64,000 nucleotides of DNA from Rufibacter latericius. Its GTDB lineage: Bacteria; Bacteroidota; Bacteroidia; Cytophagales; Hymenobacteraceae. The translations under genes and the position numbers were made by a program. The notes under the pieces were generated by a model. It made no database searches. It had not been told where the DNA came from and worked only from the letters and a program-made list of their open reading frames with translations. Below, piece by piece: positions 1-64,000 of the stretch. The first letter of the stretch is position 1. Each line of letters begins with the position of its first letter. Where the stretch lies: contig NZ_RJJD01000001.1 in NCBI RefSeq assembly GCF_003721515.1, forward strand, positions 620,001-684,000, in the 5' to 3' direction.

Positions 1-687
1 GGCCAGAGCCGCACCTTTGGTAGCCCTCCCCTTTTGCCAGCTAGAGCTGTAGTCAACCGGCAAGATGGCAGCAGCTTCCTCTAGCTGGGTATTGACATAT
101 TGCAGACCTTCCTGGATAGTGGAGCGGACAAAAAGGGCGGGGTCAGTGAAGTCTTCTCCTAATTGGGCTACCTTATCACCTACCAGAACTACCCTACCGT
201 AATTCCGGATCAGGTCATGGTACCGGAATGCCCGGATGAATTTCAACTCGGCCACTAATAGGTTTTTGTGTGATTGGCTCATAGGAACCTTCTCAATGTT
301 GGCCAAGGCGTAGTTCACTTCCCGGATGCTTCGGTAGCTTCTTCCCCAAAGAGTCCCGGTAATGCCCGTGTTCTCCGGGGCCAGCTGTCCGCGCTGCACC
401 AGCCAGGTATTGTCATCGCTCCGGTAGATGGATTCATCGGTCAGGGACGACCACAGGGCGTATTCCCAGCCTCTCCCGAACCCGGGCGGAACGCCATCCC
501 CTTCTTTGTCCTGAAGCCTTGCCCCCAGATAACGGTTGATGACAAAGGACTCAAAAAGCACCGAATCCCCGATGATGGCTTCGTCTGATACCCTGTCTGT
601 AGGCGTTACTTCCAGGAAATCTTCTTTACATGAGCTCATGCACATTGCCATTCCTAGGGCAAATGCAGTAAATATTTTCAGTTTCAT
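1..687 (-). CDS. susD: SusD/RagB-family outer-membrane lipoprotein (3' part beyond window)
   Basis: This is the N-terminal 229 residues of a SusD-like glycan-binding lipoprotein; the rest lies left of the window. It begins MKLKIFTAFALGMAMCMSSC, a type II signal peptide whose Cys is followed by KEDFLEV, the usual start of mature SusD proteins. The early helices typical of the family follow, including a stretch reading LWGRSYRSIREVNYAL and then ELKFIRAFRYHDLIRNYG, matching the TPR-like N-terminal part of SusD/RagB. It starts 13 bases after the SusC stop codon, so the two are cotranscribed and form one outer-membrane import complex. The substrate cannot be read from this protein; the locus around it suggests pectin or another uronate-containing glycan. 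The ATG at 687 was chosen because it opens directly into the lipoprotein signal. Confidence 0.93.
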   Translation of the reverse strand, partial: MKLKIFTAFALGMAMCMSSCKEDFLEVTPTDRVSDEAIIGDSVLFESFVINRYLGARLQDKEGDGVPPGFGRGWEYALWSSLTDESIYRSDDNTWLVQRGQLAPENTGITGTLWGRSYRSIREVNYALANIEKVPMSQSHKNLLVAELKFIRAFRYHDLIRNYGRVVLVGDKVAQLGEDFTDPALFVRSTIQEGLQYVNTQLEEAAAILPVDYSSSWQKGRATKGAALA

Positions 688-700
688 GGTATGCTTGGTA

Positions 701-3700
701 TTAGAATTTGACATTTACCCCCAGGTTGAGAATTCTCTGCTGCGGGTAGAATTGAGCGTTTCCTGAGCTGGTTTCCGGGTCAAAATCTTTCACTTTGGTG
801 AAAGTGGCCAGGTTGAAGCCGTTGGCAAACACTCTTACATTCTCAATCTTGATTCTTGACAAAAGCTGAGAAGGAAGGTTGTAGCCCAACTCCACGTTCT
901 TCAATCTCAAGAAAGCCGTGTTATACAACCAGAAGTCACTTGGGAAAAGGCCGCCGCTCACTGCAGAGCCGGTACGGGTGTCTACGCGTGGGTAAGAACC
1001 GTTTGGATTAGTTGGGCTCCATCTGTTGTCGGCCCAGGTGCTGAAGAAGTTTCCACTTAATCCTACATCTGGTAACACGTATTGTCTCACCTTAGCCTGG
1101 CCCTGGAAGAGGATAGAAAGGTCAAAGCCTTTGTACTCAGCGCCCAGGTTTAACCCGTACATGATCTGTGGGATGTTGCCCAAGTCAGTTCTAACCTGGT
1201 CATCAGCGGTTATTTTACCGTCTTTGTTGTAATCCTCATAGATCAGATCGCCCAGCTTTGCCCCAGATGGATGTGGGTATCTGTCCAGGTCTTCCTGGGT
1301 GCGGTAGATTCCAATGGAACGGTACAGCAAGGATGTATTTATTGGCCCACCAGTCTCTCTTTGATAATCAAGGATACTTGGCGCCTCGTCTTTGAATACA
1401 ATCTTATTTTTGGCGTAAGTGATGTTCCCGGAGATGTTGTATTTGAAATCACCAGCACTTTTGTCAAAGCCGAGGGTAGCCTCAATACCATTGTTATCTA
1501 CCCTCCCAATGTTCTCAGAAGGCACCAGTGCATCAGAACCAAAAGGGTTGACAATACCAGTTACATTAGGCACCGATGCGTTTCTGTAGGCCAAGAGATG
1601 TTTCCGTTTCTGCTGGAAATAGATAAACTCGAAGTTGAAGTTGTTCAGGAAGATACCGCTTACGCCAACATCTGTTTTCTGTGCTACCTCCCAAGTGATG
1701 CTAGGGTTAGCTAATTTCACCAGGTTCAGACCTGGGTATACCTCACCACCAATCACGTACCGGTTATCAAAGGTATAGTTGTTCATGAACTGGTTGGAAC
1801 CTACGTTATCATTCCCCAATTCACCATAAGAAGCGCGGAGTTTCAACTCGTTCATGAAAGGCAGGCTGTTCTTAAACCATCCTTCTTCAGAGATCCTCCA
1901 GCCCACCGAAACACCTGGGAAGTAGCCCCAGCGGCTGTCATTAGGGAAGTTTGAGGTTCCGTCGGCCCGCATCTGTACTTCTGCCAGATACTTTTCCTTG
2001 TAATTATAAGCGATTCGGCCAAGGTAACTTCTTCTGGAAAATACCCAGCTCCAGCCAGCGTTGCTTCTGTCATTAGGTCCGGTGCCACCTTGAGATAATT
2101 CCGGGGTTAGGATGGTAGGGAAGTTTCTTCTTCCGGCTTCCAGATGCTCCAGGCTGTTCTCGCTTTGCTCGTAGCCCACAAAGGCATTGATGCCGTGGTC
2201 ACCAAAATGGCGCTCAAAATTCAACTTGATGTTCGCCGTGGTTAGATTGGTGTTCTCCTGGATCTGTGACAGGGAAGCTTTGGGCTCACCCACAGTGATA
2301 GGTTTGTAAGTGTCATTGCCTTCATAAGAATACACCAGGTAGGGTTTCACGAAGGATTTAGTGAAGCTCTGGCCTCTGTCAACGGAGTAGAAACCGTCTA
2401 CAGACAGACCTTCCACAAAGCCGAAGTCATACCGGCCTCTTAAAATCCCGTTGAAGATAAGGCGTTGGTTTTTGTTTAAGCCAGCGGCATCGGTCACGAT
2501 CATGACCGGGTTGATACCACCTTCCACACCCTGGGAAGGCAAACCGTTAGGGTAACGGGCCGGGATGAAAGGATAGGCTCTGTAGGTCTGCCAGAAGATG
2601 CCACCCGCTCCAAACTGCGGAAACTGTCTGTCTTCCTGACGGCCAGACAATGACAAACCAACACTGAACCGATCGGTGATGTTAGCATCCAGGTTGGTTC
2701 TGAAGTTGTACTGCTTGTACTTAGTGGCTCCGTCTTTGTAAAGAGCATCCTGGTAAACGGTACCCAGGGAAGCGAAGTATTTTACGTTCTCCGTTCCGCC
2801 GTTCACAGAAAGGTTTTGTCTGTTCTGGAGCGCCACGGAGTTCAGCACCTCGTCCAGCCAGTTAGTGTTAGGATAGTTCAAAGGGTCTGAGCCGTTTCTG
2901 AAAAGCTCAATTTCCTCTGGGGTGTAGCGTTGGTTTAAGCCGCCCGCGGTGTTGTTGTAGTAGTCAATCTCGTTGAGGATGGAGGCATACGTAGCCGCAT
3001 CTGCGAACTTAGGCAACCGGGTGGCGGAAGAAAATCCTTGGTTGAAATTATAAGACACCGTAGGCTTGCCTGTGGTACCTCTTTTAGTGGTCACCAGGAT
3101 GACGCCGTTTGCGGCCCGGTTTCCGTAAACTGCCGCCGAAGCATCTTTCAATACAGTGATGCTCTCAATATCATTGGGGTCTAAGCGGTCTAACCCGCCA
3201 ATCTGGCCAGGAACACCATCTACCACAATAAGGACATCATTGTTCCCGGTGGTGCCCAATCCCCTTACTCGTATTTCGGCTCCATCGTACCCGGGCTCAC
3301 CGCCCCGGTTGTTGATGATTACCCCAGAAACACGTCCTGCCAGAGAGTTGGAAACGTTTGGCTGGGGGCTTCGGTTAAGGGCGGCTCCTTGCACTTCAGA
3401 GATAGAACCGGTAACGGTGGCCTTCTTCTGCACACCATAACCTACTACTACCACTTCATCCAGGGCCTTCGCATCTGTCCGCAGGGCTACGTCAATGGTA
3501 GTGCGGTTATTGATGGCTACTTCTTGGGTCAGATAACTGATAAAGGAGAAAACGAGGGTTCCTTCCCCGGACGGAGTCTGGATGGTGTACGAACCGTCGG
3601 CATCGGTGGGGGCGGCGGTGGAAGTTCCCTTTAACAAGACGGTCGCACCAGGGATACCAGCACCGGTCTCATCGGTTACCTTGCCTTTCACGGTATGGCC

Positions 3701-3784
3701 TTGGGCCAGGACCACCGCTACCTGAAAGAGCAATAGAGGCAGCACCAATAGGTACCTCTTTGTTTTAAGTAATGTGTGTTGCAT
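701..3784 (-). CDS. susC: SusC/RagA-family TonB-dependent transporter
   Basis: This outer-membrane TonB-dependent transporter of 1027 residues is of normal SusC length. A signal peptide ends near VVLAQG (about residue 28). A carboxypeptidase-regulatory-like domain follows (about 30-110, GKVTDETGAGIPGATVLLKG), then the TonB-box-like VVVVGYGVQKK and the plug domain with VRGLGTTGNNDVLIVVDG. The remainder is beta-barrel ending in LNLGVNVKF. It forms the import channel for oligosaccharides bound by the SusD partner whose gene follows 13 bases downstream. The divergence-free layout with the hybrid sensor gene immediately upstream (207 bases away, same strand) suggests control by that sensor. The family assignment is secure. 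The substrate is inferred only from neighbouring uronate genes. Confidence 0.96.
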   Translation of the reverse strand: MQHTLLKTKRYLLVLPLLLFQVAVVLAQGHTVKGKVTDETGAGIPGATVLLKGTSTAAPTDADGSYTIQTPSGEGTLVFSFISYLTQEVAINNRTTIDVALRTDAKALDEVVVVGYGVQKKATVTGSISEVQGAALNRSPQPNVSNSLAGRVSGVIINNRGGEPGYDGAEIRVRGLGTTGNNDVLIVVDGVPGQIGGLDRLDPNDIESITVLKDASAAVYGNRAANGVILVTTKRGTTGKPTVSYNFNQGFSSATRLPKFADAATYASILNEIDYYNNTAGGLNQRYTPEEIELFRNGSDPLNYPNTNWLDEVLNSVALQNRQNLSVNGGTENVKYFASLGTVYQDALYKDGATKYKQYNFRTNLDANITDRFSVGLSLSGRQEDRQFPQFGAGGIFWQTYRAYPFIPARYPNGLPSQGVEGGINPVMIVTDAAGLNKNQRLIFNGILRGRYDFGFVEGLSVDGFYSVDRGQSFTKSFVKPYLVYSYEGNDTYKPITVGEPKASLSQIQENTNLTTANIKLNFERHFGDHGINAFVGYEQSENSLEHLEAGRRNFPTILTPELSQGGTGPNDRSNAGWSWVFSRRSYLGRIAYNYKEKYLAEVQMRADGTSNFPNDSRWGYFPGVSVGWRISEEGWFKNSLPFMNELKLRASYGELGNDNVGSNQFMNNYTFDNRYVIGGEVYPGLNLVKLANPSITWEVAQKTDVGVSGIFLNNFNFEFIYFQQKRKHLLAYRNASVPNVTGIVNPFGSDALVPSENIGRVDNNGIEATLGFDKSAGDFKYNISGNITYAKNKIVFKDEAPSILDYQRETGGPINTSLLYRSIGIYRTQEDLDRYPHPSGAKLGDLIYEDYNKDGKITADDQVRTDLGNIPQIMYGLNLGAEYKGFDLSILFQGQAKVRQYVLPDVGLSGNFFSTWADNRWSPTNPNGSYPRVDTRTGSAVSGGLFPSDFWLYNTAFLRLKNVELGYNLPSQLLSRIKIENVRVFANGFNLATFTKVKDFDPETSSGNAQFYPQQRILNLGVNVKF

Positions 3785-3992
3785 TGTGAAGTAGTGTTAG
3801 TTTGACAATTCTTGAATTGGATTCTATGAATTGCAGAGATGAGCGGAGGCGCCTTTTACTTCTTTCTAGCGAGGGCACCCGATCACGTACTTTTCTATGT
3901 CAAAGGAACACTAACCTTCCTCAATACAGAGGTGACAAACTATTATTTAAACAGGGGTATATGTGTATTTTTATCAAAAACAGTCCTGAGGA

Positions 3993-6900
3993 TCAGTATA
4001 TATCTGCAGTTTTTACAAATTCAGAAGGGGTACAGCCAAACTCCTTGGAGAAACACTGCCTGAAGTACTTATCGTCATTGAAGCCTACCTGGTACGCCAC
4101 CTCAAACACCTTGTACTTGCCCGTCTTCAGGAGCCTGGCCGACTCCTGTAACCGAAGGGTGCGCAGGTACTCCACCGGCGAAGCCCCGGTGAGCAGTTTG
4201 ATTTTCTTATAAGCCAGGGAACGGCTCATGTTCAAGGCCGCCGACAGGTCGTTTACATTGAACTCAGAGTTGTCCAGGTTCTCTTTCAGGATTTCATAGA
4301 TCCGCTTCAGGAATTGCTCGTCCAGGGAACTGGTTTCCTTTTCAGGTTGAGGGCTGTTGATGTTGAACAGGTTCAGATAAAATTTCTTCAGCTTTTCCTG
4401 AGACTCCAGCAGGTTCTTGATCTTGATCTGCAAAAGCTCAGGACTGAAAGGTTTGGTCAGGTACGCATCTGCCCCAGTATCCAAGCCTTCTTTATGATGG
4501 GCAAAGGCGGTACGGGCGGTCAGCAGCACCACTGGGATATGACTGGTTTTGATGTTAGACTTCAGCTCCCGGCACAGTTCTATCCCATCCATCACGGGCA
4601 TTTTCACGTCGCTGATAATAAGGTTAGGATGGTGCGCCAAGGCCAGTTCCAGCCCTTCTTTACCGTTTTCCGCTTCCAGGATGTGGAACTGTTCGCTCAG
4701 ATAGTATTTCAGAAGCTTCCGGATGTCTTCTTCATCCTCCACGATTAATAGTTTCCGTTGGCCTTTTTTGGGGTGATTTCCGGAATCTGGGCCTAAAACG
4801 TCCTGGAAGGAAGGAACCTCCGGCTGGATGTCGGGCAACAAAGGAGTTGGTTCAGGGCTTACGATAGAAGAAGCATCGATGTGCTCCCTGCCAAGGGGGA
4901 TGTTAAACCCAAAGGTGGCACCCGCTCCTTCCTCGCTCTGGACGTAGATGTCGCCTTTGTGCAGCAACACCAGTCTTTTGGCCAGCGCCAGACCTAACCC
5001 CGAACTCATGGGGGTAACAGGGTCTCCCTGGAAAAACCAGTCAAAGATGTGTTTCTGCTGGTTAACCGGAACGCCCCTACCATTGTCTTTCACCTCTACC
5101 TTGGCAAAGCCATGCCCCAGGGCGGAGTTTTCAACCGTAAGCGCAACCGTAATGCTGTTTCCCTGCCCTAAATATTTGAAAGCATTGGAAAGCAGGTTAC
5201 TTAAGACCATCTCCAGCTTCTCGCGGTCAAACCAAGCCAAAACCGGGGCATCTGGCACCTCTAACTGGTAGTTGATCTGTTTTTTGAGGGCGAGATCCTG
5301 GAACGAGATGTACGTCTCCTTCACAAAGCTCACGATGTCTTCTTCCTGCACCTTTAACACCAGGCTACCCGCTTCCGCTTTCCGGTAGTCCAGTAACTTA
5401 TTGATCAGGGCCAGCAGTTTATGCGCATTTCGGTACACCATCTTCAGTTTCTTACCCGATTCAGAACCAGTTTCCTTGTTAACCAGGTCTTCCAGAGGAC
5501 CTAGCATCAACGTGAGTGGGGTTCTGAATTCGTGCGAAACTTCGGTGAAGAAGCTCAACCTCTCCCGGGCGATGCGGCGCTCTTTCCGACTTTGCGCCTT
5601 TGCCACCATCAATTTCCGCCGAAGCTTCCGTTGCCGGGCCACGAAATTGTAAACCCCAAACACAGAGCCGATGATCAGAATTACATACAGGCAATAGGCC
5701 CAGACTGTTCGCCAAAAAGGAGGCGACACCACTACTTTCAAGGAGGTGAATTCATCGTCCCAGGCGTTCTCCTGGTTAGAGGCTTTTACTTTAAAGGTGT
5801 ACGTACCCGGGCTCAGGTACCGGTACGTGGCCGAGCGCTGCTGCCCCACATAGTTCCATTCTTTGTCAAACCCTTCCAACTTGTAGGCATAATTGTTCTT
5901 GGCCGGATGCGCATAGTCCAAAGCCCCAAACTCAATCATGAACACCGACTGGTCAGGCCGTAAGACAAGGGTTTGGTTTTCCTCAATGAGTTGCTCCTGC
6001 CCTTGCGGGCTGCCCGGTTTGTTGAAAAGTTGCAGGCCGGTGATCAGCACCTCGGGGGAAGAGACAGTCTCTTTAATCTGGCCGGGGTAGAAAAGATTCA
6101 GGCCTTTGGTGCCCCCAAATCCCAGAAGCCCTTCCGCTTTGTTCACCAGCACCGACCCTGGATTAAACTTCCCGCTCTGCAAGCCATCGGCGAGGCCGTA
6201 GTTATACAGTTTTCCGGTCTGGGTATCTATTTTGGTCAATCCCCGGTTGGTACTCACCCAGACATGGCCCATCACATCGGCCTGAATGGCATAAACGGTA
6301 TTGTTGGCTAAGCCGTCTTTTTCGCGGTACTGCTGTATCTTCCTGGTTGAAAGGTTGTATCTGAACAAACCATCTTCCTCGGTCCCGATCCAGAGGTTTT
6401 GCTTCTGATCCACGAAAAGCGCCAATACCACCTCGCTGGAAGGATTCCTGTCCTTGCCAATGGCATACGGATACTTTTTGAAGCTTTTGGTATCAGGGGA
6501 ATAACAACTTAAGCCTCCTCCATAGGTGCCAATCCAGAGTCTTCCGGCTTTGTCCTCAGCCAGGGCTCTTACATCATTTGAAGAAATGCCGCTGTTGGCA
6601 GTGTTGAAAGTCTGAAAACTCTGCGTCTGGGCTTGCAGGAGACTCAAACCGCCTCCGTTGGTGCCCACCCACAGGTTTTTCTTTGAGTCCTCGAACAAGG
6701 CGCGCACGTCATTCCCGCCTAAGGTTCTGCTATTAGCCGGGTCATGCTGGAAGTTCTGGAAAGAATCGGTCTCTTTTTTATACAGGAATAAGCCTTTGGC
6801 GTAAGACCCGAACCATAGGTTTTGTCTGGAGTCCCGGAGGGCGCTGAGAATGGCGTTGTCGGTTAATCCTTTCTCTGGCTGGGAAGTGGCGTAATGGTTG

Positions 6901-8171
6901 AGGACCTTGCCGGTTTTGTCGCATTTGTAGATTCCGTTGCCATCAGTGCCCAGCCATAGATTTCCTTCTTTATCGGTGCAGATGCCGTAGTAGCGGATCT
7001 CGTTTGGGGCTTGTTTTGCCAAAACATCCTGGGAAATACGGAACTTGATAAACTTCTCATTTTCCTTGGCTACCATTTTAATGCCCTCGCCGTAGGTACC
7101 CACCCACAGATTCTGGTCCTTATCCTCAAAGAGGGCTTGAACCGAACGTTGGGTAAGCGGGCGGCCGTCTTTTCCCTGCACCTCCGTGAAAAAGACTTTC
7201 TCCGGACCGTTCCTTTTCAACTGCCTGAGGTCCAGTTGGTACGCCCCGCCGTCTTGCAGACCCACCCACAACATTCCTTTGCTGTCCTCTAGAACCGAAA
7301 GCACGATGTTGCTATTCCTGAAGTACTCTTTCCCCGGAAAAGTGAAAAGGTGTTGTTTGCCTCTGGCATACAGGTACAGGCCCCTGGAGGAACCCAGCCA
7401 CATAAGCCCCGAACGGTCCTCGTAAATGCAGGAAACACTTGCCCCAGCCAACCCCTCCCCGCCAGGAAACGGAACTTTGCCCAGCACAACCCCTTCTTTC
7501 ACCTTGTACACATGCACTCCGGCATCCTGGGTTCCAACCCAAAGCCACCCTTTGCTGTCTTCGTATAGGCTTAGGATTTTATCGCTGGGTAAGCCCGGCA
7601 GGTCCTTTCTTCTGTAAGCGGTGAATTGGTTTTTGTCCCGATGGTAGAAAGAGACGCCGGCTCTATAGGAAGCTACCCACAGATTCCCTGCCTTTGATTC
7701 CGAGATGTCACTGATATCATCGCCTGCCAGGGAGTTTTTGGAAGCGGGATTGTAGCTGTAATGCACAAAGGCTTCCCCTTTGGCATTGAAACGGTTCAGC
7801 CCGTGCCGAGAGGAGACCCAGACCATGCCCCTGGAGTCAGTGAAAACCTTGCGGATGAAGTTTCCGGTTAAGCTGTTCTTTCTGGCCGGATCATATTTGA
7901 AGACCTTGAAGGAGTAGCCATCAAAGCGGTTCAGCCCGTCTTCGGTGGCAAACCACATGAGGCCCCGCTGGTCCTGGCTGATGCTGGTGACAATGCCCAG
8001 AGAAAGGCCTTCCTCCACGCCAAACTGCCGAATGATGTTTCGGGGCTGGTTTGGCAAAAAGGAGGCCAAAGGGATACAGGCCCCTACCAGGATGCTGAGT
8101 CGGATTACTTTAAAACATAGAGACAGCTTTGCCTTGTGCCCCCTGATAATTTGATTTATTCTGCTTCTCAA
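3993..8171 (-). CDS. Hybrid two-component system sensor/regulator (HTCS)
   Basis: This single-chain sensor kinase and transcription factor has 1392 residues. After an N-terminal membrane signal (about 20-40) come many Reg_prop beta-propeller blades (about 45-730, recurring LWVGT.G.GL motifs). A Y_Y_Y domain (about 755-815), one membrane helix (about 820-842), a HisKA domain with SHEFRTP and phospho-acceptor His880, an HATPase domain, a receiver with Asp1188 in LIISDVKMP and a C-terminal AraC-type helix-turn-helix (about 1290-1385) follow. HTCS proteins bind a glycan fragment in the periplasm and activate their susCD operon. This one sits directly upstream of susC. No ATG exists in the usable 5' part of the frame; the codon at 8171 is TTG, and the next Met is at about residue 72, too late to keep the signal segment. 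The exact start is therefore uncertain. Confidence 0.95.
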   Translation of the reverse strand: MRSRINQIIRGHKAKLSLCFKVIRLSILVGACIPLASFLPNQPRNIIRQFGVEEGLSLGIVTSISQDQRGLMWFATEDGLNRFDGYSFKVFKYDPARKNSLTGNFIRKVFTDSRGMVWVSSRHGLNRFNAKGEAFVHYSYNPASKNSLAGDDISDISESKAGNLWVASYRAGVSFYHRDKNQFTAYRRKDLPGLPSDKILSLYEDSKGWLWVGTQDAGVHVYKVKEGVVLGKVPFPGGEGLAGASVSCIYEDRSGLMWLGSSRGLYLYARGKQHLFTFPGKEYFRNSNIVLSVLEDSKGMLWVGLQDGGAYQLDLRQLKRNGPEKVFFTEVQGKDGRPLTQRSVQALFEDKDQNLWVGTYGEGIKMVAKENEKFIKFRISQDVLAKQAPNEIRYYGICTDKEGNLWLGTDGNGIYKCDKTGKVLNHYATSQPEKGLTDNAILSALRDSRQNLWFGSYAKGLFLYKKETDSFQNFQHDPANSRTLGGNDVRALFEDSKKNLWVGTNGGGLSLLQAQTQSFQTFNTANSGISSNDVRALAEDKAGRLWIGTYGGGLSCYSPDTKSFKKYPYAIGKDRNPSSEVVLALFVDQKQNLWIGTEEDGLFRYNLSTRKIQQYREKDGLANNTVYAIQADVMGHVWVSTNRGLTKIDTQTGKLYNYGLADGLQSGKFNPGSVLVNKAEGLLGFGGTKGLNLFYPGQIKETVSSPEVLITGLQLFNKPGSPQGQEQLIEENQTLVLRPDQSVFMIEFGALDYAHPAKNNYAYKLEGFDKEWNYVGQQRSATYRYLSPGTYTFKVKASNQENAWDDEFTSLKVVVSPPFWRTVWAYCLYVILIIGSVFGVYNFVARQRKLRRKLMVAKAQSRKERRIARERLSFFTEVSHEFRTPLTLMLGPLEDLVNKETGSESGKKLKMVYRNAHKLLALINKLLDYRKAEAGSLVLKVQEEDIVSFVKETYISFQDLALKKQINYQLEVPDAPVLAWFDREKLEMVLSNLLSNAFKYLGQGNSITVALTVENSALGHGFAKVEVKDNGRGVPVNQQKHIFDWFFQGDPVTPMSSGLGLALAKRLVLLHKGDIYVQSEEGAGATFGFNIPLGREHIDASSIVSPEPTPLLPDIQPEVPSFQDVLGPDSGNHPKKGQRKLLIVEDEEDIRKLLKYYLSEQFHILEAENGKEGLELALAHHPNLIISDVKMPVMDGIELCRELKSNIKTSHIPVVLLTARTAFAHHKEGLDTGADAYLTKPFSPELLQIKIKNLLESQEKLKKFYLNLFNINSPQPEKETSSLDEQFLKRIYEILKENLDNSEFNVNDLSAALNMSRSLAYKKIKLLTGASPVEYLRTLRLQESARLLKTGKYKVFEVAYQVGFNDDKYFRQCFSKEFGCTPSEFVKTADIY

Positions 8172-8482
8172 TTCTTCAATTCCCGCCTTACTATACTCAA
8201 TCTCCTCCGTGCTCCAACATGCCTGCCCCTCCCACCTGAAATAGCTGTCTTTTTCTTTTGCACCTTGAAGTTTGCCAAAATAAATGTGCTCCGCAAGCCA
8301 TCTGCTGTATGCAGCGCATATTTATTACCCCTATTTCTGAGCCGATTTCAGGAAAACCCTTTAAAAACAACGGAGCACCGGTATAACACAATACCTAGCT
8401 CCGGAAATCTTTTCCCTAGGGCCAGACTAGTTTCAAAGCATAGGAAGGTAAGCCTGGAGAATTGAAAGCACCTCCCAAGAGT
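8172..8482. other. Intergenic gap between HTCS and DUF2264 genes
   Basis: About 310 bases with no convincing gene. ORFs on both strands here lack family resemblance. Around 8335-8370 there is a degenerate copy of the intergenic hairpin core found elsewhere in the window (GATTTCAGGAAAACCC followed by TTTAAAAA). No clear promoter or operator was recognised. Confidence 0.5.
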
Positions 8483-9721
8483 TTATTTTAACTCCAGAGC
8501 GTGATCTGCCGGCACTGGCTGACCACTCCAGGCTTTTACGGCCGTCCAGGGAGTAGTTGGGGAAGCCCAGAACGTATCTGTTTCCGGTAAACCCAGGGGT
8601 AGAAATATGGTGGCACACAGGTATAGGCTTCCGGTGGTGATGTAGAAATCTGCGACATCGGGTTGGTGCCCGTACAACCCGATGTTCAACCATCCTTCTT
8701 TGGTAAAGGTGGTTGGTGCTTCCATGGTCTTGTTCAGCACCGCGGTCAAAGCACTCCTCACCTGTCCCGGACTCAACGATTCGGGCAATTGCTTACGGTA
8801 AGCCATGTCCGCCAGGTGATGAAAAGCCCCGCCTCTGTAGGTAATGGACCGCCCGATGACCGGGAAACTACCATCGGTATGGATCATACGCTCCTGGAGT
8901 TCGGCGTACCGTTGGGTTATTTTGAGCAGGTTGGGCACGTACCAGGTATAGTTTTTCTTTTTCTCATTGGCTACCCGCACAATGGTGGCCAGGTAAGGCT
9001 GAATGACATAGCTGTTGTAGTAATCCTGCGCGAAATTCATCCCGTCTGAATACATGCCATCGCCTACGTACCAATGGTTGGCGAACTCCCGCACACCGTA
9101 CTCAATGCGCACCGCGTCATACTCCAGGCCGTACTGGCAGAAGAAGGTTTCTATCATGCTGGTGAACAGAACCCAATTGGAAAATACCGGCACCGTCCCG
9201 CGGGTGGTTTTGAAGGCGGTGATCACCTGCTCCTTCACCCCGGCCTCCAGGTTCTCCCATAACCAGGGACAGCGTACCAGGCCCAAGGCCAGAAAAGAGG
9301 CGTCTACCAAAGGCTGGCCCCCGTTCCATTGCATATAATCTTTGGCAGCCGGGTTCACAGAATTGGCTACCGCTTTCAAAGCCCACTGCCGGTATTGGTT
9401 ACGAAGGGCCACCTCTTCTTTTGATCCGCCCTCAGTGTTCAGCCACGGACCGATGCCGCTCATAACCCGCCCAAACGCCTCCAGGTAAGACACCTTCTCC
9501 CGGGAGCTTTTATTATCGATTTTGTTTGAAAGCGCCACCGGCATTTTCTCCTTCAGCCGATCCTCTGCCAAATTGGACAGCACCGGCCGAACGATCTTAT
9601 CCAGGTGGTTAAGCCAAACCATTCTATCATTGGCCTTTGGGGATTTCTTTTTTTGCGCTTTTGCAGGCAGAACCAGAACAGACAGAAAAAGGCAGGCAAG
9701 AACCAGTAACTTTGAATTCAT
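8483..9721 (-). CDS. DUF2264-domain secreted protein
   Basis: Secreted protein of 412 residues from the ATG at 9721 (422 if the ATG at 9751 is used). The inner start is preferred because it gives a clean signal peptide MNSKLLVLACLFLSVLVLPA ending near AKAQ. The body matches DUF2264: the N-terminal VWLNHLDKIVRPVLSNLAED, the YLEAFGRVMSGIGPWL block, and YSDGMNFAQDYYNSYVIQPY. The fold is expected to be an alpha/alpha barrel like that of many lyases and unsaturated glucuronyl hydrolases. DUF2264 proteins recur in loci for pectin, ulvan and other uronate glycans, but their activity was not identifiable from sequence. The location between the HTCS and the kdu genes fits a role in uronic-acid oligosaccharide breakdown; this is inference. 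Confidence 0.85.
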   Translation of the reverse strand: MNSKLLVLACLFLSVLVLPAKAQKKKSPKANDRMVWLNHLDKIVRPVLSNLAEDRLKEKMPVALSNKIDNKSSREKVSYLEAFGRVMSGIGPWLNTEGGSKEEVALRNQYRQWALKAVANSVNPAAKDYMQWNGGQPLVDASFLALGLVRCPWLWENLEAGVKEQVITAFKTTRGTVPVFSNWVLFTSMIETFFCQYGLEYDAVRIEYGVREFANHWYVGDGMYSDGMNFAQDYYNSYVIQPYLATIVRVANEKKKNYTWYVPNLLKITQRYAELQERMIHTDGSFPVIGRSITYRGGAFHHLADMAYRKQLPESLSPGQVRSALTAVLNKTMEAPTTFTKEGWLNIGLYGHQPDVADFYITTGSLYLCATIFLPLGLPETDTFWASPTTPWTAVKAWSGQPVPADHALELK

Positions 9722-9778
9722 CAACAGAGAACCTTTGGGTTTATGAGACATTTTAGGAGATCGCCTTTAATAAAAGTA

Positions 9779-9821
9779 GCGGGCGCCTTCCCTGGCTTTT
9801 GAAGCCCGGCAAGGCACCCGC
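9779..9821 (-). terminator. GC-rich hairpin after the sigma/anti-sigma-like pair
   Basis: The arms are GCGGG-c-GCCTT (9779-9789) and AAGGC-a-CCCGC (9811-9821), with one internal mismatch and an extra short GG/CC pairing in the loop. It lies between the FecR-like gene and DUF2264, both minus strand, and could end transcription of the sigma operon. Confidence 0.5.
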
Positions 9822-10009
9822 CCAAGTTTTCACACATGAAGGACGGAGCGTAGTTATAAGTTATAATCAACCGGCGCCCTTTCCAGGAAAGAACCCCAAC
9901 TACAGAAATCATATCAATAAAGAACGCAGGAAGTTATTCCCGAACCTTGGTCATGAGGCAATACGCTGCTCAAAGGGTACCGGGAAAAAGCTGGACAGAG
10001 AGGGCAATG

Positions 10010-10345
10010 CTACAGGTTGGTTCCGGCTTTAGCTGGGCTGGCCTCAGAGGGAAGTTCCGAGGCCATGGACAGGTTAATTTTCGCCCAGAGATTCGCTACC
10101 CTATCCCCGGGCAGCCTGTGTTCCTGGGTGTTTAACTGCAATACCTTCTCCCTGGCCTGTTTTATCACTTCCGCCTTGGCGGGATACGCTTCTACAAACC
10201 CTTTCCAGAAATCATGGTCTGCCCCGGCTTCCTCCAACACCCAGTTCCAGAAGGAACTCTCCTCCACAAAGTCTTCAGCAGAGTAATGGCTATATTCCTG
10301 AAATTTATCCACCACCAAATTTACTTCCTTAGTTCTACTTACCAA
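10010..10345 (-). CDS. Short FecR-like protein: sigma-binding N-terminal domain only
   Basis: This 111-residue product resembles only the cytoplasmic N-terminal (DUF4880-like) domain of FecR-type anti-sigma factors: DFVEESSFWNWVLEE, then DFWKGFVEAYP and an AKAEVIKQAREKVLQL helix. Full FecR proteins are about 300-400 residues, with a membrane helix and a periplasmic domain; here the frame stops shortly after the region that normally leads to the membrane segment. No FecR remainder was found in other frames downstream. The frame has no ATG: the first plausible codon is TTG at 10345, with GTG codons a few residues later. It follows the ECF sigma gene by 95 bases, the normal place for an anti-sigma factor. 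It may be a soluble anti-sigma factor, or a gene truncated by deletion. Confidence 0.6.
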   Translation of the reverse strand: MVSRTKEVNLVVDKFQEYSHYSAEDFVEESSFWNWVLEEAGADHDFWKGFVEAYPAKAEVIKQAREKVLQLNTQEHRLPGDRVANLWAKINLSMASELPSEASPAKAGTNL

Positions 10346-10440
10346 GAGAATACTTTGGCGATTATTGGACAGCGTTTTGCAACTATTTTCAGAAAAAGAG
10401 GCAAGAAACAGGCCTCACCCCCTACCGGAATGAGTTCAGA

Positions 10441-11055
10441 TTAGCCCCATTGCAGGTTCTTCACGTTTTTCCTTAAGGCCAACAGCCCTCTGCTGACCAA
10501 CTTATACACATTGTCAATGCTCATATCCATGGCGGCGGAGATCTCTTGAAAATTGAGGTCTTTGTAGAACTTGAGCAGAATGGCTTTCCTTTGGTTCACG
10601 GGCAGTGAAAGAAGGCCCTGTTTGAGGGAGATTTTCTGCTGGGCCTTGCTTTGGGCCGTGATTAGAAGTTCCTCAAAAGAGTCATTCACTTCAGAGCACA
10701 TCTTGTCTACCTCTGAGAAATCCTCAAACGTCAGTTCTTTCCTTTTCTGGAGTTCTTTATGGATACGGCGCTTGATGGAGGCATACAGGTAAAACCTCAC
10801 CGAAGCAGGTACGGCCAGGTTTTCCCGGTTCTTCCATAAGTCCAGGAACAGCCCCTGGATGCAGTCTTCCAACAAAGCCTCGTCGCCTGAGTACTTACGG
10901 CCATAATTGTAGATTACCTGCACGTAAGTTTGATATAACTGCGCGAAAGCATCATTGTCGCCTTGCTGGAAACGTTTCCATAGATTTACGGCAAAAGCAT
11001 CTTTCGCCTGACCGGTAACCTGAAGTTTAGGGGAGTGAGTAGAAGTTACTTTCAT
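10441..11055 (-). CDS. ECF-type RNA polymerase sigma factor
   Basis: Sigma-70 family protein of the extracytoplasmic-function group, 204 residues. Region 2 (about 25-95) carries DAFAQLYQTYVQVIYNYGRKY and DCIQGLFLDLWKNREN. Region 4 (about 140-200) carries LPVNQRKAILLKFYKDLNFQEIS and SIDNVYKLVSRGLLALRK, typical of Bacteroidota ECF factors paired with FecR/SusCD. It would direct core polymerase to a small set of promoters. Its usual FecR partner appears downstream only as a short N-terminal domain. A perfect palindrome TGGAAACGTTTCCA lies 20 bases upstream of the ATG and a second copy lies inside the 5' end of the gene, so a LacI-type repressor probably controls it. The ATG at 11055 gives a normal N-terminus, slightly extended. 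Confidence 0.93.
   Translation of the reverse strand: MKVTSTHSPKLQVTGQAKDAFAVNLWKRFQQGDNDAFAQLYQTYVQVIYNYGRKYSGDEALLEDCIQGLFLDLWKNRENLAVPASVRFYLYASIKRRIHKELQKRKELTFEDFSEVDKMCSEVNDSFEELLITAQSKAQQKISLKQGLLSLPVNQRKAILLKFYKDLNFQEISAAMDMSIDNVYKLVSRGLLALRKNVKNLQWG
10967..10980. promoter_or_regulatory. Palindromic operator TGGAAACGTTTCCA inside the ECF sigma gene
   Basis: Perfect 14-base palindrome with the central CG typical of LacI/PurR-family operators, located in codons about 26-30 of the sigma factor. Its centre is 108 bases from an identical site upstream of the start codon. A looping arrangement by a tetrameric repressor is possible; this is inference. Confidence 0.65.
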
Positions 11056-11074
11056 AAGTTCAAATCCAAGTTTC

Positions 11075-11088
11075 TGGAAACGTTTCCA
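11075..11088. promoter_or_regulatory. Palindromic operator TGGAAACGTTTCCA upstream of the ECF sigma gene
   Basis: Perfect 14-base palindrome ending 20 bases before the sigma factor start codon, identical to the copy at 10967-10980. It resembles known LacI-family operators, which are palindromes with a central CG. The likely binder is the LacI protein encoded at 14638-15717, since a close variant precedes kduI beside that gene. Confidence 0.72.
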
Positions 11089-11361
11089 TAAAGGCTTTAA
11101 AAATTAGCAATAGCTTAGCAGGCTACTGCGTTTTCTCACCGCCTTTGATGATTTGATATAAAACTACTTTCCTTTTACCATTTATGCAATAGGTGTCTAA
11201 AAAACATTTATTCTTTTACAGCTTTTCTATTTACAGAATATCCGCTTAGGTATTTCATTAAACTCCTATTGTCCGCTTGAAATAAACTTCTACTAGAAAA
11301 AAGGCCGGCCAATCATATCAAGAATCTTCCTTACCTAGAATCCAGCAAGGTTTTCCATAAA
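11089..11361. other. Upstream region of the ECF sigma gene
   Basis: AT-rich stretch without a supportable gene between the operator at 11075-11088 and the hairpin at 11362-11419. It should contain the sigma factor promoter. No box matching the Bacteroidota consensus TAnnTTTG was identified with confidence. Confidence 0.4.
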
Positions 11362-11419
11362 ACAGCACTTCCCTTTTGAGGATCTTTTCTGGAAAAGACC
11401 CTTAAAAGGGAAGTGCTGT
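11362..11419 (-). terminator. Long hairpin after the DUF4861 gene
   Basis: Sixteen-base perfect arms (11362-11377 and 11404-11419, beginning ACAGCACTTCCC) enclose an inner imperfect stem GATCTTTTCTGGAAAAGACC. It lies 53 bases past the DUF4861 stop codon and is probably its terminator. The inner part matches the recurrent core seen in other intergenic hairpins of this window. Confidence 0.7.
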
Positions 11420-11472
11420 GTTGGGCTGCTTTCTGGTTCTACCCGCAAGCTTCCCGTGGTTGGCTTAGTTTG

Positions 11473-12687
11473 CTAAAAAGAGACTTCTAAGGGTGAAGCC
11501 ATCCGTTTTGCGAAGTTAGCAAGGTAGGTATCCCATTCCTGCACGGTTTTAAACTGCCCGCTTTTCACCCAACCAAAGCCAGCGTAATAGATTATCTTCT
11601 CTTCTTTGGGAGTTCCTATCACGTATAAGTGACTCATGTCTTTCGTGGCTACCCGATGATCTTTAAAGGCCTGCACCGCTGCAGGCGCCATGACAATACC
11701 CGTTCCCAAGAAAGAGTCATCCATGGGTTCCCAGTAACGGAACCAACCGGCCTTCTGGTCTCCTTTCACTTCTCCTTTTTTGTCGTGCAGGGTGATTCCG
11801 GCGGTCACGTTGGGTAGTGGTTTATCGCTTTTGACGGATACCTCAAAACGGGTCATATTGCTTCCAAGGTCTAAGCTGACGGTCTTCTTCTCAGTTACGG
11901 TTTTCCCGTTGGCTTGCCAGGGGGCATACGTGAACTCAAACAAAGTCCTGATGGGTCCGTCCGCAATTTTCCGGTAGCTGATGAAGTTTTTGGAGACATA
12001 CAAGGAGTCGTTTTCCCAGACGCCTATGCCGCCAATGCCTCTGCTGGGTCCCACGTGGTACGGGTCATAGCCTTCTCCCCGATCAACGTGGTAGTAGTTT
12101 GGATTGGTCTGATATCCTTTGTACCAGGCGTCAATCACGGAGTAACTTACCCGCTTGAGCCAGGCATCCATCCCACTGGTCAGGGTTCCTCCGGCTACCT
12201 TCTTTTCTACCATCTGCTGCGCCACCGGTCCGTAGGTCCGGAATGCTACCCGGTCATTTTCCCAGGTATAGTCATCGGTTCGTTCGGGCACAAACCGGGA
12301 ATAGGTTCTGATTTCGCTCTTGGGTTGGGAGGCCGCTCCGTTGGTGGCTCCCTGTACATAAAACTTCTTCGTGGCCCGGGCTTTAATGTCGGTCTGGAAC
12401 AGGATTTCGTCTATGGTGCCGTCCAGGTCTTTGTCCAGGGGCTGGCTCACCAGGATCTGCTCGGTTTCACCGTCTTTGATCAAAATATTCTCCGCCCCAA
12501 ACTGATCCACCAAGGCTTTTACCCGGGAAACGGGTACGGAGATGGTTTCAGAGGATCGGTCCAGGTCCAGGCGGTTCTTTACGGTGATGGTATTCGCACC
12601 AGGCATTTTCTGGCAGGAAGCCAACAGACTGGTTGCCAAAAACAGCCCGGCCCAAGTAATTCTCTTTATTTGAAATGATATGACCAT
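11473..12687 (-). CDS. DUF4861-domain lipoprotein
   Basis: Predicted lipoprotein of 404 residues; a signal ending LLASC places Cys at about residue 25. The body matches DUF4861: N-terminal beta-rich part with the NRLDLDRSSETISVPVS block, DLDGTIDEILFQTDI, then the conserved NDRVAFRTYGP and a region of aromatic/histidine-rich motifs (NYYHVDRGEGYDPYHVGPSRGIGG), and a C-terminal FGWVKSGQ.KTVQEWDTYL. DUF4861 proteins occur in pectin and other uronate loci of Bacteroidota and carry a galactose-mutarotase-like beta-sandwich appearance; a lyase or hydrolase role is plausible but I cannot assign an activity. It sits downstream of kduI-kduD on the same strand with a 205-base gap holding two hairpins, so it may have its own promoter. 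Confidence 0.82.
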   Translation of the reverse strand: MVISFQIKRITWAGLFLATSLLASCQKMPGANTITVKNRLDLDRSSETISVPVSRVKALVDQFGAENILIKDGETEQILVSQPLDKDLDGTIDEILFQTDIKARATKKFYVQGATNGAASQPKSEIRTYSRFVPERTDDYTWENDRVAFRTYGPVAQQMVEKKVAGGTLTSGMDAWLKRVSYSVIDAWYKGYQTNPNYYHVDRGEGYDPYHVGPSRGIGGIGVWENDSLYVSKNFISYRKIADGPIRTLFEFTYAPWQANGKTVTEKKTVSLDLGSNMTRFEVSVKSDKPLPNVTAGITLHDKKGEVKGDQKAGWFRYWEPMDDSFLGTGIVMAPAAVQAFKDHRVATKDMSHLYVIGTPKEEKIIYYAGFGWVKSGQFKTVQEWDTYLANFAKRMASPLEVSF

Positions 12688-12792
12688 TGTACTTCTGAGG
12701 TGATGGTTTACTTTGATCCAGCATGAAGCCCAGATTATGGCTCTCTCCTTCTCTTAGGAACTTTAACTGGAGCAGTTGAGTGTTTAGGAACT

Positions 12793-12829
12793 CCACAACT
12801 TACGTTAGCAGAGAAATTGTAAGTTGCGG
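12793..12829 (-). terminator. Hairpin after kduD
   Basis: CAACTTAC (12796-12803) pairs with GTAAGTTG (12819-12826), extended by CC/GG pairs with one mismatch. It lies in the 205-base gap between kduD and the DUF4861 gene. Confidence 0.4.
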
Positions 12830-12844
12830 GCAACAGGTATGCTG

Positions 12845-12880
12845 CTTTTAAGAGGTTTTCGGAAAACAAGCCTAAAAACA
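12845..12880. repeat. Intergenic hairpin of the recurrent TTTT-GG...CC-AAAA family
   Basis: CTTTTAAGAGGTTTTC faces GAAAACAAGCCTAAAAA. The same core occurs near 11376-11407, 31724-31762, 31880-31943 and 63782-63818. It lies 12 bases past the kduD stop codon and may act as a terminator. Confidence 0.5.
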
Positions 12881-12892
12881 GGATTGGGATTT

Positions 12893-13684
12893 CTACTCGC
12901 CCATCGGTTTCCCGATGGTGGCCAGAATACCTCCGTCTACGTACAGGATTTGGCCGTTCACGAAGTTGCTGGCCCGGGAAGCAAGGAAAACGGTGGCTCC
13001 GCCCAACTCATCGGGGTCTCCCCATTTACCGGCCGGGGTGCGGTTCACAATAAACTCATGGAAGGCATTGCCGTCTACCCGAAGCGGAGCCGTCTGCTCA
13101 GTGGCAAAATAACCCGGCCCGATGCCGTTCACCTGAATCCCGAATTTAGCCCACTCGGTGGCCATGTTCTTGGTGAGCATCTTCAGGCCTCCTTTGGCGG
13201 CAGCGTACGCACCCACGTTCTGCCGACCCAGTTCGCTCATCATGGAACAGACGTTGATGATTTTGCCGCCTCGGCGCTCTATCATGCCTCCAATCACTGC
13301 CTGGGTGACGATGAAAGGCGACGTCAGATCCACGTTGATGACTTCCTGCCAGTCGGGTAGCTTCATTTCTGCGAGCGGAATGCGTTTGATGATTCCGGCG
13401 TTGTTTACCAGAATGTCAATGAAACCAACTTCGCGCTCAATCTGGGAAACCAGTTCCTGGACCTGTACCTGATTGGTAACATCGCACAGATACCCGTAGG
13501 CTGTGATTCCTTCTTCGCGGTAGGTCTGCACCGCCCGGTCCACCTTTTCCTGGGAGGAGTTTCCGTTCACCACGATGGTGGCTCCGGCCTGCCCCAAGGC
13601 TCTGGCCATGGCCATGCCCAACCCATGGGTTCCGCCCGTAATCCAGGCTATCTTGCCAGTAAGGTCAAATTGCTGTAGAATCAT
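12893..13684 (-). CDS. kduD: 2-dehydro-3-deoxy-D-gluconate 5-dehydrogenase (KduD), SDR family
   Basis: Short-chain dehydrogenase of 263 residues. The nucleotide-binding motif TGGTHGLGMAMA is near residue 16, NNAG near 93, the catalytic Ser in INVCSMMSELG, and YAAAKGG holds the catalytic Tyr and Lys. It ends NFVNGQILYVDGG, typical of KduD/gluconate 5-dehydrogenases. KduD reduces 2,5-diketo-3-deoxygluconate to 2-keto-3-deoxygluconate (KDG) in the cytoplasm. The gene follows kduI after 11 bases, so the two consecutive steps of unsaturated uronate metabolism are cotranscribed. The pairing with kduI makes KduD more likely than a generic gluconate dehydrogenase. KDG kinase and aldolase genes are not in this window. 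Confidence 0.93.
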   Translation of the reverse strand: MILQQFDLTGKIAWITGGTHGLGMAMARALGQAGATIVVNGNSSQEKVDRAVQTYREEGITAYGYLCDVTNQVQVQELVSQIEREVGFIDILVNNAGIIKRIPLAEMKLPDWQEVINVDLTSPFIVTQAVIGGMIERRGGKIINVCSMMSELGRQNVGAYAAAKGGLKMLTKNMATEWAKFGIQVNGIGPGYFATEQTAPLRVDGNAFHEFIVNRTPAGKWGDPDELGGATVFLASRASNFVNGQILYVDGGILATIGKPMGE

Positions 13685-13695
13685 AGAAACGCAGG

Positions 13696-14538
13696 TTATC
13701 GTAAATCAGTGATGAGGCAAGCGTCCATGTCGCCATAGTCAAGGTTTTCGCCGGCCATGCCCCAGATGAAGGTGTAGTTGGAGGTGCCTGCCCCGCTGTG
13801 GATAGACCAGGGCGGAGAGATCACAGCTTGGTCATTCTGCATCCAGATATGGCGGGTCTCCTGAGGTTGGCCCATGAAATGGCATACAGACTGGCCCTCG
13901 GGGATATCGAAATACACATAGACCTCCATCCGGCGATCATGGGTATGCGCGGGCATAGTGTTCCAAACGCTGCCGCTTTCAAGTTCGGTCATGCCCATCT
14001 GCAGTTGGCAGGTCTGGATTACCCCGGCAATCAGTAGCTTGTTGATGGTCCGTTTGTTGGCGGTTTCCATGGTCCCCAGCTTCACCACTTCGGCCTCACG
14101 ACGGGAGACTTTCTTGGTGGGGAACGCCTGGTGCGCGGGTGCTGAATTAAGGTAGAACTTGGCAGGCCGGTCTGTCTCCTGGCTCAGGAACGTCACGTTT
14201 TTCACCCCTTTTCCTAAATACAGGGCCTCTTTGTGCTGCAACTCATAGGTGGTGCCATCGGCTTCCACGGTGCCCGCCCCACCAATGTTGATAATGCCCA
14301 TCTCCCTTCTTTCCAGAAAGTACTCTGATTTCAGGGGATCAATGGTCTCTAAGGCAACCGCTTGGTTCACGGGCATCACGCCGCCGGCAATGTACCGGTC
14401 ATAGTGGCTGTAGGTCAGGTGGAGTTTATCTGCTTGGAAGAGATTCTCAATCAGAAAATTCTGGCGCAGCGCCTGGGTGTCCATCGCTTTGGTTTCTGCA
14501 GGACTAACGGCATAGCGCACATCGTATTCAATACCCAT
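13696..14538 (-). CDS. kduI: 5-dehydro-4-deoxy-D-glucuronate isomerase (KduI)
   Basis: Cupin-type isomerase of 280 residues, the usual KduI length. It converts 4-deoxy-L-threo-5-hexosulose uronate, released from unsaturated uronates, into 2,5-diketo-3-deoxygluconate. The ATG at 14538 is chosen because the protein then begins MGIEYDVRYAVSPAETKAMD, matching the family N-terminus; an ATG at 14592 would add 18 unrelated residues. Recognisable family blocks include ERREMGIINIGGAGTV, the metal-site region MPAHTHDRRMEVYVYFD and the C-terminal PPWSIHSGAGTSNYTFIWGMAGEN. It heads the kduI-kduD pair. A LacI-type operator variant lies 24 bases upstream of its start, with the lacI gene immediately beyond it. 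Confidence 0.96.
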   Translation of the reverse strand: MGIEYDVRYAVSPAETKAMDTQALRQNFLIENLFQADKLHLTYSHYDRYIAGGVMPVNQAVALETIDPLKSEYFLERREMGIINIGGAGTVEADGTTYELQHKEALYLGKGVKNVTFLSQETDRPAKFYLNSAPAHQAFPTKKVSRREAEVVKLGTMETANKRTINKLLIAGVIQTCQLQMGMTELESGSVWNTMPAHTHDRRMEVYVYFDIPEGQSVCHFMGQPQETRHIWMQNDQAVISPPWSIHSGAGTSNYTFIWGMAGENLDYGDMDACLITDLR

Positions 14539-14561
14539 GTTGGTAATTTTTAGGGGAATTA

Positions 14562-14575
14562 TGGAAACGTTTACA
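14562..14575. promoter_or_regulatory. LacI-type operator TGGAAACGTTTACA upstream of kduI
   Basis: The site differs by one base from the perfect palindrome found twice at the ECF sigma gene. It lies between the lacI stop codon and the kduI start, a typical place for repressor control of kduID by the neighbouring regulator. Confidence 0.7.
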
Positions 14576-14637
14576 TAAAGTGATGCTTCCAAACGAAGGC
14601 ATCTGATTTTGATTTCGGGTTATTTTCTGGAAAACGC

Positions 14638-15717
14638 CTATAAAACAAGCTCCTGGCCTGAGTAGAGAGGCGTAGCATTATCTTCGCCGCTGTTAGCTCC
14701 GGTAGATGGACGGGTTTTCAGTTCAACCGGCGTGGTAAGGGAAATGTAATTATCCTCGTCCTTGATTTTCTGCTGGATTAAATCCATCATCAGGGCGGCA
14801 GCCTTTTCTCCTACCAGGTAGGGGAACTGCTCCACCGAGGTAATGGCGGGTTCAATGATTTCGGAACGGGGATCGTTTGAGTACCCTGCCACCTTCAACT
14901 CAGCGGGAATGTTCACTTTCAGTTTCTTGGCGTAGTCCATCACCACAATGGCCGCCGTGTCATTGCAGGCGAAAACCGCATCTGGCAAACTGCCGGGTTT
15001 GAATAGGACCTCACAGTCAAGCAGGGTGTTTTCTTTGGTCAGTTCATGGAAGAACAGCAGGTTCTCCTCCAGAGGGGCGCCATATTCCTCCATGGCGTCT
15101 CGGTAGCCCGAAAACCGGTCGCGGTAAATGCTGCAACTGAGAGGGCCACCGATGTGAGCAATCCGGCGGGCGCCTTGTTCCAGGAGGTGCCGGGTAGTCT
15201 GGTAGCCGCCCTGGTAATCATCGCCCTGGATTTTATGGACCTGATAATTCAACGGTACCCGGTCAAAGAACAGCAAGGGCGTATGGGCGTTGGTGAAAAC
15301 ATCAAAAGGAGAGAAATCCTCGGTATGCAAGGTGGTGGACACAATCAATCCTTCTACCCGGGCGGCATACATGGCGTTCACCAACTGCTTTTCCAGTTTC
15401 ACGGAGTCATTGGACTGGCAAACCATGAGATTGTACTCGTACTCCTGCAACTTGTTCTGGATGGCCGTGATCACCGTGGAGATGAAGTACATAGAGATTT
15501 TAGGCACGATTAACCCGATAGTGCGAGAGCGGTTGTTGCGCAGGCTGGCGGCCACAGCATTATGCCGGTAATTCAATTTTTCCACTGCCTCCCGCACGCG
15601 CTGCTTGGTGCTCTCGCTTTGGTGCGGATGGTCATTCAACGCCCTTGAAACCGAAGAAATAGACATCCCCAGCTCGGCGGCTATGTCTTTGATGGTATAT
15701 TCAGGACGTTTCTTCAT
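14638..15717 (-). CDS. LacI-family transcriptional regulator (uronate locus)
   Basis: LacI/GalR-type repressor of 359 residues. The N-terminal helix-turn-helix YTIKDIAAELGMSISSVSRALNDHP (residues 5-30) with the hinge around NAVAASLRNNRSRTIG is followed by a periplasmic-binding-like effector domain (about 65-340) with GLIVSTTLHTEDF and DAVFACNDTAAIVVMDYAKK. Such proteins bind palindromic operators with a central CG and release them on binding a sugar or sugar acid. It is encoded directly upstream of kduI on the same strand, separated by about 100 bases holding TGGAAACGTTTACA. It probably controls kduID and, through identical palindromes, the ECF sigma gene. The effector is unknown; KDG or a related uronate intermediate is plausible. 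Confidence 0.93.
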   Translation of the reverse strand: MKKRPEYTIKDIAAELGMSISSVSRALNDHPHQSESTKQRVREAVEKLNYRHNAVAASLRNNRSRTIGLIVPKISMYFISTVITAIQNKLQEYEYNLMVCQSNDSVKLEKQLVNAMYAARVEGLIVSTTLHTEDFSPFDVFTNAHTPLLFFDRVPLNYQVHKIQGDDYQGGYQTTRHLLEQGARRIAHIGGPLSCSIYRDRFSGYRDAMEEYGAPLEENLLFFHELTKENTLLDCEVLFKPGSLPDAVFACNDTAAIVVMDYAKKLKVNIPAELKVAGYSNDPRSEIIEPAITSVEQFPYLVGEKAAALMMDLIQQKIKDEDNYISLTTPVELKTRPSTGANSGEDNATPLYSGQELVL

Positions 15718-16343
15718 GTAGGTTCTTCAAAAAACTAAAGGTCTAATTTGCGCATTCACCTTGCCTACCATCCAGGGCAACAGCCTCTGCGGCCTAGGAA
15801 AAATTTAAGAAAGGAACAGAAGTTCTAACTGTACTTCTCTTTATCCAGTTCAAAGCAATATGCCCTTTCCAGAGCAGGTTGAAATTTCCTAATCAAACCC
15901 GAAGATATCACAATCAACGGCGACAAGAATCTTGGTCTGCCTGAATACTTTAACATCTTTCTTTTAGTTTTCAAGAAATGTCTGCTGAACCAGGTTGCCT
16001 TTCAACTCTACTAGATTCTACTAGATATAGAGAAACAATGCGACCAAATTAGACAAAACGGCCCTACATTTTGTTTCTCCGAATTCAATGGTCACTTAAT
16101 TTAAGTGTACTCATATCACCAGAACCTGGCATTCTCAATCAACCGCACAACTAACTTTACCATGTTAGCTAATGATCTAGACAGATTAAAACATGATGCA
16201 ATGCCACTGGTTTCTCTGGTGTTAGGTGAGAAGGCAAATAGCTCTGTTCTTGAGCTGCTCATGATCGTAGAAACCTGTTCGTTGTACCCATAATTACTAG
16301 AAAAATCAGCGCAAAGGGCTACACAACTTTAGTTTAACAAAAC
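15718..16343. other. Gap between lacI and the GH127 gene
   Basis: About 625 bases with no supportable gene. A 62-residue plus-strand frame at 16105-16293 shows no recognisable family. There is a small direct repeat of TCTACTAGAT around 16009-16028. The region should hold the lacI promoter, but no consensus box was clear. Confidence 0.4.
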
Positions 16344-16403
16344 AGTCAAAAACACAATGGGGCCGTCACTTCTCAAAGTGACGGCCCCATTGTGTTTTTG
16401 ACT
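16344..16403 (-). terminator. Perfect 28-base-pair terminator hairpin after GH127
   Basis: Arms 16344-16371 and 16376-16403 are perfectly complementary (AGTCAAAAACACAATGGGG... outward) with a four-base loop CTCA. It begins 8 bases past the GH127 stop codon at 16411. A/T-rich outer arms make it a likely bidirectional intrinsic terminator. Confidence 0.88.
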
Positions 16404-16410
16404 TAAAGAC

Positions 16411-19400
16411 TTATTTCAATGTTACATCCAGGTAAACAGAATGACGCCCATAAGTTTCATAGAATGGTTTATAAACCACATCATCAATGGTGAATTGCAA
16501 CTGCCGAGGATCACCTTTGATGGACTTGCCTATATCTTCCGCATCCAGGGTTACTTTGCGCCATTCTTTTCTTGCCTCGGACTCCTGGGCTGCCAGCAAA
16601 ACAGGGCCGTAAAACAGACTGGCTATGTTCTGCTGATCCATTACCGGATCCAGGTGAAACTGGAAAGGCATTCTCAATTCTACCACATCGCCATTCTTCC
16701 AGTTGCGGCTAATTTTCATATAACTACCAGGCTTCGCTTCCAGCTTTTGTTCCTGGCCGTTGACTTTCACAAAGAATCCTTTGGTAGCCCAGCCTGGCAC
16801 CCGCACATTGAGGTCGAATTTTCCACTGCCTTTGATAGTCAGGCGGGTGTTGTCTTCATTGGGAAAATTGGTGGTTTGCTCCACGGTAACTTTGCGCTCT
16901 GACCAATTCAGGGTGGAGGGAACAAAGAGATTGACATAAAGCGCCTGGTTGTCTTTACTTTTGAAGTAAATGGAATTTTGCAGTTTGGTACTACTCTCAA
17001 TTGCCGTACCGTTGCAACATGTAAAACCTGTCATTTCAGGGTTCCCGAATTGTTTGACAGACCCAGGTCTCAGTGGTACGTGGTAGGTATTGGCAGGGGT
17101 ATTCTCGGCGACGGAAGCCAAAATATGGTTGTACAGTCCGCGCTCGTAATAGTCCATCAACTCAGCCCGCTGATCAAAGAGAAACAGGTCACTGGTCAGT
17201 TTTAGCATATTGTAGGTGGCACAGGTTTCGTTCTGCCCTCCGGCCGCAAAGCCGTTTTCATACAAGGTTCCCGGCTGGGCAACAAAGCATTCTGCGTTGT
17301 TAGGATTGCGTGCCCCGGCCACTCCGCCAATACTGTACATATAATCATTGACCATCTTATACCAGAAGTTATCGGCGATTTTATAGTACTCCGGGTTATT
17401 GGTGGCCCGGTACGTTTCTATACTCCCCACCACTTGTGGTATATGTTGGTTGGCATGCAAACCCCGAAAAAGGTCTACGTTTTTGGCCAGCCCATGCGAG
17501 TGCTTTGTATCGCCGTAGAATACCCTGATGTTGTCAAATAACTGCGCTGTTTTCAGGTGGTTCGGTTTACCGGTAATCCGGTAAAGGCGGGCCATCGCCT
17601 CATTCATGCCCCCGAATTCACCGGCAATGTAGGTGTTCCACATCTTTATAAGCGTATCGGTAGGCACCTTGGTTAAGCGGGCGTATACCCAATCGCCCAT
17701 GCCCGACGCTGTGGCCAGCGCTTTTTTATTGCCGCTTACATCATAGACATCCATTAAGCCGGCTAAGATTTTATGCAACGTATAATACGGTGCCCACACC
17801 TGGTTCTTCTGCCCGCCGTACTTGGCACCGTTTTCCAGCATGATAAACTGATCTGGGGGATACGCGCTGATGTATCCGGTTCCCCAATTCCAATAATCGG
17901 TCCGGATTCCTTCATCACTGAGATCTGAATCATAGGTTGATTTTCCAGGACCAACCGGAACCGCTGAGGGGTCAGACACCTGTTTACCACCTGCTTCCTT
18001 CGCCTTTCCGGATAGTTGGGATAACTCGTGGAGGGTATTCACCATTTGGTCCATTTTCTGGGAGAAATTGGCCTGGAGTGTTTTGTCATATCCTGTGCCG
18101 GCGTAGGCTTGGGCTATGGCCGTGAGGTAATGGCCGGTAGCATGCCCCCTTAATTTGGTATCCTGACTGTCCCATACGCCCAAAGGCTTTGCTCCTTCGG
18201 GTTGCTTCTGGCCAAAGGCATGGCGGAACATGTAAAGAAACGAGTTAGGGTCCGTTTTGGCTAAGGTGTTTATAAACTTATCGCGGTTTTCAGTGAACTG
18301 GGTTTGTTGGCCTTTGGCGTTGGTTTTCAGAGACACTTTACTTAAATCAAAGGCCGCCAGCTTTACATTTGGCGCAGTTGATTTCTTGGCTGCTTTTACT
18401 GTAACATTTGCCTTGGGTTGAAAATTTGTTCCCGCCACACGCCCTGTAATAGTATAACGTCCGGGCTTGAGAACAGCGCTATTATCCGTATCAGCTGGCC
18501 ACACTACCCGCACTTTAGGGCCTTTTCCTTTAAATTCACTTTTGTAGGTTCCTTCTACGTAGCTGGGTAACCGTGGCAAATTCCCAACCTCAGTTTCCAC
18601 TTCTACATCAGATACCTGAACTAAGTAAGAATTGTAAAGTTGTGGCTGTTCTGGAGAAAACTTAGGTAGATCATCCACCACACGCTTACCAGTTGTATTC
18701 ACGGAACCTTCATTGAGGCCTCCGCCTTTCTGAGCATTGGTATAGATTCCGGCAACCTGCCTGCCCGTTAGGGGAACACGGTAGATGCGAAAATCATGTA
18801 CCAAGGCATTCAGATTGGGATCTCCCGGCATCAGCGATTTCCCGATATAAAGGAGTGGTTTCTGACCGAATACTTCTGTTAACTCTCGTGGGATATCCTT
18901 TGCTTGCCCCACTGGCTTTCCATCAACATAGGTACTCAAAGACTTAGAGGAAACATCCACTACTATGGCAAGGTGAACCCATTTATTTGCTTCTATAGCC
19001 GGAGAAACTGCCCCTTTCTTAGTACCCTTTTCCGCTGTTATCACTGCTTGAAAGCCTTCCTGTTCCTTTGTGCCCGCGGGCGCCGCAAAAAAATGTTTGG
19101 TGGCATCCTTCCCGAAATCAAAAAACCGTTGGCCAGGTTGTTTCGTACGCAAATAGACCCAACCGGATATACTGATCGATTCTAAATCCGTTAACGCTTC
19201 TCCTGGGATCGTAACATAAGCATTGTTGTCCCCGGCAAGCGACAAGACTTTTCCAAACCGATTGTCATTGACAAAGGATGCTTGGGTGCCCTGAAATTTG
19301 GCGTGCAACGTGTTTCGGGACCAGTCTTTTAGATCTCCGTTAAACACGTAACGGGCAATCATTTCCGTTTCACCAATCCCATCCAATATCTGGTCTCCAT

Positions 19401-19482
19401 TCTGCGCCTGGGCGGTGTTAACACCTTGAGTGAAAACAGAGACGAACAGGAGGGCACGCAAGAATACTTTGTACATTTTCAT
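16411..19482 (-). CDS. Modular GH127/DUF1680 beta-L-arabinofuranosidase with LamG and Ig-like domains
   Basis: Secreted enzyme of 1023 residues. A signal peptide ends NTAQAQ. A concanavalin/LamG-like domain (about 38-250, with GWVYLRTKQPGQRFFDFG) and a bacterial Ig-like domain (about 285-370, RYTITGRVAGTNFQPKANVTV) precede a GH127-type alpha/alpha barrel (about 375-1020). The barrel has the family motifs WAPYYTLHKILAGLMD and NETCATYNMLKL (Cys754) and the Cys822-Cys823 pair in GFTCCNGTAIES; in characterised GH127 enzymes three such cysteines plus a Glu bind zinc and one Cys is the nucleophile. GH127/GH146 enzymes release beta-linked L-arabinofuranose from pectic or extensin-type glycans. The extra N-terminal modules make it longer than the common 600-700-residue family members. 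This fits a pectin-related locus. Confidence 0.9.
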   Translation of the reverse strand: MKMYKVFLRALLFVSVFTQGVNTAQAQNGDQILDGIGETEMIARYVFNGDLKDWSRNTLHAKFQGTQASFVNDNRFGKVLSLAGDNNAYVTIPGEALTDLESISISGWVYLRTKQPGQRFFDFGKDATKHFFAAPAGTKEQEGFQAVITAEKGTKKGAVSPAIEANKWVHLAIVVDVSSKSLSTYVDGKPVGQAKDIPRELTEVFGQKPLLYIGKSLMPGDPNLNALVHDFRIYRVPLTGRQVAGIYTNAQKGGGLNEGSVNTTGKRVVDDLPKFSPEQPQLYNSYLVQVSDVEVETEVGNLPRLPSYVEGTYKSEFKGKGPKVRVVWPADTDNSAVLKPGRYTITGRVAGTNFQPKANVTVKAAKKSTAPNVKLAAFDLSKVSLKTNAKGQQTQFTENRDKFINTLAKTDPNSFLYMFRHAFGQKQPEGAKPLGVWDSQDTKLRGHATGHYLTAIAQAYAGTGYDKTLQANFSQKMDQMVNTLHELSQLSGKAKEAGGKQVSDPSAVPVGPGKSTYDSDLSDEGIRTDYWNWGTGYISAYPPDQFIMLENGAKYGGQKNQVWAPYYTLHKILAGLMDVYDVSGNKKALATASGMGDWVYARLTKVPTDTLIKMWNTYIAGEFGGMNEAMARLYRITGKPNHLKTAQLFDNIRVFYGDTKHSHGLAKNVDLFRGLHANQHIPQVVGSIETYRATNNPEYYKIADNFWYKMVNDYMYSIGGVAGARNPNNAECFVAQPGTLYENGFAAGGQNETCATYNMLKLTSDLFLFDQRAELMDYYERGLYNHILASVAENTPANTYHVPLRPGSVKQFGNPEMTGFTCCNGTAIESSTKLQNSIYFKSKDNQALYVNLFVPSTLNWSERKVTVEQTTNFPNEDNTRLTIKGSGKFDLNVRVPGWATKGFFVKVNGQEQKLEAKPGSYMKISRNWKNGDVVELRMPFQFHLDPVMDQQNIASLFYGPVLLAAQESEARKEWRKVTLDAEDIGKSIKGDPRQLQFTIDDVVYKPFYETYGRHSVYLDVTLK

Positions 19483-20201
19483 ATTTTAAGCCTGTTTTAA
19501 AAAAACTGAATACTAGGGTAAGAGAAGATGTATAGAAAGAGCAGCGAACAGAAAAATTTATTAATTCACCCATTCACCATTAGAAGTAGTGTTTTAACCT
19601 GGGGTTCACACCAATTAGTATTTCCCTACTTTGATCCGCATGAGCAAAGAAATAAGACATTGAAAGCCAGTGCATACAAAATGTTTACCAAGGCCTATTT
19701 GTTCTTTATAAAACTATCAATAACCCAAGTTCTTCAATAAGCTTATCTTAGCTAATCCTTATATGATATTAACAAGTACCCTTTCTCAAAACATCTAAGC
19801 AACCAACCATCTACACGAGAGCCTCTACCAAGGAGTAAACCACGAGCCCCCAAGTGAAACGTTTACAAGGCATAGGCTATGAGGTGGAGAAGGTGAAATA
19901 ATAAAAGTGCCTAGTTTCAGCAGTTCATCAATTACTTGCAGCAAATCCGGCCAAGCCACCCTCCATGGACCTTCTTACCGGTGTTGCCTATTGGCATGAA
20001 TAATCTGTGGTAAAGGCTCAATACAAGATCATAAAAGAATGCCTATCTTTTGCTCAATTAAGTGAGCACCAAGAGTCGTTTACAGCAAAATTGGAGAGAC
20101 CTGAAAGGGCTCATAAAAGAAAGTCAGAGCCCGTGTATCGGAAAATACCTTTAGGAGAATTGACTAATCAAACAGTGATAATCAACCAACTATTGTAGAA
20201 C
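19483..20201. other. Gap upstream of GH127 and of the SRPBCC gene
   Basis: Divergent intergenic region of about 720 bases without a supportable gene. It contains GTGAAACGTTTACA at 19854-19867, a partial match to the LacI operator of the kdu region. No tRNA or other RNA gene is visible. Confidence 0.45.
19854..19867. promoter_or_regulatory. Possible LacI operator GTGAAACGTTTACA
   Basis: It retains the central GAAACGTTT and one outer half of the TGGAAACGTTTCCA palindrome. It lies about 370 bases upstream of GH127 and 335 bases upstream of the SRPBCC gene, so which gene it serves is unclear. Confidence 0.35.
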
Positions 20202-20618
20202 ATGGAACAAACAAAGATTACGGTCGAGGCAACTATCTCGGCAGACACAAAGAAGGTCTGGGATTTCTGGACAAGACCGGAGCATATCACAGGATGGAAC
20301 TTCGCCACAGAGGATTGGCAATGCCCTAGAGCAGAAAATGATTTAAGGGAAGGCGGAAGGTACTTCGCGAGGATGGAAGCCAAGGATGGAAGTTTCGGTT
20401 TCGATTTCGAGGCGACTTACGACGAGGTCCTCCCTCAGAAGAGAATAACCTATACGATGGATGACGGAAGGCAATCCACCACCGAATTCGAGGACCTTGG
20501 CGGGAGCACCAAGGTTACCACAACTTTCGATGCTGAGAAGCAGCATGACTCGGAGATGCAAAGAGCAGGCTGGCAGGCAATCCTGAACAACTTCAAAAGC
20601 TACGCCGAAGCTAACTAA
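20202..20618 (+). CDS. SRPBCC (AHSA1/START-like) family protein
   Basis: Small cytoplasmic protein of 138 residues with the SRPBCC fold signature: an initial strand ITVEATISADTKKVWDFWTRP, followed by EHITGWNFA, a central beta-sheet (YFARMEAKDGSFGFDFEATYDEV) and a C-terminal helix containing the usual GWQAILNNFKSYAE. Members bind hydrophobic ligands or act as stress-associated Aha1-like proteins; no specific ligand can be named. It is a single plus-strand gene, convergent with the large T9SS protein and separated from it by a bidirectional terminator. It has no evident link to the carbohydrate genes. Confidence 0.88.
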   Translation: MEQTKITVEATISADTKKVWDFWTRPEHITGWNFATEDWQCPRAENDLREGGRYFARMEAKDGSFGFDFEATYDEVLPQKRITYTMDDGRQSTTEFEDLGGSTKVTTTFDAEKQHDSEMQRAGWQAILNNFKSYAEAN

Positions 20619-20647
20619 CAAAGGGTATAAACTTATATAAGGGTAGA

Positions 20648-20713
20648 GCAGTACTCAAATAAAAGAGCATCCAACAGGTATCTCCCCTGGATGCTCTTTT
20701 TTTTGAGTACTGC
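20648..20713. terminator. Bidirectional terminator between convergent genes
   Basis: Arms 20648-20673 and 20688-20713 pair over 26 positions with one mismatch (GAGCATCCA / TGGATGCTC inner part), followed by T-rich tract. It lies between the SRPBCC gene (plus) and the T9SS surface protein gene (minus). Confidence 0.85.
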
Positions 20714-20784
20714 CTAGATTAAACCCGCTACTTCTTACCAAAGAAGCATGAGGATTAGGTTTGGTTTAAAGGTAACTTAAGATT

Positions 20785-23700
20785 TTACTGACGGACAATA
20801 CGTATCGTCTTGGCGCCAGCCGCGGAAGCAAGGCGAACAATATAAACCCCAGCCGGAGTATTGGCCTCACCCCACTGTACCTGTACTAGTTTTTTGGCCT
20901 GGGCTTTACCTGGTTTTAAGGATTTCACCAAAGCACCATTGGCACTGTAAACCGTTAGGGTATACTCTTCATCGGTATCGAAGGCAAACTGGATAGTTGC
21001 TTGATCCTGGAATGGGTTCGGGTAAGCGGCAAGTGTCGCTTCCTGGATGCCAGCGATTGGTTCAGCAATGGTGGCAGCTACTTGCTGAGTAGTAATGGAA
21101 GTGGTGATGCCATTCTGAACCTGCACATTCCCCCCTCCAAGCACTTTCCTTGCTGTCGTTGCCCCAGTCCAGTTGCTGCTAAACAGAATTGTAGAACCGT
21201 TCTTCAGGCTGATGCTAAGTTCATCATTCTGACCACCGTTTGAAACATCATACATATCCACAAGTAGGTCAAGGTTCCCTCCCAAAGACACAGGGTTTGA
21301 GGGATTGGTGATATCCGTCAGCGTGGCTTTTGTACTGAAGTTTCCGAATTTGCCGCTGGTACTGAGCGAATTGATGGCATTGCTCTTAATCTGATAGACT
21401 TTATTGTTGCTGCGAATGATAATATTGCATTGGCCTTTGGCACTCCCCCCATTCTTGTTGAACTTCATAGAGAACCCAAAATTGGTTTTTGTACCATTTG
21501 TGCCCGCATAGGCCCCAATTGAATTGGTTAAAGACAAAAAGCCTCCTCCAGTTACTGCATCTGAGCCAGGAACAGAAACCGTCACGGAACCTGGGTCGGT
21601 GCAATTGTTACCTGTATAGAAATCCTCTACCACGGCATATACAAGGAGCGTAGTTCCTTTGTTTGCAAAATCAGTATTGGAGAGTGCATAGGTAAAGGTG
21701 GTGGATACCGTACCAACTGTAGCATCAGCACCATTGATGAGCACTGGTTGTATTTTTGAGGCTCCTAAAACTGGGCCTGTAATGCTGCCACTCCGGAAAG
21801 TTACTCTTGCATTCCTTATATCGCCCCTGTGAGCATCAGCAACGTCTGTTACAGTCGCACTAAGGGTAATGATCGCACTATTGGATGAAGCGTTGGCGGT
21901 GGAAAAATAAGACAGACCTGAATAAGTGACAATAGAGGTTTCGGGAGTAACGACAATATCAAAATCGGTATAGCCTGAATTATTGGCAGAAGAGACGGTT
22001 CCATCGGTAATGGCTACTCTTATGGTGTAGGTTCCAGGGGCAAGGAGTGCCTTCCCAGCCAAGGACCAGGATCCCGTTTCATTGGTTAAGCTAAGTCCTG
22101 TGTTTCCCAATCCAGGGCTGAAGGCAGCAGCGTTTTTAAGTTTCCAAGAGGCTGTTGCAGACAATTCATCAAAGGCATTGTCAACATCAGTCGCAGTGAT
22201 GGTAACGGGCGCAATTAAATTGCTGTATTGAGAACTCTGGGTCAGGCGATTGTTAGCCACCACGGGAGCGTCGTTTACAGGGTTAACCGTAATGGTAAAG
22301 GACTGTAGAGCACTTTCATCTTTGCCACCGTTTGCTGTACCCCCATCATCTTTTATTTTCACGCTTACCGAGGCTGTACCATGGGCATTGGAGGCCAAGG
22401 TATAGCTTAAAGTACCGTTTGCTGAAACAGCTGGTTGGGTTGAGAACAACTCGTTATTATCGTTTGTAACGATGAAATCTAACTTTTGGGCAGATTCATT
22501 ACTTTGACCTGCGGAGAGCGCGGTTGCCCAGGCGTTAATGGTCCGAACGCCAGCGTCTTCGTTTACTTCCTGATCAGCGCCTTTGGTAAAGCTTGGTGCG
22601 TCATTTACTGCATTTATTGTCACCGTGAAGGATTTCTCTACAAAACCATTCTCAGCACTTCCATCACTAACTCTAACAGTGATTAGGGCTGTACCATAAG
22701 CGTTGGCAACCGGAGTATACTTAAGGCTTCCGGTTTCGGCAGCTGAAGTATACTCTACTGTTGGGTGAGCAATGAGCAACGTGTTATTGGAAGTGGCGGT
22801 AACGGCCAAGGCTTGGTTTTCATTAGGCGCTCCCGCCCCAATTCCGCTAAGGTCGATGGTTTGTTCATCAGCATCTTCCTCAATGGCTGAAGGGTTAGCG
22901 ATGGCACCTAGCGTAGGTTGGTCATTCACAGGGGTCACGGTGATGACAAATTCCTGCTGGGCACTCACGTCTACCCCACCGTTTGCGGTGCCACCGTTAT
23001 CCTCCAATTTAATAGTGATGGTAGCCTCTCCACTGCCATTGTCTGCTGAGGTAAACGTTAGTTTACCTGTTTCATCAATAGCCGGTGCTACGGAGAACAA
23101 GCCGGGATTGCTGTTGCCGATAATAGTAAAAATAAGGTTCTGGACTCTCTCTCCTCCATCACCATCATTGATGGCAGTGGCAAAGCCCGGTAACGCTTGG
23201 GGACCTGCATCTTCTTTCGTTTCTGCAGGGTTAGCGATAGTGAAAGAGGGCGCATCATTCACGGCATCAATCGTAAGGATAACCTTTTCAGCCCCGGAGG
23301 CATAAGTAACCCCGTCAAAGCCGTTCCAGGTAAAGCTTGCAGTACCGTTGAAATTCTTTGCTGGAATAAAACTCAGTTTTGAGACATCTGCTGTTGCTAT
23401 CTCCTGGCCTACAGTAACCGGTATTGTCCCTAAATTAAGGATTCCGGCTGAAGAGAGTGGCAAAGAAGCGATCCGGACCTTCTGTAAATTGTCTTCTTCT
23501 GAATCTGAGAAAGAACCGGTAAAATCTGAAGCGGCAAACATTACGGCATTATCTTCCTCACCTGATTTGGAAACCTCAGATATTCTGGGTGCCTGGTTTG
23601 TCACCTGGACTAAGACAAAGTCGCCGAATGAATCTAACCCACTAGCGGTATATTTAGATCCTGCACCAGTAGTGGCATGCAAGGAGATAGGAGTTGAGTT

Positions 23701-25539
23701 ACCCGCATTATACTTTAATATCTTAACCTCACCATCTGGGTTTGTTCCCGTGCCGTCTAGAGTAATGGAATAAGTGAGAGAAGAGCCTCCAATCTGGGTG
23801 AGACGCCAGAATCTACTTCCCAATGCAGAGACACCCGATGGGAAGGTACCCCCGAAACCAGTTTCAAACTGTTCAGCTATTACTGTGCTGGTCCCTGATA
23901 CATTAGCGTAATTCAGCGACAATGTCCTGTAATGTTCGTTTTCCCCTACCGGGAATTCTATGGAACCTGTGCCACTAAAACTACGGGCAAGTTTGCCACT
24001 CAAATACTTGGTGGGACCTTCATTGATAATATTACCTCCTGCACCTATAGTGACCTGTAACTTTGGATTAGCCAGGGTTACCGAGCCGCTTTTGAAATCC
24101 AGATTTCCGTTCACCGTGAAACTTTGATCCAAGGTAAGCCCTGAGCTACGATTGACTACAAGGTTATTGACTGTGTTAGCGGCGGGGGTCGTTGCAAAGG
24201 TGCCGGTATTGGAGCCCCTGAACTCGTAATTGGCGCTGCTGCTAAAAGATTTCGGGCCACTTACCTGTATACTTCCGGCCAGACCTAAGTTGTGGGCTGT
24301 AATGATAGTACCCCCGCTTTCCAAAGTAAAACCAGGACCATCGGGTCCAGCGTCTGTACTCGTATTGGTAAGCGTGGCAGTTCCAAAATTTACAATTGCG
24401 CCGGTCCTTACGGTAAAATCAATGTTGTTGTCAATGTCTGTTGTTCTATTGAAACTTTGCTCTGTTTTCCCGTTAAAGAAGATTTGACCTCCTCCAATCC
24501 CGCTCTCTGTCAGGTTACTCGCTGCCTGGGTAAAGTTACCGGCTACATTCAGAACCCCAGGGGCGGCAGCATTACTCATATTATAAGTTCCTCCGGTGTG
24601 GCTGAAGTTGCCGCCTACCGTGATGATACTGCTTCCAACCCCGTTTCCCCTTTGATTTAAGGCGCCGGAAGTTTTGTTGAAGTTGCCTGTGACTTCAACG
24701 AGCGCTGATCCGGCGTTTCTTTTCATTAAGAACGAACCTCCGTTCAAGTTGAAATCACCTTTAACCTTAAGCGTACCACTACCAGCCCCATCAACAAAAC
24801 CAAAAGCCACACCGGCGTTCAGGTTCATGGTAAAATTTCCATTAACCGTAAGAGCCTTGCTTAAGGTGCTATTTACCAATGTCTTTTCACCGCTACCAGA
24901 CAAAGTCAAGTGGTGATAAGGGATGGTTTCCAGGATTACCTGAGGAGCCGATCCATTATACTCTATTAAACTCCCTGTTCCGGTAGTAACTGTGCTGTTG
25001 GCCCCGATTTTAGTAAATGCGCCACCTACCTTAAGGAAGCTTTCTGACCCTACATTGATGGTGCCATAGGATGAAGTACCCCCAACAATGATGTTACCAG
25101 CGCATACCAACATTGTGTTTGGATTTAAAATTAAGGTACCGTTACCTGTAGAAGAGGAACCTCCTGCGCCAATGGATATACTCGCACACTTAGCCCTTGT
25201 ATTATTAACCGTTAAAGTGGCGCCATTGCTTACCACAATAACATCATTCAAACTAGGTTCTCCGCCTAAAGCCGTTCCGGTAGTAATATCAGACCATCTC
25301 TTGCTACTGGTTATGTAAATAGTAGTGCCTAAGAAAGGGGCTTGGGTTGTAAGTCCGGAGCTAAGCCTAGCTCTCTGCGGCATGAATGACTCATTTGAGT
25401 GGATTGGCTGAGCCTCTGCAGCGGGGGCAACGCGAGCAAAGACGCTCAACGGCAATAAACTACAAAACAATATAAAAATAGCAATATTAGATAAATAAAG
25501 GCTTCTTTTACATTCTTTAAGAAGTGATAAATGTTGCAT
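20785..25539 (-). CDS. Large T9SS-exported surface protein with parallel-repeat and cadherin-like domains
   Basis: Secreted multidomain protein of 1584 residues. After an N-terminal signal (hydrophobic stretch about 18-35) comes a beta-helix-like region (about 60-520) with repeating ..GNF....G..... units such as VTGNFNKTSGALNQRG and VGGNFSHTGGTYNMSN. Residues about 650-1100 hold four tandem cadherin/Ig-like units, each built around VNDAPSF or VNDQPTL and an EDAG motif. The last ~80 residues (AYPNPFQDQATIQF ... AGVYIVRLASAAGAKTIRIVRQ) are a T9SS type-A sorting domain. It should be exported through the type IX system and attached to the cell surface or released. Function may be adhesion or matrix; no catalytic domain was recognised. 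It stands alone, with a 1.1-kb gene-free region upstream. Confidence 0.9.
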   Translation of the reverse strand: MQHLSLLKECKRSLYLSNIAIFILFCSLLPLSVFARVAPAAEAQPIHSNESFMPQRARLSSGLTTQAPFLGTTIYITSSKRWSDITTGTALGGEPSLNDVIVVSNGATLTVNNTRAKCASISIGAGGSSSTGNGTLILNPNTMLVCAGNIIVGGTSSYGTINVGSESFLKVGGAFTKIGANSTVTTGTGSLIEYNGSAPQVILETIPYHHLTLSGSGEKTLVNSTLSKALTVNGNFTMNLNAGVAFGFVDGAGSGTLKVKGDFNLNGGSFLMKRNAGSALVEVTGNFNKTSGALNQRGNGVGSSIITVGGNFSHTGGTYNMSNAAAPGVLNVAGNFTQAASNLTESGIGGGQIFFNGKTEQSFNRTTDIDNNIDFTVRTGAIVNFGTATLTNTSTDAGPDGPGFTLESGGTIITAHNLGLAGSIQVSGPKSFSSSANYEFRGSNTGTFATTPAANTVNNLVVNRSSGLTLDQSFTVNGNLDFKSGSVTLANPKLQVTIGAGGNIINEGPTKYLSGKLARSFSGTGSIEFPVGENEHYRTLSLNYANVSGTSTVIAEQFETGFGGTFPSGVSALGSRFWRLTQIGGSSLTYSITLDGTGTNPDGEVKILKYNAGNSTPISLHATTGAGSKYTASGLDSFGDFVLVQVTNQAPRISEVSKSGEEDNAVMFAASDFTGSFSDSEEDNLQKVRIASLPLSSAGILNLGTIPVTVGQEIATADVSKLSFIPAKNFNGTASFTWNGFDGVTYASGAEKVILTIDAVNDAPSFTIANPAETKEDAGPQALPGFATAINDGDGGERVQNLIFTIIGNSNPGLFSVAPAIDETGKLTFTSADNGSGEATITIKLEDNGGTANGGVDVSAQQEFVITVTPVNDQPTLGAIANPSAIEEDADEQTIDLSGIGAGAPNENQALAVTATSNNTLLIAHPTVEYTSAAETGSLKYTPVANAYGTALITVRVSDGSAENGFVEKSFTVTINAVNDAPSFTKGADQEVNEDAGVRTINAWATALSAGQSNESAQKLDFIVTNDNNELFSTQPAVSANGTLSYTLASNAHGTASVSVKIKDDGGTANGGKDESALQSFTITVNPVNDAPVVANNRLTQSSQYSNLIAPVTITATDVDNAFDELSATASWKLKNAAAFSPGLGNTGLSLTNETGSWSLAGKALLAPGTYTIRVAITDGTVSSANNSGYTDFDIVVTPETSIVTYSGLSYFSTANASSNSAIITLSATVTDVADAHRGDIRNARVTFRSGSITGPVLGASKIQPVLINGADATVGTVSTTFTYALSNTDFANKGTTLLVYAVVEDFYTGNNCTDPGSVTVSVPGSDAVTGGGFLSLTNSIGAYAGTNGTKTNFGFSMKFNKNGGSAKGQCNIIIRSNNKVYQIKSNAINSLSTSGKFGNFSTKATLTDITNPSNPVSLGGNLDLLVDMYDVSNGGQNDELSISLKNGSTILFSSNWTGATTARKVLGGGNVQVQNGITTSITTQQVAATIAEPIAGIQEATLAAYPNPFQDQATIQFAFDTDEEYTLTVYSANGALVKSLKPGKAQAKKLVQVQWGEANTPAGVYIVRLASAAGAKTIRIVRQ

Positions 25540-26685
25540 GACAAATAATGTTAGGAAAGGTTAAGGAAAGAAGAAGAGGAGAAAAAAATCGGATGATTTT
25601 TTTAGAGGAGGGACAATTTCACTTGGTAAACTCTTCCAGAGGGGTACTGTAAGGCGAAGGAAGCTCGATGGGGCCTGTTTGTTGATTCAAAGGTAGCCAA
25701 CAAGGTTTTTATGGCTAAAGACTTAAGTCAATACGAGGAGTGACATATGTCATTACCTCTAATCATTGCTCATCCATCTTATGAAAGATAAACATATATA
25801 GGTAACCTGATTTACAAACTAGCGCTTTGCTTAACACAAAACTTTTAGATTACGGGTCAGTTTGCGTTAACCTTCAAAAGGCTGAACAAAGAAATATACC
25901 GCAACCAACCTTTATAATATTTACTTAAATTATATCACTTTTATTATTGAGCATACAAACCTTCAAAGTTAATGGTTCATTTTAAACGGCAAATTTTTAG
26001 GTTTATTTTCAACATCAACAAACATCACCTTTTTACGTATGAAATTTTACAACTTACTGAAAATAACACACTATGTTAGTTTTAATTTAATTATTCCAAG
26101 TAAAATTATCTAAAAATGGAAACTGTATTTAAGCTCTTCCATATACCGGCAAAGAAGGGCATTTACCTAGACGAAAGGGAATAAGAAGGTAGCAGCAAAT
26201 CCAAAGGAACGTAAGACACTGCTTGTTTGAATACCCTATTCATATTTAAAGGAAGAAGGCGGAAGATTGCTAATGCCATGAGGCGCTCCGAAAGGGGACA
26301 AGGCTTAAACCAACCAAAAAGAGGATTAAAAAGGTTAAAACCAGTAGTCTGACATCGGCAAAATTGATCTAACTCACAGACACAAGCCGAATGGGTATAT
26401 ATCAATAGAGAAGTTTCACATAATTAAAGGCCCCACAAAACGGCACATAAGTCAAAATCTGAAAGCTTTATCCAGCTAACTTTCGCCACCATGTAAAAAG
26501 CGAATTCTAGAAAGAGCCCCTCTTCCCTAGCCTTTAAAGTAATTTTCAGAAGACCGTTCAAATTTAAAAAGCACCCTCATCCATTCATTTGACCTGATTT
26601 AACCAACTTTTCGCGACACTTGCAGTATTCAAATAGAAGACCAAATACCACATTCAATCTTCTTTACTAAACACACACAAGACAT
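25540..26685. other. AT-rich gene-free region
   Basis: A divergent gap of about 1.15 kb between the T9SS protein and the GlcG-like gene. No supportable ORF; the 80-residue minus-strand frame at 26163-26405 has no family resemblance. On the minus strand TACCTTTG at 25688-25695 matches the Bacteroidota -7 consensus TAnnTTTG and could serve the T9SS gene, but no clear -33 element accompanies it. Confidence 0.4.
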
Positions 26686-27087
26686 ATGGGAATAACACTG
26701 GAACAAGCCGACCGAGCCATTAAAGCAGCGATTGCTGAAGCACAGGGGCTGAACTTGAAGATGAACATCGCCGTGGTGGATGCTGGGGCTAACCTGATGG
26801 CCTTCTCCCGCATGGAGGGTGCCTGGCTCGGCTCAATTGACATTGCCATTCGTAAGGCCAGAACAGCCCGATTCTTCGATATGTCCACTGGTGACTTGGG
26901 CCAGGCTTCACAACCTGGTGGCCCTCTCTATAACATAGAACATTCTAATGGCGGCCTGATTACGTTTCCCGGTGGTATCCCTATTCAAGGTAGCAACGGG
27001 GAAATTATTGGAGCCATCGGGGTGTCTGGTAGCACGGTGGAGAATGACCATAGGGTGGCAGAAGCTGGTTTGAAAGCTATTTCCTAG
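26686..27087 (+). CDS. GlcG/HbpS-family (DUF336) small protein
   Basis: Protein of 133 residues matching the GlcG/HbpS-like family: [19 protein letters not shown], then [21 protein letters not shown], a central [11 protein letters not shown], and the C-terminal GGIPIQ...[24 protein letters not shown]. Members include HbpS, a haem-binding redox sensor partner, and GlcG of uncertain role; most homologues are uncharacterised small cytoplasmic or secreted proteins. There is no signal peptide, so it is probably cytoplasmic. It leads a set of plus-strand signalling genes (GAF, SEC14-like, H-NOX, PAS kinase) but is 293 bases from the next gene, so a functional connection is only suggested. Confidence 0.88.
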
Positions 27088-27380
27088 CACACGGCAAGCT
27101 ATTCATGCAAGTATTGGTGCCCTTTGAATAAGGGGCATAGATGATTGTCATGCGCCAACCATACCAGTAGGCACCAGTTTAGCTTACACAACCGTCTTCC
27201 CGATGAACCAACCTTTAGCTGCCCGCGACTATGCCTTTCCTATAAATGGAAACTTAGAGAAGAACTGCCATAATATAAGCTACCTTTGATCGCGCTGGTT
27301 CGGCTCTACAACCTTCAACCATAGGGTAATGATTACCGCTGAACCAGACCCAGTAACGAATTTTACGAAACCAGCCATTA

Positions 27381-27893
27381 ATGGAGAATACTTTCGGGAT
27401 AGCCATCATTCCCGACAACGAAGAGGAAAGACTGGACAAGCTACGAAGCCTACACCTACTGGACACCCACCGGGAGGAAGGCACTTTCAAGCACATCGCA
27501 GCCATGGCGGCCCGAATGTTTGACGTTCCTATTGCCATGGTAAACCTGGTAGCTAGCGAGCATGTGCACACAAAAGGCAGTGCGGGAATGGCAGAACCTC
27601 TATCATTGGTACCCAGGGGCATTAGCCTTTGCTCACTGGCCGTACTTAGGGAAGAGACTACTGTGTTCCAGAATGCCCTGGAGGAACCCTGTCTTCTGGC
27701 CAACCCTCTGGTCTCAGGTGAGTTCGGACTGCGCTTCTACGCGGCGGCACCCCTGACTACCAATGACGGTTATACCATTGGGGCAATCTGCCTTGTGGAC
27801 AAAGAACCACGCAAATTTCCTGAGACCGATCAGCGGGTGCTGGAGAACCTGGCCTCCGTAGTGATGGAGAATATAGAACGGGGAACCACCTAA
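27381..27893 (+). CDS. GAF-domain protein
   Basis: Stand-alone GAF protein of 170 residues. It shows the usual N-terminal helix EEERLDKLRSLHLLDT, then FKHIAAMAARMFDVPIAMVNLV, the PRGISLCSLAV segment and FYAAAPLTTNDGYTIGAICLVD before a final helix. This layout is common in bacterial GAF sensors and phytochrome-like proteins that bind small ligands or sense redox state. No output domain is present, so it may act on a separate kinase. The stop codon is three bases before the start of the SEC14/STAS-like gene, so these two form an operon. The bound ligand cannot be predicted. The start ATG at 27381 opens directly before the conserved helix. Confidence 0.88.
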   Translation: MENTFGIAIIPDNEEERLDKLRSLHLLDTHREEGTFKHIAAMAARMFDVPIAMVNLVASEHVHTKGSAGMAEPLSLVPRGISLCSLAVLREETTVFQNALEEPCLLANPLVSGEFGLRFYAAAPLTTNDGYTIGAICLVDKEPRKFPETDQRVLENLASVVMENIERGTT

Positions 27894-27896
27894 CAT

Positions 27897-28319
27897 ATGG
27901 AACACCAGAAGAACCCTGGCACAGGCGGAAGACTGTTAGTCAATGAACCCTATCTTACCATTCGGCACGAGATACTGGATGACACCTTATACGCCGATTG
28001 GATTGGTGAGCAGACAGAAGCAACCGTGCGTGAGGGCTGTGAGAGAATCCTTAGGTTTCTGGCGGCGCAAAACTGCATCAAGCTGCTTAATGACAACACC
28101 TTCGTCACGGGAATGTGGTCAGATGCTGCCGAGTGGGTGGCGTTGGACTGGATCCCGAGGATGTACCAGGCAGGCTGCCGTTTTCTTGCCCACGTTTATT
28201 CTCCAGACATCTATGCCAAGCTCTCGGCCGACAAGGCCATAAGTTTCGGGATAAAAGGGGTTATGGTGGCCACCTTCCAGGGGAGAGGAGCCGGAGAAGA
28301 ATGGCTCAGAGCGGTGTAA
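27897..28319 (+). CDS. SEC14/STAS-like small protein
   Basis: Protein of 140 residues that looks like the STAS/SEC14-type (SpoIIAA-like) small proteins frequent in Hymenobacteraceae and relatives. After a short polar N-terminus come the strand YLTIRHEILDDTLYADWIG, the helix TVREGCERILRFLAAQNCIKLLNDN, GMWSDAAEWVALDWIPRMYQAG and a final SFGIKGVMVATF with acidic C-terminal helix. Such proteins are probably non-catalytic partners in signalling. It starts three bases after the GAF gene and is surely cotranscribed with it. A related fragment lies at the right edge of the window beside another PAS kinase, supporting an association with such kinases. Confidence 0.7.
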   Translation: MEHQKNPGTGGRLLVNEPYLTIRHEILDDTLYADWIGEQTEATVREGCERILRFLAAQNCIKLLNDNTFVTGMWSDAAEWVALDWIPRMYQAGCRFLAHVYSPDIYAKLSADKAISFGIKGVMVATFQGRGAGEEWLRAV

Positions 28320-28631
28320 TTTCTATACTCGTCTCTGGCTCTCCTGCTAAGGCAGATTGTTTACATACAAAAGAATCGACCCACCAGTCAATGGTCCTAT
28401 TTTTAAACAGCCGCAAGCCGATGGCCTACAATCCAAACCTACCTCATAGTAGGAGACCATCTGCCCGGCTATCTTATTCCCGAAAGGGCACACCATTGAC
28501 ACTAAGCTGGAGAGTGGCCAAAGGCGACAATTCAACAACCCGCCCGCCCTTTGCCGTATAAACCTTGAACTTTTGAGAAACCTCAAATAAACCGCATGAA
28601 TCCAACTATGGGAACCAACACCCAGGACACA
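28320..28631. other. Gap upstream of the H-NOX gene
   Basis: About 310 bases between the SEC14-like gene and H-NOX. Frames here on both strands lack family resemblance. No terminator or operator was recognised; it may hold the H-NOX promoter. Confidence 0.4.
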
Positions 28632-29174
28632 ATGCATGGCTCCATTTTCGTGCTGCTGAAGCGCTACGTAGAGAACACGTACGACTACAGCACTTGGGTG
28701 CGGCTTTTGGAGAAGGTAGGGATAGACCACACCTACCAAATGCATGAAATGTACCTCACCGATGAGCTTTTCGCCATTTTGCACCAGGCAGCAGAGGACA
28801 CGGGTATTTCCGCCTATGACCTGATGGAACGATACGGAGAGTTCCTGGTGCCCGACTTGCTGCTGGTATACAAGAAGTACATCAAGCCAGAGTGGCGCAC
28901 CTACGAGATGCTACTCAACACCGAAGAAGCCATGCACGGAGCGGTAAAGAAGGAGGATGACAGAACCTCTCCTCCAAAATTGCTGGTAACCAAGCAGGGA
29001 CCAAACCGCCTGATCATTGACTACCACTCCAAACGCCGTATGTGCGGAGTAGCCGTAGGAATTGTGCGGGGCATCGCCAAGTACTACAACGAAGGCGACT
29101 ATGTGGTGGTCACCCGTATGACCGATCCTTTCGCGGAAAGGGTGCAGATTCTGGTAGACTTCAAAAAACAATAA
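28632..29174 (+). CDS. Stand-alone H-NOX (haem NO-binding) sensor protein
   Basis: Haem-based gas sensor of 180 residues. The start at ATG 28632 is chosen over 28596 because it gives MHGSIFVLLKRYVENTY, the family N-terminus, and places the key residues on canonical H-NOX numbers: proximal haem ligand His102 (in AMHGAV), Pro115, and the YxSxR haem-propionate motif as Tyr131-Ser133-Arg135 (YHSKR). The residue at position 140, where O2-binding members have Tyr, is Val here, so an NO-selective sensor is expected. Stand-alone H-NOX proteins usually regulate a neighbouring histidine kinase or cyclic-di-GMP enzyme; a PAS histidine kinase gene follows on the same strand after about 520 bases. NO would bind haem in the cytoplasm and alter that partner. 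Confidence 0.93.
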   Translation: MHGSIFVLLKRYVENTYDYSTWVRLLEKVGIDHTYQMHEMYLTDELFAILHQAAEDTGISAYDLMERYGEFLVPDLLLVYKKYIKPEWRTYEMLLNTEEAMHGAVKKEDDRTSPPKLLVTKQGPNRLIIDYHSKRRMCGVAVGIVRGIAKYYNEGDYVVVTRMTDPFAERVQILVDFKKQ

Positions 29175-29693
29175 GGCTACAACCAGGCCGGAGTTGCCCA
29201 CCGCACAGGTGACCCTTGCCTCCATCAGCTTCATCAAAGCTTCCCTCCTTTCCTTATACAACCGGCAAAACTTTCGCTAATTGTCTCATCTGAAAACAAG
29301 AGGAACAAGGCGTGACGTTTTTTGCTCGTTTTTGGCAAAAGACTGCTTAAACACCTTTGTATAACCTAAGCCCAAGGGCGAATTCCTGTCCCCAAACATG
29401 GCCGCGCTGAATCAATAAACAAAATGCCTTCAACCACCCCCTTCTCTCTGAGATAAAGTTTGCCACGCAGATCAAAGGATCAATTGGTAGCTTTTTCAGC
29501 TTTTTTTACATCACCTTCCTATATCCAAATAGTCTATTTTCTGCTCAAAAATCAATATTTGCCTCTATTTCTATCACTATTTTATCTAAACATTAATAAA
29601 ATTTATTCTATACATCATTGCTATTCATAATTTTTCCATTATATTCATGAAACAAACAGGCATTCTATACAAATAAAAATAAGGAGACAACCA
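29175..29693. other. AT-rich gap between H-NOX and PAS kinase
   Basis: About 520 bases, increasingly AT-rich from 29500 on, with no supportable gene. It ends with AAGGAG at 29681-29686, a good Shine-Dalgarno sequence for the TTG start of the kinase. No terminator was seen after H-NOX. Confidence 0.45.
29681..29686 (+). promoter_or_regulatory. Strong ribosome binding site AAGGAG deciding a TTG start
   Basis: AAGGAG lies seven bases before the TTG at 29694. Strong Shine-Dalgarno sequences are unusual in Bacteroidota, and no in-frame ATG is nearby, so this fixes the start of the PAS kinase. Confidence 0.7.
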
Positions 29694-30923
29694 TTGAAAG
29701 TATCCCAAATCAAATCAGTTAAAAGTAGAGTAGAGTGGGCGAGGTTTGCCCAAGCTTCCTTAGACCTTTTCTGTACCCTTGATGCAGAGGGGTACTACTC
29801 TTTCACGAGCGAGGCCAGCACTGATCTGTTGGGTTATGAGAGTTGGGAACTGGAAGGGCAACACTTCACAGACCTGCTGCACCCCGAGGAGAAAACCAGC
29901 ACCCAGCAGGCGCTTCGGGCAGTTTACAGCGGATTCAAACGCCGCGATCTGCAGACCCGCCTTCTTCATAAAAACGGAACCGAAGTACACGTTCTTTGGT
30001 CTGCCGCCTGGTCTGAGGAAGACGAGGCAATGTTCTGCATAGGCCGTGACATTACAGGCCTTGTGGTGAGCAGCCAAAGAAAGGGAAGTTGCGACCAGAG
30101 CCCAAAAACGGTTTCTTTGGCCAAGACAGCCATCCATCCTTCCGGTTCTCTGGTTACCCAGGAAGAAGCACCTGCCTCAGTGGAGGCCCCGTGCCAGGAA
30201 GTTAAAATGGAGCTGTCTGAACTCACCAAGGACCTCACCCGCAAAAACAGCGACCTACAGCAGTTCACCTACATCGTATCCCATAACCTGCGCACCCCGG
30301 TAGCCAACGCCATAGGACTAGCCAACCTACTGACCAGCACCGACAGGACCTCGGCTTCCTATGACAGATCCCTCTCCTACCTAAGACTGAGCCTGTACCG
30401 GATGGATAACGTCTTGAAGGACATGAACACCCTCCTGAGCATCAGAGACAGACAGGGCAACACCGGCAAAGAGCGCACCGATGTAAAGGAAGTGATCCTG
30501 CAGGCCATGTCGGCGCTGGAGGAGCAGTTCCGGGAAACGGGCGTCACCCTGAACGTGGACGTAACCGATGGCTTGACCGTGCAAGCCAACAAAGCCTACC
30601 TGTACAGCATCCTTTTTAACCTACTTTCCAACGCGGTGAAGTACCGGGCCGAAGGACGTCGGCTGGAGGTGAACATCCTTTGCCGCAAAGAAGCCGGGGT
30701 GGGCACCACCATCTCCTTCACTGACAACGGTTCTGGCTTTGACATGGAGAAAAACCGGAACAACGTTTTCAAACTGTACAAGCGTTTTCATCCGCACACC
30801 GAAGGACGGGGCATGGGTTTGTTCCTCATCAAGGCGCACCTTGATTCCATGGGAGGCAGCATCCAGGTGAACAGCCAGGTAGGCAATGGCACCAGTTTCC
30901 TGATCAGTTTACCCAAAAACTAA
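29694..30923 (+). CDS. Soluble PAS-domain histidine kinase (TTG start)
   Basis: Cytoplasmic histidine kinase of 409 residues with no membrane segment. One PAS domain (about 12-125: FAQASLDLFCTLDAEGYYSF ... VLWSAAWSEEDEAMFCIGRDIT) is joined by a linker of about 60 residues to a HisKA-like domain, QQFTYIVSHNLRTPVANAIG with His197, and an HATPase domain (about 285-408: NLLSNAVKYR, FTDNGSGFD, GRGMGLFLIKAH). No receiver or DNA-binding domain is present and no response regulator gene is adjacent. Position after the H-NOX gene suggests it may be the kinase read out by H-NOX. It resembles the PAS1 and kinase parts of the protein at 61418-63610, a clear paralogue. Confidence 0.93.
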   Translation: MKVSQIKSVKSRVEWARFAQASLDLFCTLDAEGYYSFTSEASTDLLGYESWELEGQHFTDLLHPEEKTSTQQALRAVYSGFKRRDLQTRLLHKNGTEVHVLWSAAWSEEDEAMFCIGRDITGLVVSSQRKGSCDQSPKTVSLAKTAIHPSGSLVTQEEAPASVEAPCQEVKMELSELTKDLTRKNSDLQQFTYIVSHNLRTPVANAIGLANLLTSTDRTSASYDRSLSYLRLSLYRMDNVLKDMNTLLSIRDRQGNTGKERTDVKEVILQAMSALEEQFRETGVTLNVDVTDGLTVQANKAYLYSILFNLLSNAVKYRAEGRRLEVNILCRKEAGVGTTISFTDNGSGFDMEKNRNNVFKLYKRFHPHTEGRGMGLFLIKAHLDSMGGSIQVNSQVGNGTSFLISLPKN

Positions 30924-30949
30924 CCCCAGGGCCTGCCCAGCAGAAACCC

Positions 30950-31363
30950 TTATTTCACCTTCGTCCACTTTTCGGTGGTCATTAGGCCATTGATATCGCC
31001 AACCTGGTTCATGGTTCCGGTGCCGGATAGAGTTACCTTAAAGGTAAACGTCTTGCCGTTCATATTAGCGGCATTCTTGCTTACATTCAGGATGCTTTCG
31101 GTTAGTATTCCTTTGGCCAGGCTGTAAGTCCCGAACAGCGATCCCAGGATCTCGTTCGTTTGGGCATCCAACTGGAGGACGGTGAAGTGGGTGGTGGAGA
31201 AAATCTTCAATCTTTTGAAGCCCCGCTCCTGCGGAGTAGTAGGCAGACTGTCCCCGAGGGTGAATTGGGAAAGATCCCAGGTTCCCATTATGCTGGCGGA
31301 TGTGGTCTGCGCCTGGGCTACAACACCAACAAACATACTCAAAACGGTCAGGAGGGTTTTCAT
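30950..31363 (-). CDS. Secreted lipocalin-like protein
   Basis: Predicted exported protein of 137 residues. The ATG at 31363 gives a signal peptide MKTLLTVLSMFVGVVAQAQ; the upstream ATG at 31411 would add 16 residues without improving it. The mature part begins SIMGTWDLSQF, with the GxW motif of lipocalin-like barrels, and ends TEKWTKVK. The intervening strands (FSTTHFTVLQLD, LFGTYSLAKGILTESIL, FKVTLSGTGTM) fit a small beta-barrel. This family is common in Bacteroidota periplasm, with unknown ligand. The gene is convergent with the PAS kinase, only 26 bases away. Confidence 0.75.
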   Translation of the reverse strand: MKTLLTVLSMFVGVVAQAQTTSASIMGTWDLSQFTLGDSLPTTPQERGFKRLKIFSTTHFTVLQLDAQTNEILGSLFGTYSLAKGILTESILNVSKNAANMNGKTFTFKVTLSGTGTMNQVGDINGLMTTEKWTKVK

Positions 31364-31723
31364 GAGGTAGCCTAAAATAGATATGAAACTATTCAATACC
31401 CGATCAAACATTCAGCTTCTTAAGGGCGGAAAACGGCAGCCCCTAGACGAAACAAAGACGAAGGCCCCTACAGGGAAGGCTCTGCAGGAAATCAATACGC
31501 ATACCACACAGTTCCTCTGAAAAGAAACAGGAACAGGAAACCAGAAAACGACCAACCCTTTCTATGATGGTGCTAGAAACCCGGCCTCATGAGCCGTTAC
31601 CATTAGCTTATTGGTCATGCATGCTGCTTAGCTAATTTAACCATATTACCTGGGCTATCCATGGAGAAGGCGTTGTATTTATTTGTCTTGGTTGTTCACC
31701 AGATCAAGGATTCTGGCACTTCG

Positions 31724-31762
31724 CAGTTTAGGGCCTGTTTCCCGAAAAAGGACCTAAAACTG
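31724..31762. repeat. Intergenic hairpin, recurrent core family
   Basis: CAGTTTAGGGCCTGTTTCCC faces GAAAAAGGACCTAAAACTG, an imperfect inverted repeat. It shares GGCCTGTTTC...CCTAAAAC with the stronger hairpin at 31880-31943, 118 bases further right. Confidence 0.6.
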
Positions 31763-31879
31763 ATTTACTTCATTTTAAGTCAAGCCCTCCTTCAAAAGGA
31801 GGAAATCAATCCTGTCACCCTTCCGCAAAGCTTTCAACATTCCTTCATTGGCCAGTCACCCATTCTTGAGGTTAGGTAA

Positions 31880-31943
31880 AAGCAGTTGGTCCCGTTTTAG
31901 GCCTGTTTCTGTGAAAACAAGCCTAAAACGGGACCAACTGCTT
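31880..31943 (-). terminator. Perfect 23-base-pair hairpin after DUF808 gene
   Basis: Arms 31880-31902 and 31921-31943 are perfectly complementary, reading AAGCAGTTGGTCCC... outward and ...TTTTAGGC inward. The 18-base loop CTGTTTCTGTGAAAACAA is itself partly self-complementary. It lies 45 bases beyond the DUF808 stop codon and probably terminates it. Confidence 0.78.
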
Positions 31944-31987
31944 ACGTGGTATGAATTCTGAAATTTGCGAGTACCCGCCTCCTGAGG

Positions 31988-32905
31988 TTAAAAGAACCTA
32001 CGGACAGCCACCACTATTTTCTCGATCACGGCACCCAACGCTAATCCACCTATTCCGCAGGCCAGGGCTTTCGCAAACCAGGCCAGAGCGGGCATATCGG
32101 CTAAGGCGTGTTCTAGGTCATGCAGGGCATGGCTGGTAAAAGGAATCCCGTGGGCGATGATCTCGGCTCCAACCCACAACATGGCGGCGGTTCCTACATA
32201 TCCCAGGATTTTCAGAAAATGGGGCATAAACGTCACAATACCCCGCCCGATCTTCCTTACCTGCGGATGGAAGTTTTCTTTGGCCATGTGTACCCCTAAA
32301 TCGTCTGCCTTCACAATGAGGCCCACAAACCCGTACACGGCCACGGTAATAAACACAGCCACGCTAAGCATTACTGCAATCTGGGTGACCAACGGCTTAT
32401 CGGCTACGGTGGAATAGGTGATGGCCACGATCTCGGCGGACAGAATCATATCCGTCCGGACGGCGCCCGTAACCCTTTCCTTCTCCAGTTCCTCGGGGGT
32501 GATCACCTTCACTTCTGCGCCGGAGCCATCATGGGAATCGCCGTGGCTCTTGCTGAACATGGAATGCACCTTCTCGTAGCCCTCAAAGCACAGAAAGGCA
32601 CCGCCCATCATCAAAATGGGCGTGATGGCCCAAGGCGCAAAGAACCCAAGCAGCAGGGCCGCGGGACTCAACAGCAAGACTTTGTTGATGAGGGATTTCT
32701 TAGCGATCTGATAGATGATGGAAAGCTCACGCGAGGGATCAAGCCCCACCACGTATTTGGGCGTAACGGCGGTATCATCAATGACAATCCCCGAAACTTT
32801 CCCCGTGGTTTTGGCCACCTGGGTAGGAACATCGTCCAGACTGGCGGCGCTGACCTTCACCAAGGCCGCGATATCATCTAATAAAGCGAGGAGGCCTGCA
32901 CTCAT
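31988..32905 (-). CDS. DUF808 (YedI-like) inner-membrane protein
   Basis: Polytopic membrane protein of 305 residues. It matches the DUF808/YedI family from the first residues: MSAGLLALLDDIAALVKVSA, then ASLDDVPTQVAKTTGKVSGIVIDDTAVTP, and the KSLINKVLLLSPAALLLGFFAPW membrane segment. Several further hydrophobic helices follow (AVMLSVAVFITVAVYGFVGLIV, ILGYVGTAAMLWVGAEIIAHG, ALACGIGGLALGAVIEKIVVAV). The family is widespread and its transport or regulatory role is unknown. Its start codon overlaps the stop codon of a 65-residue ORF upstream (ATGA), implying translational coupling. It has no evident link to glycan use. Confidence 0.93.
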   Translation of the reverse strand: MSAGLLALLDDIAALVKVSAASLDDVPTQVAKTTGKVSGIVIDDTAVTPKYVVGLDPSRELSIIYQIAKKSLINKVLLLSPAALLLGFFAPWAITPILMMGGAFLCFEGYEKVHSMFSKSHGDSHDGSGAEVKVITPEELEKERVTGAVRTDMILSAEIVAITYSTVADKPLVTQIAVMLSVAVFITVAVYGFVGLIVKADDLGVHMAKENFHPQVRKIGRGIVTFMPHFLKILGYVGTAAMLWVGAEIIAHGIPFTSHALHDLEHALADMPALAWFAKALACGIGGLALGAVIEKIVVAVRRFF

Positions 32906-33099
32906 GGCCGGCCTCCTTTTCTAAGCAGAGGATGTACCTCCTTGTTTCCAGAATCCCGGTGGAGCGCAATGCCCTGGTTGGTCTTAAAACTCATTTTGTC
33001 TTTTTCTTGTACGTCGTCTTTTTCTTGTACGTCGCTGCCAGCATTTTTTGACTGAAATCCGCTGGCCTTGCCGGTAGTGTGTATCAATTGGTGTGTCAT
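32902..33099 (-). CDS. Small hypothetical protein coupled to DUF808
   Basis: A 65-residue frame from ATG at 33099 whose TGA overlaps the DUF808 ATG as ATGA, the classic arrangement for translational coupling. The product is polar and basic at the end (LLRKGGRP) with no family resemblance. In its middle an 18-base sequence occurs twice in tandem (32999-33016 and 33017-33034), giving the residue repeat DVQEKD-DVQEKD. The exact in-frame repeat and the stop/start overlap favour a translated ORF, but composition gives no strong support. It may be a leader peptide for DUF808 or chance. Confidence 0.4.
   Translation of the reverse strand: MTHQLIHTTGKASGFQSKNAGSDVQEKDDVQEKDKMSFKTNQGIALHRDSGNKEVHPLLRKGGRP
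32999..33034. repeat. Tandem duplication of an 18-base unit
   Basis: Two perfect adjacent copies of TCTTTTTCTTGTACGTCG. The unit length is a multiple of three, so the small ORF that contains it stays in frame. It looks like a recent slippage duplication. Confidence 0.85.
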
Positions 33100-33555
33100 C
33101 TCCTGTTTTTATCGCTGCCTGGGGGTTGGACAAGCGAACCCTAGGCCTTCATCGGCTTGCCTTCATTCCCTTGAAAACTTTCCTCGGCCAGCCTAAGCCT
33201 TTTCTGCCGAGAGCTATCCTTCTAAACGGATTTACCATCTTCCCCAAGTTTCCGCGTTATGGACTTTGAAAGGCAAACAAACCTTTCGGCTGGAAGAAAG
33301 CTCTCTCCCCCAAGAAACAATAATACGAAGTTCGCCTCTCATTTGGCGTATCATTTATAAAATCGATCCTTAACCGGGCCAAGCACAAGAAAGCGTTTCT
33401 GGCCTGATTTGGGAAAACAAAAGCTAAAACGGAAACGAGATTACAGAAAAAGAACCACGGCACCTGCCTATAAGGCTTGGTTCCCGTGGTTCTGTCTGCG
33501 GTTGCCCTCTTTCCGGAAGGTGGCCAAAAACTTTTCAGAAGGCCCAAGCTACTGC
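33100..33555. other. Gap between the DUF808-linked ORF and DUF937 gene
   Basis: About 455 bases. The 96-residue minus-strand frame at 33257-33547 covers a terminator and lacks family resemblance. A degenerate copy of the recurrent hairpin core occurs around 33403-33436 (GGCCTGATTTGGGAAAACA then GCTAAAACGG). Confidence 0.45.
33451..33493 (-). terminator. Terminator hairpin after DUF937 gene
   Basis: AGAACCACGG (33451-33460) pairs with CCGTGGTTCT (33484-33493), with further GCC/GGC pairing in the loop. It lies 63 bases past the DUF937 stop codon. Confidence 0.7.
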
Positions 33556-34002
33556 TTATTTAAATAACCCGCCTAAGTTCCCTAAACTTCCTAAACCGCC
33601 CGCACCCATTCTGGAGATAGATTCAGAAATATTATCTGGGGTGATGCTGTGGTCATTAGGATCAGCGGCCTTGTTGGCGAATTTTTGCAGCAAACCGGGC
33701 AGAGCCGCCGCAATGGCTCCGGTGGCTGCTGGCGGCAACCCGAACTTATTACCCAGAGTGCTTACAACCCCTCCGGCAATGGCACTGGTAATGGGGTTGC
33801 CCGATGAAGTGCCTCCTCCCTGGAGCATGGACATCAATCCGCCCACGCCCCCCTGAGAAGCAGCTTGGCTCGCCAACCCATGGGTAACCTGATTGGCAAT
33901 CTCGTGGTGCACAGCATCGACTTGGCCCGCAGGAATAGTAGACGCCACCTCTGGATTGTTCCCCACATGTTGTTTTACAAGGTCTAAGATTTGATCAAAC
34001 AT
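33556..34002 (-). CDS. DUF937-like small protein
   Basis: Protein of 148 residues without signal peptide. It opens MFDQILDLVKQHVGNNPEVA and has GVGGLMSMLQGGG, ITSAIAGGVVSTLGNKFGLPPAATGAIAAALPGLLQKFANKA, and a Gly/Leu-rich tail GAGGLGSLGNLGGLFK. This is the pattern of DUF937/YidB-like proteins, helical and glycine-rich, of unknown role. It is a single-gene unit with its own terminator, unrelated to the mannan genes beginning 195 bases to the right. Confidence 0.82.
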   Translation of the reverse strand: MFDQILDLVKQHVGNNPEVASTIPAGQVDAVHHEIANQVTHGLASQAASQGGVGGLMSMLQGGGTSSGNPITSAIAGGVVSTLGNKFGLPPAATGAIAAALPGLLQKFANKAADPNDHSITPDNISESISRMGAGGLGSLGNLGGLFK

Positions 34003-34197
34003 ACGTCCTCCGCTTTAATGAATGTAAATAAGAGTAAACGGGCAAAAAGAGGAAGGGTTGATTTCACCTCCAGGATCGCTCCTTTGCCAGAACCTGACAC
34101 CCTTCTTTAACGCCAAGCGGTTACCCTTTTCACGTAGTACGAGTTCGTCTTATTCTCTTACTTATAATAGGTACTTTACCTCCCCTCCGGCCAAAGT

Positions 34198-35616
34198 TTA
34201 GGCCAGTAGTTTAGGATTTTCCTGGTACGTTTTCCAGATGAATTCCCCGAAAAGCGTGTTGGCCCAAGCAAACCAAGAGCGGGTGAAGTTCTTAGGATCG
34301 TTCTTGTGGAAAGACTCGTGCATGAACCCTGTTCCGCCGTGGGTGCTTTTCAGCATCTCAATGCAGGTTTTTACTTCCTGGGCATCGGTGGAGGTGAGGC
34401 CGCGCATGGTGATAGCCATGGGCCAGATCATGTCCTGCCCCACGTGCGGACCGCCAATCCCTTCGGCGGCACTGCCTTTGAAGAAGAACGGATTGTTCTC
34501 AGATAAGATGTATTTGCGGGTATTTTGGTAAACCGGGTCAGAAACAGAAACCGCCCCCAGATACGGCAAAGACAACAGGCTAGGCACGTTGGCATCGTCC
34601 ATGAAATAATAATTCCCGAAACCGTCTACCTCAAAGGCGTAGATTCTGCCGTGCTGCGGATGGTCTACCACCGCGTGGGTCTGCAGCGCTTTTTCCACCT
34701 CAGAAGCCATGGCCAACAGCGTATCTGCGGTATTCTTGTCTTTGGCGATAGCATTCATCATCTCGGCGGCCTGCCGTAAACTCACTACCGCGAAGAAGTT
34801 GGATGGCACCAAAAAAGAGTAGATAGTAGCATCATCGCTGGGCCGGAACGCGGAGCAGATTAAGCCCACGGGCTTTACCGGGAAGCCGTAGCCACCCATG
34901 GGCAAGGTATCCGTAGGGGCATGCGTGACGCGCTGGAATTTGTAAGGCCCTAAGTTCTCTTTGCGTTGCTGTTCTTGGAAGGTCTTGTGGATGGTTTTGA
35001 TAGCTTGTTGCCATTGGGCATCGAAGGGCTTGGTGTCTCCGGTTTCTTTCCAGTAATGGTAGGCCAGCCGGATGGGGTAGCACAAAGAATCAATCTCCCA
35101 CTTGCGCTCATGCACGCCGGGTTGCATTTTGGTCAGGTCTGTCTTCCACTCCCCTACCTTGTTTTCGTCGCCGTAGAACGCGTTGGCATACGGGTCTTTC
35201 AAAACGTATGAGGTCTGACGGTCAATCACTCCGGCTACCAACTGTCTTAGCGGTTCATCTTTCTTCAGGAACTGGAGGTACGGCCACACCTGGGCCGAGC
35301 TGTCGCGCATCCACATGGCGTCAATGTCGCCGGTGATGACGTAGGTATCGGGTTTGCCGTTGTTTGTTCTGTGGGTAACGGTGGTATCCAAAGTGCTGGG
35401 AAAACAGTTCTCAAACAGCCAGCCCAGTTCTTTGTCTTTCACATTCTTCCGGAACTCCTTGATGGCTGCCTCCACCGATTTACTCTGGAAATTACGCTTG
35501 GTCGCCGGCACCCGCACCACCGGAAAATCAGAGGTAGAGGCAAATAAAGACATGGGGGCAATAACGGCGCCGGCGCTTAAAAAGGCTGAGCTTTGAATAA
35601 AGGTTCTCCTGTTCAT
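34198..35616 (-). CDS. GH125 exo-alpha-1,6-mannosidase
   Basis: Glycoside hydrolase of 472 residues matching GH125 (formerly DUF1237). The signal region MNRRTFIQSSAFLSAGAVIA has a twin-arginine look (NRRTFI). The (alpha/alpha)6 barrel shows the diagnostic YVITGDIDAMWMRDSSAQVW block, ERKWEIDSLCYPIRLAYHYW, GLICSAFRPSDDATIYSF and GGTGFMHESFHKND near the C-terminus. GH125 enzymes are inverting exo-alpha-1,6-mannosidases acting on yeast mannan backbone or N-glycan fragments, here in the periplasm. It is the last gene of the mannan cluster, 54 bases after the GH43 gene on the same strand. It complements the GH76 endo-1,6-mannanase and the GH92 side-chain mannosidases nearby. Confidence 0.95.
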   Translation of the reverse strand: MNRRTFIQSSAFLSAGAVIAPMSLFASTSDFPVVRVPATKRNFQSKSVEAAIKEFRKNVKDKELGWLFENCFPSTLDTTVTHRTNNGKPDTYVITGDIDAMWMRDSSAQVWPYLQFLKKDEPLRQLVAGVIDRQTSYVLKDPYANAFYGDENKVGEWKTDLTKMQPGVHERKWEIDSLCYPIRLAYHYWKETGDTKPFDAQWQQAIKTIHKTFQEQQRKENLGPYKFQRVTHAPTDTLPMGGYGFPVKPVGLICSAFRPSDDATIYSFLVPSNFFAVVSLRQAAEMMNAIAKDKNTADTLLAMASEVEKALQTHAVVDHPQHGRIYAFEVDGFGNYYFMDDANVPSLLSLPYLGAVSVSDPVYQNTRKYILSENNPFFFKGSAAEGIGGPHVGQDMIWPMAITMRGLTSTDAQEVKTCIEMLKSTHGGTGFMHESFHKNDPKNFTRSWFAWANTLFGEFIWKTYQENPKLLA

Positions 35617-35670
35617 GTAGGTTGATTTTTGAATATCGTGGTAAAAAGCTTTTTCCTGAGTAGGACTAGC

Positions 35671-36705
35671 TTATTTGATTTTCTGCTTGGCCACGCCTTC
35701 CTGCGTAATCTTCACCGGCTGGATAAAGCCATTCTCGTCAAAGGCCATGCGGTCAATGCAGGTCACGCGATGGTCCCTACCTGTATCGCCTAAGGGTCTT
35801 CGGTGGTAGACTATGTACCAGTCGTCTGACTTGGGATCATGCATGACCGAGTGGTGCCCGGCGCCCGTGGCTACCTGCGGGTCCTGCGCCAGGATGGTGT
35901 TGATGCGCTTAAAAGGTCCCATGGGAGAATCGGCGATGGCATAGGCCACCCGGTAATCGGGACCTCCCCAACCGCCTTCAGACCACATGAAGTAATACTT
36001 GCCGTTTTTCTCAAACATGAACGGACCTTCCACATAGCCTTCCGGGGTGATTTCCTTGAAGGTTGTTCCGTCTTCAAAGGGTGTGAAGCCGGTGAAATCG
36101 TCTTTCAGTTTGGCGATGTTGCAGTGCCGCCAGCCGCCGTAGATCATGTAGTACTGGCCGTCCTTGTCTTTGAACACGAACTGGTCAATGGGCTGGGCGC
36201 CGTTATGGAATTTGTCGATCAGCGGCTTGCTCAGGTAATCCTTGAAAGGGCCTTCTGGCTTATCAGCAACCGCCACACCAATACCCCCAATTTCATTATC
36301 GCTCTGGATATCATTGGCCCCGAAGAACAGGAAGTACTTGCCCTTCTTCTCCACAATGGCCGGGGCCCAGATGGCTTTCTTTGCCCATTTTACCGCCGTG
36401 GTGTCCAGGATGCGGGGGTGTTTGGTCCAGTTCACCAGATCTGGCGAGGAGAAGGCATCAAAGAACACCTGCTTTTCATAAACCGCCGAAAAGGTGGGAT
36501 AGATCCAGTACTTTTTTCCGAAAATGGCACCCTCGGGATCGGCGTACCAGCCGGGGAAAACCGGATTGCCGGCGGTGGTTTTCTCAGCAGTTTTGGCTGT
36601 TTTCTTAGGAGCCGTTTTGGCTACGTTTTGGGAAAAGGCAGGCAAAACCGCACCAGACAGAAGGCCGCCAAGAAGTAACGTTTTAAGGGATGTTTGAAGA
36701 GACAT
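35671..36705 (-). CDS. GH43-family glycoside hydrolase
   Basis: Secreted five-bladed beta-propeller enzyme of 344 residues. Signal peptide ends near PAFSQ. The three GH43 carboxylates are visible: Asp56 in GWYADPEG (general base), Asp174 in PIDQFVF (pKa modulator) and Glu226 in YVEGPFMF (general acid). Neighbouring family motifs are IWAPAIVEKKGKYFLFFG and HHSVMHDPKSDDWYIVYHRR. GH43 members act on arabinan, xylan or galactan; in this mannan-centred locus the target could be a non-mannose decoration, or a subfamily with different specificity. I cannot assign the subfamily. It is part of the same minus-strand run as GH125 and follows the DUF4965 gene after a terminator-like hairpin. Confidence 0.93.
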   Translation of the reverse strand: MSLQTSLKTLLLGGLLSGAVLPAFSQNVAKTAPKKTAKTAEKTTAGNPVFPGWYADPEGAIFGKKYWIYPTFSAVYEKQVFFDAFSSPDLVNWTKHPRILDTTAVKWAKKAIWAPAIVEKKGKYFLFFGANDIQSDNEIGGIGVAVADKPEGPFKDYLSKPLIDKFHNGAQPIDQFVFKDKDGQYYMIYGGWRHCNIAKLKDDFTGFTPFEDGTTFKEITPEGYVEGPFMFEKNGKYYFMWSEGGWGGPDYRVAYAIADSPMGPFKRINTILAQDPQVATGAGHHSVMHDPKSDDWYIVYHRRPLGDTGRDHRVTCIDRMAFDENGFIQPVKITQEGVAKQKIK

Positions 36706-36727
36706 AAAGGCAGTTGAAATTTGTAAA

Positions 36728-36756
36728 GGCTGCCTTCAGGAAAACTGAAGGCAGCC
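36728..36756 (-). terminator. Terminator hairpin after the DUF4965 gene
   Basis: GGCTGCCTTCAG (36728-36739) pairs perfectly with CTGAAGGCAGCC (36745-36756) around the loop GAAAA. It separates the DUF4965 gene from the GH43-GH125 pair, which may therefore be partly independent. Confidence 0.82.
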
Positions 36757-36828
36757 CGGATGAGGAAACATAGGCCCTACAAAATAGACAAAGTATCGGT
36801 CTGTCTCGCAGAGTGGCCCTGTTGATTT

Positions 36829-39321
36829 TTATTTGGTGTTGGCGCTTTGAAGCGGCTGTTTGTTTAGCTTGTCTTCCAGCACTTTCATGAAATAACCGCC
36901 CACCACTGAACGGGCCCGGAAATTAGGCACCTCGGCGTTGGTGGTCTCGTGCCAGTCACTGATCGGGATCCTATAGGAAGTCTCGTTAGCGTATTTCCAG
37001 ACCGGGGCTACAATGGCTTTGAAGTCGGTCGGGTTGTCTGACAGGGTGGCGGTCCAGATAATCCAGTCAGACTTGGTGTAGGTTTTACGGCTATCCAGCG
37101 GGAGTCCGTAAGGCCCCTGTTTGGTCAGGTAAAACTTCACCTCGGTTTCACGCACGCTTTTAGGGAAGATGTTCAAATCCAGGATATCATCCCAAGCCAG
37201 GTTGTACTTCTGGCTCCAGGTGCCTTTGTTTTCGAAAGCCAGGGTATAGTGGTTTCCGTCCTCGGCCAGTTTCATCCACTTCTGCGCCATCTCTTTGGCA
37301 TCGGTGGTGTACTGTTTGGCCACATCTGCCTTGCCTAGCATGCCCGCTATCATACCGTAAGCTGCGAGGGCCTCAATGGCTTTCACCGACAAGTTCGCGT
37401 TGCGGGCTAGGTGACCGGCAAAGTCATCGGTAGAAAGCTGGTTCTCGGGGTCGAAGCCGCTTTTCCTTAGGAATTCGGCCCAGGTGGTAAGGGTTTCCCA
37501 GTGCTTGCGGGCGTACTCGGCGTTGCCTTCGGCCTTCGCGATGGCCGCCGTTAAAATAAGCATGTTGCCCGCTTCCTCCACCGGCATGTCCTCGCCGTAG
37601 GTCTGGCCGTTGGCGATGGGGTACGTGCCCAAGTCATGCGCCGGGAAAGGCTTTTTCCACTGGCCGCTCTCGCTGTAGTAGAAGATGCCGTTTAGCATAC
37701 CTTTTAGCAAATCTGGGTTGTAAACAAGGAACAGCGGTGCGGACGGATACGTCACATCCACGGTGTTGATAGAACCGTTGCTGAAGTTCTCCTTGGACAG
37801 GAACAGGATCTCGCCCTGCGGACTTTTCACCAGAATGTGGGCCGCGATGGCCTGGCGGTAAGCCAACTCGCACAAGTCAGCGTATTCTTTGCCGCCGGCT
37901 TTCTGGGCGTCCTGGTACAACTGCTTGTCAAAGGTCTCGCACTGCTTGATGGTCTTGGTGTAATCAGTGGAGGCTTGGGCCAGTTCTTTCTCTATAGTCG
38001 CGGCTTCGTTTTCTTTCCACCAGGGGCGTAGGTTCTGCTTGAAATACTGGATGGCGTATACCTCATCATACCCCAGCATGAACACCTGTTCTTTGGCTTG
38101 GGTACCCACTTGGCCCAACGGCACAATGGTGCTTAGCATCAGGCTTCGGCCCTGCTCCGTGTTCTGCACCGCCGGAGTTGTGGCGGATAGAAATGGCGCC
38201 ACCGCTTTCCCCACTGAGGTCACGTACTGGTTGGCTTTGGCCGTGGCCGGAACCGCGACGTACAGGTATCCCCAGTCTATGCGTACATCGTCGCCTTTCT
38301 TCTGCAGCATGGGCTGGGCAGTGGTACCGGCTTTGAGGATGGATAGCTTCTCGGCGGTATACTCCTGGGCTTTCACTTCTTGGTCTTGTGTGTTCACCGC
38401 GATGTCTGAGGAAGCACCTAAATACAGTTGCACGTTATGGGCTACCTTGTCATTGGACTTCACTTTCATGGACACGTAAGACACCGGCCGGGCCAGCACG
38501 TCCAGGTTGTTCATGAGCAGCGGCGAGGTGAAGGTGGCGGTCACGTCCACTTTGCCGCAGGTGAATTGGTAAATGGTTTGGGTGGCGTTCAGTTGCACGC
38601 TTTTCTGCACGGCCGGTAGTACCTTGGCGTATTCCTTAGAGGTTTCCTCGCGCACGATGCCCGCATCTAGCCAGCGGCCGCCGGCAGTGTTGGCTACGTG
38701 GATGGCCAGCACGTTGCCTTCCTTCTTCAGCTTTTTGGCGACTTCCGGCTTAATGGGAATGTACTCGTACTTATGCACCCAGCCCACGTGGCGGTAAATC
38801 TCCTCGCCGTTCAGGTAGACTTCCACATTGTCGTCATGGTTCAGTTTCAGGAACAGGTTTCCGGCATCGGCCTCAGAAAAAGAGAAGGTTCTGCGCACCC
38901 AGAGGTTGCTGCTTTCCCAGGGGGTTTTGGCCTGGGTTTTATCATCCCCGAAAGGCGCTGCCCCGGTTTTCCAGGCAGACGCGTTGAATTGCGCCGATTG
39001 CCAGCCCGCGCCGGGTTCATTTTCTGTGTAGGTGAAAGAATAAGGTTTCTCGTCTGCCGCCGGAAGCACTGGCGCGTACACCCTCGCTTCCTGCCCCAGG
39101 AAACGGTACACGGCACCGTCTACCTTCACCATGCCAATGAGGGGCATCTCCTGGCCGGTCCAGTGTTTTGTAGCCGATTTTGACAAATCATCACCAAAAG
39201 ACCAGATACTGAAATACGGGTTATGCGTGACTAACGGGTAAGCAGGCGCCCGGAGATCCTGCGCCGTGAGCACTAATTGGGGCAACCATACCAGAAATAA
39301 AAACAGACTTATTCTTTTCAT
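36829..39321 (-). CDS. DUF4965/DUF1793 glutaminase-like secreted protein with inserted beta-sandwich
   Basis: Secreted protein of 830 residues with signal peptide ending LVLTAQ. The N-terminal part LRAPAYPLVTHNPYFSIWS with THWTGQEMPLIGMVKVDG-like motifs, the central YTKTIKQCETFDKQL and the C-terminal VEEAGNMLILTAAIAKAEGN, KYNLAWDDILDLNIFP and YGLPLDSRKTYTKSDWIIWTA match the DUF4964/DUF5127/DUF4965/DUF1793 architecture called glutaminase A-like. Between residues about 85 and 225 there is an inserted beta-sandwich (WVRRTFSFSEAD, LKLNHDDNVEVYLNGEEIYRHVGW) like a galactose-binding domain. Despite the name, such proteins are frequent in glycan loci and have an (alpha/alpha)6-like core, so a glycosidase role is as likely as amidase. 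Activity is unknown; the mannan context is the best clue. Confidence 0.85.
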   Translation of the reverse strand: MKRISLFLFLVWLPQLVLTAQDLRAPAYPLVTHNPYFSIWSFGDDLSKSATKHWTGQEMPLIGMVKVDGAVYRFLGQEARVYAPVLPAADEKPYSFTYTENEPGAGWQSAQFNASAWKTGAAPFGDDKTQAKTPWESSNLWVRRTFSFSEADAGNLFLKLNHDDNVEVYLNGEEIYRHVGWVHKYEYIPIKPEVAKKLKKEGNVLAIHVANTAGGRWLDAGIVREETSKEYAKVLPAVQKSVQLNATQTIYQFTCGKVDVTATFTSPLLMNNLDVLARPVSYVSMKVKSNDKVAHNVQLYLGASSDIAVNTQDQEVKAQEYTAEKLSILKAGTTAQPMLQKKGDDVRIDWGYLYVAVPATAKANQYVTSVGKAVAPFLSATTPAVQNTEQGRSLMLSTIVPLGQVGTQAKEQVFMLGYDEVYAIQYFKQNLRPWWKENEAATIEKELAQASTDYTKTIKQCETFDKQLYQDAQKAGGKEYADLCELAYRQAIAAHILVKSPQGEILFLSKENFSNGSINTVDVTYPSAPLFLVYNPDLLKGMLNGIFYYSESGQWKKPFPAHDLGTYPIANGQTYGEDMPVEEAGNMLILTAAIAKAEGNAEYARKHWETLTTWAEFLRKSGFDPENQLSTDDFAGHLARNANLSVKAIEALAAYGMIAGMLGKADVAKQYTTDAKEMAQKWMKLAEDGNHYTLAFENKGTWSQKYNLAWDDILDLNIFPKSVRETEVKFYLTKQGPYGLPLDSRKTYTKSDWIIWTATLSDNPTDFKAIVAPVWKYANETSYRIPISDWHETTNAEVPNFRARSVVGGYFMKVLEDKLNKQPLQSANTK

Positions 39322-39446
39322 ACAAATGGGGAAGAAAGGTTTGTTAGCTTATAAAGATGAATTTCAAAACAGTGGAGAGGCTATAATAAAGTTAAGGTTT
39401 TCTGCATCTTACACAAGAGAAGTACAGGGTTCACAAGAGGATCATC

Positions 39447-41633
39447 TTACCAATTCACCTGCACTCTGATGCCGCGGCTGTCATTCTCAAACTGAACCAA
39501 ATAGGTGTTGGTCTCCTTGTGCCAGGCGGTCTGCACGTCTGTGAGTTTCTGGCCTCCAGCATCAGTCAGGGTGATGGTTTTGGGTTCAGCGGGCAACACC
39601 ATCCGCATGGCGTTTATAGTATTGGAAGGACTCTTGGTCAGGAAAGAATAAGCAGTTTTGCCTTTCTTCTCTTCGTACACCCGGGAGGCGGCACACAGCA
39701 CCGCTGGTTCTTTTTTGCTTTTCAGGCGAGTGAGGTTATAGAGGTAGGCTTGTTGGCCGGGCTTTACTATTTTCTCCGGCAACACCGGTAACGCAGGGTC
39801 AAACAAATCCACCACCGGGCCTGGTATTCTCAAGGGAGCATCACCCACACTTTCATCCAGAACCGCGGCAATGTCATAGGGTCCGCGCTGCAGCAGGAAG
39901 TGGTTTTTCGTGATGACTTTGCCGGCCTTGGCATCTGTTTCGTAGGCGTTTTTCACCAAAGAGATGAAATCTGAATCCTGCTTTGCTTGCAGCACCAGTT
40001 CTTTGGGATCGCGGCGCAGGAGGTACACTTTGCCTTTGCCCACCGCATAACTTTGCTTTCCAGAAGCCTCTGAAATACCTAGTTGCTCCAAGAGATGCTC
40101 TGAGGGAGCTTTGTAGCTTTTGCCACCCGTGTTCCACCATTCTTTCACTGTCTGGAAAGGGTCTTGGTCCCGGCCCACGTACACCAGCACGCCGCCGGTT
40201 TTGACCCATTTTGCCAAAACCTCATGCGAAACAGGCGATATGGGTTTCATGTTGGCGTAACTCATGATGAGCACTTTGGTGTTCTTCAGGGTTTGGTCTA
40301 GACCCAAGTTTTCCATGTGCACCGTGCCTACTGGAATACCCTGTTTCAGGAGGGGCATCACCATGCCGTAGAAATTGGAAAGCTGCGGGTCTTCGTAGCC
40401 TTTGTGCGTGGGGAACCGCTGGAACATCATGGAATTGGCCAGCAGAATGTCGATGCCTTTGGTGCCGTTCACCTGGTTAGAAGACAAGGGCATGTCGTTG
40501 AGGGAGTTCACCATCACCTGCATCTGGGTGGCATAGGTTCTGGGGATGGGCTGAGTTTCATTGCTGTTTTCCATCTTGAACTTACCCAGGTAGATGCGTT
40601 TGGGCCAGGGCATCACCTCGTAAGAAGCCACCATGGGGTACAGCAGCTGCGCGGTGAAGGTGGCTTCGTAGTTTCGTTTGTAGTCGTCCCAGGTTTGGCG
40701 GCGGTCTTCAATGGGATCGGTGAGGAAGAACATCTTGCGGCCGGTGGGCGCGGTCATCGACACCATGGAGCCGTACTCCAGAAAGGCGTTCTCAAATACG
40801 CGCTCCTTCAGCACACCGTTAAAGTGGATAGGCTCCCGGGAGGTGCCGGTCCAGACTTGCGCGATGTAGCCGTCCATTCCCTCCAGGTTCGCCAAGCTGG
40901 CTTCCGGACTCACTATGGCCCAGGAGGAATAATTGATGAGCGAGTGCGTGGGCACGTAGCATTTGACGGTAAGGCCTTTGCTCTGGCTGTAGGACCGCAC
41001 ATAGGCGAACACCTCTCTCAGGGCGTTGAAGTAGAGCTGGTATTTCAGTTTGGAGGAAAGGTAGGTCGCCTCGGGAGACTCGTCCTGCGCCATCCAGGGG
41101 AAGCCGTACTGTTTTTCCCATTCTTTTTTGAAAGAAGGCCCATAACCCGCCCGCGCCCAGAACTCAGGTTCCTCCAGGTGCACGGCTGTTACACCTGCGT
41201 CAATGGCTCTTTTCACCAGTTCCTTCATGTAGGTGAGGTACGTGGCCGAGGGAACCACGTAGGGCACGTCTTTGCCGTGCCAGATGGTTTCGCCGTTCTT
41301 CATGACCTGCCCGTCTTCCCAGTGGGTTTTGCCGTCGTACTTGCCCGTGAAGTAATCCTGGTACTCGCCCCAGGCGATGCCTGTCATGAAGTGCACTTTG
41401 TAGCCTTTGTCGCGCCAGCTTTTCACGCGGCCCTCAAAGTCACCGCCTGCATCATTAATGCCGTAGACAATCGCCACATCTGAGCGCACATCATAGTCCG
41501 CCGCCCAAGCATCGGCAATCTGGAAAGCGGTTTTCTCGCCATCGGGTTTGGGGGCTTTCAGCTGGGCATGACTCGTCCATCCCAGCAATAGGGCACCACT
41601 CAGAAGGAAAGCGACTCTTGATTTTAGGACCAT
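39447..41633 (-). CDS. Putative secreted glycoside hydrolase with GH42-like architecture
   Basis: Protein of 728 residues from the ATG at 41633, which gives a clean signal (MVLKSRVAFLLSGALLLG ... SHAQ); an ATG at 41654 adds seven residues. The N-terminal half looks like a TIM barrel: KVHFMTGIAWGEYQDYF, then DAGVTAVHLEEPEFWARAGYG with acidic residues at a strand end, and VSPEASLANLEGMDGYIAQVW. The middle (VHMENLGLDQTLKNTKVLIMSYANMKPISP ... TGGVLVYVGRDQDPF) resembles the glutamine-amidotransferase-like trimerisation domain of GH42-type enzymes, and a beta-sandwich tail follows. I do not recognise the family. In this mannan cluster a beta- or alpha-mannosidase-like activity is possible. It lies 36 bases downstream of the GH76 gene. 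Confidence 0.7.
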   Translation of the reverse strand: MVLKSRVAFLLSGALLLGWTSHAQLKAPKPDGEKTAFQIADAWAADYDVRSDVAIVYGINDAGGDFEGRVKSWRDKGYKVHFMTGIAWGEYQDYFTGKYDGKTHWEDGQVMKNGETIWHGKDVPYVVPSATYLTYMKELVKRAIDAGVTAVHLEEPEFWARAGYGPSFKKEWEKQYGFPWMAQDESPEATYLSSKLKYQLYFNALREVFAYVRSYSQSKGLTVKCYVPTHSLINYSSWAIVSPEASLANLEGMDGYIAQVWTGTSREPIHFNGVLKERVFENAFLEYGSMVSMTAPTGRKMFFLTDPIEDRRQTWDDYKRNYEATFTAQLLYPMVASYEVMPWPKRIYLGKFKMENSNETQPIPRTYATQMQVMVNSLNDMPLSSNQVNGTKGIDILLANSMMFQRFPTHKGYEDPQLSNFYGMVMPLLKQGIPVGTVHMENLGLDQTLKNTKVLIMSYANMKPISPVSHEVLAKWVKTGGVLVYVGRDQDPFQTVKEWWNTGGKSYKAPSEHLLEQLGISEASGKQSYAVGKGKVYLLRRDPKELVLQAKQDSDFISLVKNAYETDAKAGKVITKNHFLLQRGPYDIAAVLDESVGDAPLRIPGPVVDLFDPALPVLPEKIVKPGQQAYLYNLTRLKSKKEPAVLCAASRVYEEKKGKTAYSFLTKSPSNTINAMRMVLPAEPKTITLTDAGGQKLTDVQTAWHKETNTYLVQFENDSRGIRVQVNW

Positions 41634-41669
41634 GGGGGTTACGGTTGAAAGCATATAAATAAACTCAAG

Positions 41670-42791
41670 CTATTCCTTAGGAGGGCACACCTGCATCATA
41701 CCCACCACGCTGCTGGCCTCGTAGGACTGAATGGTGCCGGTAGGGCACGCCACGCGATAATCCCTAAAGGTGAGGTTCCGTGCTTTATCCCGGTTTTTCC
41801 AGGCCAGGGTGATGTTGTCCTGAATCCAGGGCAGGTATTGAGGTTGGTTCGCGTCTTTGATGAGCATCATGATGTAGCGCCCGAAGATGGCTTTGAGAAC
41901 CCCTTGCTCGTTCCAGTCACCCTCAGCGGGAAGAATGCCGTTTGCATCGCTCATCTTCTGCTTGGTGTAATCAGCGGCTAGTTTGGCGTCATTCAGATAA
42001 GACTCGGTGCCAGTGGCTTTGTACAGCATCACCGCAGCGCCAATGCAGGTTCCCTGGTTATAGGTGTAATCGCTCCAGCCCACGTTGCCCTGAACCACGT
42101 GAATGTTATCGGCCACCCGCCCGTTGTTGAACAGGTTGGCTCTGGACCACGCGTAAATGGTTTTGGCTTTGTCCAGGTACTGGGCATCTTTGGTAATGTT
42201 AAACAGCTCCATGGCCGCAATGACCGTGGGGTAATTGATGCAGGCGTTCTTGCCGTCCTTGGCAAAATTCCAGAACATGCCGCCATTGACTGGGTCATAG
42301 GATCTGCTCCAGACATGCTGAAACCCTTCTTTGGACTTGTCCAGGTACACCTGATTGCCGGTGATCTGGTGCGCTCTAGCTAAAGAGATGATCCACCACA
42401 TCATGTCATCGTAGATAAACCACTCGCGGGTGTTGTTCCAGTTGTAGCCATCGTACCGTTGGAAACCGCCCTGGTAAATGTCATTCACCAACTTCAACTG
42501 GTTGGCGTCTTTGGTGCGGTTGTAGGCATCCATGGCGATGTCCCAGTAAACAGCCTGCGTCCATATGGCGCCTAATCCCGTCTTGGCTGAAGTGCTGTAA
42601 TACAGTTTTGCCTCTGGATTGTAAAAATGGGTGTTAAACGCAGTGTAGGCGATATTCACATCGGCGGCGGTGAAGGAAGCCGTTTCCACAGGAGGTTTGG
42701 TGGGAGTTACCTCCTCCTCTTCCTTCTCGCTGCCGCAACCTAGGAAAAGCAGCACCAACGCTGACAAAGAGAGATACTTTAGCTTTTTCAT
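41670..42791 (-). CDS. GH76 endo-alpha-1,6-mannanase lipoprotein
   Basis: Lipoprotein of 373 residues; the signal peptide ends LFLGC and the Cys is followed by GSEKEEEE, an acidic tract like the surface-export signals of Bacteroidota lipoproteins, so surface display is likely. The (alpha/alpha)6 fold of GH76 is recognised from the catalytic Asp128-Asp129 pair in FIYDDMMWW, plus FWNFAKDGKNACINYPTVIAAM and YTYNQGTCIGAAVMLY. GH76 enzymes cleave the alpha-1,6-mannan backbone internally. It would generate oligosaccharides for SusD/SusC at the cell surface, leaving the GH92 and GH125 enzymes to finish in the periplasm. It follows the first GH92 gene by 74 bases. Confidence 0.95.
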   Translation of the reverse strand: MKKLKYLSLSALVLLFLGCGSEKEEEEVTPTKPPVETASFTAADVNIAYTAFNTHFYNPEAKLYYSTSAKTGLGAIWTQAVYWDIAMDAYNRTKDANQLKLVNDIYQGGFQRYDGYNWNNTREWFIYDDMMWWIISLARAHQITGNQVYLDKSKEGFQHVWSRSYDPVNGGMFWNFAKDGKNACINYPTVIAAMELFNITKDAQYLDKAKTIYAWSRANLFNNGRVADNIHVVQGNVGWSDYTYNQGTCIGAAVMLYKATGTESYLNDAKLAADYTKQKMSDANGILPAEGDWNEQGVLKAIFGRYIMMLIKDANQPQYLPWIQDNITLAWKNRDKARNLTFRDYRVACPTGTIQSYEASSVVGMMQVCPPKE

Positions 42792-42865
42792 CTTTTGAGG
42801 GTTAATCGTCTGAAAAATGGCAGATTTGTCTACCTTCCCACCTGTTCCCGGGGTGCCCCCAAGAC

Positions 42866-45169
42866 CTACTTCTTGCCTAATTCTACAGTTTGTTCGCCGC
42901 CGGCAGCCGATAAAGAGAAAGGTTTGTTCTCTTCTTTGACACCCCGGTTCAAAGCTGGTTTATCGCCCATCACGAAGCTCAAGGTACCGCCGGCGGTGAT
43001 GTCTGCGTGCCGGATATAGTTGTGGTCGTAGGGCTTGCCGTTGAGCGTGGCCGACTGGATGTACACGTTCTGCTTGCTGTTATTCTTGGCCTCGACGGTG
43101 AACTTCTTGCCGTTCTCCAGGGTGATGGTGGCTTTCTGAAACACGGGGCTACCGATGACATATTGGTCAGTGCCGGGACACACGCTGTAGATGCCTAGGG
43201 CGCTCAAAACGTACCAGGAGGACGTCTGGCCTTGGTCTTCATCGCCGGGGTAACCGTTCTCGGTGGAGTTGTACAGGCGGTCCATGACCATGCGCACTTT
43301 CTCCTGCGATTTCCAGGGCTCGCCGCCGTAGTTGTAGAGGTACGGCATGTGCTGGATGGGCTGGTTTCCGTGCGCGTACTGGCCCATGTTGGCCATCACC
43401 ATCTCGGTCATCTCATGGATCATGCGGCCGTAGGAACCTACTTTCACTGTGTTGGGCACGCTGAATACCGAATCTAGTTTGGCCGTGAACCGCTTCTCGC
43501 CGCCCATCAGTTTAATCAGACCTTGGATGTCTTGGAACACTGACCACTGCCAGTGCCAGGCGTTGCCCTCGGTGAACGGTCCGCCCCACTCCACCGGATC
43601 GAAATCGGGCAGCCACTCGCCGTTTTCTTTTCTTCCGCGCATGAATCCGGTGCTGGGGTCATACACGTTTTTGTAGTTGTACATATTCCGGGCGAAGAGC
43701 TGCTCATAGAAGGAGTTGCCCGTGAGTTTGGCCAGTTGGTAGCCGCAGAAATCGTCGTAGGCGTATTCCAAGGTTTTAGCGGTGGCCTCGCCATGGCGGG
43801 GCATGGAAACGTAGCCCAGCGTGTAGTAATCTTTCCAACCTTCGCGGCCGTTAGCTGGCCCCCATGGCCCTTTGTTTGTGGCTTCATGGTAATAAGCATC
43901 TAAGGCGCGTTTCGGATCAAAGGTGCGGATGTTTTTTACCCAGGCATCGGTGAGCAGGGAGATGGCATGGTTCCCAATCATGCTGCCCGCCTCGCCGGGA
44001 AACGACCATGACGGCAGCCAGCCGCACTGGTCTTTGGCATCCAGCAGAGCCACCATGTAGCGCCCATGCATGGTGGGGTGCAGAATAGAATTCAGCGGAA
44101 ACTGTGCCCGGAACGTGTCCCAAAAACCGGTATCGGTGTACATGTAGCCTTCGTGCACTTTGCCGTCATACGGGCTGAAGTAGTACGGCTTGCCGTCTTT
44201 GTCGTATTCAAAAAACTGGCGCGAAAACAGGCTGGCTCGGAAGAAGCAGGAGTAAAAGGTAGCTTTCTCTTCTTCGGTGCCGCCCTCTACCATCACGCGG
44301 CTCAGGTGCTTGTTCCAAACTGCCTCGGCAGCGTCTTTGGTGTCTTCCAGTTTCTTGTGCTTGCCTAACTCTCTGTTTAAGGTGAGTTCGGCCTGCTCCG
44401 GGCTGATGTAAGACGAGGTAACTTTCGCCTGCACTTTTTCCCCGTCTTTGAACTGCACATAGGCGCCAATCCCCTGCCCTTCGCCCGACAAGTTGCCGGC
44501 GGAGATCTTGCCGTCTTTGTTTTCCCAGGTTCCCTGATTGATGAACGGTTTGTCAAAAACGACCACGAAATAACTTTTAAAGTTGTCCTTCAAACCGCGG
44601 CCGTTGTGCACGTAGCCAATGATCTTGCGCTCTTTGGGGATGATCTTTACCATACTCGCACCAGTGTAACCATCCAGCACGATGTAAGAGCCTTCCGTTT
44701 TAGGGAAAGAGAAACGGGCGTGTACGCCGCGCTCGGTCGGCGACATCTCGGTGGTGATGTTGTTGTCTAGCTTTACCTTGTAGTAGTGCGGTTTGGCCAC
44801 TTCATTGGCGTGGCTAAACTTGGTGGCCCTTTTATCTTCGTGCACCTCCAGTTTCCCGATCACCGGCATCAAGGAGAATACCGCGTAGTCATTGGACCAG
44901 GAGCTGCACTGGTGTGCCTGCTGAAATCCTCTGATGGTGTTTTTGGAATATTGGTACTTCCAGCCATCGCCGTTCTGCCCGGTCTGGGGGGTCCAGGTGT
45001 GCATGGCAAACGGCAGCGCGGTGGTGGGATAAGTATTGCCGCGAGTCAGGTCAAACGAAGAGTTGGTTCCCTGCAAGGTATTCACATACTGCACCAGGCT
45101 GGGAGTACCGGCGTAGAGCGAGGCGCTGCAAAGCCAAAGAAAGAGAAAGTAGAGAGGTCTTAGTTTCAT
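42866..45169 (-). CDS. GH92 alpha-mannosidase (copy A)
   Basis: Secreted exo-alpha-mannosidase of 767 residues; signal peptide ends SASLYAG. N-terminal beta-sandwich begins LVQYVNTLQGTNSSFDLTRGNTYP, followed by an (alpha/alpha)6 barrel. Catalytic signatures: Glu534 in PFTEGNAWHWQW (general acid region) and the Asp643-Glu644-Asp645 run in YPGDEDQGQTSSWYV (general base region), numbers one off those of the characterised Bacteroides GH92 enzyme. GH92 members are calcium-dependent inverting alpha-1,2/1,3/1,4-mannosidases that trim mannan side chains. It is 45 percent or so alike by eye to copy B at 47262-49574, suggesting complementary linkages. An operator-like TAAAACGTTTTA lies 127 bases upstream of its start. 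Confidence 0.96.
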   Translation of the reverse strand: MKLRPLYFLFLWLCSASLYAGTPSLVQYVNTLQGTNSSFDLTRGNTYPTTALPFAMHTWTPQTGQNGDGWKYQYSKNTIRGFQQAHQCSSWSNDYAVFSLMPVIGKLEVHEDKRATKFSHANEVAKPHYYKVKLDNNITTEMSPTERGVHARFSFPKTEGSYIVLDGYTGASMVKIIPKERKIIGYVHNGRGLKDNFKSYFVVVFDKPFINQGTWENKDGKISAGNLSGEGQGIGAYVQFKDGEKVQAKVTSSYISPEQAELTLNRELGKHKKLEDTKDAAEAVWNKHLSRVMVEGGTEEEKATFYSCFFRASLFSRQFFEYDKDGKPYYFSPYDGKVHEGYMYTDTGFWDTFRAQFPLNSILHPTMHGRYMVALLDAKDQCGWLPSWSFPGEAGSMIGNHAISLLTDAWVKNIRTFDPKRALDAYYHEATNKGPWGPANGREGWKDYYTLGYVSMPRHGEATAKTLEYAYDDFCGYQLAKLTGNSFYEQLFARNMYNYKNVYDPSTGFMRGRKENGEWLPDFDPVEWGGPFTEGNAWHWQWSVFQDIQGLIKLMGGEKRFTAKLDSVFSVPNTVKVGSYGRMIHEMTEMVMANMGQYAHGNQPIQHMPYLYNYGGEPWKSQEKVRMVMDRLYNSTENGYPGDEDQGQTSSWYVLSALGIYSVCPGTDQYVIGSPVFQKATITLENGKKFTVEAKNNSKQNVYIQSATLNGKPYDHNYIRHADITAGGTLSFVMGDKPALNRGVKEENKPFSLSAAGGEQTVELGKK

Positions 45170-45294
45170 CTGTGTCTGGGGTAAAACAAATTGAAAGCGT
45201 AAGCGAAATCAGAACTGATCCAACCCGGTTTTCTGCTGTTTTACAGAAAACAAGCTGAAATCAGAAAAGCTAATCTAAAAGGCACAACACCTTA

Positions 45295-45308
45295 TTAAAA
45301 CGTTTTAG
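45295..45308. promoter_or_regulatory. LacI-type operator TTAAAACGTTTTAG upstream of GH92 copy A
   Basis: Core TAAAACGTTTTA (45296-45307) is a perfect palindrome centred on CG. Identical cores occur upstream of GH92 copy B and of the mannan susC, pointing to one LacI-type regulator. Confidence 0.75.
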
Positions 45309-45381
45309 CAAAAAGCCATTTACCCAGACAAGAAGTAAGATTTGTCTGCTTCCCTATGCTCATATATCAAACTGATAATTA

Positions 45382-46122
45382 TTACAAGGCAGGGTTCAGG
45401 GCGTATTGCTGCCACAGCTCATCCACCGTTTTACCCGTCAGTTTCACCCAAAGCTCGGGGGTATAGGTTTTCTTGCGTAGGGCGGCATCTAAGCTATCCA
45501 CTATTTTGGGGTTCTTGTTCTTTTCTAACCAGGCCAGAAAACGGCCGGTGATGCGGTAACTGTTGGTGTAGTGGTGCTCTGGTTTGAACGGGGTCAGAGA
45601 CCAGCCGCCGCCGGCGTTGTCTACCCCGAATTTGTAGCGCACATAATCGGTAATGCCTTCGGTGAGCCAACCCGGACCGGCGTCATGCGGATAGGCCTGC
45701 ACCAAATGGAATACCTCATGGGTGACCACATCAATATCATTAGGATTCTGCAGCATCCAGAGCGGACTGTACCGAATAATTCCGTCACTGGCTGCCGCTA
45801 CTCCCTGGTAGGCGGGGTCAATGATGAAGGTGACTTTCTTGGTGGTGTTGGGGTTGAAACGGGCCGCTTCTTTCGGGTATACTTTAAAGAAGGCATCAAT
45901 CATCCGCTTTTTGGTTTCCTCGCCCTCCTGCGCAAAGGCTTGATCCCGGTTGTAGAAGAGGAGCGTGTACGGACCTTTGGTGATGGAATCCTTGCTTATG
46001 TAATTCCCAATGTAGGTCCAATCGTCTATACGGTCTTTGTTCTTTTCCTGGTTTGGACCTTGTGCACAGGCACCGGTAATGGAGCCAAGAACAAGCATAG
46101 AACCTATTAGAAATCGTTTCAT
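45382..46122 (-). CDS. Secreted basic-secretory-protein-like metallopeptidase
   Basis: Secreted protein of 246 residues with signal ending GACAQ. It matches the plant and bacterial basic secretory protein family (BSP, peptidase-like PF04450): KKVTFIIDPAYQGVAAASDGII, VVTHEVFHLVQAYP with zinc-binding His135-Glu136 and His139, GPGWLTEGITDYVRYKFG with a further zinc-ligand-type Glu, and SYRITGRFLAWLE. The gluzincin-like HExxH plus downstream GWLTEG supports metalloprotease activity. It lies between GH92 copy A and the ROK kinase in the mannan cluster and could cleave glycoprotein carriers such as yeast mannoproteins. That substrate is inference. The Cys in GACAQ could alternatively make it a lipoprotein. 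Confidence 0.88.
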   Translation of the reverse strand: MKRFLIGSMLVLGSITGACAQGPNQEKNKDRIDDWTYIGNYISKDSITKGPYTLLFYNRDQAFAQEGEETKKRMIDAFFKVYPKEAARFNPNTTKKVTFIIDPAYQGVAAASDGIIRYSPLWMLQNPNDIDVVTHEVFHLVQAYPHDAGPGWLTEGITDYVRYKFGVDNAGGGWSLTPFKPEHHYTNSYRITGRFLAWLEKNKNPKIVDSLDAALRKKTYTPELWVKLTGKTVDELWQQYALNPAL

Positions 46123-46173
46123 ATAAATTAGGGATATTTCGTGTAAGATGTTGCTGCCAAAGACAGCCTAAAC

Positions 46174-47082
46174 TTATTTTCTTAAGGTACTCGCGGCTTC
46201 CTCTTTCTCCAACAAACTTCCTTTCCAGGAACTGGCCGCCCCAATCAAAGCCGACTCCTCCCCCAACTCGGCTACCCTTATCGGAATGGATAAGGCATGG
46301 TTTAGAAGATGCTGCTCCAACTCCCCAGAGAACAGATGATAGGCTTTGGAGATGTTGCCCCCGATCACCACCATCACGGCACCCAAGGGTTTCACGGTCG
46401 TTCTGATGAACTCTGCCAGATTTTTCCCAAACTCATCAAAGACAGTTTGCACGGTTAGGTTCTGCGGGGCAAGGTCGGCTAGTTCTCTCACCCCCTTTAC
46501 CTCTTGGCCAGTGAGTTCCCTGAACCGGTTCACGAACCAACGGGTGGAGAGATAGTCCTCGGCGATGCCCTCCTTAAAAGGCGAATTCCACAGGTCGGCG
46601 TCTTCTACCTTGCCGTGGTGGCACCAGGCCGAGCCCAGGCCGGTGCCTAACGTTAGACCCAGTACTTGTTCTACGCCCTGGGCGGCGCCGCAGAAGACCT
46701 CGCCTAACAAGAAACACTCGGCATCGTTCAAAAACCGGATGTCATCTGCCTGCATGGAGAGCTTCTCTGCCAATAATTCCTTTACATTGAGCTTGTAGAG
46801 GATGTCGTATTTGTTCTGGTCCTTGATGAGGGAAACGCCGTTGGGGTAATCAAACGGGCCCGGCATGGCGATGCCGATCTTTCCCGACGAGGTACCATCA
46901 AAGCTCTGGGCTTTTTGGATAACCTCGCACCAGTTGCCGATGATCTCGTTCACCGAGCCCTGGGTGTTTATTTCACTTCTCACATAACTCCCAGATACAA
47001 GAGCGCTCGTTTCCATATCGACAAGGGCTGCGGAAATGTGGGAGCCCCCCACGTCAATGCCAACTACTGTTGCATGTTTCAT
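46174..47082 (-). CDS. ROK-family sugar kinase
   Basis: Cytoplasmic ROK protein of 302 residues. The ATG at 47082 is chosen because it starts just before VVGIDVGGSHISAALVD, the ATP-binding phosphate-1 motif; the longer frame begins with a GTG at 47136. Further motifs are IGIAMPGPFDYPNGVS, FLNDAECFLLGEVFCGAA (catalytic Asp) and LGLTLGTGLGSAWCHHGK. The zinc-binding CxCGxxGCxE motif of most ROK kinases is absent. A sugar kinase for mannose, glucose or fructose is expected; in a mannan locus mannose is the natural substrate. It has no helix-turn-helix, so it is not a ROK regulator. It lies 51 bases upstream of the BSP peptidase gene, same strand. Confidence 0.9.
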   Translation of the reverse strand: MKHATVVGIDVGGSHISAALVDMETSALVSGSYVRSEINTQGSVNEIIGNWCEVIQKAQSFDGTSSGKIGIAMPGPFDYPNGVSLIKDQNKYDILYKLNVKELLAEKLSMQADDIRFLNDAECFLLGEVFCGAAQGVEQVLGLTLGTGLGSAWCHHGKVEDADLWNSPFKEGIAEDYLSTRWFVNRFRELTGQEVKGVRELADLAPQNLTVQTVFDEFGKNLAEFIRTTVKPLGAVMVVIGGNISKAYHLFSGELEQHLLNHALSIPIRVAELGEESALIGAASSWKGSLLEKEEAASTLRK

Positions 47083-47191
47083 AAAACTGCTTTTTTGACC
47101 TGAAGACATGACTCGGTTATAAGTAAACCCACTCACGTTCTTTCTAAGGCTTGTTCCTTCTGCTATATTTTGGTCTGCTTGAGCTACTCTC

Positions 47192-47229
47192 CCCTGATGA
47201 AAGCGGAAGCTTAGCTCCGCTCATCAGGG
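47192..47229 (-). terminator. Hairpin after GH92 copy B
   Basis: CCCTGATGA (47192-47200) pairs with TCATCAGGG (47221-47229), extended inward by GCGGA/TCCGC. It lies between the GH92 copy B stop and the ROK gene and would separate their transcripts. Confidence 0.75.
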
Positions 47230-47261
47230 TAAAATGCTTCTTATCTATCTCTTACTTCAAC

Positions 47262-49574
47262 TTATTTCGCGTTTTGAGTAACATATTGAGGCTTGGAGAA
47301 CGAGTAAGGGAACGCGCTTTCCTCGTTTCCACGTTTGGTGTTGGGCTTGTCAGCCATATCGAAGCGCAGCTTGGCGCCTTTCATCAGCTCAAAATGGCCC
47401 ACCCAGTTCTTCTCGTGCTTCTTGCCGTTGAGTTTCAGGTCCTGCACGTACAGGTTTTCTTTGCTGTTGTTGGGGGCCTCAATCTCCACTTTCTTGCCGT
47501 TTTCCAATTCTAAGGTCATTTTGGGGAAAAGCGGTGCGCCTAACACATATTGGTCGGTGCCGGGGCATACCGGGTAGAAGCCCATGGCACTGAACACGTA
47601 CCAGGCCGAGGTCTGGCCGTTGTCCTCGTCGCCGCAGTAGCCGTCTGGGGTTGGTTTGTACATGCGGTTCATGGTCTCACGTGCCCAGTACTGGGTTTTC
47701 CAAGGCTCTCCGGCGAAATTGTAGAGGTAGGTCATGTGCTGGATGGGCTGGTTGCCGTGCGCATACTGACCCATGTTAGCGATCTGCATCTCCCGGATCT
47801 CGTGAATTACGCCGCCGTAGTAAGAGTCATCAAACACCGGAGGCAAGGTGAACACCGAATCCAGTTTCTTCACGAAGTTCTGCTTGCCGCCAATCAGGTC
47901 AATCAACCCTTGCACGTCATGGAACACGCTCCAGGAATAGTGCCAGCTGTTGCCCTCGGTGAAGGCATCGCCCCACTTGAATGGGTTGAATGGGGCCTGG
48001 AACTTGCCGTCCTTATTCTTGCCGCGCATCAGGCCAGTGGCCGGGTCATAGAGGTTGCGGTAGTTTTGGCTACGCTTGGCGTACAGGTCAATCTCAGCCT
48101 GTGGTCTCTTCAGGGCCTTGGCTAATTGGTAAATGGCGAAATCGTCATAAGCATACTCCAAGGTGCGGGCGGCGTTCTCGTTGATGTTCACATCATAAGG
48201 CACGTAGCCCAACTTGTTGTAGTAGTCCACCCCTTTCCGGCCAATGGCGGTGATAGGCCCCTCGTTGTTAGCCCCGTGTACCAAGGCTTCGTAGAGCTTC
48301 TCAATGTCGTAACCGCGCAGACCTTTCATGTAGGCATCTGCCACCACTGAGGCCGAGTTGTTCCCGATCATGATGTCAGAATAACCTGGGCTAGACCACT
48401 CGGGCAACCAACCGCCTTCTTTGTAATCGTTGATTAAACCTTCTTGCATCTCTTTGTTGATGGCGGGGTACATGAGGTTCAGGAAAGGATACAAGGCCCG
48501 GAACGTGTCCCAGAAACCAGTTCCGGCAAAACGGTACCCGTCATGGACCTTGCCGGTGTATGGGCTGTAGTGCACCACTTTGTTGGCGGCGTTCAGCTCA
48601 TACATTTTGTGGGGGAAAAATAGCGTGCGGTAGAGGCAAGAATAGAAAGTGCGTTGCTGCTCCTCGGTGCCTCCCTCTACTTTGATGCGGCCCAGCGTAT
48701 TTTCCCAACGGTCACGCGCTTTGGCCATGGTAGCGTCAAAATTGTCTTGGGCCAGTTCGCGGCTCAGGTTCAGCTCGGCCTGCTCTTGGCTGATGAAGGA
48801 AGAAGCGACTTTCAGGTTCACCTTCTCGCCTTTGCTTGTTTTAAACCCAATCACCGCGCCCGAATGGTTAGAGGTCAGCTCCAGGGAATCTCTACCGGTG
48901 AGTTTGTTTCCGCGGAAAGTGCGGGCCAGTACAATGGGTTTGTCTACGTAGATCACGAAGTGGTTCTTGAACTCTTTCAAGGGACCGCGGGCGTACTTGG
49001 TGGTGTACCCCACAATCTTCCGCTCTTTGGGCAACACCTTCACGTAAGAACCTTTGTCTAGCGCATCAATTACAATGAAAGAGCTGTCAGACTTGGGATA
49101 AGTGAACCGAAACTGAGCAGCGCGCTCGGTGGGGGTAAGTTCTGCGGTCACGTCATGGTCTGCGAGGTAAACGCCATAATAGTATGGCTTGGCGGTTTCA
49201 GACTTATGGGAATACCAGCTGGCGCGGCCATCCTGGTCAAACTTCATCTTGCCCGTTACCGGCATGATCACGAACTGGCCGTAGTCGTTCATCCAGGGCG
49301 AGGGCTGGTGCGTCTGCTTGAAGCCCCTGATCTTGTCGGCGGCGTAGGTGTAGGCCCAACCGTTGCCCATGGTGCCGGTTTGCGGGGTCCAGAGGTTCAT
49401 GCCCCAGGGCACAGCCACGGCCGGATAGGTGTTCCCATTGGAGAGTTCCGGTTTGGAGTCGGTGCCCATCAAAGGGTTCACCAAATCCACGGGGGATACG
49501 TCTGCTTTCTTAGAAACCTGGGCGGAAGAGAAGAACGGTACGCTTGCTAGAATCCAAATAAAGAGTTTTTTCAT
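47262..49574 (-). CDS. GH92 alpha-mannosidase (copy B)
   Basis: Secreted alpha-mannosidase of 770 residues; signal peptide MKKLFIWILASVPFFSSAQ. The family layout is as in copy A: an N-terminal beta-sandwich starting PVDLVNPLMGTDSKPELSNGNTYP, then the catalytic barrel with Glu540 in AFTEGNSWHYSW and Asp649-Glu650-Asp651 in YCGDEDNGQTSAWYV. Both general-acid and general-base regions are intact, so it should be active. Sequence differences around the active site (SWHYSW against AWHWQW) suggest distinct linkage or leaving-group preference. It is preceded by TAAAACGTTTTA at 49727, about 150 bases upstream, and stands as its own unit between two hairpins, so it may respond directly to the LacI regulator. 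Confidence 0.96.
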   Translation of the reverse strand: MKKLFIWILASVPFFSSAQVSKKADVSPVDLVNPLMGTDSKPELSNGNTYPAVAVPWGMNLWTPQTGTMGNGWAYTYAADKIRGFKQTHQPSPWMNDYGQFVIMPVTGKMKFDQDGRASWYSHKSETAKPYYYGVYLADHDVTAELTPTERAAQFRFTYPKSDSSFIVIDALDKGSYVKVLPKERKIVGYTTKYARGPLKEFKNHFVIYVDKPIVLARTFRGNKLTGRDSLELTSNHSGAVIGFKTSKGEKVNLKVASSFISQEQAELNLSRELAQDNFDATMAKARDRWENTLGRIKVEGGTEEQQRTFYSCLYRTLFFPHKMYELNAANKVVHYSPYTGKVHDGYRFAGTGFWDTFRALYPFLNLMYPAINKEMQEGLINDYKEGGWLPEWSSPGYSDIMIGNNSASVVADAYMKGLRGYDIEKLYEALVHGANNEGPITAIGRKGVDYYNKLGYVPYDVNINENAARTLEYAYDDFAIYQLAKALKRPQAEIDLYAKRSQNYRNLYDPATGLMRGKNKDGKFQAPFNPFKWGDAFTEGNSWHYSWSVFHDVQGLIDLIGGKQNFVKKLDSVFTLPPVFDDSYYGGVIHEIREMQIANMGQYAHGNQPIQHMTYLYNFAGEPWKTQYWARETMNRMYKPTPDGYCGDEDNGQTSAWYVFSAMGFYPVCPGTDQYVLGAPLFPKMTLELENGKKVEIEAPNNSKENLYVQDLKLNGKKHEKNWVGHFELMKGAKLRFDMADKPNTKRGNEESAFPYSFSKPQYVTQNAK

Positions 49575-49726
49575 TTATAAGGGTATTATGGTTTTGCCAG
49601 ATGACCTGGTTGATGTTTGTAGAAAACAGCCTTAAGCTACATGCTGTCACATCAAGTATAAATCCTGTTTGCTAGGAAGGGCTTGAAGAAGCAGCCGTTT
49701 TAAGGCCATTTTCTACAAATTTTTGC

Positions 49727-49738
49727 TAAAACGTTTTA
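49727..49738. promoter_or_regulatory. LacI-type operator TAAAACGTTTTA upstream of GH92 copy B
   Basis: Perfect 12-base palindrome, preceded by GC to give GCTAAAACGTTTTAAG. It lies in the 183-base gap between GH92 copy B and the PorP/SprF gene. Confidence 0.75.
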
Positions 49739-49757
49739 AGAAGGAAATATAACAATT

Positions 49758-50678
49758 TTATTGCACGTTCCAGAGCGAAGCCCTTAAACCCAGCTCAAAA
49801 CTTCCTTTCACCCCGGTAAGGCTGTTCAGGGCCGGAGAACCGGTGGTATACATGCCCGTTACCGCCAGTCTTTTTTTCACGTCCACCCCAAAACCGAAGG
49901 TCACGTTCTCTGAGCTGTGGTACATACCGAACACGTTGAACTGGTTGTCCACGAAGGTCAGGTTAGCACCGGCATCAATGAGGTCATCGTACCCTTTCAC
50001 ACCGCGGTACACCACTTTCGGTTCTACGCCTACACTGGAACCAAACGCAAGCTTGTAACTGGCGGCGGCAAAGTAAGTGGACCGGTTCACGGTATTGCGC
50101 TCATTCAGGCTCTTGTCCAGAAAAGCCCTGATATTAGGAAAAGAGCCCTGAATCGTGAGTTTTGAATCAGTATAGGCCACTCCTACTTCCCCTTCAAAAT
50201 AAGGCCCCTGGTCGTTGAATTTAGCAACGGTGTTGTCATCAACATCGCCCACCATTTCATCCATGTCAATCTGCTCATTCACTACCCCGGCAGATAACCC
50301 GAAATGCAACTGGCGGGTACTCTGGTTAAGCGGCAGGTGATAAGAATAGGTGGCCATGGCTCTGGATCTTTTCAGCAGGCCTTCGCGGTTCTGCCCCAGG
50401 TTCAAGCCCAGGCCTACTTTGTTGCTCAGGCCGTAATCAGCGGTGATGGCTTCCGTGGTGGGAGCATCAGAGATGCTCCCCCACTGGTTGCGGTAATGAA
50501 GGTTTACCCTTAACCCTCCGTTCACCCCAGCCATGGCCGGATTAGCCAGGTACTGATTCTGAAAATACATCGCCTTCAACGGATTTATTTGGGCAGCACC
50601 CTCCTGCACCATTGCTACGCAGCAGAAAAGAAGAAAGAAGAAGGACAGCCCTTTTTTTAGGTTATATAGCTTTTTCAT
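49758..50678 (-). CDS. PorP/SprF-family type IX secretion membrane protein
   Basis: Outer-membrane protein of 306 residues from ATG 50678, which opens MKKLYNLKKGLSFFFLLFCC and a signal ending GAAQ; an upstream GTG or ATG would only add unrelated residues. The mature part begins INPLKAMYFQNQYLANPAMAGVNGGLRVNLHYRNQWGSI, the signature of PorP/SprF proteins, followed by alternating beta-strands and closing GSFELGLRASLW. In gliding bacteria SprF is needed for export and anchoring of SprB, a protein with the type-B (CHU_C) sorting domain. Here the gene lies 13 bases after a gene for exactly such a protein, so the two probably form a dedicated export and anchoring pair. Confidence 0.93.
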   Translation of the reverse strand: MKKLYNLKKGLSFFFLLFCCVAMVQEGAAQINPLKAMYFQNQYLANPAMAGVNGGLRVNLHYRNQWGSISDAPTTEAITADYGLSNKVGLGLNLGQNREGLLKRSRAMATYSYHLPLNQSTRQLHFGLSAGVVNEQIDMDEMVGDVDDNTVAKFNDQGPYFEGEVGVAYTDSKLTIQGSFPNIRAFLDKSLNERNTVNRSTYFAAASYKLAFGSSVGVEPKVVYRGVKGYDDLIDAGANLTFVDNQFNVFGMYHSSENVTFGFGVDVKKRLAVTGMYTTGSPALNSLTGVKGSFELGLRASLWNVQ

Positions 50679-50691
50679 ATGGCTTCTATTT

Positions 50692-53600
50692 TTAATCACG
50701 GATAATGGTAAGGGCTCCTTTTGCGGGCGCAATACCTGAACCTAAGTCAATCACATAGTAATACACGCCCTGTGCCAATGGGGAACCTTTGTAAGTACCG
50801 TTCCAGTCATTGGCATAGTTCTCCTTCTCAAACACCACTCTACCGGCTGTGTCAAACACCTTGAGTTTGCTGCCTGGATAAGTGTTGATGTTCCAGATTA
50901 CCCACACATCATTTTTGCCGTCATTGTTAGGGGTAAGGATGTTGTTTGCCTGCAAGGCCACTCCTCCTTCTACCAGCACCGTGAACTCAGCCTCCTTTGT
51001 ACATCCTTCAGCAGTGCTGGCGGTTACCTTGTAGACATATCCCTGGGTTGGTTTGATGGAAAGCACATTGCTGTTCTGGCCACTGATGATGCCTGGTCCG
51101 TTTGCCCAGGTATAAGTGTAGCCTTCTTCGCCTGTCACCGTCAACTGGATGGTCTCCCCTCTAGGCACTTTTCCACCCCGATCAGCGGAGATGCTCATGT
51201 TCAGTTCATAAGAGGTGATCTTGAAGGTTCTGGTGAAGGTGTCGGTGCCGTCGTTCAAAGTCCCTCCATTGTCTTTGGCGGTTATCGTGATCGTCGCATC
51301 ACCGGGTTGGCCTTTTACTAGTTTGTAGGTAAGGACAGCTTTTCCGTTTTCAACGGTGCTCACTGACAAGTCACTGAAGAGTGCGGGCCTGTTGGTGGAA
51401 ACTGATAAGTTAACCTGTTGTCCGGCTTCTGGGCCAGCAGTTATTCCCTCTAAAGGAATGGTATAGGCATCTACCACGTTACAGCTTCTCTGATCTGCGA
51501 TGGCTGCAATAGTTGGCGCCTGGTTTGAACCGCTGGTGACGGCCTCAGCCACCGCAGAATAAGGGGCACTGATTCCTGAAGATTGGCTGTAAGCATTGAA
51601 TGGCCTAATTCTGTAGTAGTAGCGCGTAGCTAGTTTTAGTCCTTCATCTGTATAGCTAGTTACATCAGCTGCTAAAGTTTGGAGCAAGGAGTAAGAGGTA
51701 CCGTTGGTAGACCGCTCAATCTGGAATCCGGTTTCGTTTTCTGCCCGGTCAATCCAGTCTAATTTCACCTGGTTTTCTGACAAGGTAGTGGCTACCAAAT
51801 TCTCAGCAGGCAAAGGCAGCCGTTCATCATAGAGGGTAGTTCCGCTCACCACCGCCGAGAAGATGGTAGCATTGGTCTCTCTCTTTGCCCGCACCTTGTA
51901 AAGGTACGTGGCCAGCACCCCTAGATTTGGATCTGTAAAACTGGTGGCGCCAGCGTCTACCGCTTGCAGCATGGTAAAGGTGGCACCGTCTGTGGAACGC
52001 CATACCTCGTACCCCGTTTCATTCGCCACGTCATTCCAGTTGATGGTGATGGCACTCTCCGTGATGTTGGTTAACCTGATGTTGCTTGGTACTGCTGGCA
52101 TATTCTGTGGAATACCCCAAATCATCAGTTCGGTCATCTGGATGGCATCACTGGAACCATTGTTCACCGTAATATCTAATTTGTAGTACTTGAAAGCGGT
52201 GTTGTTCTCAAAAGAGAAAATCCGATGCTGAAATCTAGAGGTAAAGCGCTGGTTTCTTCTGGTGTCCAGCACTGTCCAATCGGTACCATTGTTTGACCCC
52301 TGGAAAGTCCAATCCTTTGGATCCCGCTCCGGCGCATCATTGGCGGAAACGATGGTGTATTGGGTAACAATATCGGTTGGGGAGGTAGATTCATACTGCA
52401 CCCATAAGGTTCTGTTAGGCGCTTCCAGGAATTTGCTCTCCAAGTTGTTATCAATCAGTTTGGTCGAGTTCTCATTGGGGTTGTTATCGTTATCCTTGGA
52501 AACAGTCAGGGTTCCTCCGTTATCCGTGATATCCGTTAAGGCACCGCTATAATTCAGCGTTGTGATATTCTTCACAGGAGAGAACCCCGAAGGACCGTAA
52601 GCCCCAACTGCTCTTACCCGGTAATAGTAACGAGTAGCCTGTTTTAAGCCTTTGTCATAGTAAGTAGTGGTATTCGCAGCCAAGTCAGCCACCTTAGTAT
52701 AGGTTGTTCCGTCTGTAGACCGTTGCAGTTCAAAGCTGGTTTCTGTGCCAGCATTGTCCACCCAGGTAAGGTACACTTCATCACCACCGGTGGAGAAGCC
52801 GCTTAATGCTGAGGGCGCTAACGGAGGAACTCCTTCAAATAACCGCCACTCTCCCAATTGGAAAGTATCTCCATTTTTAATGGCACTTATGAAGAAGCGG
52901 TAGTATGTATAAGCGGTGGAATTGGTAAGGGTGTAGGTCTTAGTCTGGAAGCGTTCAGAGAACATCTCCCCGGTACGAGTGTCCAGCACGGTCCAATCTG
53001 TTCCGTTGTTTGATCCTTCTATTCTCCAATCCTTCGGGTCACGGTCTGGGGCGTCATTCGCAGAAACCAGCGTGTAGGTACCGGCAATGGCTGGCGCAGT
53101 TAATTGCAACTGTATCCACTGAGATCCCGGGAAGTTAGACAAGAACTTGGTATTAGAATCATTGTCAATCACTTTGGGGGAACCTTCCCCTGCATTTTGC
53201 CCCCCGCTATTTTCTTTGAAAACGGTCAGCACCCCTCCTCTTTCGGTAATATCAGGGGTTGGGGCCGCCTCAAATAAGCGCCATTCCGCCAATTGAAAGG
53301 TATTGTTCGCCTTGATAGCTGAAATATTGAGGCGGTAGTACTTATAAGCAGTAGAGTTGGAAACAGAATAGGTCTGGGTGAGAAACCGCTCTGGAAACAT
53401 CTCTCCGGTACGGGAGTCTAGTTCAACCCAGGTTGTCCCATTGTTAGATCCTTCAAACTTCCAGTCTTTAGGATCACGGTTTGGGTCATCATCTGCCGAA
53501 ACAAGGGTATAGGTCCCCACCACAGCAGGCTCGGTGAGTTCAAACCTTAGCCATTGCATGTTTTCAAAATGGGACAGAAATTTAGTATCTGGGTTATTAT

Positions 53601-53772
53601 CAATCACCTTGGCAGAACCTTCCCGGGAAGTTGGGCCATCATTATTATCAAGGAAAACCGTTAAAACCCCTCCTTTTGCTGTAAGGTCGTCCTGCGCTGA
53701 GGCTTCGTTTATGACGCTGAATACAAACAGCGCACAAAAGGTCACCCTCACAAATTGTAGTAGTTGTTTCAT
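50692..53772 (-). CDS. T9SS type-B surface protein with three discoidin and three fibronectin domains
   Basis: Secreted protein of 1026 residues from ATG 53772; the frame is open 58 codons further into susD, but only this ATG gives a signal peptide (MKQLLQFVRVTFCALFVFSV ... SAQ). Domains in order: discoidin (F5/8C-like) 1 (about 27-167), discoidin 2 (170-315), FN3 (320-405), discoidin 3 (410-555), two FN3 (558-745), a cadherin-like domain (about 745-850), an Ig/PKD-like domain (855-935) and a C-terminal CHU_C sorting domain beginning ANNILTPNNDGKNDVWVIWN. The discoidin domains share the RDPKDW.. EGSNNGT.W motif. It follows susD and precedes a PorP/SprF gene, so it probably replaces SusE/F as surface glycan-binding protein. 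Confidence 0.92.
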   Translation of the reverse strand: MKQLLQFVRVTFCALFVFSVINEASAQDDLTAKGGVLTVFLDNNDGPTSREGSAKVIDNNPDTKFLSHFENMQWLRFELTEPAVVGTYTLVSADDDPNRDPKDWKFEGSNNGTTWVELDSRTGEMFPERFLTQTYSVSNSTAYKYYRLNISAIKANNTFQLAEWRLFEAAPTPDITERGGVLTVFKENSGGQNAGEGSPKVIDNDSNTKFLSNFPGSQWIQLQLTAPAIAGTYTLVSANDAPDRDPKDWRIEGSNNGTDWTVLDTRTGEMFSERFQTKTYTLTNSTAYTYYRFFISAIKNGDTFQLGEWRLFEGVPPLAPSALSGFSTGGDEVYLTWVDNAGTETSFELQRSTDGTTYTKVADLAANTTTYYDKGLKQATRYYYRVRAVGAYGPSGFSPVKNITTLNYSGALTDITDNGGTLTVSKDNDNNPNENSTKLIDNNLESKFLEAPNRTLWVQYESTSPTDIVTQYTIVSANDAPERDPKDWTFQGSNNGTDWTVLDTRRNQRFTSRFQHRIFSFENNTAFKYYKLDITVNNGSSDAIQMTELMIWGIPQNMPAVPSNIRLTNITESAITINWNDVANETGYEVWRSTDGATFTMLQAVDAGATSFTDPNLGVLATYLYKVRAKRETNATIFSAVVSGTTLYDERLPLPAENLVATTLSENQVKLDWIDRAENETGFQIERSTNGTSYSLLQTLAADVTSYTDEGLKLATRYYYRIRPFNAYSQSSGISAPYSAVAEAVTSGSNQAPTIAAIADQRSCNVVDAYTIPLEGITAGPEAGQQVNLSVSTNRPALFSDLSVSTVENGKAVLTYKLVKGQPGDATITITAKDNGGTLNDGTDTFTRTFKITSYELNMSISADRGGKVPRGETIQLTVTGEEGYTYTWANGPGIISGQNSNVLSIKPTQGYVYKVTASTAEGCTKEAEFTVLVEGGVALQANNILTPNNDGKNDVWVIWNINTYPGSKLKVFDTAGRVVFEKENYANDWNGTYKGSPLAQGVYYYVIDLGSGIAPAKGALTIIRD

Positions 53773-53838
53773 ATATGATTTCTTAGGGATATATGGAAAA
53801 TCTGAAGATGCTTTTACAATCCTATTGGTTAGTGCAGT

Positions 53839-53875
53839 GCTAAGTTCAGGTTGGGAAGTCCTTCCTGAACTTAGC
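53839..53875 (-). terminator. Hairpin between susD and the discoidin gene
   Basis: GCTAAGTTCAGG (53839-53850) pairs perfectly with CCTGAACTTAGC (53864-53875). It lies 8 bases past the SusD stop codon and could attenuate transcription into the T9SS genes, setting the stoichiometry below that of SusCD. Confidence 0.82.
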
Positions 53876-53882
53876 CCAATCC

Positions 53883-55706
53883 TTACCAACCCGTATTTTG
53901 CACCAGTAATTTGTTGATGTTCATCTCGCTCTGAGGGATTGGCCACAGGTAATGGCGCTTGGTAAACACCCTGGTTTCAAATGGCACCTTGTTGTAGAAA
54001 TTCTCAATTTGGCGGGCAGAAATATCCAGGGCATAAGTTGGACCGTTGAAAGCTGTTTCAGCAATCTTCCACCTTCTGGCATCAAAATACCGCACATTTT
54101 CAAAGGCCAATTCTACCTGGCGCTCTTTCCTGATGGCTTCTCTTACCGCTTCCTGTCCGGTTGGCGCTTCTAACTCAGCGGAGCCGTATTCAGGGATGCC
54201 TGCCCGGTTTCTGATGAGGTTCACGTAAGTGAGGATATCAGGATGGCCAGGATTATATTCATTCAGTGCTTCGGCATAATTAAGATAGATTTCCGCCAGG
54301 CGCAGCATCACATAAGACCTGCCCCCATTACGCCAGTCACCTGTGCTCATGTTCTTTCTCACAATGTACCCGGTTGGCGTGTAGTCATTACCCGCCCCAG
54401 AGTTTTTGCCTGAGTTACCTTCATACCAGGTTCTAGTGACGATATTGCCGGTATTCTGATTCAACCATAAACTGTTGTCATAAGTGATTCCTACATAGAA
54501 CCGGGGTTCCCTGTTCACCCACTGATTAAAAACCTGTCTTGCTTCAGTATCATTTGGCGCTTTGAAGCTGGTAAACCCAGAAGCCATGTAACCAGATTTT
54601 GGATCATTAATGGATCTTCCGTTTGCAGTAAAATAAGCATCCACAATGTGCTGGGTTGCTCCCAATCCCCCACTTCCTTTGGCTTCGGCTTGTGCGCCGG
54701 CATGGAAGGGTGTCATTTCATACTGTCTAGGATTGATACCTGCATCTATTCTGGCGAAAATGACCTCCTTGTTCCATTCATCAAGGAAAACATCGCGGGT
54801 GGAGAGGTAAGGATCAAACTGGCCCTGAGCATTATTCTTCCGGTACAGATCAAAAGTACCTGGCACAAATTCATCGATAAAGGCCTTTGCTGCATCTGCT
54901 GCTAATTTCCATTTGTTGACATCGTACTGCTGGTTGATCAGTTGTTTTCCGTCTGTGCTCACCAAAGAAGCATAGTCTGAATTACCGTTAAAAAGAGGGC
55001 TGGCCGCAAACAACAAAACCTGTGATTTAATGGCTTGCACATACGGTTTAGTCATACGGCCATATTGATCTGGGTCAGTACCATTTGGCAAGTCTTGGGC
55101 CGCTGCATTGAGTTCTTGGAGTACATAAGCAACACATTCATCATAGGAGCTTCTATGCATCTTCAACTGGTCTGCAGGAGCGTCCACCGGGACAGACTCA
55201 TTTCCTACCAACACAACCGGACCATACAACCGCATCAAATAATAGTAGTACAAGCCTCTTAAAGCCCTGGCTTCAGCTTTATACCGTTTCACGATAGCTC
55301 CATTAGCGCCACAGTCAGTGCATTGGTCTACGTTCTCAATGAACACATTTGCTCTTCTGATTCCCCGGTAGAAATTAGACCAGATAGAATTTACAAAACC
55401 CGAGGTTGGGTCCCATGCCCCGATATTCACCGAGTTACTTCCTACAAAACCCCAAACATATTCTGCCTCGTCAGAGGCCGCCAGCCAGGGACCTACGTTC
55501 CCATCTCCGCCTAATCCTCTTTGACTTACATCATCCGGAATCTGGGAATATACATTTGCCAGATACTGGTCTATGGTGTTCTTATTCTTAAAGGTAGATT
55601 CCAGCGTTAACCGGTCATCTGGTATCTGGTCCAGAAAATCGTCGTTGCATGAGAAGTTCAGGCTTGTAAGCAAGCCTACAAGTATGATTGATTTTATCTT
55701 TTTCAT
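53883..55706 (-). CDS. susD: SusD/RagB-family outer-membrane lipoprotein (mannan locus)
   Basis: Surface glycan-binding lipoprotein of 607 residues. The signal MKKIKSIILVGLLTSLNFSC is followed by NDDFLDQIPDDRLTLESTFKN, the standard SusD opening. The TPR-like core shows RGIRRANVFIENVDQC, AEARALRGLYYYYLMRLYGPVVLV, and the conserved C-terminal RSYVMLRLAEIYLNYAEALNEYN and ERQVELAFENVRYFDARRWK. It ends PIPQSEMNINKLLVQNTGW. It starts 10 bases after SusC and would bind alpha-mannan oligosaccharides and cap the SusC pore. Length is slightly above the common 500-570 residues. Confidence 0.97.
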   Translation of the reverse strand: MKKIKSIILVGLLTSLNFSCNDDFLDQIPDDRLTLESTFKNKNTIDQYLANVYSQIPDDVSQRGLGGDGNVGPWLAASDEAEYVWGFVGSNSVNIGAWDPTSGFVNSIWSNFYRGIRRANVFIENVDQCTDCGANGAIVKRYKAEARALRGLYYYYLMRLYGPVVLVGNESVPVDAPADQLKMHRSSYDECVAYVLQELNAAAQDLPNGTDPDQYGRMTKPYVQAIKSQVLLFAASPLFNGNSDYASLVSTDGKQLINQQYDVNKWKLAADAAKAFIDEFVPGTFDLYRKNNAQGQFDPYLSTRDVFLDEWNKEVIFARIDAGINPRQYEMTPFHAGAQAEAKGSGGLGATQHIVDAYFTANGRSINDPKSGYMASGFTSFKAPNDTEARQVFNQWVNREPRFYVGITYDNSLWLNQNTGNIVTRTWYEGNSGKNSGAGNDYTPTGYIVRKNMSTGDWRNGGRSYVMLRLAEIYLNYAEALNEYNPGHPDILTYVNLIRNRAGIPEYGSAELEAPTGQEAVREAIRKERQVELAFENVRYFDARRWKIAETAFNGPTYALDISARQIENFYNKVPFETRVFTKRHYLWPIPQSEMNINKLLVQNTGW

Positions 55707-55716
55707 TCTTAGGAAA

Positions 55717-58700
55717 TTAGAATTGGAGATTGAAGCCTAAGGAGTAGACTGAAATGTTAGGATATCTTGCCCCGTTTCTGGTAAGCAACTCAGGATCCCA
55801 TAATTTGAAATTACTGAAGGTCAGTAGGTTCACCCCTCTTAGATAAACCCGGGCGTTTCCTACTCCTATTTTTCCGGAAATGGCACTTGGAATGGTGTAC
55901 CCAATCTCGGCAGTTTTCAACCGCAGGAAGTCAATATCTTTCACCCACCAACTGCTAATTTGATTGTTATTATTGCTTCCGTTGGCACCAGATCCGTAAG
56001 ACAATCTTGGGTAAAACGCATTTGGATTTGGGTTCTCTTCCGTCCACCGGTCTAAGGCTATGGTATACAGATTTTCTCCGCCACCATCCCCACTAAAGGG
56101 CCTGATACTTCTTCCTTCCAGTATGATGTCTGCCTCAGCCTGGCCTTGGAAAAAGAAACTGATGTCCAATCCTTTATAACCCAAACTTGTTCCAAATCCG
56201 TAGGTAAGCGCAGGTACATCTCCCTGCCCTATTTGAGAAACGTCATTAGCATCAATTCTGCCATCACCGTTCAAATCTTTGTATCTGATATCACCCGGCT
56301 GGATTTTACCATATTGTGCTGGATATTGGTCTCCATCCTCAGGGGTAATGAAACCGTCTCCATTCACATCGTCCTCAAAGCTGTACAGTCCTTCAGCGGT
56401 CAATCCCCAGTTTGCCAATAAAGGCGTTCCTCTTCTTTCTAACCACGGATAAAGCTGAGCTGGTTGGTCATTTTCTAGGACTTTATTCCGGTTGTAAGAG
56501 AAGGTGCCCCTAAAGCCTATGGAGAAATCTCTTATGTTTTTGTCATACGTGATCGTACCATCAAACCCTTTGTTTTCTGAAATCCCCAGGTTCCCGGATG
56601 GGATGGAAGTAAGCCCAATATAGGCAGGCACATCACCCCTTGTCACAAATGCTCCTACTCTGCGGTCTTTGAATACATCGAAAATGATTCCTAAACTGCT
56701 ATTGAAGGCATTGATTTCAATTCCTATATCTTGCTTTCGAGCTTCTACCCAAGTAACAGCCACTCCATAGGTTTGCTCGATAATGCCGCCATATCCGGCT
56801 CTGTTTCTACCAAACGTGTATCCCCTTATGTTGTCCCCTCTATCATCTTTGTTCCTGACTTCCCCCAAGAAGGCGAACCTACCAGCCCCTGAATCCTGGC
56901 CTACTTTGCCGTCAGTGTATCTCAGTTTTAAGAAGTTGATGGTATTTGACAAGGGTTCAAAGAACTTTTCATTGGAAACCACCCACCCTAAACCAAAGGC
57001 TGGGAAGAAGCCGTACCTTCTGTTTGGGTCAAAATTCTCTGAACCGTTGTATCCAATATTCACTTCCGCGAAGTACCGGTCATCAAAAGAATAGGTAGCC
57101 CTTCCGGCAACTCCTTCGTTCCGGTAAGGAATTGATGCCTGGAAATTACCCGCAAAAGCATCTGATAAATCTGACCGGTTGCCTAGCACCATTCCACTCA
57201 CCCGGTGCTTGCCAAATGCTCTGTCATAATTTAGAGCACCTTCCATGTAAAATCTTCTGTTTCCGCCGTTTGAACGGCCATAGGATAAAAAATTCTGCCC
57301 TGAAAAGGTAGGAGCTGTTCCCAGATTCAGCGTCCCGTCCGGATTTCTTGGGTTGTTAGGATCTACAATCCAAGTGTCTTCCCGCTTGCTTCTTTCAATG
57401 AAGTGCTGGTTAAAAGCATCAAAGGCGAACATGGCAGTAGCAGACAAACCTTCCGTTACTCTATCCAGCTTTTGCGTTATTCTTAAATTAGAGAATAGCT
57501 GGTTCTTGTTCTCGTTCTGATAACCCCTTAGGGCGGCATCTGCATAAGGATTTCTTGATCCGCCATTAGAGCTTCTGCCAGGAACAAAACCGCCCGGGTA
57601 CATAACTGGATATTCTATAGGACTGATTTCCAGCGCCGAACCATAAATATCTGCAGCACTCTCAGCCGGGTAATTACCAGTGGCAATATACCCCTGGATA
57701 CCCAGGTCTACTTTGGTGGATTTAGTAAGGTCCAGCGTTACGTTAGAAGTAACATTGTAACGGGTAAACCTTGTAGTAGCATTGTACTGCGCGATGGCAT
57801 CTGTATTGAACAAACCTGTTTCATCATAATACCCCAGAGACACATAGTACTTTGCCTGAGGAGAACCGCCACTCACGTTTAAATTTGCATTACGGTTGCG
57901 CCCAAAGTTCTCAAATACCTCATCTAGCCAGTTTACATTTGGGTAAACAAACGGGTCTTCGCCACTGGCAGTCTTATTGATTATTTCCTGGCTGTATTTT
58001 GGAAGGGGGCCACTTGTGCCGGGTTCTCTTCTCGTGTATTCTGCCTCATTCGTGAGGTTCATATAATCTACGCCATCTATGAGTTCAGGAACCTTGGTGA
58101 ATCTGGTGATGCCCTGGTTATAATCAAACGTAACTCTGGGTTTCCCTTCCTCGCCTCTTTTGGTCATGATCAAAATCACCCCGTTTGCTCCTCTCACTCC
58201 GTACACGGCGGTGGCGGAGGCATCTTTCAGAATGGTGAAGGATTCCACATCCTGGGGATCAATGTTATTCATGGACCGTTCTACCCCATCTACCAAAACC
58301 AAGGGACCACTTCCCCCGCTCATAGAGGCAATGCCCCTGATCCAGATGTCCGCTCCGTCATAGCCTGGTTGGCCAGAGCGCTGCACACCTGTTACACCGG
58401 CCACCCGGCCGGCTAACATGGTACTGATGTTAGCAACCGGCTGGTCTAACTCTTTCACCGAGACCGACGACTGCGCCCCCACATTGCTTATCTTACGCTG
58501 GGTACCGTAGGCTACTACCACTACCTCATCAACCTTGGTCTGGTCTTCCTGCAAGGTCACATTTAGAGTTGCCTTGCCGTTGATAGGAACTTCCAAAGGC
58601 AGGTACCCAAGGTAAGAGACCACCAACGTGCTATTCCCATCCGGTGCATTCAGGGCATAATTACCGTTCACATCAGTGATAGTGCCCAAAGAGGTGCCCT

Positions 58701-58971
58701 TCACACTAACGGAGGCCCCAATCAATGCTTCGCCCTTGCTATCGGTTACCTTCCCTTTTACCTGGAACTCAAAAGCAGATGAGGCCTTAGTGGCTCGTTT
58801 AGATTTAACAGGCTGGTGAGAGGACTTCTTTGGGGTCTTCTCACCAGCCGCTACCGTAGGCACCGCACTAGTTACAAAACAGAACCCGGCCAGAATTACC
58901 TTGAGCCAAAGCCCTCGGTTCCTCTTTGTGTAACTCCTGAGAAGAAATTTAAGCGGTAAATCTCGTTTCAT
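55717..58971 (-). CDS. susC: SusC/RagA-family TonB-dependent transporter (mannan locus)
   Basis: TonB-dependent outer-membrane importer of 1084 residues. The N-terminus is long and basic (MKRDLPLKFLLRSYTKRNRG) before the hydrophobic LKVILAGFCFVTSAVPTVAA signal segment, then a Lys-rich spacer. Domains: carboxypeptidase-regulatory-like (about 70-150, FQVKGKVTDSKGEALIGASV), TonB-box region VVVVAYGTQRK, plug domain (to about 290, GGSGPLVLVDGVERSMNNID), beta-barrel ending SVYSLGFNLQF. It should import mannan oligosaccharides generated by GH76. It is the first gene of the mannan operon and faces the divergent LacI gene across 1.2 kb holding two palindromes TAAAACGTTTTA-like, presumably its operators. 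Confidence 0.97.
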   Translation of the reverse strand: MKRDLPLKFLLRSYTKRNRGLWLKVILAGFCFVTSAVPTVAAGEKTPKKSSHQPVKSKRATKASSAFEFQVKGKVTDSKGEALIGASVSVKGTSLGTITDVNGNYALNAPDGNSTLVVSYLGYLPLEVPINGKATLNVTLQEDQTKVDEVVVVAYGTQRKISNVGAQSSVSVKELDQPVANISTMLAGRVAGVTGVQRSGQPGYDGADIWIRGIASMSGGSGPLVLVDGVERSMNNIDPQDVESFTILKDASATAVYGVRGANGVILIMTKRGEEGKPRVTFDYNQGITRFTKVPELIDGVDYMNLTNEAEYTRREPGTSGPLPKYSQEIINKTASGEDPFVYPNVNWLDEVFENFGRNRNANLNVSGGSPQAKYYVSLGYYDETGLFNTDAIAQYNATTRFTRYNVTSNVTLDLTKSTKVDLGIQGYIATGNYPAESAADIYGSALEISPIEYPVMYPGGFVPGRSSNGGSRNPYADAALRGYQNENKNQLFSNLRITQKLDRVTEGLSATAMFAFDAFNQHFIERSKREDTWIVDPNNPRNPDGTLNLGTAPTFSGQNFLSYGRSNGGNRRFYMEGALNYDRAFGKHRVSGMVLGNRSDLSDAFAGNFQASIPYRNEGVAGRATYSFDDRYFAEVNIGYNGSENFDPNRRYGFFPAFGLGWVVSNEKFFEPLSNTINFLKLRYTDGKVGQDSGAGRFAFLGEVRNKDDRGDNIRGYTFGRNRAGYGGIIEQTYGVAVTWVEARKQDIGIEINAFNSSLGIIFDVFKDRRVGAFVTRGDVPAYIGLTSIPSGNLGISENKGFDGTITYDKNIRDFSIGFRGTFSYNRNKVLENDQPAQLYPWLERRGTPLLANWGLTAEGLYSFEDDVNGDGFITPEDGDQYPAQYGKIQPGDIRYKDLNGDGRIDANDVSQIGQGDVPALTYGFGTSLGYKGLDISFFFQGQAEADIILEGRSIRPFSGDGGGENLYTIALDRWTEENPNPNAFYPRLSYGSGANGSNNNNQISSWWVKDIDFLRLKTAEIGYTIPSAISGKIGVGNARVYLRGVNLLTFSNFKLWDPELLTRNGARYPNISVYSLGFNLQF

Positions 58972-59111
58972 ATGGTCCTTTTTAGTTTGAGTATTGCTTT
59001 CTATATGCTACTTGGATATTGTAAACTGTCTTTGGAACTTATCTTCAAATCTGATTCACTTAACCGGCTTCTATTTCCTGGCCGTCATTAATAGTGGTTC
59101 AATAATTATGG

Positions 59112-59125
59112 TAAATCGTTTTAGC
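59112..59125. promoter_or_regulatory. Imperfect LacI-type operator TAAATCGTTTTAGC
   Basis: It matches TAAAACGTTTTA at 11 of 12 positions and continues into a second palindrome TTTTAGCTAAAA. It lies 141 bases upstream of the mannan susC start. Confidence 0.55.
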
Positions 59126-59357
59126 TAAAACTTAAACAAACACTCTTTTAGAGATGCCAAAGGCAAAAGACTCTTTTTGTTGATTGAAATAAAAAATGCG
59201 GGTTCTATCCTAAAACTGACAATGGAAAACTGGACTCTTCTCCTAAAAAGAAGCAGAGCTACTTTCAGAGACTTCCGTCTCATTTTTAAACTATTGCAAA
59301 TACACCTCTTCTCACAGGAGTAGAGCAATCAGCCACCTGTAGCAAACAACTTGCTTA

Positions 59358-59371
59358 CTAAAACGTTTTAG
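59358..59371. promoter_or_regulatory. LacI-type operator CTAAAACGTTTTAG upstream of mannan susC
   Basis: Perfect 14-base palindrome centred on CG, 387 bases upstream of the susC start and on the side facing lacI. Its core is identical to the sites ahead of the two GH92 genes. Confidence 0.75.
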
Positions 59372-60201
59372 CAATACTTTATTAAAAACACCCTGTTTTC
59401 AGGGCGGAAACTAGAAGCTGGAATCTGTACTAATTTTATAAAGGATCACTACTTTGATTCAGTAGCGAGTAAGGAATATGGTAGCGCACAGGATTTATCA
59501 ACAAAGCCGCCCACTATTAATCCTACGCTTCTTTAGACACCAGAAAGAACCTTCAAAGAGTTAAGTCTTCTCCTTAACTGGTACTAAATCTTGTAAACTG
59601 ATACTAAAATTACATCTATTAAGAAAGTTGGAAATAATGGCAATTACAAACCCTTTTACTTCCCCTTTGTTAACGATATGATAAAAGAACAAACATTATT
59701 TTTTAAAAACAAGAACCTCCAAGGAAATTATTTTGCAATTCTGGCCCATAAATGAAGAGTTCACCCCTAGAAGATGGGGTTGAAAACCCTTAAAAGAGCT
59801 TTAAACTGCATTTTAGAAGGAAGATTGCATAAAGGCGTATAAACCACATGCAGAGAATAAACTTCGATGAACTTGTAAATCAAGCAATGGAATAAAGCTC
59901 ATTTTTCAAAAATGGCTTCAAAACGGTGGTGATCTCTTCCTTCCTTTTGGAATCCCAGCAACTCTTTGACTTCCCAACCAACCCGATCTTTCGTCTCCCT
60001 ACCTTGGCTTTACATATTTTCACACTGCTAAAACAGTTTAACATATTTAATGTTAGCTTTAGATTGATTTAGGCATCTCTCCTTTAAACGGCCCAAAGCG
60101 CCTTGCCTGATTGACAATCGTAACGGTACCCTTACCTTGTTTGTCCCTTTCTGAATGAAGGCTTAAGTCTATAAAAAGGTGTCGTTCCAATAACCTAAAG
60201 A

Positions 60202-61224
60202 ATGAAAAAAAGGCTCTCCATTAGAGACATCGCGCAACAGCTCAATATTTCTATTACCACGGTTTCTTTTATCCTCAATGGGAAAGCAAAGGAAAAACGC
60301 ATCAGCGAACAGGTAACTGAACGGGTCCTGAAACTGGTGGAGGAGTTAGACTACAAACCCAACCAGATTGCTAGAAGCCTAAGAACCGGAAAATCTAAGA
60401 TTATCTGCCTGATGGTGGAGAATATCTCCAACGAATTCTTCTCCTCCATTGCCCGCCATATTGAAGAAAACGCCTTTGAGCAGGGATATAAAATCATCTA
60501 CTGCAGCACCGAAAACAAGCCGGAGAAAACCCGTGAACTGATCAAGATGTTCCGGGAAAGGAACATTGACGGGTATATCATTTCTCCGCCCGAAGGCATC
60601 AAGGAAGACATCCAATCTTTGCTGGAAGACAAATTGCCCGTAGTGCTCTTTGACCGACTCATCCCTGACCTTCCTACAAACTTTGTGATGATTGATAATT
60701 CCGATGCTACGTACAAGGCCATCCACCATCTAGTGGAACAGGGGCGCCAGAAGATTGCCTTTATTACCCTGGATTCTCGCCAGACCCAAATGAAAGACCG
60801 GCTGGAGGGATATAAAAAAGGCATTAAGGAACAAGACCTGAAACCCTATGTGCTGAAAGTAAACTACACCGACTCCTATGCCCAGCACGTAACCAGCATC
60901 GCTACGTTTCTGAAGAAGCACAAAGAAGTAGACGCCGTTTTGTTTTCAACGAACTACTTAGCCACCCGAGGTATCGAGGCCTTGAACACACTCAACCTGA
61001 AGATACCTTCTGATATAGGCGTCATTGCCTTCGATGACCTGGATTTCTTTAAACTCTATCAACCCACCATTACCGCCATTGCACAACCCGTGGAGGAAAT
61101 GTCAAAGAAGCTGATTGAGATTATCTTAAAGAAACTGGAAGGAGGGCGAGAGGAAAGTGACCAAGAGGAAGTAGTTCTGCCCACTCAATTGATCGTGCGA
61201 AATTCGTCCCTCGCTCAGAAGTAG
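60202..61224 (+). CDS. LacI-family transcriptional regulator (mannan locus)
   Basis: LacI/GalR-type regulator of 340 residues. The helix-turn-helix LSIRDIAQQLNISITTVSFI (residues 4-23) is followed by the hinge NQIARSLRTGKSKIIC and an effector domain with the usual blocks (GYIISPPEGIKEDIQ, VVLFDRLIPDLPTNFVMIDNS, DVIAFDDLDFFKLYQPTITAIAQP in slightly different spelling). It is encoded divergently from the mannan operon and so is its likely local regulator. Palindromes TAAAACGTTTTA before susC and both GH92 genes are candidate operators. It could repress until mannose or a manno-oligosaccharide binds. This is an unusual alternative to the HTCS or ECF control common in such loci. Confidence 0.94.
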   Translation: MKKRLSIRDIAQQLNISITTVSFILNGKAKEKRISEQVTERVLKLVEELDYKPNQIARSLRTGKSKIICLMVENISNEFFSSIARHIEENAFEQGYKIIYCSTENKPEKTRELIKMFRERNIDGYIISPPEGIKEDIQSLLEDKLPVVLFDRLIPDLPTNFVMIDNSDATYKAIHHLVEQGRQKIAFITLDSRQTQMKDRLEGYKKGIKEQDLKPYVLKVNYTDSYAQHVTSIATFLKKHKEVDAVLFSTNYLATRGIEALNTLNLKIPSDIGVIAFDDLDFFKLYQPTITAIAQPVEEMSKKLIEIILKKLEGGREESDQEEVVLPTQLIVRNSSLAQK

Positions 61225-61351
61225 AATTTACCTATTCAAGGGGTTAGCACATATCTGATTAAAACCCCAACAGGTTGCTGCGGCATAAACACGCCTATTT
61301 TACCTAAAAACGCTTTCAACTCGGCGCGGAGTACATCCTCGTTTAAGGTTT

Positions 61352-61376
61352 GTTTTGAGGAAAAGTGCCTCAAAAC
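61352..61376. terminator. Bidirectional hairpin between convergent lacI and PAS kinase genes
   Basis: GTTTTGAGG (61352-61360) pairs perfectly with CCTCAAAAC (61368-61376) around AAAAGTG. It lies between the convergent genes at 60202-61224 and 61418-63610, and resembles the recurrent hairpin core. Confidence 0.65.
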
Positions 61377-61417
61377 AGCAACAGCAAAACAAAGGCTTTA
61401 CTTCTCTAAAAACTTTC

Positions 61418-63610
61418 TTAGTGAGGCAGATAGAGCAAAAAGCTGGTACCTTCTCCTACCCGGCTGTTTACTTCTACGTGCCCGCCCATAGCATCTAAGT
61501 GACTCTTGATCAGGAAAAGCCCCATGCCTCTCCCCTCCTGTTTAGTGTGGAAACGCTTGTAAAGTTTGAAGACATTTTCTTTCGCTTTCCCCAAGTCAAA
61601 ACCTAACCCGTTGTCAGTGAAGGAAAGGGTCACACCGTTTTCGGAGTATTCCAGGCACTTGATTTTGATCTCGAGTTTCCGTTCGTCTGACCGATACTTA
61701 AGGGAATTGGAAAGCAGGTTGTAGAAAATACTGTACAGGTACGCCTTATTGGCTTTAACAGATAAATCTTCGTTTAAATCAACCGCTACGGTTGCGCCGG
61801 AATGGGCAAGTGGTTCTTTGAAAGAAGAAAGTGCTTGGTCAATGACATCCGGAACGTTCACCTGCTCCAACTCAAGGTTGCCTTTGCTGTCCCGGATGCC
61901 CAGAATGGTATTCACGTCTTTCAGGACGGCATCTAATTTCAAAATGCTTTGCCGCAGGAACTGGATGGATTTCTGGAACATTTCGGAGTGGTTCTGCATG
62001 TCCAGGAGCAAGTCTACCAGACCCAGGGCGTTGGCTACGGGTCCGCGCAGGTTGTGGGAGATGATATAGGAGAATTGCTGCAGATCGCTCTTTTGCTTGT
62101 AGAGGTCGTTGGCTAGTTGGGCTAACTCCAGTTCAGAGTTCTTCAGGGCGGAGATGTCGGTCTGTACCACCACGAAACGGGCTAATGCATTATTCCCGTC
62201 GAAAACCGGGCTTATCTCTACACTGACCCATAAGCCCTCCCCGTCTTTTTTGCGGTTCAACACTTCAAATGACAGGGATTCTCCCTTGTGGAGTTTTTCT
62301 TCAATAGGCTTATAGATAGATTGGTCTGCCTTTGGGTGGTGCAGCAACTCTGAGGGCCTTTTCCCGATGGCCTCTTCCAGGTGGTAGCCGTGCAGCCGCG
62401 TGAACCCCTCGTTCACCCACTCAATGATTCCGTTTCTGTCAATAATGAGTACCCCATTGTTTGACTTGCTGGCTACCAGTGACAGCTTCTCCAACTCCTG
62501 TTGCGCCTGTACCTTGTCGGTGACATCGTCAAAATAGATGGAGAGACCCTCCTCCGAAGGATAGGCTTTTACCTGAAACCATTTCCCGTGGCCTTTTAGA
62601 TAGGTGGTAAACGTGACCGTCTTGCCGGTCTCAAACGCCCGATGGTAGTGGATGTAAGAGTCCCCACCTACCTCTTCGGGGAAAAGATCCCAAATATTCA
62701 CCCCCAAGTCCTGATTTCCGGAAAAGGGAAGCAGGCGCTGGGCCTCTTTGTTCAAGTACGTGATGGTCCAGTCTCTGCTAATCGTCATAAAGGCATCGGT
62801 GATGCTTTCCAGGATAGCATTGAGTTTCTGGGCTTGCCTCTGAATGGTTTCGTGGGCCAGTACCGTTTCCGTGATGTCCTTGCAGATGGTCTGCGCCCCA
62901 ATCACCTCTCCGTTCACATACACCGGGTACTTGATGGTGTCAAAAACCCTTCTTTGGTTCTGAATGCACAGTTCAACCGTTCTTCTGACGGTGTGGCCCT
63001 GTAAAACGTCTCGCAAGGCAGCCTCTGCGATAGAAACAAGGTCGGGTGGCATAAAGGAAGAGCCGCTTCGGGAGAGGGCTTCTTCGCTGGTAAGTCCCCA
63101 AAGCTGGCAAAAGCTGTCGTTCACCTCCGTTACCATTCCTTCGTGGTTTTCCAGGAACACCACATCTGGGTTGTTCTGAAAAAGGGCTTTGTACCTTTGC
63201 TCACTTTCTTCTACCCGGCGCCGGCCTACCTGTAGTTCGGTGATATCACGGGCTACGCAGTACAGCAGGCCCTCTTCCTCAGACCAGGCCGCTGACCATA
63301 GAATAGGAACCGTTTTGCCGTTCTTATGGAGAAGCTGGTTCTCAAAATTCCCTTCTTTTAATCCGCTGGAGGCCACCTGAATGGCGCGGTGGGTTCGGTC
63401 CAAGTCCTCGGGGTGCAGCACTTCGGTGAAATGACGCCCTATCAGTTCTTTGCTCTCATACCCCAGCATGTCGGCGCTGGCTTCACTGACATAGGTGTAA
63501 ACCCCGTCAGCGTTCAGGGTGCAGATCATGTCCAGGGAGATCTGCGCCAGTTTCTCCCACTTGATCTCACTTCCCTCGGCCGGACCTACAGGTATCGTCG
63601 TATTGGTCAC
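61418..63610 (-). CDS. Soluble multi-PAS histidine kinase (GTG start)
   Basis: Cytoplasmic histidine kinase of 730 residues without membrane segments. Four PAS-type domains are visible: about 18-130 (LAQISLDMICTLNADGVYTY), 140-260 (RYKALFQNNPDVVFLENHEG), 265-375 (LNAILESITDAFMTISRDW) and 385-495 (LVASKSNNGVLIIDRNGIIEW). A HisKA-like segment LQQFSYIISHNLRGPVANAL with His519 and an HATPase domain with NLLSNSLKYR and GRGMGLFLIKSHLD follow. Kinases of this SHNLRGP type are abundant in Hymenobacteraceae and usually lack a linked regulator. The start is GTG at 63610; an in-frame stop lies just upstream and the next Met is at residue 28. The kinase core and PAS1 closely resemble those of the protein at 29694-30923. 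Confidence 0.93.
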   Translation of the reverse strand: MTNTTIPVGPAEGSEIKWEKLAQISLDMICTLNADGVYTYVSEASADMLGYESKELIGRHFTEVLHPEDLDRTHRAIQVASSGLKEGNFENQLLHKNGKTVPILWSAAWSEEEGLLYCVARDITELQVGRRRVEESEQRYKALFQNNPDVVFLENHEGMVTEVNDSFCQLWGLTSEEALSRSGSSFMPPDLVSIAEAALRDVLQGHTVRRTVELCIQNQRRVFDTIKYPVYVNGEVIGAQTICKDITETVLAHETIQRQAQKLNAILESITDAFMTISRDWTITYLNKEAQRLLPFSGNQDLGVNIWDLFPEEVGGDSYIHYHRAFETGKTVTFTTYLKGHGKWFQVKAYPSEEGLSIYFDDVTDKVQAQQELEKLSLVASKSNNGVLIIDRNGIIEWVNEGFTRLHGYHLEEAIGKRPSELLHHPKADQSIYKPIEEKLHKGESLSFEVLNRKKDGEGLWVSVEISPVFDGNNALARFVVVQTDISALKNSELELAQLANDLYKQKSDLQQFSYIISHNLRGPVANALGLVDLLLDMQNHSEMFQKSIQFLRQSILKLDAVLKDVNTILGIRDSKGNLELEQVNVPDVIDQALSSFKEPLAHSGATVAVDLNEDLSVKANKAYLYSIFYNLLSNSLKYRSDERKLEIKIKCLEYSENGVTLSFTDNGLGFDLGKAKENVFKLYKRFHTKQEGRGMGLFLIKSHLDAMGGHVEVNSRVGEGTSFLLYLPH

Positions 63611-63781
63611 GCGTTTCTATCTATCTTAAAAATACCGGAACCCGAACAAACCTGATGGACGGTTATCCCCACTTCTCTTTTCCAGGGGCATAGGAAGCCT
63701 TTCCGGATATAAGATATTTTATATAACTTCTATGAAGACCAAATATACACTTATTGGGGATTTCTCTTGAGCCCGGACGCA

Positions 63782-63818
63782 GCTTTTAGGCGATTTCTAA
63801 GAAAACGCCTCTAAAATG
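63782..63818. repeat. Intergenic hairpin, recurrent core family
   Basis: CTTTTAGGCGATTTCT faces GAAAACGCCTCTAAAAT, an imperfect inverted repeat with the shared TTTTAGGC...GCC-TAAAA core. It lies 12 bases beyond the stop codon of the gene at the right edge and may terminate it. Confidence 0.55.
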
Positions 63819-63830
63819 CCTCCGGTTTGT

Positions 63831-64000
63831 TTAGGCGGCTTCTACGGTTTCTTTGGCGTGCACGGTTTTGGATTGGGCAGAGAGCAACCACCTTTCGGCG
63901 GCCAACTGGCTTTCGAAAATGCCAACTTTCACATTCTCTACATCTAGCCGGTGCACGTAGTCAGGGGATAAGTTGCTTTTAGGGGGCTTCACCCAGGCAA
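63831..64000 (-). CDS. C-terminal end of a small SEC14/STAS-like protein (5' part beyond window)
   Basis: The open minus-strand frame running off the right edge translates to 56 residues ending at TAA 63831-63833. It reads AWVKPPKSNLSPDYVHRLDV, then VKVGIFESQLAAERWLLSAQ and a short polar tail. The pattern of a strand followed by F-E-S-x-x-x-A-x-x-W-L matches the C-terminus of the SEC14/STAS-like (SpoIIAA-like) small proteins, of which a full-length relative is encoded at 27897-28319. It lies on the same strand as, and 220 bases upstream of, the multi-PAS kinase gene, so both could belong to a common signalling unit. The start is outside the window. Confidence 0.6.
   Translation of the reverse strand, partial: AWVKPPKSNLSPDYVHRLDVENVKVGIFESQLAAERWLLSAQSKTVHAKETVEAA

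Follow-up and report, generated by a model that had tools for sequence, protein, structure and literature searches.

A T9SS type-B CBM32 protein and its predicted partner, a tail-less PorP/SprF-family protein, encoded behind susD in an alpha-mannan locus of Rufibacter latericius

The two outer-membrane systems most characteristic of Bacteroidota, SusCD for import and the T9SS for export, are usually treated apart. In Porphyromonas gingivalis, PorP binds PorE. In P. gingivalis, as in Flavobacterium johnsoniae, each type-B substrate of the T9SS is held by a cognate PorP-like protein (PMC9143113, PMC12618676). SprF, which is described as 14-stranded (PMC12611786), is joined to the gliding track (GldK) via two cysteines in its C-terminal tail (PMC12635249). 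T9SS-tagged proteins are also encoded in a SusCD PUL of Chitinophaga pinensis for chitin and beta-glucan; these are enzymes, unlike the protein described here, and the accessible part of that report mentions no PorP partner (PMC10449523). We found no published account of a type-B CTD/PorP pair inside a SusCD operon, although coverage was thin for subscription papers and priority is not established. SusCD, a type-B CBM32 protein and PorP together apparently form an undescribed arrangement of known parts.

We analysed a 64,000-nucleotide stretch of the R. latericius genome (contig NZ_RJJD01000001.1, positions 620,001 to 684,000; hereafter the window). It contains an operon in the order susC, susD, the gene for a 1026-residue protein, porP, GH92, ROK, BSP, GH92, GH76, the gene for a 735-residue protein, a GtaA-like gene, GH43 and GH125 (Table 1). 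The susC-susD pair, the carbohydrate-active enzymes and a LacI-family regulator that is kept across Rufibacter mark it as a PUL. GH92 and GH125 enzymes are exo-mannosidases and GH76 enzymes are endo-mannanases, so the set of two GH92, one GH76 and one GH125 indicates an alpha-mannan locus. The initial annotation had placed a SusD, a CBM32/FN3/CHU_C protein and a PorP/SprF protein 13 nt further on in such a mannan context, and every one of these features was recovered, together with the GH43, ROK and LacI genes. The porP gene starts 13 nt past the stop codon of the 1026-residue gene, and the 110-nt gap between that gene and susD contains a hairpin. The SusD N-terminus (...LNFSC-NDD) is lipobox-like with acidic residues after the Cys. 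The gene for the T9SS translocon SprA lies at another place in the genome. Several of the distant module copies also contain the BSP peptidase gene, and the 735-residue protein (39447-41654) has a signal peptide and no Pfam match.

Table 1 Features of the mannan locus, in window coordinates
Feature	Coordinates	Strand	Evidence or remark
LacI-family regulator, divergent, upstream of operon	60202..61224	+	PF00356, PF13377
SusC/RagA TonB-linked outer-membrane transporter	55717..58971	-	TIGR04056, 1012 bits
SusD/RagB lipoprotein	53883..55706	-	PF07980 6.5e-59, PF14322
12-bp perfect RNA hairpin, no U-run	53839..53875	-	Starts 7 nt past susD stop codon
1026-aa T9SS type-B substrate	50692..53772	-	Domain profiles and N-terminus
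CBM32 domain 1, residues about 30-168	53269..53685	-	Glu/Asp/Arg mannose-contact residues kept
CBM32 domain 2, residues about 171-312	52837..53262	-	Glu/Asp/Arg kept
CBM32 domain 3, residues about 412-556	52105..52539	-	Top 7NSN GH92 CBM32 match
T9SS type-B C-terminal sorting domain (CHU_C)	50695..50952	-	CHU_C 4.3e-24, residues 941-1022
PorP/SprF-family barrel protein	49758..50678	-	PF11751 1.6e-48; TIGR03519
GH92 alpha-mannosidase (next after porP)	47262..49574	-	PF07971 6e-183
ROK-family sugar kinase/regulator	46174..47136	-	PF00480
BSP-type peptidase	45382..46122	-	PF04450
GH92 alpha-mannosidase, second copy	42866..45169	-	PF07971
GH76 endo-alpha-mannanase family, lipoprotein-type N-terminus	41670..42791	-	PF03663
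GH43 family enzyme	35671..36705	-	PF04616
GH125 alpha-1,6-mannosidase family	34198..35616	-	PF06824

The 1026-residue protein consists of three F5/8 type C (CBM32/discoidin) domains, three fn3 stretches, cadherin/Ig-like domains and the CHU_C CTD. The CTD scored above the type-B cut-offs (CHU_C 84.9 bits, cut-off 27; TIGR04131 59.9, cut-off 35) and is accompanied by a Sec signal peptide. Read by eye, the protein starts with a type I signal peptide and has no lipobox, and it is therefore not a surface lipoprotein of the SusE/SusF type. It resembles SusE/SusF and SGBP-B in its slot right behind susD and as a multidomain, predicted surface glycan binder, but differs in that lipoprotein export is replaced by a type I signal peptide plus a T9SS CTD, and in having its own candidate outer-membrane anchor. 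As had been suggested, the usual SGBP slot of this SusCD locus is occupied by a putative glycan-binding protein of the T9SS type-B kind, which has a PorP of its own.

CBM32 specificity is broad. Assignment of the three domains to CBM32 is based on PF00754/PF22633 and on similarity to the CBM32s of the Neobacillus novalis GH92 alpha-1,2-mannosidase NnGH92 (PDB 7NSN; E 7e-40 for the whole protein). In 7NSN, mannoimidazole is contacted by Glu105, Asp148 and Arg152 (PMC10167667), and equivalents of all three residues are present in each of the three window domains and in nearly all domains of distant copies. Phe122, a further ligand contact that stacks in 7NSN, is not kept in the window domains. 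The CBM32 is appended to a GH92 enzyme in N. novalis, whereas here it occurs in three copies with no recognised catalytic domain, and CBM32 deletions in NnGH92 barely changed its mannan affinity (PMC10167667). The conserved contact residues support mannose binding by the window domains, and with it the glycan-capture role first proposed for them, but fall short of proof.

The window PorP belongs to the PorP/SprF family (TIGR03519 167.3 bits, cut-off 90.55; PF11751 166 bits; 14 strands in the AF2 model of the L059 copy). It shares with SprB-SprF an adjacent type-B substrate and a 14-stranded barrel, as modelled here. In contrast to SprF, which has a periplasmic tail with twin cysteines, its C-terminal tail is only eight residues long (RASLWNVQ) and has no Cys; moreover, this pair sits in a SusCD operon and the substrate is a CBM32/FN3 protein. 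In the PorP tree, the window protein falls inside a clade of 97 rows (SH-aLRT 100). None of the 97 has a tail cysteine or the end motif [CST]P..[WFY]; outside the clade, the motif is present in 15 of 30 and a tail cysteine in 6. The clade was sampled by similarity to the window PorP, so the 23 of 97 located beside SusCD are not an unbiased frequency. Another 69 pair with CHU_C proteins away from SusCD, which shows that the CHU_C/PorP pair is not intrinsically part of a PUL.

The initial annotation had envisaged a dedicated SprF that anchors the exported protein. Its own adjacent PorP and the type-B/PorP pairing established in the literature fit this proposal, but the resemblance to SprF does not extend to the tail, its cysteines or a PorE neighbour. 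No PorE/OmpA-like gene lies beside the window porP, which is flanked by the GH92 and CHU_C genes. Two other PorPs of the genome (contig C6) have TPRYF tails and PorE-like OmpA genes directly after them. Compared with PG1035-PorP-PorE of P. gingivalis, the window system shares a type-B substrate that is predicted to be held by PorP but differs in lacking both the PorE neighbour and the tail. Taken together, these sequence features make tethering to the track (GldK) or to PorE unlikely, although an absent tail does not prove an absent tether. They also bear on a gliding-type mobile adhesin, with PorP acting as SprF does to link the CBM32 protein with the moving track. SprB/SprF is a pair from the same family and the genome has GldK-family genes, but SprF needs its twin tail cysteines to bond GldK (PMC12635249), which the window PorP and its clade do not have, and no GldJ was detected above cut-off in the genome. 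We consider such an adhesin highly improbable.

A single AF2 chain was modelled from the Ig domain, CTD, linker and PorP of the closely related L059 copy, in which the stop was read as a residue purely as a modelling device. The model has a 14-strand barrel whose last strand ends three residues before the C-terminus (pLDDT 85.9). Its pTM of 0.76 exceeds what the barrel alone would be expected to give and is a weak hint that the CTD packs against the PorP barrel. A PDB fold search returned general porins, FadL and OmpG and, lower down, chain 8gl6_F of a T9SS RemA-CTD complex; this confirmed the barrel without any more specific match. At the sequence level, nothing PorP/SprF-like turned up in the PDB.

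The CTD differs in parallel with its partner. Most other type-B CTDs in the genome have a central N-R-W-G motif, which is common but not known as defining. The window CTD has F-D-T-A-G-R-V-V at this position, unlike the SprB-type N-R-W-G, and still exceeds the type-B profile cut-off. Among CTDs that partner the tail-less PorP clade, D-x-[AST]-G-R replaces N-R-W-G, and the Trp is present in 0 of 93, compared with 17 of 24 outside the clade. As this split follows one clade, we count it as a single evolutionary event rather than many. Within the genome, no other CTD exceeds 43% identity to the window CTD and no other PorP exceeds 26% identity to the window PorP, whereas the CTDs for which crosstalk was reported in F. 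johnsoniae share 68%; the window CTD and PorP are therefore probably a private pair. The co-occurrence of D-x-[AST]-G-R CTDs with tail-less PorPs in the 97-row clade is a possible specificity code, and the motif split offers testable specificity residues.

The order susC-susD-CBM32/CHU_C-porP is present in at least 12 other genomes from two orders and is not specific to this strain. Close PorP relatives led to the identical order in Rufibacter sediminis, R. hautae, R. roseus and Rufibacter SYSU D00344. Two more families of Cytophagales share it (L048, with susC off the contig, and L049), as do six Chitinophagaceae (L084 and L123 from Niastella and Paraflavitalea, and L187-L190). Two further Chitinophagaceae, L191 and L192, have the CBM32/CHU_C-porP pair in a susC locus with no SusD detected. 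Outside Rufibacter the CBM32 protein is about 44-47% identical to the window protein. It was found in 11 of 296 genomes in a family-level search of Chitinophagaceae, and a phylum-wide search with the CBM32 alignment at a strict threshold returned the source genome alone, which indicates that the protein is rare.

The recurrence of the order makes it more than a chance arrangement. A CHU_C/porP pair could have been inserted behind susD and hitch-hiked there, functionally unlinked to it, as type-B/PorP pairs are numerous and eight are adjacent in this genome. Against this, the order is held at about 45% protein identity over two orders, and none of the ten other PorPs in the genome (seven of them beside a CHU_C gene) is near SusCD. 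In addition, PorPs that carry the label PUL_disc cluster on the PorP tree, with 4 changes compared with 14.4 in shuffled labels. Hitch-hiking is thus largely excluded.

Behind porP there is usually a gene for a lipoprotein with a HEIGH motif, together with GH92 or BSP genes. The lipoprotein (about 315 residues, with the HEIGH motif metallopeptidase-like) follows porP in eight loci (L048, L049, L084, L123 and L187-L190), has no Pfam match and gave a poor fold prediction (pLDDT 43.5). The Rufibacter loci are without it but have the BSP peptidase and a third CBM32. No glycoside hydrolase gene was recognised in the partially annotated flanks of L084, L123 and L187. In L194, the CBM32/FN3 unit and a HEIGH domain are fused in one protein, which has a T9SS tail of type A. 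Proteins similar to this fusion were seen in L195.

The CBM32 protein might instead be an adhesin for mannan-coated cells or surfaces, such as yeast and other fungi, that is co-regulated with the PUL and acts outside glycan capture by SusCD. The type-B substrates that have been characterised are established or putative adhesins (PMC12618676), the CHU_C partners of most PorPs in the clade are large and lie away from SusCD, and the CBM32/FN3 architecture would suit this role. It accounts less well for an order kept directly behind susD over two orders, and for a length that varies little (876-1057 residues in most SusCD copies) compared with free pairs (174-3332 residues). The L194 fusion to a peptidase-like domain also points to substrate processing, and we regard the adhesin as rather unlikely. 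The type-A version in L194, which is potentially released, suggests another alternative, a soluble mannan-binding scaffold secreted into the medium or on vesicles with PorP as a merely transient shuttle. This we judge improbable, as type-B CTDs stay surface-bound to PorP-like proteins in the two species studied (PMC9143113, PMC12618676).

From the gene content and its order over two orders, the conserved domains and residues, the tail-less PorP clade and the matched CTD motif, we infer a surface mannan-binding protein that is exported by the T9SS and held by its private tail-less PorP beside SusCD (probability about 0.6). The locus would be an alpha-mannan or mannoprotein utilisation system with an extra SGBP built via the T9SS rather than the lipoprotein route. 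The CBM32/FN3 protein would cross the inner membrane via its type I signal peptide, be carried through the SprA translocon by the type-B CTD, and be passed to the co-encoded PorP, which would remain bound and hold it at the cell surface. There, the CBM32s could bind mannose-containing glycans beside SusCD and the surface GH76, GH92 and peptidase activities, and their capture may raise local substrate for SusCD import. Since its PorP lacks a periplasmic tail, the complex probably has no link to peptidoglycan or the gliding track and would be free to move within the outer membrane.

The conserved pairing of SusCD with the T9SS in one operon suggests a second route to surface glycan-capture proteins in soil lineages. 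One CTD and one tail-less PorP form a small, defined pair for asking how type-B substrates anchor without track or PorE, and the mannose-contact CBM32s and the tail-less PorP class make the proposal testable. More tentatively, tail-less PorPs with D-x-[AST]-G-R CTDs might be a distinct T9SS shuttle/anchor class whose cargo stays untethered in the outer membrane, recruited in PULs to place T9SS-exported glycan binders into SusCD assemblies (a T9SS-built utilisome); we see this as a doubtful but possible extension. R. ruber, R. roseus, Nubsella and Pedobacter have a second PUL type, with GH2, GH10 and GH3, in which a different FN3/CHU_C protein is accompanied by a PorP of the tail-less clade. 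Such GH2/GH10(/GH3) PULs with an FN3/CHU_C protein and a tail-less-clade PorP were noted in L045, L046, L126, L130 and L135, and L114 and L160 have the order CHU_C-PorP-susC-susD with GH76/GH92.

The hairpin behind susD, to which the initial annotation had assigned a possible role in setting the dosage of the downstream gene below SusCD, is real (0 matches expected by chance) and conserved in five Rufibacter species. Its stem is paired at 12 of 12 positions in these species, with one two-sided change, and is mostly invariant, which limits the power of the shuffle control. At this site L048 and L049 have other hairpins (z -4.9 and -3.3), and none is found there in L084 or L123. We rejected an intrinsic terminator, since the hairpin has no U-run and is absent from the terminator hits. 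A link special to the SusD/type-B pairing was also rejected, since a strong hairpin lies just past the stop codon in 18 of the 30 susD genes of the genome. The hairpin more probably serves susCD mRNA in a general way, through 3'-end stability or partial read-through, than as a device for this locus alone. Among the susD 3' hairpins of the genome (L196-L225), some have a U-run and some lie directly before another gene.

Another PUL in the window (701-25539) encodes SusC, a hybrid two-component regulator, DUF2264 and DUF4861 proteins and a GH127 protein with LamG, as well as a 1584-residue protein with a type-A T9SS tail. L076 (contig PBYL01000366), titled as a Thalassovita sp. MAG, is a Bacteroidota SusD/T9SS locus, and the bin is likely misnamed.
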